Assembly: GCA_020725805.1 (NCBI GenBank)
Contig: DYEF01000099.1
Span: forward strand, 1-42,124
DNA length: 42,124 nucleotides
Origin: Bdellovibrio sp.
GTDB lineage: Bacteria > Myxococcota > SpSt-1050
Direction: 5' to 3'
The translations under genes were made by a program, and so were the position numbers. The first letter of the stretch is position 1; each line of letters opens with the position of its first letter. Under the pieces are notes generated by a model, which saw only the letters and a list, made by a program, of their open reading frames with translations, was not told the DNA's origin and ran no database searches. Positions 1 through 42,124 of this stretch are shown in pieces.

Positions 1-120
1 CTTGGGGACGGATTATCTGAAGTACTTAAAATCATTATGAAAAGGATAAAGCAGATGCTTAGTAAAGAGAAAAAAGTGAATAAAAACCAGCTAAGATTTA
101 GTTTTACGGAGGATTTATGA
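1..120 (+). CDS. C-terminal end of an unidentified gene
   Basis: Frame 1 is open from the window edge to a TGA at 118-120, giving 39 residues that end in RFSFTEDL. The stretch is rich in Lys and Ile with a basic helix-like segment (KIIMKRIKQML), which looks like the tail of a real protein that begins outside the window. A basic tail followed by a gene-poor, repeat-bearing stretch would suit an insertion-sequence transposase, but nothing diagnostic is visible, so no function is assigned. Confidence 0.35.
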   Translation, partial: LGDGLSEVLKIIMKRIKQMLSKEKKVNKNQLRFSFTEDL

Positions 121-319
121 AAAATTTTGGGGTATTTCCAGTGAAAATAATACTTCTGTTGAAAGTTATGAAAATACAGGTATATTTTGTTGATATAATG
201 TTAACAGACATAAGGAGATAAGAGGCCCTGAAAGTAAGCTTGTTTTTAAAGTAATAAAACAGATAATTCAAATGTATTTGGATTCCAAAAAAACAGCAAA
301 ATTTAGGGGTATCTTCAGT
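121..319. repeat. 22-bp imperfect direct repeat
   Basis: Bases 121-142 and 298-319 match at 19 of 22 positions (AAAATTT, one difference, GGGGTAT, then T/C, T, C/T and CAGT). The first copy starts directly after the TGA of the partial gene; the second lies just upstream of the promoter-like box of the lipoprotein gene. The 155 bases between hold no convincing gene. The arrangement could be a decayed insertion footprint or duplicated protein-binding sites. Confidence 0.5.
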
Positions 320-336
320 TCGCAATATATAATCCC

Positions 337-365
337 TTGACATACAATTTCATAAATAATATATG
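337..365 (+). promoter_or_regulatory. Candidate sigma70-type promoter
   Basis: A perfect TTGACA lies at 337-342. Seventeen bases later comes TATATG (360-365), which overlaps the first possible start codon of the lipoprotein gene. If this is the promoter, transcription would begin near 372, where a second in-frame ATG sits, implying a leaderless or very short-leader message. A TAATAT at 357-362 is an alternative -10 but is spaced too closely. Confidence 0.35.
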
Positions 366-1835
366 GTCAGTATGGGTTTAATTTTATACTTGAAAAAGGG
401 CAGGTATCTGCTGCTTTTTGCTTCTGTTTTACTGTTTTGTTGTTCTGAGGATAAGGGCGGGGGGGTTAAAAGTTCCGACGCTTATTATGATACAGAATTT
501 TATACCGATGCGATTTCGGGGGACGGTACTTCTGCAGATATTTCTTCTGGTGATTTACAGGACCTCTCAGATTTATATATAGTTGACAGCGATTTATATC
601 CGGACGGCGGTTTTGAATTTATAACCGGCACTGCTTACTATGAGCCTGTTGAGACAGAGATCCCTCCAAAGGGTGTATGGTTTAAGGACCTGAATTTCAG
701 GACTGCTGTTGCCCGTATAACAGATAAAAAGAAAGACGGGTATTCTGGTACAGGTATCCAGAACGAGTATTCAAGGTCGGACCCCGAAAATGCCGATGGC
801 AGTCGTCTTATTCTGCGAGGTAATGATGGCGAATGGTATCTTTACAGCACTCAAGACTTTTCGCTTATTCGTAAACTTGAAGGAATAAACGGAGGTGGAC
901 AGGAACCAGAACCGAGGTGGGATAATTTGGATCCGGATATTTTCTATTATTTCTATGGCAGTGAACTCAGAAGTTATAATATTTCACACAGTAAATCCGA
1001 GACTTTGCACGATTTCAGAAAGGAGAATCTTAAGGTATCTCTTATTTCAACAGGTACAGAGGGAGATGCCTCTTATGACAGAAGATACTGGTGTCTGATG
1101 CTCCTGAATGATTCGTATGAGCTTCTGAATGTTGTGGTCTATGACAGGTCTGAAGATAAGGTTTTGGGTCTCTATAACTCTTCCTCTCTGCCGGAAGGAG
1201 TTGGTCTCAACTGGACGAGTATGGATATTTCAGGAGAGAGCTGCCTCTTCGGATACGAGGATATCGGGGCGGGATATACACCGCCTGTCGGAGTATTTGA
1301 AAGGAATCTGACCATGAGGCTCTCGTTGCCGGACGGGGCTAACGGGCATATGGATGTTGCTATCGATGAGAATGGCAGAGACGTGATGATATATCAGAAT
1401 AACAGTACAGATTGGATTGCAATGGCAGATCTGAAATCAGGAGCAGAGACAAACCTTATTGAGATTCCTTTCGGGATTAATGCAGATATCGGACTCCACT
1501 TTTCGGGCAACAATTACGAATCAAAAGGGTGGGTTCTGGTCTCGACCTACGGCTCGAGGAACACCCCGTCAGGCAGCAGACATTCCTGGATGGATAATCA
1601 GCTCTTTTTGGTTCAGTTAAGGCAGAATCCGCTGATTCTAAGAATCGCCCATACTCATTCCTATACATCTCTCAACTATGAGGGTGAAAAGAATTATTTT
1701 GCAGAGTGTTTTGCCTCTATAAGCAGAAGCAGTGCTAATATATACTTTGGTTCGAACTGGAACAATTATTCCTTTGAATATTCGGATGCCTATGTGGTAA
1801 GGCTCCCTCCTAAATGGTGGCTTTTCTATAAATAG
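363..1835 (+). CDS. Secreted beta-propeller lipoprotein
   Basis: The 490 residues begin with a basic then hydrophobic signal (residues about 11-27) ending in Cys-Cys at 26-27, a probable though imperfect lipobox. Residues about 35-85 form an Asp/Ser/Tyr-rich low-complexity tether. The rest repeats short beta-strand units with features of TolB/WD40-like or oligogalacturonate-lyase-like propellers: EYSRSDPENADGSRL, EPEPRWDNLDPD, and a closing SISRSSANIYFGSNW...VVRLPPKWW segment. It is probably an outer-membrane or surface protein, possibly carbohydrate-related. The Asp-rich tether recalls the tail of the heparinase-like protein at 21539. Start 363 is the longest frame; the ATG at 372 is equally possible because neither has a clear ribosome site. 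The next gene is convergent, so it is probably monocistronic. Enzyme activity cannot be assigned. Confidence 0.75.
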   Translation: MVSMGLILYLKKGRYLLLFASVLLFCCSEDKGGGVKSSDAYYDTEFYTDAISGDGTSADISSGDLQDLSDLYIVDSDLYPDGGFEFITGTAYYEPVETEIPPKGVWFKDLNFRTAVARITDKKKDGYSGTGIQNEYSRSDPENADGSRLILRGNDGEWYLYSTQDFSLIRKLEGINGGGQEPEPRWDNLDPDIFYYFYGSELRSYNISHSKSETLHDFRKENLKVSLISTGTEGDASYDRRYWCLMLLNDSYELLNVVVYDRSEDKVLGLYNSSSLPEGVGLNWTSMDISGESCLFGYEDIGAGYTPPVGVFERNLTMRLSLPDGANGHMDVAIDENGRDVMIYQNNSTDWIAMADLKSGAETNLIEIPFGINADIGLHFSGNNYESKGWVLVSTYGSRNTPSGSRHSWMDNQLFLVQLRQNPLILRIAHTHSYTSLNYEGEKNYFAECFASISRSSANIYFGSNWNNYSFEYSDAYVVRLPPKWWLFYK

Positions 1836-1865
1836 ATTCCTTATATTTTCATAGCCGGATTTTTT

Positions 1866-1883
1866 AAACCTTTGAAGAGGTTT
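1866..1883. terminator. Weak convergent terminator candidate
   Basis: AAACCT (1866-1871), a 6-base loop and AGGTTT (1878-1883) form a short hairpin between the convergent lipoprotein and TPR genes. The following U tract is poor, so this is weak. Confidence 0.2.
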
Positions 1884-1891
1884 TGCAGTAA

Positions 1892-2593
1892 TTACTTCAA
1901 CGGTCTCATAATTTTCTTCTTTTCCGGATTGAGGGTCTGCAGTCTTTTTAAGACCTCTTTTGCCTTATCTTTATTTCCTGTCAGGTCATATAATTCGAGC
2001 AGCCTTCTCAGGTACAGCTCATTTAACGGGTGATTCCTGACGAGCCAGAGCAGTTCCTTCTCTGCCCTGCCATAACTCTTGTTCTGAACGAGAAGATTGA
2101 TTATTTTCAGAACCAGAGCACTGTTTCTCTTGTCGGCCGGAACGGAATCGTAATATGAGATTGCCGATTTAAAATCGTTTTTCTCTGCATACAGCATACA
2201 GGCCCGTATCAGCACATCAGTGTAATCAGGCTTGAGTGAGATAGCTTTGTCGTATGACTTTAGTGCCTCGTCAGTATTCTTGTGTTCCAGAAAAAGCCCC
2301 CTGTAAAAGTAAAATCTCGGGTTATCTACAAGCAGTTTCTGCGCCTTTTCGAGATTTTTTTCGATTTCATCGTCAGGGCACTCGAGATAGATGCAGTTGG
2401 CGGCATATTCGAGATAAAAGAGCCCCCATTCAGGATATTTGTCTGTCAGAGTCTTCAGAACAGCGGATGCATCTGACCTCCTGCCGGTCTCGATAAGCGA
2501 GATTGCCTTGATATACTCTGGAGGCAGCTCCGATGCAGAGAGTATTCCACCCGCAAGCAGTAAGGAAATAATGCAAAGATACTTTGTTTTCAC
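1892..2593 (-). CDS. Periplasmic TPR-repeat protein
   Basis: This 233-residue protein has an N-terminal signal peptide (MKTKYLCIISLLLAGGILSASE) and a body of tandem TPR-like helical hairpins from about residue 25 to 225, including FYFYRGLFLEHKNTDEALKSY followed by a typical SLKPDYTD turn. TPR arrays mediate protein-protein contact, and the signal peptide places this one in the periplasm or envelope. The start codon is GTG (2593-2591), chosen because it gives a complete signal peptide and lies only 7 bases after the ilvE stop; no good ribosome site is seen, so it is probably coupled to ilvE. No specific partner can be named. Confidence 0.75.
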   Translation of the reverse strand: MKTKYLCIISLLLAGGILSASELPPEYIKAISLIETGRRSDASAVLKTLTDKYPEWGLFYLEYAANCIYLECPDDEIEKNLEKAQKLLVDNPRFYFYRGLFLEHKNTDEALKSYDKAISLKPDYTDVLIRACMLYAEKNDFKSAISYYDSVPADKRNSALVLKIINLLVQNKSYGRAEKELLWLVRNHPLNELYLRRLLELYDLTGNKDKAKEVLKRLQTLNPEKKKIMRPLK

Positions 2594-2600
2594 AGAAGAT

Positions 2601-3695
2601 TTATATTACCTGTTCAACCCACTCATATGGATCCGGTTTCATTCCGTATTGCAGGTCCTGAATATAATCGAACAGTTTCTTCGAAAGTTCACCGACCTTG
2701 CCGTCCGCAATCGAATAATTCTTTCCTCTGTAATACAGCTCTCCGACCGGTGAGATTATGGCCGCAGTCCCTGTACCGAATATCTCTTTGACCTCGCCTT
2801 TTTCAATATGATGAATCAGTTCGTCGATCGAGAGGAGTCTTTCCGACACCTTGTATCCCCAGTCACGGGCAATTCTTATTACGGAATCTCTGGTAATACC
2901 GGGGAGTATCGAACCCGTAAGCGGTGAGGTTATTATCTCGTCGTTTATATAAAAGAAGATATTCATTGTCCCGACTTCCTCGACGTACTTCATATTTATT
3001 GCATCCAGCCAGAGTACCTGTGTGAAACCGAGCTGCTTTGCCTCCTCTGCTGCATAGAGGCTGTGGGCATAATTAGCTGCTGTCTTGGCCTCTCCGAGAC
3101 CTCCTCTCACTGCCCTCACATATTTGTCTGCCACATATATCTTCACAGGGTTGAAGCCCTCCGGGTAATATGCGCCTACCGGACCGACGATTATAAAGAA
3201 GAGATATGTGCTCGAAGGTCTTACACCGAGAGCAGGTTCGGTGGCTATCATAGTAGGTCTTATATACAGGGCTCTTCCTGTCCCGTAGGGAATCCAGTCC
3301 TTATCGATCTTGATAAGTTCCTTCAGTCCCTTCACGGCGGAGTCAATGTCAACCCGCGGCATACATAGTCTCTTTGCAGACCTGTTGAATCTCTCGAAAT
3401 TATTTCTCGCCCTGAAGAGGAAGATGTGGTCGTCCTTTCCCCGATATGCCTTGAGTCCCTCGAATATCGCCTGCCCGTAATGAAATACCATAGCGGCCGG
3501 GTCCATCGGGAGGTCTGAATACGGTATTATCCTTGCGTTATTCCACCCGTGGTCTTTAGTGTAGTCCATCAGAAACATATGGTCTGAGAAGTATTTGCCG
3601 AAACCCAGTTCGTCCTTTTCGTTTTCTGCGTATTTGAGTTTTGGTTTTGGTTTCAACTGATTTTCCGGCCTTTTTTCAATTTTAATATTAATCAT
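2601..3695 (-). CDS. ilvE: Branched-chain amino acid aminotransferase
   Basis: This 364-residue class IV PLP enzyme interconverts Leu, Ile or Val and their 2-oxoacids with 2-oxoglutarate/glutamate in the cytoplasm. Diagnostic segments are FHYGQAIFEGLKAYRG (residues about 71-86), RPTMIATEPALGVRP (146-160), the PLP-lysine region GGLGEAKTAANYA with Lys204, and GTGTAAIISPVG near the C-terminus. Length and motifs fit the large (BCAT/IlvK-like) subgroup. The open frame extends to 3719, but AGGAGG (minus strand, 3703-3708) sits 7 bases before the ATG at 3695, and the promoter at 3725-3753 predicts a transcript start near 3718, so 3695 is the start. It is followed by the TPR gene. Next to glutamate dehydrogenase it fits amino acid catabolism by transamination; a biosynthetic role is also possible. 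Confidence 0.95.
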   Translation of the reverse strand: MINIKIEKRPENQLKPKPKLKYAENEKDELGFGKYFSDHMFLMDYTKDHGWNNARIIPYSDLPMDPAAMVFHYGQAIFEGLKAYRGKDDHIFLFRARNNFERFNRSAKRLCMPRVDIDSAVKGLKELIKIDKDWIPYGTGRALYIRPTMIATEPALGVRPSSTYLFFIIVGPVGAYYPEGFNPVKIYVADKYVRAVRGGLGEAKTAANYAHSLYAAEEAKQLGFTQVLWLDAINMKYVEEVGTMNIFFYINDEIITSPLTGSILPGITRDSVIRIARDWGYKVSERLLSIDELIHHIEKGEVKEIFGTGTAAIISPVGELYYRGKNYSIADGKVGELSKKLFDYIQDLQYGMKPDPYEWVEQVI

Positions 3696-3724
3696 TGACA
3701 GTCCTCCTGAGGTTGACACTCAAT

Positions 3725-3753
3725 AATTAAGTCCAAATAAAAATCCCTGTCAA
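3725..3753 (-). promoter_or_regulatory. ilvE promoter
   Basis: On the minus strand TTGACA (3753-3748), a 17-base spacer and TTAATT (3730-3725) form a good -35/-10 pair. The predicted transcript start near 3718 gives a short leader of about 23 bases that carries AGGAGG. Confidence 0.65.
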
Positions 3754-3876
3754 ATAAAAAAACCTCTTTTCCGTAACTTTTTGGTTAAATCCTTTTTTGA
3801 TTGACAGAGTAAAAACTTGGTAGTAGCAGATTTAATCGCTGTGGGTTTTATTGAAATTTTCTTAACAAACTTGTGT

Positions 3877-3928
3877 TGTCAGCGGTGGCTGTCAGGCCGT
3901 CTGACTAATTAATTTCTGACAGAGGAGG
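3877..3928 (+). promoter_or_regulatory. Structured gdhA leader covering the ribosome site
   Basis: TGTCAG (3877-3882), CTGTCAG (3889-3895), CTGAC (3901-3905) and CTGACAG (3916-3922) can pair in exclusive ways. A local hairpin joins 3891-3895 to 3901-3905; a longer one joins 3889-3895 (or 3877-3882) to 3916-3922, ending beside the GAGGAGG ribosome site (3922-3928). This could act as a translational switch. A TTGACA at 3801-3806 may be the -35 box, but no good -10 follows it. No known riboswitch class was recognised. Confidence 0.4.
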
Positions 3929-3936
3929 ATTGAATT

Positions 3937-5292
3937 ATGTCCGTAATCAGTGATGTAATTGCAAAGGTAAAAGAGAAGGATTCATCACAGCCCGAATTTA
4001 TTCAGGCTGTAACAGAGGTAATGACCACACTGGAGCCTACCGTAGAGAAGCATCCTGAATTTGTAAAAGCCAATATTTATGAAAGAATTGTCGAGCCCGA
4101 CAGGGCAATCATCTTCAGGGTCCCATGGGAGGACGACAAGGGTGTAGTACACGTAAACAGGGGTTTCAGGGTTCAGTTCAATAATGCCATTGGTCCGTAC
4201 AAGGGCGGTCTGAGATTCCATCCGTCAGTAAATCTCGGTGTTATCAAATTCCTGGGATTCGAGCAGATCTTCAAGAATTCACTCACCACGCTCCCGATGG
4301 GCGGCGGCAAGGGCGGTTCCGATTTTGACCCGAAGGGAAAGTCCGACAGGGAAGTTATGAGATTCTGCTATGCATTTATGAGAGAACTCTTCAGACATAT
4401 CGGTGCGGATGTCGATGTCCCCGCAGGAGATATCGGTGTCGGCGGAAGAGAGATCGGTTTTATGTACGGTTACTACAAGAAGATCAGAAACGAACATACG
4501 GGAGTTCTGACAGGAAAAGGACTTGAGTACGGCGGCTCACTCATCAGGCCGGAGGCGACAGGTTACGGGACGGTCTATTTTGCAGCAGAGATGCTTGCAA
4601 CCCGCAATCTGGATTTCAAGGGTAAGAGGGTGATAGTATCAGGTTCGGGAAATGTCTCCCAGTATGCGGTTGAAAAAGTCAATCACCTTGGCGGGAAGGC
4701 AATTACACTCTCTGATTCAAACGGTACCATTGTTGATGAAGAAGGTATTGATGCAAAGAAACTCGCCTATGTAATGGAACTCAAGAATGTAAAGAGAGGC
4801 AGAATTAAGGAATATGCTGACAAATACAAAGTTCCTTACTATGAGGGGCTTTCCGTATGGCAGGTTATCAAAGAGAAAGGTCTCAAGCACGATATAGCGC
4901 TCCCCTGTGCAACACAGAACGAAATCAATAAGGAGCTTGCAGAGGCGATGGTAAAGAACGGCTGTATGTGCGTATCAGAAGGGGCCAATATGCCGTCTGA
5001 TCTGGATGCAATAAAGGTCTATCAGAGCAATAATGTCCTTTATGGTCCCGCAAAGGCAGCAAATGCCGGCGGCGTCGCCACTTCAGGTCTGGAGATGAGC
5101 CAGAACAGTCTCAGACTCAGCTGGACAAGAGAAGAGGTTGACCAGAGACTCCACAACATTATGAAGAATATTCACAAGTCCTGTCTTGATGCCGCAGAGG
5201 CATACGGTAAGAAGGGAGATTACCTGACAGGAGCAAATATTGCCGGCTTCATCAAAGTAGCAAAGGCAATGCTTGCCTACGGAATAGTTTAA
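3937..5292 (+). CDS. gdhA: NADP-type glutamate dehydrogenase
   Basis: This 451-residue enzyme is the right length for the hexameric bacterial NADP-dependent family and converts glutamate to 2-oxoglutarate and ammonium (or the reverse) in the cytoplasm. Visible features are the substrate-binding KGGLRFHPSVN segment (Lys89), PMGGGKGGSDFDPKGKSD (Lys125 and Lys133), the acidic pocket GADVDVPAGDIGVGGREIGFMYG, and the coenzyme fold VIVSGSGNVSQYAVEK around residue 230 followed by TLSDSNG, the pattern of NADP-type members. ATG 3937 follows GAGGAGG by 8 bases. It stands alone, with a structured leader upstream and a strong terminator downstream. Beside an NADPH-linked transhydrogenase operon it fits either ammonia assimilation or deamination with NADPH re-oxidised by that complex. 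Confidence 0.96.
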   Translation: MSVISDVIAKVKEKDSSQPEFIQAVTEVMTTLEPTVEKHPEFVKANIYERIVEPDRAIIFRVPWEDDKGVVHVNRGFRVQFNNAIGPYKGGLRFHPSVNLGVIKFLGFEQIFKNSLTTLPMGGGKGGSDFDPKGKSDREVMRFCYAFMRELFRHIGADVDVPAGDIGVGGREIGFMYGYYKKIRNEHTGVLTGKGLEYGGSLIRPEATGYGTVYFAAEMLATRNLDFKGKRVIVSGSGNVSQYAVEKVNHLGGKAITLSDSNGTIVDEEGIDAKKLAYVMELKNVKRGRIKEYADKYKVPYYEGLSVWQVIKEKGLKHDIALPCATQNEINKELAEAMVKNGCMCVSEGANMPSDLDAIKVYQSNNVLYGPAKAANAGGVATSGLEMSQNSLRLSWTREEVDQRLHNIMKNIHKSCLDAAEAYGKKGDYLTGANIAGFIKVAKAMLAYGIV

Positions 5293-5316
5293 TAAGAAAG
5301 ATTACTTTTTAATATG

Positions 5317-5347
5317 AAAGCCCTGCTTTGTCGCAGGGCTTTTTTTT
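5317..5347 (+). terminator. Intrinsic terminator of gdhA
   Basis: AAAGCCCTGC (5317-5326), a 6-base loop and GCAGGGCTTT (5333-5342) form a perfect 10-bp stem followed by a run of eight T (5340-5347). Confidence 0.92.
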
Positions 5348-5452
5348 GGTAAAAACAGGATATCGGAACAAAAACCAAAATTCCCCGATTATCATTGACA
5401 ATAATATGTTTTTATCATTACTTACTACCGTATTTATCAAGGAGGACTGTGT

Positions 5453-5941
5453 ATGCAGACAATACCAGAAAGTAAATTTTTCGAAAGGGAGACTATAGAG
5501 CATACACTCAATGACCCCTCTCAGGTAATCCCGCTTCTGCAGAAGGTTCAGGAGAAGGAAGGTTACGTCCCTGAGAAGGCGATTGAGGAGATCTCTGAAA
5601 TAACCGGTGTCTCCGTCAGCAATATCTTCTCGGTAATAACCTTTTACAAGCAGTTCAGGCTGCGGCCGCCCGGGAAATATATGATAAGGGTCTGTGATGG
5701 AACGGCCTGTCACGTGAATGATGCAAGAACCCTTCTTGATATCCTCAATGACGAATTAAAACTCGAAGGGACGGATACAACGGAGGACGGTCTCTTTACG
5801 GTAATGCCCGTGGCCTGTCTGGGTTGCTGCTCGCTTGCCCCCGTTATTATGATAAATGAAGATACACACGGCAAACTCACACCTCAGAAACTCAGAAAAA
5901 TAATCAAAGAGTACCAGAAAAAAGGGAAAGAGACAAACTAA
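5453..5941 (+). CDS. NuoE/HydC-like [2Fe-2S] subunit (StnC-like)
   Basis: This 162-residue thioredoxin-fold subunit belongs to the NuoE family and carries one [2Fe-2S] cluster on Cys81, Cys86, Cys122 and Cys126 (C-x4-C ... C-x3-C; an extra Cys is at 125). The N-terminal four-helix part (LLQKVQEKEGYVPEKAI) is typical. It would relay electrons at the flavin subunit encoded next. ATG 5453 follows AAGGAGG by 7 bases, and a TTGACA at 5395-5400 is the likely -35 box, though no good -10 is seen. It is the first gene of a three-gene operon (10- and 11-base gaps). A paralogue lies at 28756. The StnC-like role rests on the third gene, which is an NfnB-NuoG fusion rather than a hydrogenase. Confidence 0.88.
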   Translation: MQTIPESKFFERETIEHTLNDPSQVIPLLQKVQEKEGYVPEKAIEEISEITGVSVSNIFSVITFYKQFRLRPPGKYMIRVCDGTACHVNDARTLLDILNDELKLEGTDTTEDGLFTVMPVACLGCCSLAPVIMINEDTHGKLTPQKLRKIIKEYQKKGKETN

Positions 5942-5951
5942 AGGAGGCAAA

Positions 5952-7715
5952 ATGTATAAGGTAACAGTAGGAATGGCAACCTGTGGAATTTCTGCGGGTG
6001 CCGATAAAGTATATAAATCATTCGAGACATTTCTAAAGGATAATAAAGACATAACACTCGCCACTACAGGTTGTATGGGTATGTGTTATAAAGAACCACT
6101 TGTAGAAATCACAGATGGAAAGACAGTCTATCTCTACGGAGATGTAGATGAGAAGAAGGCCCAAAAGATAGTTGAATCACATCTTAAAAACAATACTCCA
6201 GTTGATGAATTTATCGTTCTTAAAGACTATAAGAGCGGGGCTGAACAACAATTCAACGAACGTCAGTATAAGATTGTTTTGAGAAATTGTGGTCTTATAG
6301 ACCCCGATTCAATAGAGGAATATGAAAAGAGGGATGGCTACAAAGCTATAAGAAAGGTCCTCTCCTCAATGACACCAGACGAAGTTATAGATGTTGTATT
6401 TAAATCTGGCCTTAGAGGCAGAGGCGGCGCAGGATTTCTGACCGGTCAGAAGTGGAAATTTGCAAAATCATCTGTTGCCGATCAGAAATATGTAATATGC
6501 AATGCCGATGAGGGAGACCCCGGGGCTTTTATGGACAGATCGGTTCTGGAGGGCGACCCCCATTCAGTTATCGAAGGGATGATGATATGCGGATATGCAA
6601 TCGGGGCATCCGTGGGATATATATACTGCAGGGCCGAATATCCGCTTGCGGTCAGAAGACTTAAAAAGGCTATCAGACTTCTGGAGGAGAAGGGGTATCT
6701 GGGAGATAACCTCTTCGGTTCAAACTTTTCATTCAGAATAAAACTCAAAGAGGGTGCCGGTGCCTTTGTCTGCGGTGAAGAGACGGCACTTATGCAGTCA
6801 ATCGAAGGTAAGAGAGGAACCCCGAGACCAAGGCCGCCGTATCCTGCGGTAAAAGGGCTCTGGGGAAAACCCACCAATATAAACAATGTCGAGACCTTTG
6901 CCAATGTCCCGTGGATTATACTGAACGGCTGGGAAAAGTTTGCAGCAATGGGTACGGAGAAGAGCAAGGGAACGAAGGTATTTGCAATAGCGGGTAAGGC
7001 CGTCAGGACCGGGCTTGTGGAAGTCCCGATGGGAATCACTATCAGGGATGTGGTTTTCAATGTCTGCGGTGGTATTAAGGACGGGAAGAAATTCAAGGCC
7101 GTTCAGATGGGAGGACCGTCCGGAGGGTGTATCCCCGAATCGCTCGCCGATACGCAGATTGACTACGAGCAGATAACGAAGACAGGTGCGATTATGGGTT
7201 CGGGCGGTCTTGTGGTAATGGACGAGACTACCTGTATGGTCGAAATGGCAAGATTCTTTCTGAACTTTACCCAGCTGGAATCCTGCGGCAAATGCACCTC
7301 CTGCAGAATCGGGACATTGAGAATGCTCGAGATACTTGAGAGAATTGTTGAGGGGAAGGGGAAGGAAGACGATATCGACAGACTTGTCGAAATGGGTGAA
7401 TATATTAAGAAGACCTCTCAGTGCGGTCTCGGTCAGACGGCCCCCAATCCGGTACTTACGACCATAAAGTATTTCAGGGATGAATATGAGGCTCATATCA
7501 GGGAGAAGAGGTGTCCGGCACACTCCTGCGGTGCTCTCGTAAAATTTTCCATCATTCCGGAGAAATGTACAGGTTGTATGATATGTGCAAGACAGTGTCC
7601 GGCAAACTGCATCAGCGGCGAAAAGAAGAAGCCCCACGTAATAGACCAGAGCAAATGCACAAGGTGCGGCAAGTGTTTTACAGTCTGTAATTTTGATGCA
7701 ATCTTAAAGGATTAA
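5952..7715 (+). CDS. NuoF/HydB-like FMN, NAD(H) subunit (StnB-like)
   Basis: This 587-residue flavoprotein would exchange electrons with NAD(H). In order: a thioredoxin-like domain (1-75), the NADH/FMN core (about 100-430) with RGRGGAGF (155-162), [27 protein letters not shown] and GKPTNINNVETF, a [4Fe-4S] site with ESCGKCTSCRIGT, and a C-terminal two-cluster ferredoxin domain (CTGCMICARQCPANC and CTRCGKCFTVC). This layout is that of HydB-type subunits of bifurcating enzymes, not of complex I. The N-terminal domain keeps Cys11, Cys41 and Cys45, but the usual fourth Cys is missing (CGISAGA), so its [2Fe-2S] cluster is doubtful. AAGGAGG precedes the ATG. Its paralogue at 29227 has all four cysteines. 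No membrane segments are seen, so the complex is probably cytoplasmic. Confidence 0.9.
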   Translation: MYKVTVGMATCGISAGADKVYKSFETFLKDNKDITLATTGCMGMCYKEPLVEITDGKTVYLYGDVDEKKAQKIVESHLKNNTPVDEFIVLKDYKSGAEQQFNERQYKIVLRNCGLIDPDSIEEYEKRDGYKAIRKVLSSMTPDEVIDVVFKSGLRGRGGAGFLTGQKWKFAKSSVADQKYVICNADEGDPGAFMDRSVLEGDPHSVIEGMMICGYAIGASVGYIYCRAEYPLAVRRLKKAIRLLEEKGYLGDNLFGSNFSFRIKLKEGAGAFVCGEETALMQSIEGKRGTPRPRPPYPAVKGLWGKPTNINNVETFANVPWIILNGWEKFAAMGTEKSKGTKVFAIAGKAVRTGLVEVPMGITIRDVVFNVCGGIKDGKKFKAVQMGGPSGGCIPESLADTQIDYEQITKTGAIMGSGGLVVMDETTCMVEMARFFLNFTQLESCGKCTSCRIGTLRMLEILERIVEGKGKEDDIDRLVEMGEYIKKTSQCGLGQTAPNPVLTTIKYFRDEYEAHIREKRCPAHSCGALVKFSIIPEKCTGCMICARQCPANCISGEKKKPHVIDQSKCTRCGKCFTVCNFDAILKD

Positions 7716-7726
7716 GGGAGGCAAAT

Positions 7727-10700
7727 ATGGCAAATCTTGTAAAGATTAAGATAAACGGAAAAGAGATTTCTGCAGATTCATCCAAGACCATTCTGAATGT
7801 GGCGAGAGAGAACGGGATAGATATACCGACCCTCTGCTATGACCCGAGACTTCCGCCCTACGGAAGTTGCCTTGTATGTGTGGTGGAACTCAGAAACCAG
7901 AACAGACTCGTTATGTCCTGCACGACACCTGTTGCCGAAGGTATGGATATCTATACCGACTCTGAGATGGCTCTTGAATCCCGTCAAAAAGCCCTCTCGA
8001 TGCTCCTTTCGAACCACTATGCAGATTGCAGGGGACCCTGTTATGTAAACTGCCCTGCGAATGTGGACGTTCAGGGTTATCTTGCACTTGCGAATGCGGG
8101 CCTGTATTATGAGGCGCTCGAACTCATCAGGGAGACGAATCCTATGCCTCTTACCTGCGGAAGGGTCTGCGTTAGATACTGTGAGGCAAACTGCCGCAGA
8201 AAGGATATCGACTCACCGGTTGCGGTAAATGTGATGAAGAGGTATGTCTCCGACCTTGAATACGACAAACTCCCTCCTCCAAAAATTACCCCCAAGAACG
8301 GGAAAAAAGTTGCAGTAGTGGGAGGTGGACCCTCAGGACTTACCTGTGCATACTACCTTGCAAAAAAGGGTTATTCGGTTACTATCTATGACAAACAACC
8401 AAAACTCGGAGGTATGCTCAGATACGGTATTCCCGAATACAGACTTCCTCAGGCAATACTCGACAAGGAGATAAATTATCTGCTTGCTCACGGAATCGAG
8501 GCAAAGAACAATGTAAAAATCGGGACAGATATTACACTCTCCCAGCTCAGAAAGGAGAATGATGCTGTCTATGTAGCCGTAGGTGCCTGGACTGCAAAAC
8601 CTATGGGAATCGAAAACGAGAATCATTCGTCGATTCTCTCCGGTATAAAGTTTCTGGAACAGGTAAAGAGGGACGGGCCTCCGAAGCTTGAAGGTACTGT
8701 AGTGGTAATCGGCGGCGGAAATACGGCAATAGATGCAGCAAGGACAGCGCTCAGGTGCGGTGCAAAAAAGGTCGCAATACTATACAGAAGAACACGCAAT
8801 GAGATGCCGGCAGACCACGATGAGGTTGAGGATGCGATCGCCGAAGGTGTGGAGATTCAGTTTCTGGTTGCCCCCAAGAAGGCGGTTGTAGAAAACGATA
8901 AACTGAAGGGAATTGAGTGTTACAGAATGGAACTCGGAGAACCGGATTCATCGGGCAGGAGAAGACCGGTTGCGATCAAGGGTTCGGAGTTTGTTTACGA
9001 GTGCAATTATATAGTGTCGGCGATTGGTCAGGAGCCTGTCCTCGATTTCGCAGAGAATCTTAAAATTACAAAGTGGAATACAATCGAGGCAAGTCCCGAG
9101 ACATATGCTACGAATATCGAAGGTGTATTTACCGGCGGCGATGTGTTCACAGGCCCTATGGCGGCAATCGATGCCATAGGTGCGGGCAGAAAGGCCGCTA
9201 TGGTGATTGACTCGTATGTCAGGACAGGGAAGGTCGAGAAATTCAAGACAGAATTTTTATCGAAGAAGACGGCTGTTGCAGAGATCGATAAATCCTTCTT
9301 CGAGTCACAGCCGAAGACAGAGAGGACAAAGATACCGAAATCAGACCCGAAGGAGAGAGTCCACAATTATAAGGAGGTCGACCATATAATCACAAAGGAT
9401 ATGGCGGAAAAAGAGAGCCTGAGATGTCTCTCTTGCGGATGTAATTCCGTCTTCGACTGTGACCTCAAGGTCTTTTCTGGTGAATATGCCGCAAGACAGG
9501 AGAGTTATCACGGAAAGGCAAAGAAATACAAGGTTGACGACAGACATCCGTTTATTATCCTCGATGCAAACAAGTGTATTCTCTGCGGCAGATGCGTGAG
9601 ATATTGCAGTGATGTAATCGGTATCAGCGCCCTTGGTTTTGTCAACCGCGGATTCGATACGGTTGTGAAGCCGGCCCTCGATAAACCGCTTCAGGAGACG
9701 ACCTGTATATCCTGCGGAAACTGTATAGAAGTATGTCCTACCGGCGCAATAGTCCACAGGATTATCAGCAACAGACCGGGTCCGTACAGAACAATTCCTG
9801 CGGATTCCGTCTGCTCGTTCTGCTCGGTCGGATGTGAACTGACTGTCAACCACGTCGGTAAGGAGATATTCTATATCAACGGAAAACAGAAAGACAGATA
9901 TGTTGAACCCGAACTCTGTGCAAAGGGCAGATTCGGAACCTATTATGTTAAAAATCCGGACAGATTGTATTCACCGTTAGTAAAAGGAAGCAAGGTCGAT
10001 ATCAGCAATGCAATTGTCGAACTCTCTGACGTCCTCAAAAAGTCAAAACCGGAGGAGACGGTCTTTGTAGTATCGGAGAGAATGTCGAATGAGGAGCTGT
10101 ACCTGACAGGTGCATTAGCATCAAAGCTCGGCATCAGAAACATCATCTCTGTAAACGAACTCTGTCAGAACGACAGTCTGAATATTTCGGATTACACCGG
10201 TACGAACTTTTCAACGGCGAAATGTGAGGATATTGCGAAGGCAGAGTATGTTGTAGTCTTCGGAAATGCCGGCACACTTGCATATACGAAGGTCTTTGGA
10301 TTCGAACTGAAAAAGGCCGTAAATAACGGTGCAAAACTCATCTGGATAGGAGAGGAATCGAAGGAGTTCAGAAAGTATGTCCACAGATTTATCCCCGCAA
10401 AGGACATATCGGCTTTTGTAAACGGGGTTGTAGCAAAGCTTATCTCCGAGAAGAGGTATGATAAATCTGCTGAAAATATCCCGGGATTTGGTGAGTTGTC
10501 GAAGAATTATAAAGAAGATAATCAGGATACAGCCTTTGTAAGTGAACTGTTTTCTGACCTGAGCAGGAGAGTAATTTCAGTATTCAATACGGATTATATC
10601 TTTGGGAACAATCAGAGCGATCTGGCATCAGTAATCAATCTGACGCTATTGTCCGGAAGACTGACCAATGGCCTTGTATTGCTGAGGAATGAGAGTAACG

Positions 10701-11272
10701 GAGCCGGATACAACGACATCATCAGGTCCGGAAAATTCGGTTTCACGGACGATGCATCCATAAGAAATGGCCGTGAACTGCTCCGGAGTAAAAAGGCAAA
10801 GGCAGTTATAACATTCAACTCCGACATGAGTGATATTCTTGGGTACAAACCTGAACTTCTGGTGGTATTTGATATTTTCGGGAGCGAACTGGCAAAGAAG
10901 GCGGACTTTGTGATTCCGACATCTCCCGTTGCGGAGTCAGAGGGGTCAATTGTAAACTTCGAAGGGAGATTATATAAATATCAGAGGGTCTTCAATCCGC
11001 TTGCAGGCTACACCACATTCGATGCACTCGGACAACTCCTCAGAGCAACAGGGGGCACAAATCCGTCGATGGACTCAGTAAGAATGACTATTGCAAACTC
11101 AATCGGTTTTTATGGCCTGCTGAAGGAGGAAAAACAGGACGGATATCTGAGACCTGAAGTAAAAGGAATCTCTTTTGTTAAGATGAGTTCAGATAAGCTG
11201 ACCCCGGCACCTTATAAATCCAGAACAACATATTCGGTTGTTGCCGAAGCAACTATTCCCAAAAAGAACTAA
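7727..11272 (+). CDS. NfnB/GltD-NuoG fusion subunit (StnA-like)
   Basis: This 1181-residue fusion has in order: a [2Fe-2S] ferredoxin domain (Cys37, 48, 51, 65); a GltD/NfnB unit (about 95-580) with Fe-S cysteines 101-156, FAD motif GGGPSG (199-204), NADPH motif GGGNTA (329-334) with YRRTR after it, GQEP and FTGGDVFTGPMAAIDAIGAGR; a two-[4Fe-4S] ferredoxin domain (Cys617-627 and 660-670); a molybdopterin-family [4Fe-4S] site (Cys696, 699, 703, 731); and a NuoG-like molybdopterin-fold domain to the C-terminus. It probably binds NADPH and ferredoxin and passes electrons to the NuoEF subunits, as in the three-subunit Sporomusa-type Nfn (Stn) transhydrogenase. The fold lacks a convincing Mo active site, and no H-cluster motifs are present. 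GGGAGG precedes the ATG. It is last in the operon, before a terminator. Confidence 0.85.
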   Translation: MANLVKIKINGKEISADSSKTILNVARENGIDIPTLCYDPRLPPYGSCLVCVVELRNQNRLVMSCTTPVAEGMDIYTDSEMALESRQKALSMLLSNHYADCRGPCYVNCPANVDVQGYLALANAGLYYEALELIRETNPMPLTCGRVCVRYCEANCRRKDIDSPVAVNVMKRYVSDLEYDKLPPPKITPKNGKKVAVVGGGPSGLTCAYYLAKKGYSVTIYDKQPKLGGMLRYGIPEYRLPQAILDKEINYLLAHGIEAKNNVKIGTDITLSQLRKENDAVYVAVGAWTAKPMGIENENHSSILSGIKFLEQVKRDGPPKLEGTVVVIGGGNTAIDAARTALRCGAKKVAILYRRTRNEMPADHDEVEDAIAEGVEIQFLVAPKKAVVENDKLKGIECYRMELGEPDSSGRRRPVAIKGSEFVYECNYIVSAIGQEPVLDFAENLKITKWNTIEASPETYATNIEGVFTGGDVFTGPMAAIDAIGAGRKAAMVIDSYVRTGKVEKFKTEFLSKKTAVAEIDKSFFESQPKTERTKIPKSDPKERVHNYKEVDHIITKDMAEKESLRCLSCGCNSVFDCDLKVFSGEYAARQESYHGKAKKYKVDDRHPFIILDANKCILCGRCVRYCSDVIGISALGFVNRGFDTVVKPALDKPLQETTCISCGNCIEVCPTGAIVHRIISNRPGPYRTIPADSVCSFCSVGCELTVNHVGKEIFYINGKQKDRYVEPELCAKGRFGTYYVKNPDRLYSPLVKGSKVDISNAIVELSDVLKKSKPEETVFVVSERMSNEELYLTGALASKLGIRNIISVNELCQNDSLNISDYTGTNFSTAKCEDIAKAEYVVVFGNAGTLAYTKVFGFELKKAVNNGAKLIWIGEESKEFRKYVHRFIPAKDISAFVNGVVAKLISEKRYDKSAENIPGFGELSKNYKEDNQDTAFVSELFSDLSRRVISVFNTDYIFGNNQSDLASVINLTLLSGRLTNGLVLLRNESNGAGYNDIIRSGKFGFTDDASIRNGRELLRSKKAKAVITFNSDMSDILGYKPELLVVFDIFGSELAKKADFVIPTSPVAESEGSIVNFEGRLYKYQRVFNPLAGYTTFDALGQLLRATGGTNPSMDSVRMTIANSIGFYGLLKEEKQDGYLRPEVKGISFVKMSSDKLTPAPYKSRTTYSVVAEATIPKKN

Positions 11273-11300
11273 CACAACTATTCCAGAACTTCATACCTTG

Positions 11301-11331
11301 GAGCCTTCATAGATTGAAGGCTCTTTTTTTT
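11301..11331 (+). terminator. Intrinsic terminator of the Stn-like operon
   Basis: GAGCCTTCA (11301-11309), loop TAGAT and TGAAGGCTC (11315-11323) form a perfect 9-bp stem followed by eight T (11324-11331). Confidence 0.92.
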
Positions 11332-11356
11332 ATTGGTCGGTCCTTGAAAAAACAAG

Positions 11357-11387
11357 TTGTAGTATTTTCTGTTTATTGTGATATAAT
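11357..11387 (+). promoter_or_regulatory. Extended -10 promoter of small lipoprotein gene
   Basis: A consensus TATAAT (11382-11387) is preceded by TG one base upstream, an extended -10. TTGTAG at 11357-11362 is a weak -35 with a 19-base spacer. Confidence 0.6.
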
Positions 11388-11420
11388 GAAAAAACTGGGG
11401 TGGAGAAGGAGAGTACGAGG

Positions 11421-11966
11421 ATGAAAAAATTATTTTTTGTGTTAATGGTTATTCTTGTTGTTGCCTGCAGTGACCTGACTGACAAAGAGAATAAACTTTC
11501 CCAGTCGGACATAGACAGGTATACAGGCTATGCAATTATAGATTCGGTCTCCCAGATCTATAATATAAACTTTGCAGGCAAACCTGTAGGCTCCCAGAAT
11601 CTTACGACCACCTGTCCGAACGGAGGGAATGTGACCATTACCGGCTCGACAGGGTACTCGCAGAATAACGGGATTACGACAGTTGACCTTATGTTTCAGA
11701 TGACTAATTGCCAGACTAGCAAGCGTACACAAAACAATCTTGATCTCGCCGTGACATTATCCGGTAATATATCGTTTAAGGGTTCGTTCAATTCCTCGAC
11801 TGACTACAATGCCACGAATAATCAGTCGGATTCATTAAAGATTTCAGCCCTGATTAATGCTCCCGGATTTAAACCTGAAAATGTGGATGAGACCTGTAAA
11901 TTCTCCGCAACAGTTTCAAATAATACTGTTTCGGGATATATCTGCGAAAGAAAATTCTCGTACTAA
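11421..11966 (+). CDS. Small lipoprotein, unknown function
   Basis: The 181 residues start with a classic lipoprotein signal, MKKLFFVLMVILVVAC, with Cys16 as the acylation site. A Ser/Thr/Asn-rich domain of probable beta structure follows, with a few Cys that could form disulfides. The frame is open from a GTG at 11400, but the ATG at 11421 follows GGAGAAGGAGA and begins the signal peptide exactly, so it is preferred. It has its own extended -10 promoter and no obvious terminator. No family was recognised; the expected place is the periplasmic face of a membrane. Confidence 0.75.
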   Translation: MKKLFFVLMVILVVACSDLTDKENKLSQSDIDRYTGYAIIDSVSQIYNINFAGKPVGSQNLTTTCPNGGNVTITGSTGYSQNNGITTVDLMFQMTNCQTSKRTQNNLDLAVTLSGNISFKGSFNSSTDYNATNNQSDSLKISALINAPGFKPENVDETCKFSATVSNNTVSGYICERKFSY

Positions 11967-12009
11967 TATTTTCAGCCGTTCTTCTTTTCCTTGTTTTATT
12001 CGGATTTTT

Positions 12010-12037
12010 TTGTTCGCAAAATTATCCTATATATGAT
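12010..12037 (+). promoter_or_regulatory. Candidate promoter for phoH-hsp20-dnaJ
   Basis: TTGTTC (12010-12015), a 16-base spacer and TATGAT (12032-12037) lie 65 bases upstream of the PhoH-family gene. No CIRCE or other heat-shock operator was recognised. Confidence 0.35.
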
Positions 12038-12101
12038 ACATTGAGGCCCATGTTTTTACCGTGTCCGGCATAATGATATAAAAATATATTCAGGAGGTGT
12101 T

Positions 12102-13415
12102 ATGCGAAAGAACTTTGTCCTTGATACGAATATTCTGCTGCACGACCCGATGGCGATATTTGCGTTTGCGGACAATACTGTTGTCGTGCCGATATATGCA
12201 ATTGAGGAGATAGATAATTTCAAGAAGGAACTTTCCGAACTGGGAAGAAATGCACGAACAGTAACAAGGACTATCGACCAGCTCCGTACAAAAGGTTCTA
12301 TAGTGGACGGAATAAAGCTTGAAAACGGCGGGACGATAAAGGTAATGTTTTCTTCCGAAGACCTGCCGGAATATATTACGAGCAGACGGAATGTCGACAA
12401 TAAGATCCTTTCTGTTGCCTTAAGACTCAAAAAGGAAGAACCCGATGTTCCGACGATATTTGTCTCTCAGGATGTCAATCTGAGAATCCGTGCCAATATA
12501 CTCGGAGTCAAGGCGGTAAACTATGTCAGGGACAGAAAGGATATAACCGAGATATATAAGGGGTTCAGGGAGGTTGTTACGACCTCTGAAAAGATCGACC
12601 AGTTTTATGAGAGCGGCACGATGGAGTTCGATACGACCGATTTTTATCCGAATGAATTCGTCCAGCTCAAATCGGAGACCAATCCCTCCCAGTCGGCCCT
12701 CGCAAGAGTCGATACAGAAAAGAAAATTCTGAAAAGACTCATCAGTATTCCCAAGGAAGGCGTATGGGGTATAAGACCGAAGAACAGGGAACAGTCTTTT
12801 GCTATGGAATTACTGCTGGATGATTCGGTCCAGATTATCACACTGGTAGGTAAGGCGGGAACAGGAAAGACCCTTCTGGCAATTGCGGCAGGCCTTATGA
12901 AGGTTGCGGACGAAAACAGATACTTGAAAATGCTCGTATCAAGACCTATATTTCCACTCGGGCGCGATATCGGGTTTATCCCGGGTGAGATTGAGGAGAA
13001 ACTGAATCCCTGGATGAAGCCGATATTCGACAACATTGAATTTATTATGGGTGTTACGCGTACCGACAAGAAAAGGACAAGAGGTTATAAGGAGCTCGAG
13101 GATATGGGTATCGTCGAGATAGAGCCACTGACTTATATAAGGGGCAGGTCACTCCCAAAACAGTTTATCATTGTGGACGAGGCTCAGAACCTTACACCTC
13201 ACGAAGTCAAGACGATAATTACGAGGGCGGGAGAGGGTACCAAGATTATTCTGACGGGAGACCCTTACCAGATCGACAATCCGTATGTCGATTCGATGAA
13301 TAACGGACTTGTATACATAATTCATAAGTTTATGAGTGAGAAGGTTTACGGGCATGTTCTGCTTGAGAAAGGCGAACGCTCTTATCTGGCAGAGCTGGCT
13401 GCAAATAAACTTTGA
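12102..13415 (+). CDS. PIN domain-PhoH family ATPase
   Basis: This 437-residue protein joins an N-terminal PIN ribonuclease domain (about 1-150; FVLDTNILLHDP with Asp8, and SVALRLKKEEPDVPTIFVSQD) to a C-terminal PhoH ATPase domain (about 230-437) with Walker A GKAGTGKT (250-257) and Walker B VDEAQNLTP (Asp359, Glu360). The PhoH2/YlaK-type family couples RNA unwinding to cleavage and is cytoplasmic. CAGGAGG precedes the ATG by 7 bases. The stop is followed within 11 bases by the Hsp20 gene, with which it appears co-transcribed, suggesting a link of RNA turnover to protein-quality stress. Confidence 0.92.
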   Translation: MRKNFVLDTNILLHDPMAIFAFADNTVVVPIYAIEEIDNFKKELSELGRNARTVTRTIDQLRTKGSIVDGIKLENGGTIKVMFSSEDLPEYITSRRNVDNKILSVALRLKKEEPDVPTIFVSQDVNLRIRANILGVKAVNYVRDRKDITEIYKGFREVVTTSEKIDQFYESGTMEFDTTDFYPNEFVQLKSETNPSQSALARVDTEKKILKRLISIPKEGVWGIRPKNREQSFAMELLLDDSVQIITLVGKAGTGKTLLAIAAGLMKVADENRYLKMLVSRPIFPLGRDIGFIPGEIEEKLNPWMKPIFDNIEFIMGVTRTDKKRTRGYKELEDMGIVEIEPLTYIRGRSLPKQFIIVDEAQNLTPHEVKTIITRAGEGTKIILTGDPYQIDNPYVDSMNNGLVYIIHKFMSEKVYGHVLLEKGERSYLAELAANKL

Positions 13416-13426
13416 CGGAGGATGTG

Positions 13427-13855
13427 ATGTCTAAATGGGATTTTTATTATGAGTTTGTCTCTTTTGCCCAGAGATTTTCGGATATGTTTGATGATATTTC
13501 ACTGAGGCACAGAAAGGATGCCCTGCAGGGAGGGTCATGGGAACCTCCGGTGGATGCGTTTGAGAACGAAAATGAGATAATTGTAGAGGCAGAGATACCC
13601 GGCACCACTCAGAAGAACATTGAAATACGCCTTGAGGACAATATTCTGATTATCAAAGGTGTCAGGAATATGGATGAGAACGCCCTTCAGGGCAATTTTT
13701 ACCGTATGGAAAGAATGTACGGGAATTTCATAAGGACGTTTACTTTGCCGGATTTGGTAGATAAAGACAGAATTTCTGCAACCTATAAAAACGGTGTTCT
13801 ATCTGTCAGAATGCCCAAGAGGAAGAAGGATAGTATTACGATAGAGGTGAAATAG
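13427..13855 (+). CDS. Hsp20 small heat-shock protein
   Basis: This 142-residue ATP-independent chaperone has an alpha-crystallin domain from about residue 40 to 135, shown by [20 protein letters not shown], a short beta-hairpin region, [29 protein letters not shown], and a C-terminal ITIEV that may serve as the I-x-I assembly motif. The frame can be read from TTG 13412, inside the phoH end, but GGAGG (13417-13421) is correctly spaced for the ATG at 13427. Its stop is one base before dnaJ, and the pair would hold and then hand over unfolded proteins. Confidence 0.93.
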
Positions 13856-13856
13856 G

Positions 13857-14933
13857 ATGAAGGATTACTATGATATTCTTGGTGTCCCGAAAAATGCGAC
13901 AGAAAAGGAGATAAAGAGCGCATACAAGAGACTTGCCAAGAAGTATCATCCGGACCTGAATCCGGGGAATAAACAGGCTGAGGAGAAATTCAAGGAGGTA
14001 AATGAGGCATACGAAGTCCTCTCTGACCCGGAGAAGAGAAAACGTTATGATATGTTCGGTGATGTAAAGGGTGGTTATGCTTCCAGTCCGCAGGGAGAAG
14101 GTTTTCGGGATGTAAATTTTGAGGATTTCAATTTTTCGGGGTTTCAGGATATCTTTTCACAGATATTCAATCAGGGATTTCAGAATCAGGGAAGACGGGT
14201 AAGGGATGAAGACGGAGAGGATATCAACTATCCTGTTTATATTACACTCAGAGATGTGGTTCAGGGAAATAGTATTGATGTTTCTTTTGAAAAGCCGGTC
14301 AGGTGTGATGTCTGCAGAGGTACGGGGATAACGGGTTCAAAAGGCAAGACAACCTGTCCGGATTGCAACGGGACAGGTTTTAAGGGTATTCTCAAGGGCT
14401 CCTTCAGAATAGGCTCCAAATGCCGTACCTGTAACGGAACGGGTTATATTTCCCAGTCAACCTGCTCAAAGTGCGGCGGGAGAGGTTCCTATGAAAAGGA
14501 GCAGAGGCTCTCGGTCAGAATACCGCAGGGAGTAGATAACAATTATAAGATCAGGGTTGCCGGGAAGGGTATGCCGGGTAAGGGGAATGGCAGGGACGGA
14601 GACCTCTATCTTGAAGTTCATATCAAGGAGGACCCGGTTTACACGAGAAAGGGTGACGACCTTTACAGGGACCTTTATGTCTCGCTTTATGATGCTGTAG
14701 CCGGAGGGAAGGTGGATGTGGAGACTTTCGATGGTATAATCTCTGTAAAAATACCGGAGATGTCATCTTCCGGAACAGTTCTGCGATTACCCCAAAAGGG
14801 CATTCCGCACCTGAAATCTCAGGGACGGGGTGATTTATATCTTAAAATACTTGTAGAAATTCCCAAGAATCTGCCCCAGAAACTTATAGATCTTATAAAA
14901 GAATTAATGAAGAAACAGAACAGATCCTGCTGA
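13857..14933 (+). CDS. dnaJ: DnaJ-type chaperone
   Basis: This 358-residue type I J-protein stimulates Hsp70 (DnaK) ATPase and delivers substrates. It has a J domain (1-70) with the HPD triad at 31-33, a short Gly/Phe-rich stretch ([21 protein letters not shown]), a zinc domain of four CxxCxGxG-type repeats (about 150-210, the last as CSKCGGRG), and two beta-rich substrate domains with [17 protein letters not shown] and [13 protein letters not shown]. It starts one base after the Hsp20 stop. DnaK and GrpE are not in the window, so this may be a second J-protein tied to the Hsp20 operon. Downstream genes are convergent. Confidence 0.94.
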
Positions 14934-15062
14934 TATAATGCTCTTGTACCGCTACGTAGTATCCTCTGAAGATTCTGCTGCGGTGCCAGGCAGAGAGTTT
15001 TCCGAAACTTTTCTGTTTTTAGTGTTAATAGCTTGATATTATGCGGTTTTTGGGTGCCGGGT

Positions 15063-15080
15063 ATGACGAATATGACGAAT
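15063..15080. repeat. 9-bp tandem duplication
   Basis: ATGACGAAT occurs twice in direct tandem (15063-15071 and 15072-15080) in the 159-base convergent gap after dnaJ. The same gap holds GGTGCCAGG at 14982-14990. No terminator hairpin was clear in this gap. Confidence 0.7.
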
Positions 15081-15092
15081 ATTAAAGTTAGC

Positions 15093-15926
15093 TCAGGCCT
15101 TATTCAAAAATCTTGTTAGTAAGTTTTTTAGTGCAAATTTTCTGTATTCTTCGGTAGACCTGACATCTGATATAGGCTTCAGGTATTTAAGCATTATATC
15201 GCAGGCACTTGAAATAACCGAACGTGTCAGAATTCTCCCCTGTAGAAATCTTTCGGTTTCATAAAGTCTGATTGGCACAGGTGCAACCGACCCTGCGGCA
15301 AGTCTTATTGTTTCAATACCTTTTTTATCCTTTTTAATCAGTCCTGCAAATGATACCTTTGCTATTGACTGGGCTCTTCTCGTCCCGATCTTGAAGAATT
15401 CCGAGTAGATATCAGCGGGCGGGAGCGGAATGCGGACTGAATATATGAACTCATTATCTGAAAGTGCTGTAAGTTTATATCCCCTGAAAAATTCAGATAG
15501 TTTCAGTTCGCGGTTACCGCTTTGTGAGGCAAGTATCAGACTTGCATCATAAATCAATAATGCCGGAGGTAAATCTGCAGCGGGAGAGGCATTTGCAATA
15601 TTTCCGCCGATAGTACCCATATTTCTTATTGCCGGAGCACCTATGGTTGACGCAGCATACGACAGGACAGGAAGAAGCTTTTTTATTGTTCTATCTGCGG
15701 CAATGACCGAATGTGTTGTGAGTGCCCCTATCTCAACATAATTCTTTTCTTCTTTTACAAATGAGAGATTTTTAATGCCGGAGAGGGATATTACTTTCTG
15801 GGGATGGGACTTGTTGTTGTGCCATTGAGCAAGAAGGTCTGTACCGCCCGCAAGGAGAACCGCATTGCTGTGTTTTGCTCTTATTTCAAACAATTCCTTG
15901 ATGTTTGAAGGGGTGAATATATTCAT
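15093..15926 (-). CDS. Molybdenum hydroxylase FAD subunit (CoxM-like)
   Basis: This 277-residue subunit of the xanthine dehydrogenase/CO dehydrogenase family binds FAD. The N-terminal FAD segment LLAGGTDLLAQWHN (about 23-36) and the loop APAIRNMGTIGGNIANASPAADLPPALL (about 95-120) are diagnostic; the C-terminal CO_deh_flav_C domain follows. It accepts electrons from the 2Fe-2S subunit and passes them to NAD+ or another carrier. It is the last gene of a leftward operon, three bases after the 2Fe-2S gene. The substrate cannot be read from this subunit. Confidence 0.92.
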   Translation of the reverse strand: MNIFTPSNIKELFEIRAKHSNAVLLAGGTDLLAQWHNNKSHPQKVISLSGIKNLSFVKEEKNYVEIGALTTHSVIAADRTIKKLLPVLSYAASTIGAPAIRNMGTIGGNIANASPAADLPPALLIYDASLILASQSGNRELKLSEFFRGYKLTALSDNEFIYSVRIPLPPADIYSEFFKIGTRRAQSIAKVSFAGLIKKDKKGIETIRLAAGSVAPVPIRLYETERFLQGRILTRSVISSACDIMLKYLKPISDVRSTEEYRKFALKNLLTRFLNKA

Positions 15927-15929
15927 AGC

Positions 15930-16394
15930 TCATTTTCTCCCCGATGCCAGTTCGACTGCTTCGAAAATAGACCTGTATCCGGTGCATCTGCAGAGGTTCC
16001 CCGACAGAGCCGTTTTGATGGTCCTGCGGTCAATATTTTTATTGTTTGACAAAAGGTAATAGGTAGCCATTACCATTCCGGGAGTGCAAAACCCGCACTG
16101 CACTGCATTTGATTCCAGAAACGATTTCTGAATCCTTTTCCCCAGAGCCGTCTTTTCGACGCCTTCTATTGTAAGTATATCTGTTCCGTCACTAAGCACT
16201 GCTGCAAGCTGGAGACAACCCAGTTTCAGTTCGCCGTCAATAATGACACTGCATGCTCCGCATTCGCCCTCTCCGCAACCCTCCTTGGTACCTGTAAGTC
16301 CGAGTCTGTCTCTGAGGACGTCCAGCAGTCTCGATTCTTCTTCAAACTGAATATTATGTACCTTTCCGTTTATCTGCCATTTTCTTTTTATCAT
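15930..16394 (-). CDS. Molybdenum hydroxylase [2Fe-2S] subunit (CoxS-like)
   Basis: This 154-residue electron-transfer subunit has the two expected clusters: a plant-ferredoxin-type site on Cys40, 45, 48 and 60 (GCGEGECGAC...GC), and an alpha-helical site on Cys100, 103, 135 and 137 (CGFCTPG ... CRCTGY). It bridges the molybdenum and FAD subunits. Its ATG overlaps the stop of the large-subunit gene by four bases, showing translational coupling. Length and cysteine spacing are standard. Confidence 0.94.
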   Translation of the reverse strand: MIKRKWQINGKVHNIQFEEESRLLDVLRDRLGLTGTKEGCGEGECGACSVIIDGELKLGCLQLAAVLSDGTDILTIEGVEKTALGKRIQKSFLESNAVQCGFCTPGMVMATYYLLSNNKNIDRRTIKTALSGNLCRCTGYRSIFEAVELASGRK

Positions 16395-18646
16395 ACAAGT
16401 CCTCTGTTTTTCATATATTTGAGTATGGTTTCCGGATTTATCGGTATTTCGTTTATCTCGATTCCGAGTGCATTCAGGACGGCATTTCTCAGGGCAGGGG
16501 CTACTCCGTTGTGGGGAAGCTCTCCGAGTCCCTTCGCCCCGAAAGGTCCCCTCGGGTACGGAACCTCGATAATCTCTGTCTTAATCTCCGGCATATCCTC
16601 TGACGTCGGAATTATATATGTCTGGAGTCTGTTCTGAAAGAATTTTCCGTTTTTCAGTTCGCATTTTTCCATCAGTCCGTACCCCAGTGCCTGTATGGAG
16701 CCGCCTTCGAGCTGACCAATTGCAGACTTCGGATTGATAGCCCTGCCGATTTCATAGACGGTGTAAAGATTAACCGGTCTTATTTCGAAGGTGTATTTGT
16801 TGACCTCGACCTCTATGGCAATAGCGCCCCATGAATAGACAGGATATGCGGTACCTTTGTAATTCTGCTCATCCCATACCTGTTCGGGAGGGAAATCATA
16901 CTGCTTTTCGATGTAGAGTGGTTTCTTTGAGGCTATTTCAGATGCCGCCTTCCTGAACGGTATCCGCTTTTTCGATTTTGTGAGCAAAAGTATACCGTTA
17001 TCGATCTTAATTTTTTCTTTATAATGTTTTTCGAACAGATTGAGAAGCTCGTCACAGCACAATGTGATTATCCTTCCTACTATCATAGTAGTTCTGGAAG
17101 CGACTGTGGGACCCGAATTCGGGACTCTCGAGGTATCAGGAAGCGGACATTTTACCAGCTCTATCGGTATATTGAGTTTGCTTGCGGCAATCTGCGGGAA
17201 TATTGTCTGAACTCCCTGCCCCATATCTGTGTTTGCTATGAGAATTTCAAGGGTCCCGTCCGGGTTCAGCTGAATCGCGGCCTTCGATTTGAGCATCAGT
17301 TCCCCGCTGCCGGTAAATGAGCCTCCGTGCAGTACTGTGGCAATACCTATGCCTTTAAGTATCTCTGTCTCTCTGCTCTTGCTCTGCTTTCTGTAGATTT
17401 CAAATTTCTTTTTGAAATCGGATATACTGATAAGTCGGTCAAGACACCTGTCAATGGCAACTCCCTCGGTAAGCTGCTGGCCTGTTGCCATCTCTGAACC
17501 GGTCTTCAGGAGATTTTTCCTTCTTACTTCATAGGGACTCAGTTTGAGGCGGTGGGCTATCGTGTCGATAAATGCCTCCATAGCGAATAGAGTCTGAGGG
17601 GCACCGAATCCCCTGAATGCACCCGGCGGAGGAATATTCGATTTTACTGCCTTTGCTGTAATCCTGACGTTGGGTATACTGTATACGGAACAGGCGTGCA
17701 GGGTTCCGCGGGAAAGAACAACCGGTGATAACGTTACATATGCCCCTGCATCGAAAAGTATCGTACTCTCCAGCACGAGGATTTTTCCGTCTTTCATTAC
17801 ACCGGCTTTGTGATGAACGTATGAAGGGTGTCGCTTGGTAGTAAATGAGATATCCTCTTCGCGGTCGTAAATCATCATTACCGGTTTGCCGGATTTCTGG
17901 CACAGCAGTGCTGTATGTGCTGCGAGCAGACTCGGGTAATCTTCCTTCCCTCCGAATGCCCCTCCTGTAGGTGCCTGAATTATTACGATGTCATCTTCCT
18001 TTTTGCCTGTTACCTTTGCCACAGCTGGTCTGACGTAGTACGGGCATTGCAGAGAACCAACACAGTAGAATTTGCCGTTTTTCTGATATGTCATCATACC
18101 CTGTGGTTCCAGATATAAATGCTCCTGAAAACCCGTATAGAACTCGGCCTCTACGATATAGCTTGCCTCGTCGAATCCTTCCTTTATATTGCCTTTGTTT
18201 ATCTGTGGCTGATAAAAGTATGTCAGGGAATGGGGCTCTCTTTTGTATGTCTTGACTATTTCTTCCAGTCCGAGAAGAGGTGTCTCTTCTTCGACCTCGA
18301 CTTTGATATGTCTTAATGCCTCATAGGCCTTTCTGATGTTTTTGGCGGCAATCAGGGCTACAGGCTCTCCGAGATATTCGATCTGTCCGGATGCAAGGCA
18401 GGGCATATCATCTTTGATTATGTGGATATAATTTTCACCTTTGATATCCTTTGCGGTTACTACAGTGATATCTGAAAAATCAAAATTTTTGTCGAACTTT
18501 ATCTCTTTGAGTTTGCCTTTTGAGACAGGTGACCTCACAGTTAGACCAAACAGCATATCGGGCATCTGAATGTCGGCAATAAATTTAATTTTACCGGTAA
18601 CCTTATCCCATCCGTCTGTTCTGTCTATATTTTTTCCAATATACAT
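16391..18646 (-). CDS. Molybdenum hydroxylase large subunit
   Basis: This 751-residue molybdopterin subunit of the xanthine dehydrogenase/aldehyde oxidase family hydroxylates an N-heterocycle or oxidises an aldehyde. Seen are the N-terminal domain (GWDKVTGKIKFIADIQMPDML), the cofactor segments APTGGAFGGKEDYPSLLAAH and PPPGAFRGFGAPQTLFAMEA, TDMGQGVQTIFPQIAA, and the conserved catalytic Glu709 in GAKGLGELPHNG. The CO dehydrogenase-type active-site motif with its special Cys was not found, so CO oxidation is unlikely. The frame extends to 18676, but GAGGA (18656-18660) and the promoter at 18677-18705 place the start at ATG 18646. No XdhC/CoxF-like maturation gene is nearby. Purines or nicotinate-like compounds are possible substrates; this is a guess. 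Confidence 0.92.
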   Translation of the reverse strand: MYIGKNIDRTDGWDKVTGKIKFIADIQMPDMLFGLTVRSPVSKGKLKEIKFDKNFDFSDITVVTAKDIKGENYIHIIKDDMPCLASGQIEYLGEPVALIAAKNIRKAYEALRHIKVEVEEETPLLGLEEIVKTYKREPHSLTYFYQPQINKGNIKEGFDEASYIVEAEFYTGFQEHLYLEPQGMMTYQKNGKFYCVGSLQCPYYVRPAVAKVTGKKEDDIVIIQAPTGGAFGGKEDYPSLLAAHTALLCQKSGKPVMMIYDREEDISFTTKRHPSYVHHKAGVMKDGKILVLESTILFDAGAYVTLSPVVLSRGTLHACSVYSIPNVRITAKAVKSNIPPPGAFRGFGAPQTLFAMEAFIDTIAHRLKLSPYEVRRKNLLKTGSEMATGQQLTEGVAIDRCLDRLISISDFKKKFEIYRKQSKSRETEILKGIGIATVLHGGSFTGSGELMLKSKAAIQLNPDGTLEILIANTDMGQGVQTIFPQIAASKLNIPIELVKCPLPDTSRVPNSGPTVASRTTMIVGRIITLCCDELLNLFEKHYKEKIKIDNGILLLTKSKKRIPFRKAASEIASKKPLYIEKQYDFPPEQVWDEQNYKGTAYPVYSWGAIAIEVEVNKYTFEIRPVNLYTVYEIGRAINPKSAIGQLEGGSIQALGYGLMEKCELKNGKFFQNRLQTYIIPTSEDMPEIKTEIIEVPYPRGPFGAKGLGELPHNGVAPALRNAVLNALGIEINEIPINPETILKYMKNRGLV

Positions 18647-18676
18647 AAAGTATAATCCTCGGCAGATGACTGACAT

Positions 18677-18705
18677 ATAATTTCATTTATAATATTTTTT
18701 GTCAA
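18677..18705 (-). promoter_or_regulatory. Promoter of the molybdenum hydroxylase operon
   Basis: On the minus strand TTGACA (18705-18700), a 17-base spacer and AATTAT (18682-18677) form a promoter with the predicted start near 18670, inside the longest open frame but upstream of the chosen ATG. Confidence 0.6.
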
Positions 18706-18843
18706 GTGCTGCGAAGAAAAATTATCTGTTCTGTCTCTTTTTCTGTTTTTTTGAAAATTAAAGATTATGTTAATATCCTTCCTGTTCATTTTCAGCGGGT
18801 ATTGATTTGCCGGTAGACGGTTTTGACGTCATAAAAGCACAAA

Positions 18844-19200
18844 TTACTCTTTGTCCTGTTCGGTGAGCCTGAGTTCGGTCAGATTTTTTACCTCTCCCAT
18901 ATACATAAAGGAACCGGGTTTTGATTCTACCTCAAGGTAATTATAGAGAAATTCGAAAACCTTTTCTGCGATTTCATCGTCTGTTAGTATTGTAACAATA
19001 CTTTTCTCTACGTAGAAGAATTTGCCTATTATTCTTGAATCTACAACCGTAAGACCTCTTGCGGTATTCCATGTAAATCTGCTTATACCGAATTTGTTTC
19101 TGACTTCTTCAATAATTTTGTCAGTTGTATCTCTGCCTGTGATTATTGTAATGAATTTGCCTTTTTTGCTGTTTTGTTTAAGGAATTCCGGGCTGCTCAT
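18844..19200 (-). CDS. PII-like protein, second copy
   Basis: This 118-residue protein has the beta-alpha-beta pattern of the PII/GlnB fold: FITIITGRDTTDKIIEEVRNKFG, a central WNTARG stretch where the T-loop would lie, then KSIVTILTDDEIAEKVFEFLYNYL and SFMYMGEV. PII-like proteins are trimeric cytoplasmic sensors that bind nucleotides or other small ligands and dock on a partner. No uridylylation-type Tyr context is evident. It follows the first PII-like gene by one base (GGGGA ribosome site) and is the third gene of the DUF1538 operon, so the membrane protein is the obvious partner. It is divergent in sequence from its neighbour. Confidence 0.72.
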   Translation of the reverse strand: MSSPEFLKQNSKKGKFITIITGRDTTDKIIEEVRNKFGISRFTWNTARGLTVVDSRIIGKFFYVEKSIVTILTDDEIAEKVFEFLYNYLEVESKPGSFMYMGEVKNLTELRLTEQDKE

Positions 19201-19201
19201 A

Positions 19202-19576
19202 TCATTCCCCGCAGTTTTCGCTGATTTTTTCCAGAATCTCCTGAGGGATATAGGTAGCAGCCTTCAGCAGCGGAGTTACATACATAAAGCCCATTCCCGG
19301 AGTATCAAGTTTGCCGGCCAGAAACATCTTTTCGAATACCAGGTCAACCTGCTCATTTGCCACTACGATGTTTAAGACCTCCTTTTCGACGTCCACTGCC
19401 ACGCCTACAATTCCGAGCCTTTCTCTTACGCCCATACCCCTTGCGTAGTAAATCGTGGCGCCCTGTGCACCGACTTCCATTGCGGCCTTTACTATATCAT
19501 CTGCTACCCCTTTCTGGACAATGCAGGTAATGAGTGAAATATCCTTTAGTATAATCATTTGTCTCATATGATTCAT
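19202..19576 (-). CDS. PII-like protein, first copy
   Basis: This 124-residue member of the P-II superfamily shows LITCIVQKGVADDIVKAAMEVG, QGATIYYARGMGVRERLG (beta strand and T-loop region), VEKEVLNIVVANEQVDLVFEKM and a C-terminal GKLDTPGMGFMYVTP strand like the closing strand of GlnB-type proteins. It is better called PII-like than a nitrogen regulator, because no amtB, glnA or glnD is near. AAGGAG lies 10 bases before ATG 19576. The gene starts one base after the DUF1538 stop, implying tight co-expression and probably direct control of that membrane protein. Confidence 0.78.
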   Translation of the reverse strand: MNHMRQMIILKDISLITCIVQKGVADDIVKAAMEVGAQGATIYYARGMGVRERLGIVGVAVDVEKEVLNIVVANEQVDLVFEKMFLAGKLDTPGMGFMYVTPLLKAATYIPQEILEKISENCGE

Positions 19577-19577
19577 T

Positions 19578-21320
19578 TTATGCTACTCCTTTTTCCGGGG
19601 TTTTTTTAGAAATATTTTCTGAGATATGTCTTCTCGAAACAATAAATTTTATCAGAAGACCCATCGAAAGAACAGATATTATGGGGCATATTGATGCAAG
19701 CGATAATATACCGAATCCTTCTGTTACGCTTAGTGAATTGCCGAATCCGAGTCCCATTGCCAGTACCAGCGGAACTGTAACAGGTCCCGTGGTCACACCG
19801 GCTGAGTCCCACGCAACATTTACGTACTCCTCGGTTGATAATACCGTAAGTATCAGACCTATCAGATAGAACGGGAGCAGCAGATAATGAAGGGGAATGT
19901 CAAATGTGATCTTCAGGATACCGAGCATTATTCCTATGCCTACCCCGAAAGAGACAGAATACATAAGCATCGATTTCTTGAAAACCCCGTTGGTGAGATT
20001 TTCGACGGTATATCCGAGTGAGTTCAGTGCAGGTTCTGCGAGTGTGGCTCCGAAGCCGAGACAAAATGCAAACAGAAGGGCAATGACGATTCCGAGGGAA
20101 TAACTGTAGAGTGGGGATTTTTCGACGCTTTCCAGTTTTGCAAAGGCGGCAGGTACCAGTCCTCCGGATTGATTTCCGAGATTTGAAAGTCCGTAAGAAA
20201 GACCGATGTTGAATATTATCATACCGATTATGAGAAGGACTATTCCATAAGTTATATAAATCGGATTTCTGAGCTTCTCTTTCAGAATAAACTTGAGTAC
20301 AATGAGAAGGAACAGGATAAGCGGGACGGTAGCCCTTATTCCGAGAAGGATTTCCGCATAAGGTGTTTTGTCAATTAATGAAGTTTCGGTATTGCCGCCT
20401 GTCTTAAGAAGTTCGGAAATGTTGTTTATGTCAATCGGTGAAGTGTAATAGATTATGTTGGCAAAGGCGAGAACGGCGATTATCGGGAAGAGAGATGCAA
20501 GTGTTACGATTCCGAAACCCGAGAGAGAAGATTCGCCCTTACCCCCCGAAGAGGCTATGCCTATTCCGAGTGCAAGAACGAGTGGTACGGTAACAGGTCC
20601 TGTGGTTACAGCTCCGCAATCCCATGCGAGACCTATTGTGCTTTTTAATTGTTCGTTAAAGACAGTAATTAAGGTAAGTCCTATTGTGGGAACAAGTGTT
20701 ATGTAGATGAGACTTTTAAGACTCCATCCCTTGAGAAATCTGAGTGTCCCTATAACAGCAGCGATTCCGACGCCGATTCCGACAGCAACCGGCAGAATAT
20801 CACCGTACTGGTTGAGCATAAGAAAGAGGTATGTTGCCTTTCTGACGTCTACAATTGAACCGGCAGTCTTTAAGGCGCCGATAGCCGGCTCGGCATACGT
20901 AACTCCGACACCGAGAAGGAATGTTATCAACATAAGGGTCGGAAGCCTCGATTTCTGTGGAAGTTTATTGCCTAAAAGTTCGCCGAAAGGCATAAGACCC
21001 TTAAGTAGTCCCTCCATAAAGAACATCAGTCCTACAATAACAGCTATTATGCCAAACGTTATTGTAAGGGCATTTTCAATGGTCTGCCTTAAAAATATGA
21101 TTTGAAAGAGCGCAAGGTAAATTACAAGCGGAATAACGGCTATAAGCTGTTCCCTGAATTTGTTACTGATATACGGGTAGAGAAGGCGATATATGTCGAT
21201 TGACTCCAGCTTTATCTTTTCCCGCCTGTCTATATGCTTTACAATACTGTTATAGCTTACCTGTATATGTCTGAATGCAGTCTCCTGCACCAGTCTGAAA
21301 AATTTGACTTCTTTTGCCAT
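19578..21320 (-). CDS. Duplicated DUF1538 membrane protein
   Basis: This 580-residue integral membrane protein has many hydrophobic segments and a clear internal duplication: GLAWDCGAVTTGPVTVPLVLALG (about residue 230) recurs as NVAWDSAGVTTGPVTVPLVLAMG (about 500), each followed by a GFGI(V/L)(T/S)LAS segment; AEPA motifs occur in both halves. This is the two-repeat DUF1538 family, whose transport or other activity is not established to my knowledge. Conserved Pro/Gly/Asp in the membrane repeats suggest an inverted or parallel repeat transporter or channel. The open frame extends to 21368, but GAGG lies 6 bases before ATG 21320 (MAKEVKFFRL). It heads an operon with two PII-like genes, an arrangement resembling transporter/PII pairs such as AmtB-GlnK. 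Confidence 0.85.
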   Translation of the reverse strand: MAKEVKFFRLVQETAFRHIQVSYNSIVKHIDRREKIKLESIDIYRLLYPYISNKFREQLIAVIPLVIYLALFQIIFLRQTIENALTITFGIIAVIVGLMFFMEGLLKGLMPFGELLGNKLPQKSRLPTLMLITFLLGVGVTYAEPAIGALKTAGSIVDVRKATYLFLMLNQYGDILPVAVGIGVGIAAVIGTLRFLKGWSLKSLIYITLVPTIGLTLITVFNEQLKSTIGLAWDCGAVTTGPVTVPLVLALGIGIASSGGKGESSLSGFGIVTLASLFPIIAVLAFANIIYYTSPIDINNISELLKTGGNTETSLIDKTPYAEILLGIRATVPLILFLLIVLKFILKEKLRNPIYITYGIVLLIIGMIIFNIGLSYGLSNLGNQSGGLVPAAFAKLESVEKSPLYSYSLGIVIALLFAFCLGFGATLAEPALNSLGYTVENLTNGVFKKSMLMYSVSFGVGIGIMLGILKITFDIPLHYLLLPFYLIGLILTVLSTEEYVNVAWDSAGVTTGPVTVPLVLAMGLGFGNSLSVTEGFGILSLASICPIISVLSMGLLIKFIVSRRHISENISKKTPEKGVA

Positions 21321-21485
21321 AAATACCTCATCTGGTTTAGTAGCATAAAAATCAATTTCTATAAACAATTATCTTATAATAATTTTCATTTTTTTATAAC
21401 TGGTCCCGGGCATAAAGGGTGGTTGTCAAATTTCATTCCGGATTTCTGTGCGGTACCTTACTTAAACACCTTTCTTTGCTTTTCA

Positions 21486-21514
21486 TTGAAAAAGATAAGG
21501 TATTATTGTAGTAT
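21486..21514 (+). promoter_or_regulatory. Candidate promoter of heparinase-like gene
   Basis: TTGAAA (21486-21491), a 17-base spacer and TAGTAT (21509-21514) lie just upstream of the AAAGGAG ribosome site (21526-21532). Confidence 0.5.
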
Positions 21515-21538
21515 TTTATATGGTCAAAGGAGTTTGTA

Positions 21539-24500
21539 ATGGTAAGAGAAGGTATCTGTTTAATTTTCCTGGTTGCAGTTTCGTCATTTGCTTTCGGAGA
21601 GACTATTCTTGTTGATGATTTTGAGGATGTTGCTGACTGGACCGGACTTGAGAGGGACTCTGCCGTTAAGATGGAGGGAGCTTATTCCGGTATCTGGAGA
21701 GATACAGTAAAGGTTACGAAGGTGAAAAAGGATTTTAATCCGCCCCTTGATCTGAGCGGCTATGATTTTCTGGGCTTCTGGATTCACTCCGAAAACGCAA
21801 ACGGTGCAAAACTGCAGCTCGTTCTGGACTCCGATAATCCATCCGACCCTGCCGGTTGGGATTACTATTCAAGGGAGATTGTTATAGATTTTTCCGGCTG
21901 GAAGTATTTTAAGATTCCTCTCTCGTCATTTGGTATTTCCAGAAATCCTGCCGGGTGGAATAAAATTAATTATATATCATTCAATTCAACCGGATGGAAC
22001 CATTCTCCCCTCTCTGATACTCTCCTTAGATTTGATTCTATGGTCTTTTCCCAATCTGCAATGGAGCTGTCGGGCAAGAGCCAGTACTGGCTCGCAAATG
22101 ACTTTGTCTATGAATTCCGTTTTATTATCAGGAACAGAACCCAGACAGCTCTGGAATATTCTCTTGAATTAAACAAATCGATTTTGGGATTCGAGTACTA
22201 TCTTTCAGATAAGGTTGTCAGTATCCCTCCGGCGGGTGTGAAGGAGATAACCCTTCTGGTAAATGTTACACCAGACATAATTGTGCCGCAGAATTTCCTG
22301 AAATCCGATAGAGTTGTAGTTTTTCTTAAAAGAAATGGAAAAACCGAGGATATATTGGAGATGACGGCAGCAGTGCCGGTTATGAAAAAGGAACATCCTT
22401 ATATGTTGTTGGATTCGGATGACATTTCAAGGATATCTGAATGGGTGGGTAAGTATGGTTGGGCAAAATCACAGGCAGACTCGGTAATTAAACAGGCTGA
22501 CAATTGGGAGAGCAGTTTTAAGACGAAATACGGTCTTGAGGAATGGGACCTGCCTCCTGAAGGCGGGCAGTGGGGTATGTGGTATGTCTGTAAAGACGAT
22601 GGTTCGTATCTGACGTATACCCCTCCGATGACTCACAGGTGTCCGAAGTGCGGAAAGACCTATTCAGGCTGGCCTTATGATCAGGTAATCTATGCCCGTA
22701 TGCATAATGATCTTGCAAAGGCAGCGCTGAGGCTTTCGCAGAGCTACAGACTGACGAAAGAAACGAGGTATGCAACGGCCGCAAGGGAAATCCTTTTGCG
22801 ATATGCCCAGAAATATCTGCTCTATCCTGTTCACGATAAGGACAATAAAGTGACTAACAGCGGAGGAAGGGTTTTGTCCCAGACTCTGGATGAATCCTCC
22901 TGGTTTCTGGATATTGCCTGGGCGTATGAACTCTTGAAAGGCAGCGGTATTTTCAGCAAACAAGAGGAGATTATAATCGAAAATTCGCTCCTTTATGAAG
23001 GTTATAAGGTTATAGAAAAGAGCAAGGCGGGAAAGAGCAACTGGCAGTCCTGGCACAATGTTGCAATGGCATCGATTGGGTTTGCCACCGATGATTTCGG
23101 AATTGTCGCATCTGCGATAAATGATGATGCCAACGGATTTTTATTCCAGCTTAAAGAGAGTATTTCGCCTGACGGATTCTGGTATGAAGGTTCGTGGGGA
23201 TATCACTTCTTTGCATTGCGTCCTCTTGTCTTTACGGCGGAGATGATGAAAAGGGCAGGAATGGATTTTACATTAAACGAATTCTTTCTAAAGATGTTTA
23301 CATTTCCGATACATTTCTCTGAACCCGACGGAAGACTTCCGCCTTTCAATGACAGCGGGGTTGTGGATATAAGAGAGCAGAAGGGGCTTTATGAGCTTGC
23401 CTATAACTGGACAGATATGGAAATAATGACCTTCCCGCTCGATGAATTTTCAAGGCCTTATGAGGCGCTCTTCTGGGGAGCCGAGAAGATAGGAAAACCG
23501 GGTTCATTTACAAATCAGAGTATGCTGTTTGGGGATAGCGGGTATGTAATTGCACGGACAAACGGTGAGAATCCGAATTATCTTGCCTCAGACTTTGGTC
23601 CTCACGGGGGATGGCACGGACATTATGATAAATTGGGTTTTGTTTTTTATGCTCTGGGGAAGGAGATAGCAGTTGATGCAGGTACACATTCTTATGCACT
23701 TCCGATTCACGATGCATATGACAGGACGACCGTCGCACACAACACGGTTGTTGTTGATTCTCAGAACCAGAAAGAGGCAAACGGAGATATAAGCTACTTC
23801 TTCTCTTTAAGGGATTTGAATATATTCAGAATTAAATCGGATAACGCAAACGAAACGGCTAACCTTGCAAGACAGATGATTATAACAGATAATTATCTCT
23901 ACGACAGGTTTGATGCAGATTCAAAGGACGGCGCTGAACACAAATATGACTGGGTGGTTCATCTTAACGGAAGACTCAATGAAGTTGAGAAGATTTCGTC
24001 ACCATATTCATTTGCCGAAAATAAAGACGGTTATCAGTATCTGAAGAATACGATGAAGGTCGAGAATGATAAATCTGATTTCCTTCTTGTCGATTACTCT
24101 GATAGTCCGGGCGGGCAGGCGGGTTCGGTATGGGTAAGTGAGAGTGGTATTTCTGCGTCTTTTGTCAAGGATTGCAGTATTGCAGAAAGCGGCAGATGCA
24201 GCGGGAAAATGAGTTATGATTTTACTACTGTCAGGAAGGGGTATGTGCTCTATACAGTCCCGGTCCCGAATCTGAATATGGGGAATCTGCTCGGGGTCTC
24301 GTGCTATATAAAGGGAGACAACAGCAACAATTCTCTTAAGATCAGGATAACGGATTCAACAGATGAGAGATTTGTGTATACAGTCGGAAATATTGATTTT
24401 GGTGATTTCAGAAAGATCGGGGCAACGGATGTGGAGAAGTGGAACCATTATCTGGGGAACAATGACGGGAAGATTGATTACCCTGTTAAGAGTTTTATTG

Positions 24501-25504
24501 TTGAAATCGGATATCTGAGCGGCGGCGCATTGAATTCCTCGGTCTATACAGATGATATTGTTTTGACTTTTGAATCAGGTGAATACACTCTGAGTGATTT
24601 CGAGGTAATGATGAGATATCTGGGAATCTCTTCTTATGAAGAGGATTTATTGCCTGAGGTGATTGCCGGCACATCTCCCTTGGGATGGGGAGAAGATGTC
24701 TCCTTTCTTATGAAGAGAAAGTTTTCAAAGGATACGGTATTCAGGACTCTTTTCTGTATTTCCGATAACGGTCTTGTGAAGGAGGAATGCCGTATTATAC
24801 CGCCGAAATCGGTTTGGTGCACGGATGTCCTGTGTGACGGTGTGTCAATAAGAAACCGGAATTTCATGGATTATATTTTGTTTAAGGAGACAAAGAGCGA
24901 TACCGGTTATAAGAAGATAGGAATTACGGCCGAAGATACCGCTTTTGAGACTGACGGACTTGCCGGGTTTGTCAGAAAGGATAATTCCGGATATAATAAG
25001 TGTACATTGCTTCAGGGTTCGCATATCTCTGAAAAGGGGGTTATGATAATAGACTATGCAGGGTACCTGAGTAAGATTACAGTCAATTACGAGGATGAAG
25101 GAGTTCGTCTCGGTATTGAGCTTTCAGACTCCCTTTCTGCCAGACTGAGGATATTTGCACCTAAGGCACAACTTGTTCTGGTCAACGGAAATGTACAGCA
25201 GTATTTACGGGAAGGTGATTACGTTGTTCTGAATGGTGTAATTACCGGTAATGATGAAATTCTTATAGAAGACAGAACCGATATTGCCTTCGATACATAT
25301 TCTGATTCTGCAGATGATATATCCCGGCCTGAAGACCTTAGGTATGATGTCCTTGCAGATGATACAGGTAACGATGCTGGTATATTTGCAGATTCTGATG
25401 TCTCTTCTGATTCGAATTCCGTCTTTACTGATACAGGTCCGAACGAAATCCGGGCAGATGATTCCGGAAAAGATAGCGGATGTTCCTGCAATCTTCTTTT
25501 CTGA
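21539..25504 (+). CDS. Secreted heparinase II/III-type polysaccharide lyase
   Basis: This 1321-residue exported protein has a signal peptide (1-20), a CBM-like beta-sandwich (about 22-170; DDFEDVADWTG), an alpha-helical toroid (about 285-640) with NWQSWHN (501-507), a heparinase II/III beta-domain with HGGWHGHYDKL (689-699) and AHNTVVVD (733-740), a second beta-sandwich inserted at about 862-1012, and an Asp/Ser-rich tail (1245-1321) ending in CSCNLLF. The His/Tyr-bearing motifs are those of alginate/heparin/uronate lyases that beta-eliminate uronic acid polymers; the substrate is not readable. A CPKCGKTYSGWPYD zinc-knuckle-like segment lies near residue 366. The tail looks like a surface tether. 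No transporter or sugar catabolic genes are adjacent. Confidence 0.88.
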   Translation: MVREGICLIFLVAVSSFAFGETILVDDFEDVADWTGLERDSAVKMEGAYSGIWRDTVKVTKVKKDFNPPLDLSGYDFLGFWIHSENANGAKLQLVLDSDNPSDPAGWDYYSREIVIDFSGWKYFKIPLSSFGISRNPAGWNKINYISFNSTGWNHSPLSDTLLRFDSMVFSQSAMELSGKSQYWLANDFVYEFRFIIRNRTQTALEYSLELNKSILGFEYYLSDKVVSIPPAGVKEITLLVNVTPDIIVPQNFLKSDRVVVFLKRNGKTEDILEMTAAVPVMKKEHPYMLLDSDDISRISEWVGKYGWAKSQADSVIKQADNWESSFKTKYGLEEWDLPPEGGQWGMWYVCKDDGSYLTYTPPMTHRCPKCGKTYSGWPYDQVIYARMHNDLAKAALRLSQSYRLTKETRYATAAREILLRYAQKYLLYPVHDKDNKVTNSGGRVLSQTLDESSWFLDIAWAYELLKGSGIFSKQEEIIIENSLLYEGYKVIEKSKAGKSNWQSWHNVAMASIGFATDDFGIVASAINDDANGFLFQLKESISPDGFWYEGSWGYHFFALRPLVFTAEMMKRAGMDFTLNEFFLKMFTFPIHFSEPDGRLPPFNDSGVVDIREQKGLYELAYNWTDMEIMTFPLDEFSRPYEALFWGAEKIGKPGSFTNQSMLFGDSGYVIARTNGENPNYLASDFGPHGGWHGHYDKLGFVFYALGKEIAVDAGTHSYALPIHDAYDRTTVAHNTVVVDSQNQKEANGDISYFFSLRDLNIFRIKSDNANETANLARQMIITDNYLYDRFDADSKDGAEHKYDWVVHLNGRLNEVEKISSPYSFAENKDGYQYLKNTMKVENDKSDFLLVDYSDSPGGQAGSVWVSESGISASFVKDCSIAESGRCSGKMSYDFTTVRKGYVLYTVPVPNLNMGNLLGVSCYIKGDNSNNSLKIRITDSTDERFVYTVGNIDFGDFRKIGATDVEKWNHYLGNNDGKIDYPVKSFIVEIGYLSGGALNSSVYTDDIVLTFESGEYTLSDFEVMMRYLGISSYEEDLLPEVIAGTSPLGWGEDVSFLMKRKFSKDTVFRTLFCISDNGLVKEECRIIPPKSVWCTDVLCDGVSIRNRNFMDYILFKETKSDTGYKKIGITAEDTAFETDGLAGFVRKDNSGYNKCTLLQGSHISEKGVMIIDYAGYLSKITVNYEDEGVRLGIELSDSLSARLRIFAPKAQLVLVNGNVQQYLREGDYVVLNGVITGNDEILIEDRTDIAFDTYSDSADDISRPEDLRYDVLADDTGNDAGIFADSDVSSDSNSVFTDTGPNEIRADDSGKDSGCSCNLLF

Positions 25505-25528
25505 GATTCGGTAACAAAGGAGAAGAAG

Positions 25529-25660
25529 TTGAGAGAAAGGTCTGAACAGATTAAAAACGAACAGAAAATCAACAAGATAGCTGTAAATCCTATCATTGAG
25601 CGTATATTCTGTCTGTTGTTATTGTCGTATGATATATTCTTAAAGGGCAGTCTTCTGTAA
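25529..25660 (+). CDS. Possible small ORF, 43 residues
   Basis: A TTG at 25529 follows AAAGGAG by 6-7 bases and opens 43 codons to TAA 25658-25660. The peptide is basic at the N-terminus (RERSEQIKNEQKINK) and hydrophobic later (IIERIFCLLLLSYDIF), as in a small membrane peptide. There is no homology evidence and a chance frame is likely; it is listed because it lies in an otherwise unexplained gap of about 180 bases. Confidence 0.2.
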   Translation: MRERSEQIKNEQKINKIAVNPIIERIFCLLLLSYDIFLKGSLL

Positions 25661-25686
25661 AATATTTTAAAACCTCTCATTTTTTA

Positions 25687-25714
25687 TTGACAAGAAGGTC
25701 TTGGTTAATATTAT
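25687..25714 (+). promoter_or_regulatory. Promoter of por operon
   Basis: TTGACA (25687-25692), a 16-base spacer and TATTAT (25709-25714) predict a transcript start near 25721. The leader of about 80 bases contains a small CCTCA/TGAGG hairpin (25728-25738). This excludes the longer porG frame that would begin at 25701. Confidence 0.65.
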
Positions 25715-25802
25715 CACTCCGTCCTCATTGAGGCTTAATAACCTTGATGCAGACGTTTTTGAAAGTAAATTAATTACCTTAATTTACGGAAGGAAGGTCA
25801 AT

Positions 25803-26351
25803 ATGCTTGAAATCAGATTTCACGGAAGAGGCGGACAGGGGGCAGTGACCTCTGTTGAACTCTTTGCCATCTCCGCCATTGCCGAAGGGAAGTATGCACA
25901 GGGTTTCCCTTCCTTCGGACCTGAGAGGAGAGGCGCCCCTGTTATGGCATTTCTGAGGATTTCGGAGAAGCCTGTCAGAATAAGGTCAAAGATCTACAGC
26001 CCCGATGTAGTGGTGATTCTCGACCCGTCACTTGTTGATGTGGCCAATCCGGTATCAGGGCTCAAAAAGGGCGGAATAGTGGTAATAAATACATCTAAGC
26101 CGCACGAGGAGTTCTCGGAGAAGTTCAGAGGCTTTAAGGTAGCTGTAGTAGATGCCTATAAAATAGCAAAGGAAGAGATGGGCGTGAATATTGTCAATAC
26201 CACAATGCTTGGTGCACTCATCAGGGCAACCGATGCGATAAAACTCAAATCAATAGAAGAACCTGTACGGGAGCGTTTTGGCAGGATTGCCGAAAAGAAT
26301 ATTAATGCCCTGAAGAGGGCCTATAAAGAGACAAGTATTAAGGAGTTGTGA
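25803..26351 (+). CDS. porG: Pyruvate-type ferredoxin oxidoreductase, gamma subunit
   Basis: The 182-residue gamma subunit carries the family signature MLEIRFHGRGGQGAVTSVELFAI at its start, followed by YAQGFPSFGPERRGAPVMAFLRI and a later NTTMLGALIRATDAI. In the four-subunit 2-oxoacid oxidoreductases this subunit helps bind CoA. The frame could be extended to 25701, but the promoter lies there, and GGAAGG precedes ATG 25803, which gives the family's normal N-terminus. It is the first gene of a seven-gene run, one base before porD. Confidence 0.93.
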   Translation: MLEIRFHGRGGQGAVTSVELFAISAIAEGKYAQGFPSFGPERRGAPVMAFLRISEKPVRIRSKIYSPDVVVILDPSLVDVANPVSGLKKGGIVVINTSKPHEEFSEKFRGFKVAVVDAYKIAKEEMGVNIVNTTMLGALIRATDAIKLKSIEEPVRERFGRIAEKNINALKRAYKETSIKEL

Positions 26352-26352
26352 T

Positions 26353-26646
26353 ATGCCGAAACCAATGGAAGAATATAAGTGGCACGAACTTAGGATTGGC
26401 TGTGTAATCGAAGAGGTCGGCTCTGCAAGGGAGTATAAGACCGGTGGCTGGCGTTCAATGAAGCCGGTATGGGATGAGTCCAGATGCATAAAATGCGGGT
26501 TGTGCTGGTTGTACTGCCCCGATGCGGCTATATATCAGAAGGAGGACGGCTTCTTTACGGCAGATCTGGATTACTGCAAGGGTTGCGGTATCTGTGCACA
26601 TGAGTGCTGGCCGAAGGCAATTAAAATGGTGGAGGACGAGAAATGA
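26353..26646 (+). CDS. porD: Pyruvate-type ferredoxin oxidoreductase, delta subunit
   Basis: This 97-residue ferredoxin-like subunit has two [4Fe-4S] motifs, CIKCGLCWLYCPDA (about residues 42-55) and CKGCGICAHECWPKA, and carries electrons out of the TPP site. AAGGAG lies shortly before its ATG. The stop overlaps the porA start by four bases. The N-terminal region (KTGGWRSMKPVWDESRC) is typical of PorD. Confidence 0.94.
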   Translation: MPKPMEEYKWHELRIGCVIEEVGSAREYKTGGWRSMKPVWDESRCIKCGLCWLYCPDAAIYQKEDGFFTADLDYCKGCGICAHECWPKAIKMVEDEK

Positions 26647-27818
26647 AAAAGGGAATAGAAGTATCAATAGCTGCCTCTGAGGCGGCAAAACTTGCAAGGG
26701 TTGAAGCGATTGCTGCATACCCCATTACACCTCAGACACATATAGTCGAACACCTGTCCGATATCGTTGCAAACGGTGAACTGGATGCTGTCTATGTGAC
26801 AGTGGAATCCGAACACTCGGCAATGTCAGCCTGTATAGGCACATCGGCGGCCGGTGCGAGGACATTTACGTCTACAAGCGCACAGGGACTCGAACTGATG
26901 CACGAAATTCTGTTTATTGCCTCTGCATTGAGGCTTCCTATCGTAATGGCAGTGGCAAACAGGGCACTCTCGGCACCGCTTTCAATCTGGAATGACCATT
27001 CGGATGTGATGGCGGCAAGGGACTGCGGCTGGATACAGCTCTTCTGTGAAAACGGTCAGGAGGTGGTGGATACCATAATAATGGCATTCAGAATCGCCGA
27101 GGACCACAGGGTACTGCTGCCCGTTATGGTTAATCTTGACGGTTTTCAGCTTTCACACGTGGTCGAACCGATAGATTTCCCCGACCAGAAGGATGTGGAT
27201 AAATTCCTGCCGGATTATAAACCTCTCTATACACTCCATCCCGACAGGCCGTTGACTATGGGCGCATATGCCACACCGGAGCTTTATACAGAGGCAAAGT
27301 TTGCTCAGGAACAGGCTATCATTAATTCACTGCCGGTAATAAAGGAGATTCTCTCCGAGTATTCGAAGAAGTTCAAACGGAAATATAACATTCTCGAGAC
27401 ATACAATTTCGAAAAATCGGATACAGTTTTTATTGCAATGGGTTCAGTTAACGAAAATATTATGACCGCAATCGACACCCTCAAAAAGGATAAGAAGTCC
27501 TGCGGTCTTGTTAAGGTCAGACTATTCAGACCATTTCCGGATGCCGAACTCGCCGCACTCCTTGAGAAGAAGAAGAACGTAATAGTAATCGACAGGGCTA
27601 TGCCTGCGGGCGGTATGAACGGCCCGGTATACAATGAAGTTGCAGCGCTTTTGCGAAGGTATAACATAAAGGCAAACCTGTTCAACTATATCGTAGGGCT
27701 TGGAGGAAGGGACGTCCTTCCGGAAGATTTTATCTCAGTCTATGACGAGGTAGTTAAGGCCAAAAAAGGTAAGTCAAAGGAAAAAACCAACTATAAAGTT
27801 ATAGGAGTCAGAGCATGA
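26643..27818 (+). CDS. porA: Pyruvate-type ferredoxin oxidoreductase, alpha subunit
   Basis: This 391-residue subunit holds the pyrimidine-binding half of the TPP enzyme. Visible are AAYPITPQTHIVEHLSD (about 23-39), ESEHSAMSACIGTSAAGART (59-78), TSAQGLELMHEILFIASALRLPIVMAVANRA, and SIWNDHSDVMAARDCGWIQLFCENGQE, which resembles PorA of pyruvate enzymes more than the 2-oxoglutarate or indolepyruvate branches. It oxidises the 2-oxoacid with CoA to acyl-CoA, CO2 and reduced ferredoxin. It overlaps its neighbours by four bases on both sides. 2-Ketoisovalerate is an alternative substrate, given the aminotransferase elsewhere in the window. Confidence 0.92.
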   Translation: MKKGIEVSIAASEAAKLARVEAIAAYPITPQTHIVEHLSDIVANGELDAVYVTVESEHSAMSACIGTSAAGARTFTSTSAQGLELMHEILFIASALRLPIVMAVANRALSAPLSIWNDHSDVMAARDCGWIQLFCENGQEVVDTIIMAFRIAEDHRVLLPVMVNLDGFQLSHVVEPIDFPDQKDVDKFLPDYKPLYTLHPDRPLTMGAYATPELYTEAKFAQEQAIINSLPVIKEILSEYSKKFKRKYNILETYNFEKSDTVFIAMGSVNENIMTAIDTLKKDKKSCGLVKVRLFRPFPDAELAALLEKKKNVIVIDRAMPAGGMNGPVYNEVAALLRRYNIKANLFNYIVGLGGRDVLPEDFISVYDEVVKAKKGKSKEKTNYKVIGVRA

Positions 27819-28747
27819 TGTTACCAAATATAGAAATTTATGCACCAAATGTTGTGCCGAAGGAAGAGTTTGTTGTGTCCGGTCACCGTGCCTGTCAGGG
27901 GTGTGCGGAGGTTCTGGCATTAAGACATGCACTGAAGATCTTTGGTAAGGATACAATAATTGCGATGGCCACGGGGTGTATGGAGATTATCTCAACCCCG
28001 CTTCCGACAACTGCATGGACACAGCCATGGATTCACGTTGCGTTTGAGAATGCAGCAGCTGTTGCATCAGGTATCGAGGCCGGACTCAGGATTCTCAGGA
28101 AGAAGGGCAAGATACCCGATAAGGATATCCATATAGTAGCAATCGGAGGTGACGGCGGGACCGCGGACATCGGACTGCAGGCATTATCCGGGGCTCTCGA
28201 GAGATATCACAAATTTACCTACATCTGCGTCGACAACGAAGCATATATGAATACAGGCATTCAGAGGTCCTCTTCCACTCCGTACGGTGCGTCCACGACC
28301 ACATCTCCAGCAGGGAAGGTCTCGATAGGACAGCAGACATGGAAGAAGGATATGGTAAAGATTGCGGCTGCCCATAACATTCCCTATGTTGCAACCGCCT
28401 GTCCGTCGTATCCGTTCGATCTGATAGAGAAGGTCAAGCAGGCAAAGATGGCAAATGGTCCGTCTTATCTGCATTTCCTCTCGGTCTGCCCTACGGGCTG
28501 GAGAATTCCCTCGGAAGCCGCTATCAAATACGGCAGGCTTGCAGTAGAGACAGGAATATTCCCTCTCTACGAAATCAAAGACGGCAAATACAGGATTACA
28601 TACAATCCCGAGCCCTTAAGACCGGTCAAGGATTATCTCAAAGGTCAGGGCAGATTCAGACATCTGACTGACGAACATATCGAGTATATCCAGAAAAGAA
28701 CCAATGAACACTGGGAAGAGATCAAGAAGCTTGCTTCACTGAAATAG
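27815..28747 (+). CDS. porB: Pyruvate-type ferredoxin oxidoreductase, beta subunit
   Basis: This 310-residue TPP-binding subunit shows SGHRACQGCAEVLALRHAL (Cys pair for a [4Fe-4S] cluster), MATGCMEIISTPLPTTAW, the TPP-Mg motif IGGDGGTADIGLQALSGALER followed by DNEAYMNTGIQRSSSTPYGA, and SVCPTGWR near the end. The double ATG at its start overlaps porA by four bases. Only eight bases separate its stop from the NuoE-like gene, with GGAGG between, so the oxidoreductase and the NADH module appear to be one transcript. Confidence 0.95.
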   Translation: MMLPNIEIYAPNVVPKEEFVVSGHRACQGCAEVLALRHALKIFGKDTIIAMATGCMEIISTPLPTTAWTQPWIHVAFENAAAVASGIEAGLRILRKKGKIPDKDIHIVAIGGDGGTADIGLQALSGALERYHKFTYICVDNEAYMNTGIQRSSSTPYGASTTTSPAGKVSIGQQTWKKDMVKIAAAHNIPYVATACPSYPFDLIEKVKQAKMANGPSYLHFLSVCPTGWRIPSEAAIKYGRLAVETGIFPLYEIKDGKYRITYNPEPLRPVKDYLKGQGRFRHLTDEHIEYIQKRTNEHWEEIKKLASLK

Positions 28748-28755
28748 GAGGTTTT

Positions 28756-29223
28756 ATGGAAACAGACAGGGCAAAACTTGACAATACTATAGCAAAATAC
28801 GGCAATGACAGGTCGCTTCTTCTGAGTATGTTTCAGGATATTCAGAGGGAGTACAGATATCTGCCCAAGGAGGCAATAAAATATGTATGTGAGAAACTGA
28901 ATATCCCTGTGGTGAAGGGGTATGAAATGGCGACTTTCTATAAATCCCTCTCGCTTGTGCCCAGAGGGAAGCATACGATTCACGTATGTATGGGAACTGC
29001 CTGCCACCTCAAGGGTGCACCCGGTGTACTTGAGGCTTTCGAGAGAGACCTGAAGGTGAAACGTGGCGGCACTACAGAGGATATGCTCTTTACTCTCGAA
29101 TCGGTAAACTGCCTCGGAGCCTGTGCCCTTGCCCCTCTTGTAAGGGTGGATGAGAAGGATTTTGGCAAGGTAAACCAGACGAGTGTAAAAAATATTATTG
29201 ATGAATATAAACGCGGAGAGTGA
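28756..29223 (+). CDS. NuoE-like [2Fe-2S] subunit of the Por operon
   Basis: The 155 residues form a NuoE/HydC-family thioredoxin-fold subunit with [2Fe-2S] ligands Cys78, 83, 119 and 123 (CMGTAC ... CLGAC) and the N-terminal LLSMFQDIQREYRYLPKEA helices. It is a paralogue of the protein at 5453, which has the same cysteine spacing within each pair but a different sequence. AGGAGG precedes the ATG. The NuoF-like gene follows after 3 bases. Its place after porB is unusual and suggests service to the 2-oxoacid oxidoreductase. Confidence 0.88.
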   Translation: METDRAKLDNTIAKYGNDRSLLLSMFQDIQREYRYLPKEAIKYVCEKLNIPVVKGYEMATFYKSLSLVPRGKHTIHVCMGTACHLKGAPGVLEAFERDLKVKRGGTTEDMLFTLESVNCLGACALAPLVRVDEKDFGKVNQTSVKNIIDEYKRGE

Positions 29224-29226
29224 AAT

Positions 29227-31080
29227 ATGTCAGTTTCAATTCAGAGACTCGAAGAGATAAAAAAGGATTTTTTGTCAAAACAGAAAGTATTCCAGAAGAC
29301 CATAAGGGTCTGCTGCGGGACAGGGTGTATCTCCTCAGGCGCATTAAAGGTTCTCGAGAAGCTAAGAACTGCCCTGAAGACGGAAGGACTTGATGAGAAG
29401 GTAAAGGTTATCGAGACGGGCTGTCACGGTTTCTGTGAGAGAGGCCCGATATTTGTCTTCGGTGAGAATGATATCTTCTATCAGATGGTCGGAAAAAGGA
29501 ATATTGATGCGGATGTCAGCGCCCTCATAGAGACTGTCAAATCAGATAAGATTGCCCAGAATCTTCTCTATCCTGACCCGAATGACAAGACTAAGAAGTT
29601 TGTGGCAACAAGAGAGATACCTTTTTACAGCGGTCAGCAGAAGATTGTTCTTCACCTCAATGGTTATATCGACCCCGAGAGCATAGAAGACTATATTGCA
29701 AGAGGCGGTTATGTGGCACTCCACAAAGCACTTCAGATGAAGCCCGAGGAAGTCATTGACTGGATTGACAGGTCCGGACTAAGAGGCAGAGGCGGCGGTG
29801 GTTTCAGAACAGGCAGAAAGTGGAGGTCCTGCAGGGAGGCTCACGGCTCACCCAAATATATAGTTGCCAACGGAGATGAAGGTGACCCGGGTGCGTTTAT
29901 GGACCGTTCAATAATGGAAGGTAATCCCCACGCTATTCTTGAAGGTATGATAATAGGCGGATATGCCATTGGTTCGAATGACGGATATATTTATGTCCGC
30001 GACGAATATCCGCTTGCCGTCAAGAGACTTACAAAAGCGATTGAAGATGCAAGGAGGCTCGGACTCTTAGGTGATAATATATTTGGCACCGGCTTTAGGT
30101 TTGACATCAGAATATTCAGGGGCGGCGGCGCATTTGTATGCGGAGAATCCACGGCACTTATGCAGTCTCTCGAAGGTAAAATAGGAGAGCCCAAGGCAAA
30201 GTATATTCACACAGTCGAGAGAGGACTATGGGATAAGCCTACCAACCTTAATAATGTGGAGACCTGGGCGTGTGTCCCCCTGATTATCAATAACGGCTGG
30301 GAATGGTTTGCGAATATTGGTACAAAGAACAGTACTGGTACAAAAGTCTTTTCGCTCGTTGGAAAGGTCAACAACACCGGTCTTATCGAGGTCCCGATGG
30401 GACTGACTCTCAGAGAGATTATATTCAATCTCGGCGGCGGAATTCAGAAGGGCAGGAAGTTTAAGGCTGTTCAGACTGGAGGACCGTCCGGCGGCTGCAT
30501 CCCGGCAGAATATCTCGATACGCCCGTTGATTTCGATACGCTTACAGAACTGGGCTCAATGATGGGTTCGGGCGGAATGATAGTGATGGATGAGAGGAAC
30601 TGTATGGTGGATGTCGCAAGGTACTTTCTGAACTTTCTGGTTGAGGAGTCCTGCGGAAAGTGTGTTCCCTGCCGTGAGGGCGTAAAGAGGATGTACGAGA
30701 TTGTAGACAGGATCTGCAACGGCGAAGGCAGGGAAGGTGATATTGAGCATCTGGAGGAGCTAGGTAAGGCAGTAAAACTCGGTTCTCTCTGCGGACTCGG
30801 ACAGTCTGCGCCGAATCCGGTTCTTTCGACAATAAGGTATTTCAGGGAGGAATACGAGGAACATATCAAACATAAGAAGTGCAGGGCGGGTGTCTGTAAA
30901 CCTCTTATAACCATTAAAATCAACGAAAAGTGTAACGGTTGTATGGTCTGCGCCAGAAACTGTCCTGTCAGCTGTATCTCCGGAGAGAAGCAGAAGCCGC
31001 ACGTAATTGACCAGAGCAAATGTATTAAATGTCAGATCTGCTATGATGTATGCAGATTTGATGCCGTAACGATAGAGTAA
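29227..31080 (+). CDS. NuoF/HydB-like FMN, NAD(H) subunit of the Por operon
   Basis: This 617-residue subunit has an N-terminal [2Fe-2S] thioredoxin-like domain with full ligands (Cys29 or 30, 34, 66, 70), an FMN/NADH core with [41 protein letters not shown] and [11 protein letters not shown], a [4Fe-4S] site [16 protein letters not shown], and a C-terminal two-cluster ferredoxin domain ([15 protein letters not shown] and [11 protein letters not shown]). It matches HydB-type bifurcating subunits rather than soluble complex I NuoF, which lacks the terminal ferredoxin domain. It would reduce or oxidise NAD(H). GGAGAG precedes the ATG. It is the second NuoF paralogue in the window and differs from the first by having the complete N-terminal cluster. 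Confidence 0.9.
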
Positions 31081-31090
31081 GGAGAGGCCT

Positions 31091-31804
31091 ATGGTTAAAT
31101 TCAAGATTGACAATAAAGTAGTTGAGGCAAAAGAAGGTGAATATCTGCTGGATGTGGCAAGAAGGTACGGGTTCAGTATCCCGACTCTCTGTCATCACGA
31201 GGCACTCGGTTCTGACGGGAGATGCAGGGTCTGTGTGGTGGAGGTGAAGACCAGGTGGAGGAAGAGAATTGTAACGAGCTGTCTCTTTCCTGTTTCAAAG
31301 GATATCGAGGAGGTCTATACTGCATCCGAAGATGTGAAGCTTGTCCGCAGGACTGTTCTTGAACTCCTTCTCGCAAGATGTCCCGAGTCCGACGTAATCC
31401 GTTATATGGCTGCCAAATACGGTATTACCGAACCAAGGTATAAAAAGGATACGGATAAAGGCAAATGTATTCTCTGCAATATGTGTGTGAGGACCTGTGA
31501 GAATATCGTAGGAGTCTCGGCAATCGGTATAATCGGCAAGGGACCCGAAAAGAAGATTTCCCCGCCTTTCAGAGAGGCATCGGATGCCTGCATTGGCTGC
31601 GGTGCCTGTGTCGCTGTCTGCCCGACCGGTCATATCTTTATGGAGGACAAGGACGGTATCAGGCTGATCTGGAGGAAGAGATTCGAACTTGCGGTATGTC
31701 CGAAGTGCGGCAGATACCACGCCCCTGTTGAGCAGCTCGAGTTTATCTCCAAAAAGACCAATGTCCCGATGGAAGAGCTTCTGGTCTGCACAAACTGCAG
31801 ATAA
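31091..31804 (+). CDS. HoxU/NuoG-N-like ferredoxin subunit with zinc-ribbon tail
   Basis: This 237-residue iron-sulfur subunit has a [2Fe-2S] domain (Cys34, 45, 48, 64), two [4Fe-4S] motifs (Cys126, 129, 132, 136 and Cys167, 170, 173, 177), and a C-terminal pair of CxxC motifs (203/206 and 233/236) resembling a zinc ribbon or rubredoxin-like knuckle. It corresponds to the N-terminal part of NuoG or HydA but stops before any hydrogenase or molybdopterin domain. It could wire the NuoEF pair to ferredoxin or directly to PorD. AGGAGAGG precedes the ATG. It is the last gene of the operon; no clear terminator follows before the AT-rich McrBC block. Confidence 0.85.
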   Translation: MVKFKIDNKVVEAKEGEYLLDVARRYGFSIPTLCHHEALGSDGRCRVCVVEVKTRWRKRIVTSCLFPVSKDIEEVYTASEDVKLVRRTVLELLLARCPESDVIRYMAAKYGITEPRYKKDTDKGKCILCNMCVRTCENIVGVSAIGIIGKGPEKKISPPFREASDACIGCGACVAVCPTGHIFMEDKDGIRLIWRKRFELAVCPKCGRYHAPVEQLEFISKKTNVPMEELLVCTNCR

Positions 31805-31950
31805 TTGCTCTTTTTCCTCTTCGTTCAAAGAATGTATTTAGTCTTGCATAATTAAATAATATTTGCATCACACGGGAATTACAGAAATAGTAGATGCGTG
31901 TTGGTTGATATATATTGCAATTTTTCAGCAATTAATTTAGATTAGAGAGC

Positions 31951-33714
31951 GTGAGTAAAGAAAAAGAAAATAATACTGAAGGCTATTTGTTCGATACGGA
32001 ATTTAATGATGAATCTAATAGTACAAAATGGCATAATAAGCTACTTAATAAAATAAATGAAAGATTTAAGAATATTCTTACTTCTTATAGCATAAAGAGG
32101 ATTAAGTCGAGTATTTTATATGTTGAGAATAAGATTATAGAAGATATTTCTATAGACAGGTTTTCAAAAAAGGGGAAGGTTTTATATCCAAAGATAAAGT
32201 TTACTTTTAGCAAAGATAGTATGAAGTATGGATTATGTCTTGAGAAGATTAGTCAGAAATTGATGGAAGAGAAAGATTTCAAGTTCAGTCCTACGAAATA
32301 CATTGAGAATTATTTAGACAAGATTATAACCTTTCTTAATGATGGTTATACTCTGTTAGTTTCAGTTGGTGAAAAGAAAAATATAAAAGAGAAAAAGTTT
32401 CAAAAGATCGTAAGATCTGATTTAGAGAAAGAGATAAAGAACATAATTGAAAATGAAGAAAGAACCGAATTCTTTTTATTTAAGGAGTTGAGTAAAAATG
32501 AGATATTACAGGATCAGGATAAAGCGTTCAAGACCTTTGCTGAAGAAATAGACAATATTTACGAGAAACTCCTTTCTAAAATTACTGAGGAATATTATAA
32601 AGATGTTCAAGAGTATTACAATAAGGGGACAGAGATGAAAAGCGATAAATCTACAGAAATGATAAAGAACTTTGATGAAGTAATAAAAAGTTGTAAACAG
32701 ATAGTATTTTATGGACCACCCGGAACTGGCAAGACTTATCTTGCAAGAGAGATTGCCAAGAGTATAGGAAAGGAGACAGTAAAAAGTCTTGCTAATTTAA
32801 TTTCAGGAGACAAAGAGAATGAGAGCAATTTGTCTGCGTTCTATAAATTAGTAGTCTTTCATCCTTCATACGAATATGAGCATTTTATAAGGGGATTAAG
32901 ACCATTTGCTGAAAATGGAGGGATAAATTTCAAGGTGATCGAAGGTCATTTTTTGCAGATTTGCTGGAAGGCACTATTTTGCTCTTACCATAATTTGAAA
33001 AACAATAAGGAAAAAAATATCAGTATTGATGATGTGGTTTCTAATACACAGAAAAATGATCGGTATTTCGTTCTAATCATTGATGAGATTAATCGTGGAA
33101 ATATACCAAATATATTTGGTGAACTTATCTATGGACTAGAAAAGGATAAAAGAGGTACAAAGATTGAATTGACCTATCCAATGCCTGCTATTGATGAAAT
33201 GGAGAAGATCCTTGTTGAGTTGAAGGTAACAGCGGGATTGAGTTTTGAAAAAAATGATATTGAAGAATTTTATAATTTGTTTGTTGTCGAGCCATATACA
33301 ATCAGAATTCCTCATAATATTCTTATAATTGGCACAATGAATACCTCTGATAGGTCTATCGGGACTATTGATGCCGCTATCAGGAGGAGGTTTGCTTTTA
33401 AGTATATAGGTCCTGATGAGACTAAGGTTGTTGATGAGTTTAAAGATGTTTTTTTATGGATTAATAATCTTTTTAGGGATAACGAGAATAGTGAGATTAG
33501 AGTAGGTGGTGTTGGTCATTCCTATTTTATGGGAGATGATAAAGAAATAGAATATAAGATAGAATACTATTTAATCCCGCTATTGAGGGAGTATTATGAA
33601 CTTGGAATAGCAGGTGAAAAGAGCGAAGATTTGCACAAGATATTATCAGAATGGGATAAGTTATCGGAGACCAAAGATATAAAAGAGAGATTTAAAATTC
33701 AACAGGTAATCTGA
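31951..33714 (+). CDS. mcrB: McrB-like GTP-dependent restriction subunit
   Basis: This 587-residue AAA+ motor of a McrBC-type modification-dependent restriction system has Walker A GPPGTGKT (255-262), YEHFIRGLRP, Walker B LIIDEINRGN (Asp378, Glu379) with FGELIYGLE, and MNTSDRSIGTIDAAIRRRF (from about 463), the McrB guanine-nucleotide region. Residues 1-250 are a Lys/Ile-rich, partly helical domain I do not recognise; in this family the variable N-terminus reads the DNA modification. The start is GTG 31951 with a poor ribosome site. Base composition is clearly more AT-rich than in flanking genes, a sign of transfer. McrC follows after 19 bases. Confidence 0.9.
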   Translation: MSKEKENNTEGYLFDTEFNDESNSTKWHNKLLNKINERFKNILTSYSIKRIKSSILYVENKIIEDISIDRFSKKGKVLYPKIKFTFSKDSMKYGLCLEKISQKLMEEKDFKFSPTKYIENYLDKIITFLNDGYTLLVSVGEKKNIKEKKFQKIVRSDLEKEIKNIIENEERTEFFLFKELSKNEILQDQDKAFKTFAEEIDNIYEKLLSKITEEYYKDVQEYYNKGTEMKSDKSTEMIKNFDEVIKSCKQIVFYGPPGTGKTYLAREIAKSIGKETVKSLANLISGDKENESNLSAFYKLVVFHPSYEYEHFIRGLRPFAENGGINFKVIEGHFLQICWKALFCSYHNLKNNKEKNISIDDVVSNTQKNDRYFVLIIDEINRGNIPNIFGELIYGLEKDKRGTKIELTYPMPAIDEMEKILVELKVTAGLSFEKNDIEEFYNLFVVEPYTIRIPHNILIIGTMNTSDRSIGTIDAAIRRRFAFKYIGPDETKVVDEFKDVFLWINNLFRDNENSEIRVGGVGHSYFMGDDKEIEYKIEYYLIPLLREYYELGIAGEKSEDLHKILSEWDKLSETKDIKERFKIQQVI

Positions 33715-33733
33715 AAGATGAGCCTATTAAAGT

Positions 33734-35260
33734 ATGACTGAAAAAGAATCTGGAATAATTCTGGAGGGTGGTAACAATATTTGTGAGTTTGCTAAATGGA
33801 GAAAAGATAATAGTAATTTGTTGTTTTATAATGATTTGGTTTTTATCTATGAGTTTCAATCAGATGCAAATATACCTTTTGAGATATACCATCTTTTAGC
33901 AAAATCGATTAGTGAAGAAAAAATTGAAGAGTGTTTTTTACCCAAGGTAAAAAGTGAACTAAAGGGAATATATTTTCAACCATTAAGTAGGGTAGGTCTT
34001 TATCCTTTTGTCTGTAATTGTAATAAAGTTCATATGATAGTTGTGCTTCCAAAAATTGGTAAAGTGCCTGATGCCGAAGATGCATTTGTCGAAGATGCAT
34101 TGAAATGCGTGGATAGATTGTCTGATATGTCATTTTATGCATTAAATTATGGATATGTGGGTGGCTGGCTTGATTATTTTGATAAATCTAAAGTAGAATT
34201 TTCTGGTAGTACACCGGGAAAACTGGATATGAGACTCTTTCTTTCTATATCCTATATATATTCAATAAGCGAACTGCTCAAAAAAGATTTTAGAAGGTAT
34301 TATATAGAACGGTGTGGTATCCGTAAGGATAATCTTAAGGGCAGATTAATGACATCAAAGTATATAATGAAATGGTCTAATGGTAAACGAAATGAGTTGC
34401 CCTGTAAGTGGAACGAATTTTCATATGATAATTTTGATAACAGGGTTCTCAAATATGTGTTGAAGTATATTTTAAGCAAACAATATCTTGGTAAGGGATT
34501 AATGAAATCTCTAATAGATAAATTGATTAACAAAGAGAATCATAATTTTTCATATTTTAGAGAAGTATCAGATATAGATAAAAGCGAGTTAATCTTTTCT
34601 AATTCAAAATTGAAGAATATCTCGAGCTACTACAAGAAAAGTATAAATCTCGCAGAACTTATAATGAAAAATATGAATAGATTGAGTGGAAATAATTATC
34701 TGATTAAGCCTATGAGTATTGATATGAGTATTCTGTTTGAAGCATTTGTTAGTGGTATAGTGAAGAAGGCATTTGAAGATGTTCATAATGCTGGTGTTGT
34801 TGTTCAGGAAGAAAAATACATTTTTAAAGATTCATCGTTTGATTGCATTTATTTTTTTAATGAAGATGGTGATTCAAAAGGAAAGGAGAAGAGCAGAGCA
34901 GATATTGTGGTTTATTTTGATGACTCTCCAAAGTTTGTAATAGATGTTAAATATAAAGAATATTACGAGGAGGACAAAAGCCATAGCGGTTTTAATTCTT
35001 CTGTCGATAAGTTAAATATAAAGAGCTCGGATATTTATCAGCTTTACTATTATATGAAATCAAGAAAATGCAATTCAGGGATAATAATTTATCCTTATTG
35101 GGAAGATAACGGTTCATACCTGTATCCGGCAAACCTAACAACTGAAAAATTAAATGAGATAAAAGGAGAACGGATTATTTATATAGGATTAAATCTTGCA
35201 AAAGATATAAAAGATTTATTTAATGTGGCAGTAGGGTATTTAAGAAGATTTAAAAATTAA
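33734..35260 (+). CDS. mcrC: McrC-like nuclease subunit
   Basis: This 508-residue partner of McrB has the McrC pattern: an N-terminal beta-rich region, the central LKGRLMTSKYIMKW...KWNEFSYDNFDNRVLKYVLKYIL segment, and a C-terminal PD-(D/E)xK nuclease core with SRADIVVYF (Asp390) and FVIDVKYK (Asp404, Lys406), then SSDIYQLYYYM. It cleaves DNA when driven by McrB GTP hydrolysis. Like mcrB it is AT-rich and rich in Lys, Asn and Ile. The ribosome site is weak. The module sits between two core metabolic/ribosomal operons with no integrase or repeats visible. Confidence 0.9.
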   Translation: MTEKESGIILEGGNNICEFAKWRKDNSNLLFYNDLVFIYEFQSDANIPFEIYHLLAKSISEEKIEECFLPKVKSELKGIYFQPLSRVGLYPFVCNCNKVHMIVVLPKIGKVPDAEDAFVEDALKCVDRLSDMSFYALNYGYVGGWLDYFDKSKVEFSGSTPGKLDMRLFLSISYIYSISELLKKDFRRYYIERCGIRKDNLKGRLMTSKYIMKWSNGKRNELPCKWNEFSYDNFDNRVLKYVLKYILSKQYLGKGLMKSLIDKLINKENHNFSYFREVSDIDKSELIFSNSKLKNISSYYKKSINLAELIMKNMNRLSGNNYLIKPMSIDMSILFEAFVSGIVKKAFEDVHNAGVVVQEEKYIFKDSSFDCIYFFNEDGDSKGKEKSRADIVVYFDDSPKFVIDVKYKEYYEEDKSHSGFNSSVDKLNIKSSDIYQLYYYMKSRKCNSGIIIYPYWEDNGSYLYPANLTTEKLNEIKGERIIYIGLNLAKDIKDLFNVAVGYLRRFKN

Positions 35261-35351
35261 ATATGGGATTTATGCTAACTTATTATAAAAATTAAAATTT
35301 TAGAATAAACAGGACAAGTATGGGTTATGAAAATGGCAAAATATTGTGATT

Positions 35352-35380
35352 TTGACAGAGTCACAGGTAGTATTTAATTT
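35352..35380 (+). promoter_or_regulatory. rpsP operon promoter
   Basis: TTGACA (35352-35357), a 17-base spacer and TAATTT (35375-35380) precede rpsP, giving a leader of about 60 bases. The longer rpsP frame starting at 35399 is rejected in favour of ATG 35450. Confidence 0.65.
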
Positions 35381-35449
35381 TAGGTTGCAAAATGAATTTT
35401 GTTGTGTTATAAAGCCCCTCTCTTTTTGAGGAAAGGAGTTATACTTACT

Positions 35450-35704
35450 ATGGCAGTTAGAATCAGACTCGCGAGAATCGGCTCAAAGAAGCAGCCCAGT
35501 TACAGAATTATCGTTACAAATTCAGAGAATATCAATCTGAGCAACCATATTGAGCAGATTGGCTTTTACAATCCGAGAGCAGAAAAAGACAATATAAAAG
35601 TTGATCTCAACAGATATGACAGCTGGATCAAGCAGGGTGCTAAACCGACCACTACGGTAGCAAACCTTATTAAAGAGGTCCGCAAGGCAAACAAGCCTGC
35701 ATAA
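35450..35704 (+). CDS. rpsP: 30S ribosomal protein S16
   Basis: The 84 residues match bS16 along their length: MAVRIRLARIGSKKQPSYRI at the start, EQIGFYNPR in the middle and WIKQGAKPTTTVANLI near the end. It binds 16S rRNA in small-subunit assembly. The start is chosen from the family N-terminus and AAAGGAG (35432-35438). It heads the classic rpsP-khpA-rimM-trmD-rplS order, with its own promoter downstream of the McrBC block. Confidence 0.97.
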   Translation: MAVRIRLARIGSKKQPSYRIIVTNSENINLSNHIEQIGFYNPRAEKDNIKVDLNRYDSWIKQGAKPTTTVANLIKEVRKANKPA

Positions 35705-35782
35705 TACGGTCAGTTTTGGAGTTATTTGTGGAATCCGTTTTCATTATTGGAATCAATCAACCATCAAAAGTGGAGGTAGAAA

Positions 35783-36016
35783 ATGAAGCAATTGATTGAG
35801 TTTATTGCAAAGTCACTTGTTGACAAACCGGATGCCGTGGAAGTCAAGGAGGTAGAAGGAGAGCAGACTTCTGTTATTGAACTCAAGGTCGCAAAGGAAG
35901 ACCTTGGCAAGGTAATCGGCAAGCAGGGCAGAACAGCACGTGCAATGAGGACAATTCTGAGTGCTGCTTCAACAAAGATGAAGAAGCGTTCAGTCCTCGA
36001 AATTATAGAGAACTAA
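35783..36016 (+). CDS. khpA: KH-domain RNA-binding protein KhpA
   Basis: This 77-residue protein is a single type II KH domain with the RNA-binding loop GKQG (46-49) in [24 protein letters not shown]. KhpA-type proteins bind RNA, often with KhpB, and in many bacteria lie between rpsP and rimM as here. GGAGG precedes the ATG. A strong hairpin with a T run follows 20 bases after its stop. Confidence 0.94.
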
Positions 36017-36036
36017 TTTAAGACAAAAGTGGTATG

Positions 36037-36069
36037 AGCCGGTGGAAGTAATATTTCACCGGCTTTTTT
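36037..36069 (+). terminator. Terminator-like hairpin before rimM
   Basis: AGCCGGTG (36037-36044) pairs with CACCGGCT (36057-36064), extended by one G-T and two A-T pairs to 11 bp, with a 6-base loop and a run of six T (36064-36069). The rimM ATG lies only 5 bases after the T run. It sits inside what should be a continuous ribosomal operon, so it may be a partial terminator or attenuator. Confidence 0.8.
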
Positions 36070-36074
36070 ATTGG

Positions 36075-36584
36075 ATGAGATTAATACCTATTGCTGACAT
36101 AGTATCGGCTCACGGAATAAAAGGGGGACTTAAAGTCTATCTTTATAATACAGATGACCCTCTGATATATAATCTGAAATCAGTATACGCCGGAACCGAG
36201 AACGACAACTCGCTTTTCAGGATATCGCGCATAAAGAAACTCGATAAGAGATTCTGTATCATCAATCTCGAAGGTGTTATAACGAGGCATCAGGCAGAGA
36301 GTTACAGAAACAGGAAACTCTTTATTACTCCCGATATGCTCCCGCCTCTGCCGGAGAACTTCGTATATCTGTCACTGCTTGTCGGATTCTGTGTCTTTGA
36401 CCAGCAGGGGAGTGAGGTAGGTGTTGTAGAGGATTTCATCAATACAGGTGCTCAGGATGTTATGATTGTAAAGAGCATTTCGGCGTCGGAATTTATGGTC
36501 CCTTTTGTGGACGAATTCATAAAAAAGATTGATATTGAGAGATGTCAGATTTTTATTAATATGATGGAAGGGCTTCTGGATTGA
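36075..36584 (+). CDS. rimM: 16S rRNA processing protein RimM
   Basis: This 169-residue protein aids 30S head maturation. The N-terminal RimM domain starts with IADIVSAHGIKGGLKVYLYNTDDP (from about residue 6), and the PRC-barrel part includes GSEVGVVEDFINTGAQDVMIV and MVPFVDEFIKKID. The frame is open from GTG 36042, but those codons lie in the terminator-like stem and lengthen the usual N-terminus, so ATG 36075 is preferred although no ribosome site is visible. The stop overlaps the TTG start of trmD. Confidence 0.92.
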   Translation: MRLIPIADIVSAHGIKGGLKVYLYNTDDPLIYNLKSVYAGTENDNSLFRISRIKKLDKRFCIINLEGVITRHQAESYRNRKLFITPDMLPPLPENFVYLSLLVGFCVFDQQGSEVGVVEDFINTGAQDVMIVKSISASEFMVPFVDEFIKKIDIERCQIFINMMEGLLD

Positions 36585-37333
36585 GGATTTCGGTTATTAC
36601 AATCTTCCCGGAGATATTCGATGCCTTAAAGTACGGGATAACCGGTCAGGCATTGAAGGACGGGGGGTATGAGCTTAATCTGGTAAATCTCAGGGATTTT
36701 ACCACGGATGTGCATAAGACTGTGGATGACAGGCCTTTCGGAGGCGGTCCGGGTATGGTCATGCTCATTGAGCCTTTATACAAGGCAATAAATGCAGTTG
36801 ACCCGTCTCACAGATGCCACAGGATTCTTATGGGTTGTTCAGGAAAGGTTTTCAGTCAGAAGATGGCTGCTAATCTTGCAAAAAGGGACGAAATACTCTT
36901 TATATGCGGAAGGTATGAGGGTGTGGATGAGAGAATTGCACATTTTATAGATGAGGAGATTTCTCTCGGGGATTTTGTGCTTTCAGGCGGGGAACTTGCT
37001 GTATGTGCAATAATCGATTCGGTCGTAAGACTGCTGCCCGGCGTGGTCGGAAATCCCGATTCTGTCCTCGATGAGTCTTTTTCGGCAGAACTCCTTGAAT
37101 ATCCGCAGTATACGAGACCGAGGGATTTTATGGGTTACAGAGTCCCGGACATATTGTTCTCCGGTAATCACGAGCAGATAAGGAGATGGAGAAGGTATCA
37201 GTCTATTATCAGAACAAAAGAGAGAAGACCTGATTTATATGAAAAATTTTCCTTGACGGATGAAGATAAAAAAATTATATCGCAATTGGAGGCAAGCTAT
37301 GAAGACAGTGAAAACAGTAATGAATCTGATTGA
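36581..37333 (+). CDS. trmD: tRNA (guanine-N1)-methyltransferase TrmD
   Basis: This 250-residue SPOUT-class enzyme methylates G37 of tRNAs using S-adenosylmethionine. Visible are [14 protein letters not shown] (about 59-72), [13 protein letters not shown], the cofactor knot [34 protein letters not shown], and [12 protein letters not shown]. It starts with TTG 36581, overlapping the rimM TGA; GGAAGGG upstream serves as ribosome site, so initiation is probably coupled. Its 3' end overlaps rplS by 35 bases. Confidence 0.96.
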
Positions 37334-37652
37334 GAAGAGACAGGTAAGAGAAGATCTGCCGGATATCAGACCGGGAGATACAGTAAGGGTTCACCAGAAA
37401 ATCTATGAAGGTGACAAGGAGAGGATTCAGGTATTTGAGGGTGTGGTTATTAAGAGAAAGAGAGCACACAACAGAAGTTCAATCACGGTCAGGAAGATAT
37501 CCTACGGTGTGGGTGTTGAAAAGATATTCTTTGTCAATGCTCCGACGATCGAAAAGATCGAACTGGTCACAAGAGGAAAGATCAGAAGGTCCCGTCTGTA
37601 TTATCTGAAGGAACTCAAAGGGAAAGCAGCAAGGATAGAAGAGGAGAGATGA
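37299..37652 (+). CDS. rplS: 50S ribosomal protein L19
   Basis: The 117 residues match bL19: [53 protein letters not shown] and [20 protein letters not shown] 37299 is set by GGAGG (37288-37292), so the gene begins 35 bases inside trmD in another frame. The longer frame from 37260 is rejected. It is followed after 9 bases by rnhB. Confidence 0.95.
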
Positions 37653-37661
37653 GGTTCTCTC

Positions 37662-38282
37662 TTGTCTTGTGAATTCAGAACACAGGAAAAAATCGAATAT
37701 CATTTAAGGAAAGAGGGGTATAATCTTATTGCGGGAGTTGACGAGGCCGGTCGTGGTCCGCTCGCCGGTCCTGTTGTCGTCTGTGCCCTTCTTCTGCCGG
37801 TTGACCATAATATTTCAGGAATAACCGATTCAAAACAGCTTACAGAGAAGGAACGGACTGAGCTTGCAAGGGAAATCAGAAAGAAGGCAATAGCATATTC
37901 CATCTCAAGTACAGGGAACAGGACGATCGACAGAATAAATATCAGGCGCGCTACTCTTTTGGCAATGAAAAGGGCGGTGCTGAGTATGCTTAAGAAAACC
38001 GATAAAAAACCCGACCTGATTCTTGTTGACGGAAGGGATTCACTAAAGCTTCCGGTTGAGTGCCGTGCTGTCATAAAAGGAGATTTGCTCTCGGAGAATA
38101 TCGGGGCGGCCTCGATTCTGGCAAAGGTGTTCAGAGATAACCTGATGCATAAACTTGATAAACAATATCCGCAGTACGGATTTGCTGTGCATAAGGGTTA
38201 CGGGACAGAGAGTCATTATGAGGCGATAAAGAAATTCGGTATATGTGAGATTCATCGCAGAAGTTTCAGACTTTTCAGATGA
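37662..38282 (+). CDS. rnhB: Ribonuclease HII
   Basis: This 206-residue enzyme removes ribonucleotides from DNA-RNA hybrids. Seen are the catalytic GVDEAGRGPLAGPVV segment (Asp27, Glu28), TDSKQLTEKER, LILVDGRDSLKLP with the third acidic residue, and NIGAASILAKVFRDNLM with a KGYGTESH end. The start is TTG 37662, the only reasonable in-frame start before the conserved core; the ribosome site (GATGAGG) is modest. The stop overlaps the yraN start by four bases. Confidence 0.93.
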   Translation: MSCEFRTQEKIEYHLRKEGYNLIAGVDEAGRGPLAGPVVVCALLLPVDHNISGITDSKQLTEKERTELAREIRKKAIAYSISSTGNRTIDRINIRRATLLAMKRAVLSMLKKTDKKPDLILVDGRDSLKLPVECRAVIKGDLLSENIGAASILAKVFRDNLMHKLDKQYPQYGFAVHKGYGTESHYEAIKKFGICEIHRRSFRLFR

Positions 38283-38662
38283 AAAACAGATTTGAAAAAG
38301 GATATTCAGGCGGACTGGCTGAGCAGCTGGTCGTAAAGTATCTGGAAGAGAGAGGTTATAAAATCATCGAGAGAAATTTCAGGTGCCCTGTTGGGGAGAT
38401 AGATATAGTATCCTGCAAGGATGAATATATATGTTTTACCGAAGTCCGCTCGAGGTCCGATTCAAGTTATGGTGAACCTTATGAGACGGTAACATTTCCC
38501 AAGCAGAAGAAGATAAGTAAGACAGCAAAATACTTTATCGCAGAGAATCCGCATTATTACAACCGGTATTCATTCAGATTTGATGTGGCCTCAGTTCTCT
38601 TTATCGGTAATTCGGATTACTCCATTGAATATATAGAAGGGGCATTTGAGCTGATTGAATGA
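38279..38662 (+). CDS. yraN: UPF0102 (YraN) family nuclease-like protein
   Basis: This 127-residue protein of the YraN/UPF0102 family has a restriction-endonuclease-like fold: GGLAEQLVVKYLEERGYKIIERNFRCPVGEIDIVSC, then CFTEVRSRSDSSYGEP and FRFDVASVLF. Conserved acidic residues in GEIDI and FTEVRSR mark the putative active site. The family is widely linked to rnhB, as here (four-base overlap). The cellular role is unclear. Confidence 0.9.
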   Translation: MKNRFEKGYSGGLAEQLVVKYLEERGYKIIERNFRCPVGEIDIVSCKDEYICFTEVRSRSDSSYGEPYETVTFPKQKKISKTAKYFIAENPHYYNRYSFRFDVASVLFIGNSDYSIEYIEGAFELIE

Positions 38663-38681
38663 GTGTTTCTGCTTCTATAAT
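38655..38681 (+). promoter_or_regulatory. Candidate promoter for 38745 operon
   Basis: A consensus TATAAT (38676-38681) lies 15 bases after TTGAAT (38655-38660). The short spacing makes it uncertain, but it is the best box upstream of the 38745 gene. Confidence 0.35.
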
Positions 38682-38710
38682 GTGGTTTATTAGTTGATTT
38701 TCTGAAAATT

Positions 38711-38734
38711 CCGGATAATATAAATATTAACCGG
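38711..38734. promoter_or_regulatory. Palindrome overlapping ribosome site
   Basis: CCGGATAATAT (38711-38721) and ATATTAACCGG (38724-38734) form 11-bp arms with a 2-base centre and one mismatch. The right arm runs into the GGAGG (38733-38737) of the 38745 gene. It may be an operator or an occluding RNA hairpin. Confidence 0.5.
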
Positions 38735-38744
38735 AGGATTTGAG

Positions 38745-39326
38745 ATGTTGAAGAGAGTTAGTTTTATTCTGATTATTCTGGGTTTTACGGCACAGCTGTA
38801 TGGCGGGTCGGTATTCCTGAATGGTGTCAAGATCGACGGGGTAAGAGAACAGGAATTCAAGGCAGTAAATGTAAAGATTGACAAAGACGGCAATATTCAT
38901 ATCTCGGCTCCCCAGTACATAGTCAAGAGCGGTGAGGAACAGGCACAGAAACCTGTCCAGCCGTCTCAGGCGAAGGCATATTTCCTCGTTACCCAGATAT
39001 CAGGCTCCGGAAGAGGCGGATATGATATAGACCTGTTTATTAACGGCAACTGGATAAAGAAAATTACGAATAAGGATGAACAGATTGTAATGGACCTCAC
39101 TAAATATATTCAGAACGGGAAGAATACAATCAGACTTACGGGTGTGAAGGCAAAGGATGCAGCAGCTGACCCTCTTTCAGCAGGTTTTACCGAGGTGATT
39201 ATAGGTGAAGGCTCTGCGGGTAAAAATAATGTTGTGATCGACAAACCGCTTATTGATTTCAAGTTTCTGGCAAAGGATGCCAATCCGATAATCAAGGATT
39301 TCGATATTGAGGCATTGGTAAAATAG
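38745..39326 (+). CDS. Conserved periplasmic protein, unknown function
   Basis: The 193 residues have a signal peptide (MLKRVSFILIILGFTAQLYGG), then a short motif VFLNGVKIDGVREQEFKAVNVKIDKDGNIHISAPQY (about 23-60), a spacer, and a beta-rich domain (about 80-160) with YDIDLFINGNWIKKI and a TKYIQNGKNTIRLTG segment like a carbohydrate-binding or jelly-roll fold. I associate this type of protein with Myxococcota-like genomes, but assign no function. GGAGG precedes the ATG by 7 bases, overlapped by a palindrome. The next gene starts 3 bases after its stop. Confidence 0.75.
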   Translation: MLKRVSFILIILGFTAQLYGGSVFLNGVKIDGVREQEFKAVNVKIDKDGNIHISAPQYIVKSGEEQAQKPVQPSQAKAYFLVTQISGSGRGGYDIDLFINGNWIKKITNKDEQIVMDLTKYIQNGKNTIRLTGVKAKDAAADPLSAGFTEVIIGEGSAGKNNVVIDKPLIDFKFLAKDANPIIKDFDIEALVK

Positions 39327-39329
39327 ATT

Positions 39330-39902
39330 ATGTATCAGTACAGATCAGATAAAGAGATTTGGTCCCTCAAGACAGAGGATATAATTACTCTCTATATGAG
39401 TTCCAACAGGATACAGATATCCCGTTATAGCGGCGGAGTAGCCGAGGGAAGTGCGTTCATCTGCGGATACAGAAATATCCGGGATTCGTTTTCAATGTTC
39501 ATAATGATTTATTACAATCAGCTGAAATCCTTTGATATCTACTTCTGGGACAATGAAGATATTGAACTCGACTCCTATTCCGAAGCAGAGGAGGAGGCGA
39601 TAGCCTTTTGTGAGAATATGGGATTTATTATGAATAACACCCATTTCCGTATGGCCTCTGATGAAGAGAGGAGACTTCTGATTCTCGAGTGCCCGTTTGC
39701 ATACAGGAATGCAGAGGAGTTTGCAACGTATGTCGCCAGAAGGACGACGGTTTCAAAGGAGATAAAAAAACCTGTTAGTGAGGTAATCGATGTCAGTAAA
39801 AATGTTCAGTCCCAGCCAAAATCAAAGACAAGACCGATGTCACAGGAGATTTTTTCCGATGCCTTTACGCGTAAGCTTGCCCGTCTTCTTTCTTCTTTTT
39901 AG
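39330..39902 (+). CDS. Hypothetical protein upstream of Tgl-like lipoprotein
   Basis: The 190 residues are not recognised. There is no signal peptide, so it is probably cytoplasmic. The first 130 residues form a mixed alpha/beta domain with aromatic and acidic clusters (FDIYFWDNEDIELDSYSEAEEEAIAF) and ECPFAYRNAEEFATYVA; the last 55 are Lys/Ser/Pro-rich and probably disordered. The gene starts 3 bases after the previous stop with no ribosome site, suggesting coupling, and its 3' end overlaps the next gene by 44 bases. The conserved-looking position beside a pilotin-like gene hints at envelope or motility regulation, as inference. Confidence 0.65.
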   Translation: MYQYRSDKEIWSLKTEDIITLYMSSNRIQISRYSGGVAEGSAFICGYRNIRDSFSMFIMIYYNQLKSFDIYFWDNEDIELDSYSEAEEEAIAFCENMGFIMNNTHFRMASDEERRLLILECPFAYRNAEEFATYVARRTTVSKEIKKPVSEVIDVSKNVQSQPKSKTRPMSQEIFSDAFTRKLARLLSSF

Positions 39903-40827
39903 CTGTGTATTCATTACGGGGTGTCCGGCCACATCTCACAGGGATGTCAAGAATTCGCGAATAGCGTATGACCTCGGGTGTGATTATCTCAACAAGAATC
40001 AGGGCAGGGCTGCTTTCGAGCAGTTTGTAAAGGCCGTTGAGATGGACCCTGATTTTGCAGACGGACATAATGCACTCGGACTTCTGTATATTGGACTCAA
40101 GGAGTACGAAAAGGCTGAGAAACACCTTAAAAAGGCAATAGAAATCAATCCGAATCTGCCGGATTATTATAACAACCTCGGCAAGGTCTATACTGAGATG
40201 GGAAGATACAAGGAGGCTATTGATAATTTCAAAAAGGCACTGGGTTTTCTGGTATATTCCTCACCTCATTTTGCCCACGCTAATCTGGGCTGGGCATATT
40301 ATAAGAATGGTCAGCACAAGGAGGCCTTTGCCGAGATCAATACGGCCCTTCAGATATCACCGAATTTCTGTCTGGCATACAGAATGCTCGGAATCATATA
40401 TTCCGAGACTTCTCAGCCGCTTGATGCAATTAAGAATTTCAACAAGTACAGGGATAACTGTCCGGATAATCCCGAACCTTATTATTTTATTGCCAATATT
40501 AAACAGAAGTATAACCTTGCGCAGCAGGATGAGATTATTTCTGACTACAATAAATCGCTCGAGAAAGGGGCAAACTTCTGTCCTTCGCTCAAGGCTTTAG
40601 GCGGATTATATCTTAAGAGTAAGAACATCGAATCGGCTCTCTCGAATTATGAGAATTTTATCAATGCCTGCGGTGATGATGGGGAGGTCTTTCTCAATAT
40701 TGCCGAGATTTACAGTAAGAAGGGCGATATTAATAAGGCAAAGGTATTTTTCTCCTCATGCGTTGAAAAATGGAAGAATACAGATATTTCTTCAGAATGC
40801 CAGAAGAAGTTAAACTCGCTTCAATAG
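39859..40827 (+). CDS. Tgl/PilF-like TPR lipoprotein
   Basis: This 322-residue outer-membrane lipoprotein has a lipobox ITGC (19-22) followed by at least six TPR repeats from about residue 35 to 310, such as ADGHNALGLLYIGLKEYEKAEKHLKKAIEINPNLPDYYNNLGKVYTEMGRYKEAIDNFKKAL. The array before the first Cys-rich stretch resembles Tgl/PilF/PilW pilotins, which assemble type IV pilus secretins, but no pil gene is in the window. The open frame reaches back to 39790, but ATG 39859, 11 bases after AGGAG, begins a complete signal peptide. It overlaps the previous gene. Confidence 0.78.
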   Translation: MPLRVSLPVFFLLFSCVFITGCPATSHRDVKNSRIAYDLGCDYLNKNQGRAAFEQFVKAVEMDPDFADGHNALGLLYIGLKEYEKAEKHLKKAIEINPNLPDYYNNLGKVYTEMGRYKEAIDNFKKALGFLVYSSPHFAHANLGWAYYKNGQHKEAFAEINTALQISPNFCLAYRMLGIIYSETSQPLDAIKNFNKYRDNCPDNPEPYYFIANIKQKYNLAQQDEIISDYNKSLEKGANFCPSLKALGGLYLKSKNIESALSNYENFINACGDDGEVFLNIAEIYSKKGDINKAKVFFSSCVEKWKNTDISSECQKKLNSLQ

Positions 40828-40829
40828 TT

Positions 40830-41069
40830 ATGAGCCAAAGTGAGGTCCACAGGATTGATATAAGGGGAGTAGTCTGCCCCTATACACTTGTTAAGGCAAA
40901 ACTCGCTCTTGAGAAGATGAGTTGCGGAGAGATTCTGGAGATTTATCTTGATAATAAAACGGCGCTCGATAATCTGCCCAGAGCGTTTATTTATTACGGA
41001 CAGGAATTCTTGGGAACTGAGGCTGTTAATTGTTCGGAGTGGATTATCAGAATAAGAAAAAGGCGGTAA
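40830..41069 (+). CDS. TusA/SirA-family sulfur carrier
   Basis: The 79 residues match the TusA-like fold: HRIDIRGVVCPYTLVKAKLALEKMSCGEILEIYLDN, with the persulfide Cys16 in CPYT rather than the usual CPxP of TusA. Such proteins relay sulfur to tRNA, cofactors or dissimilatory pathways in the cytoplasm. ATG 40830 is 2 bases after the previous stop and no clear ribosome site is visible; a longer frame from 40770 is rejected because it adds residues outside the family. It is followed 4 bases later by an E1-like gene. Confidence 0.85.
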   Translation: MSQSEVHRIDIRGVVCPYTLVKAKLALEKMSCGEILEIYLDNKTALDNLPRAFIYYGQEFLGTEAVNCSEWIIRIRKRR

Positions 41070-41073
41070 AGGA

Positions 41074-41826
41074 ATGGATTTTTCTCAGGAACAGATATTG
41101 AGATATTCAAGGCAGTTACTGCTAAATGAAATAGGAGGGGAGGGCCAGAAGAAGCTGCTTGAATCAAATGTGCTGGTTGTCGGAGCGGGAGGTCTTGGTT
41201 CTGTGGTACTTATGTATCTTGCGGGTTGTGGTGTAGGGAAAATTGGTATTGTGGAGAACGACAGAATTGAAGTCAGCAATCTTCCGAGACAGATTCTTTA
41301 TACTACAGGTGATATGGGAAGGAATAAGGTAGAAGCGGCAAAATCCCGTCTCAATGAGATGAACCCGGATGTAAAGATTGAAATTTTTGAAATGAGGCTG
41401 AACGAGAAGAATGCACGTGATATCCTATGTGATTATAAGCTGATTATTGACTGTACAGATAATTTCGAGACGAGATTTGCAATAAACCGCCTTGCTGTTG
41501 AAAATAATAAACCGCTTATAAGCGGTGCGGTTGTCAGATTCGAAGGGAATGTAATGTTTGTTGTGCCGGGGAAGACATTCTGTTATAATTGCATCTTCGG
41601 GGATCAGTCAGGTAGCAATTCTGTCATAACCTGTTCGGATGCCGGGGTGCTGGGTAGTATTGCCGGTTTGATAGCAACCATTATGGTAACAGAGGCTGTA
41701 AAGTTTATTCTTGATCTGCCTACGATTCAAAATAATCTTCTGGTCTATGACGGATTGAAGACAGAGCTGAGAAAAATTAAGATTAACAGGGATCCGGACT
41801 GTCCGGTATGTAAAAAATTATACTGA
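41074..41826 (+). CDS. MoeB/ThiF-family E1-like adenylyltransferase
   Basis: This 250-residue enzyme activates the C-terminus of a ubiquitin-like sulfur carrier (MoaD/ThiS type) with ATP. It shows the nucleotide loop GAGGLG (37-42), NLPRQILYTTGDMGRNKVEAA, DCTDN with Asp130, CxxC zinc pairs at Cys170/173 and Cys243/246, and Cys187 in TCSDAGVLG as the likely thioester site. Length is normal. GGTAAAGGA precedes the ATG. The C-terminal rhodanese domain of some relatives is absent. Beside a TusA-like protein it fits a sulfur-transfer pair, perhaps for molybdopterin (needed by the Mo hydroxylase here) or thiamine. Confidence 0.9.
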   Translation: MDFSQEQILRYSRQLLLNEIGGEGQKKLLESNVLVVGAGGLGSVVLMYLAGCGVGKIGIVENDRIEVSNLPRQILYTTGDMGRNKVEAAKSRLNEMNPDVKIEIFEMRLNEKNARDILCDYKLIIDCTDNFETRFAINRLAVENNKPLISGAVVRFEGNVMFVVPGKTFCYNCIFGDQSGSNSVITCSDAGVLGSIAGLIATIMVTEAVKFILDLPTIQNNLLVYDGLKTELRKIKINRDPDCPVCKKLY

Positions 41827-42124
41827 ATCTGTAATTTCAGGTTTGCATACAGCCCCGGACAATTGATTACTAAAATAATGATCTTTGACGCTATGTTGGT
41901 CAATATATATGTATGGCGGCATATTGTATTGATATAAGACTCAGACTTTGCAATTTGCTGGCCGGTGCCAGGTACAATTACGGGTGGTTGTATTGTATTA
42001 TGTTGATATTACGTTAGAATTTGCCGAAGGTGCCATCTATGAAAGTGGGTTGTCAAGAGAAAAATCGTTTCTATCCATAATCATATTGGAATAATTTGTT
42101 CATATCTCTTTTACCTCTCTGTTC
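41827..42124. other. Gene-free window end
   Basis: About 300 AT-rich bases with no credible frame or RNA gene. It holds GGTGCCAGG (41964-41972), the same 9-mer seen at 14982-14990, and TTGTATTGTATTATG-like repetition near 41990. No terminator for the E1-like gene is evident. Confidence 0.6.

Follow-up and report, generated by a model that had tools for sequence, protein, structure and literature searches.

A conserved partnership between DUF1538 membrane proteins and PII-like proteins: candidate regulated cation/proton antiporters

PII proteins are a major signalling family, and their best-known transporter targets concern nitrogen and carbon. What do two of them do beside a membrane protein of the DUF1538 family? 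The window, by which we mean the whole 42,124-nucleotide stretch of Bdellovibrio sp. DNA analysed here (contig DYEF01000099.1), carries on its minus strand a packed trio in the order DUF1538 gene, PII-1, PII-2, with single-base gaps at 19577 and 19201. An earlier note on this DNA had described a two-repeat DUF1538 gene and two PII-like genes separated by exactly one base, and this layout is borne out. The features of the trio are listed below.

19578..21320, minus strand: DUF1538-DUF1538 membrane protein, 580 aa, ATG at 21320 (Pfam PF07556, E 2.7e-107; NCBIfam UmpA/UmpB below cut-off)
20460..21125, minus strand: first DUF1538 repeat, UmpA-like (Pfam; NCBIfam UmpA best on residues 53-289)
20883..20894, minus strand: AEPA motif of repeat 1, residues 143-146, at a predicted helix break (E144 invariant in 77 homologues)
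20583..20621, minus strand: D-C-G-A-V-T-T-G-P-V-T-V-P motif of repeat 1, residues 234-246, at a predicted helix break (D234 invariant)
19656..20318, minus strand: second DUF1538 repeat, UmpB-like (Pfam; NCBIfam UmpB best on residues 332-563)
20028..20039, minus strand: AEPA motif of repeat 2, residues 428-431 (E429 invariant)
19770..19808, minus strand: D-S-A-G-V-T-T-G-P-V-T-V-P motif of repeat 2, residues 505-517 (D505 invariant)
19202..19576, minus strand: PII-1, conserved PII-like protein, 124 aa, with the short conserved T-loop RERLG (Pfam P-II, E 4.1e-8)
18844..19200, minus strand: PII-2, divergent PII-like protein, 118 aa (GlnK-type profile match; PII fold predicted by AF2)

Downstream of the module, also on the minus strand, lies a three-subunit molybdenum hydroxylase of the xanthine dehydrogenase type (15093-18676), with no sign of membership. 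Divergent from the module, a plus-strand gene (21539-25504) encodes a protein of 1321 aa that looks secreted and has alginate-lyase and heparinase II/III-like domains. Further along the plus strand are an AAA ATPase followed by a McrC-like protein, forming a McrBC-type restriction pair (31951-35260), and two NuoF/NuoG-like NADH-dependent redox gene sets (5952-11272 and 28756-31804), the second of which comes after a pyruvate:ferredoxin-oxidoreductase-type set (25701-28747). Neither the window nor 38 related loci gave a riboswitch match in Rfam, and promoter and terminator scans gave signal not clearly above that of shuffled sequences.

The 580-aa protein exceeds the PF07556 cut-off twice (189.7 and 174.5 bits against 22.6), and its halves share 34% identity over 229 aligned columns. 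Against the NCBIfam pair NF041627/NF041628, the matches to UmpA (2.5e-70, 236.5 bits) and UmpB (4e-52, 177.2 bits) fall short of the equivalog cut-offs of 490 and 500, which the split relatives tested also miss; identity of the halves to a typical split UmpA/UmpB pair (L089) is 27-33%. By sequence, the window protein is a single-chain relative of UmpA plus UmpB, in which a UmpA-like and a UmpB-like half are fused. It has in common with UmpAB the Pfam family, the two homologous halves and the conserved acidic motifs, and differs in being one chain with an N-terminal extension. The AEP motif is common to all halves aligned, split and fused, and D-x-G-x-VTT followed by TVPLV is found in nearly all of them; E144, D234, E429 and D505 show no variation across the 77 window-type homologues. 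In the AF2 model (pLDDT 85.6, pTM 0.86) the helices are broken at these two motifs, and the model suggests 14 membrane crossings arranged as two 7-helix repeats, with both termini cytoplasmic. The predicted fold had no match in the PDB at E<=0.001 (best 0.075), and the sequence profile retrieved nothing there; no known structure could therefore serve as a guide to mechanism.

PII-1 passes the Pfam P-II model (PF00543; 33.9 bits, cut-off 25), its profile matches solved GlnB/GlnK chains down to 7e-8, and its orthologues are 48-72% identical to the window copy (75 aligned sequences). PII-2 lies below the same cut-off (14.2 bits against 25, E 0.059). A P-II match at E<=0.01 is obtained for 26 of 75 PII-2 orthologues, and their profile matches a solved GlnK-type PII at 4.6e-5. 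An AF2 model based on the 75 orthologues (mean pLDDT 87.8) has the order strand-helix-strand-strand-helix-strand, and SbtB and GlnK head its list of PDB matches (E about 6e-6), with CutA also appearing in the fold search. PII-2 is predicted to have the PII fold, and the claim of two dissimilar PII-like proteins in the earlier note stands, for PII-1 through Pfam and for PII-2 through this predicted fold. Orthologues of PII-2 are 15-29% identical to the window copy, which is unusually divergent even within this group by both identities and tree. In the PII-domain tree PII-1 and PII-2 fall together, PII-2 on a long branch, and the PIIs of split-type loci stand apart; many forks are unresolved. 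A Csx26 identity for PII-2 (NCBIfam, 15.2 bits against a cut-off of 50) was dropped as chance, and weak PII matches inside DUF1538 in other frames proved to be artefacts of over-long ORFs in one profile; the PII profile used for locus counts was built from trimmed domains.

We compared the DUF1538-linked PII groups with a canonical GlnB from a related genome. In all groups aligned, the ATP-phosphate residues K90, R101 and R103 are absent, the T-loop is about five residues shorter and the Tyr51 region is gone. In PII-1 the T-loop sequence RERLG is almost invariant, and the T-loop base ARGxG and the G-x-G B-loop are kept. The lost residues and short T-loop suggest that the ligand is non-canonical and that the T-loop is specific to the partner. 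Non-canonical ligand binding is found in other PII-type proteins such as SbtB and PstA, and ARGxG with the G-x-G B-loop is what nucleotide-binding PIIs have. Both points weigh against a reading in which the PII-like proteins serve as constitutive structural subunits or as CutA-like cation sensors rather than nucleotide-controlled gates. That reading would draw on the missing phosphate-binding residues, on CutA in the PII-2 fold search and on the precedent of a PII-NG protein that is encoded next to a metal efflux pump and has been proposed to act as a metal sensor (PMC7726332); we consider it rather unlikely.

How regular is the association? A scan of one genome per species provided 80 window-type loci of 315 relatives; adding the window's own locus and those of two relatives in its phylum gave 83 loci to read. 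Of these, 82 have PII-1 after DUF1538 and 78 have PII-2; where enough downstream DNA is available the figures are 82/82 and 78/78, the loci with a missing PII being contigs that end 95-331 bases after DUF1538. Many junctions in these loci are 4-base gene overlaps. The hosts span at least eight phyla and include Gamma-, Alpha-, Beta- and Zetaproteobacteria, Nitrospinota, Nitrospirales, Campylobacterota, Bdellovibrionota, Verrucomicrobiota (Opitutales), Elusimicrobia and Desulfobulbaceae.

As a control for similarity bias, 369 evenly drawn Gammaproteobacteria were examined. A third of them (125) have DUF1538, mostly as split UmpA (about 250 aa) and UmpB (about 285 aa) followed immediately by a single PII-like gene. 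A PII gene is present in 29 of the 30 best gammaproteobacterial loci, and the thirtieth is truncated by the end of its contig; among 35 further loci, the weakest matches included, it is missing in two, both lone or partial DUF1538 halves. The converse search in the same genomes gave 140 matches of at least 40 bits to the PII-1 profile, and for at least 120 of them a listed DUF1538 gene is no more than 2.5 kb away. Reading the DNA adds 12, which brings those beside DUF1538 to at least 132; of the rest, contig ends truncate three, and five lie elsewhere (a few contigs went unread). Annotations of an alphaproteobacterial plasmid and of a clostridial replicon show the pairing as well. The association of DUF1538 with PII is a rule, far more than local chance.

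RefSeq labels these neighbours 'P-II family nitrogen regulator', and PII-1 does share PF00543 with the proteins so named. Taken at its word, the label would make the window pair ordinary nitrogen-control PIIs (GlnB/GlnK) that sit beside a membrane protein by chance. The near-invariable linkage speaks against this, as do the deleted Tyr51 region, the lost K90, R101 and R103, and the fact that no NCBIfam P-II model scores above cut-off for either window protein; there is also no tie to nitrogen genes here. In the window genome, which is 97.9% complete, PII-1 is the sole Pfam P-II match, and neither AmtB (PF00909) nor a canonical GlnB/GlnK was found. Nitrogen control of the AmtB-GlnK type is very unlikely on these grounds, and we reject a nitrogen-control role as hardly credible. 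The same absences indicate that the window PIIs are dedicated to the DUF1538 protein, as the earlier note had claimed, and near-constant adjacency agrees. Its comparison with AmtB-GlnK holds as an analogy and no further: in both cases a PII-fold protein is encoded beside the transporter that it presumably controls, but the transporters are unrelated, and the window has two non-identical PIIs, each with the altered T-loop and ligand residues described above.

The loci fall into several types, which differ in how many PII domains they supply and on how many chains. Type A, that of the window, has a fused DUF1538 protein (about 590 aa) with PII-1 and PII-2, and type B has split UmpA and UmpB with one PII. 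In type C a longer fused DUF1538 (about 635-737 aa) is accompanied by one protein in which three PII-like domains are arranged in tandem. Four such proteins were domain-checked (L132:4138-5310, L137:4075-5262, L141:1489-3108 and L147:1382-2617), the third domain being strong in L147 and weak in the other three; L162 was placed in this type by size and score. Type D combines a compact fused DUF1538 (about 500-546 aa) with a divergent PII. In type E, from Vescimonas fastidiosa, the fused DUF1538 is followed by a 224-aa protein (L183:5063-5737) whose C-terminal PII domain is clear and whose N-terminal half resembles PII weakly; it looks like a fusion of two PII-like domains. The four domain-checked proteins are natural candidates for a one-chain PII pseudotrimer. 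Since natural fusions join two or three different PII domains per chain, a PII heteromer or two input signals is plausible for the window, and the two subunits of type A, taken with the multi-domain chains of types C and E, favour a mixed PII assembly.

What would such an assembly act on? UmpAB of Halomonas zhaodongensis, a DUF1538 pair after which the NCBIfam models are named, is reported to work as a heterodimer and to have pH-dependent Na+(Li+,K+)/H+ antiport activity, the evidence being complementation of E. coli KNabc and assays in everted vesicles (PMC5484666). This one study is a limited base for antiport by DUF1538, and similar assays are reported to have yielded antiport for several unrelated membrane families (PMC5996927, PMC6055358, PMC7221264); the main activity may therefore be something other than antiport. 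From another direction, DUF1538 is among the key pH-adaptation genes in a published growth-pH model (PMC13255231). Genomic neighbours point the same way. A Na+/H+ exchanger homologue adjoins the type-A module, at 0-366 bp, in 14 of the 80 loci (L011, L016, L020, L023, L027, L028, L031, L035, L037, L039, L042, L043, L045 and L079), placed upstream, downstream or divergently, in Nitrospinota and several gammaproteobacterial lineages; the window itself has none beside the module. The representative in L079 combines Na_H_Exchanger with a C-terminal cyclic-nucleotide-binding domain. In L163 an orphan PII of the split-type clade (2961-3377) precedes a KefB-like antiporter gene (3409-5412; Na_H_Exchanger, TrkA_N and TrkA_C) by 32 bp, with no DUF1538 nearby. 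By analogy with UmpAB, the window protein probably exchanges a monovalent cation (Na+ and/or K+) for H+. To call its substrate unknown and the transporter uncharacterised, as the earlier note did, was too pessimistic in view of the UmpAB report (PMC5484666), the UmpA/UmpB identity of the halves' best NCBIfam matches, albeit below cut-off, and the recurrence of CPA-type exchangers as neighbours.

The cyanobacterial bicarbonate transporter SbtA with its partner SbtB offers a different analogy, namely a PII-gated transporter of another substrate such as bicarbonate. There too a PII-like regulator with a non-canonical ligand site is encoded beside a cation-coupled transporter, and SbtB, a carbon regulator, is the top PDB match of PII-2. 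Many hosts belong to the Nitrospina, Thiothrix, Mariprofundus and Hydrogenovibrio lineages, which are chemolithoautotrophic, but others are a gut clostridium and Bdellovibrionales. The window transporter is unrelated to SbtA by Pfam, matching DUF1538 only, and on a reading of their sequences the window PIIs lack the CGPxGC R-loop of SbtB. Na+/H+ exchangers are the commonest recurrent neighbours found, and together with the UmpAB data (PMC5484666) they make a bicarbonate-type substrate distinctly improbable.

Cation/proton exchange under PII control is the account we prefer. The trio would form one regulated transport unit, in which the two 7-helix repeats, each broken at its Ala-Glu-Pro and Asp-x-Gly-x-Val-Thr-Thr-type motifs, probably carry out the cation/H+ exchange. 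PII-1 and PII-2 most likely dock on the cytoplasmic face of the transporter through their short T-loops and would hold transport back or let it proceed depending on a small ligand; that there are two different subunits most likely reflects a mixed assembly or two inputs. Antiport by the window protein, direct contact, gating, the ligand and the stoichiometry are elements that we infer. UmpAB is active in E. coli, and PII (or P-II) is absent from the text of that paper, including its description of the clone (PMC5484666); PII is therefore probably not needed for transport, and a regulatory role is more likely than that of a transport subunit. Overall, we think it reasonably probable that the trio comprises an antiporter of monovalent cations and H+ together with the PII device that gates it, non-canonical and probably heteromeric.

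PII-controlled transporters are already known, in AmtB-GlnK, SbtA-SbtB and PII-NG beside Czc. In the last of these, too, the PII-like gene neighbours an operon for cation/proton antiport, that of the CzcABC-type proton/metal antiporters (PMC7726332), but its partner is an RND efflux system, and the window module contains no RND gene. The window also differs from split UmpA/UmpB loci, which have one PII gene to its two. Searches of open-access papers gave no description of the DUF1538-PII partnership among those listed, although RefSeq annotates both neighbours, and this form of PII-controlled transport looks new. A broader suggestion, which we offer tentatively, is that a PII branch has left nitrogen sensing to become a dedicated heteromeric gate of a family of monovalent-cation/proton antiporters, where one to three different PII domains per transporter, single-chain pseudotrimers included, combine several inputs on one antiporter. 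The two- and three-domain fusions would be ready objects for studying how work is divided among PII subunits in a trimer. If the proposed role is true, a near-universal PII partner of a widespread Na+/K+:H+ antiporter family, unmentioned in the UmpAB paper (PMC5484666), would tie cation and pH homeostasis to PII signalling.
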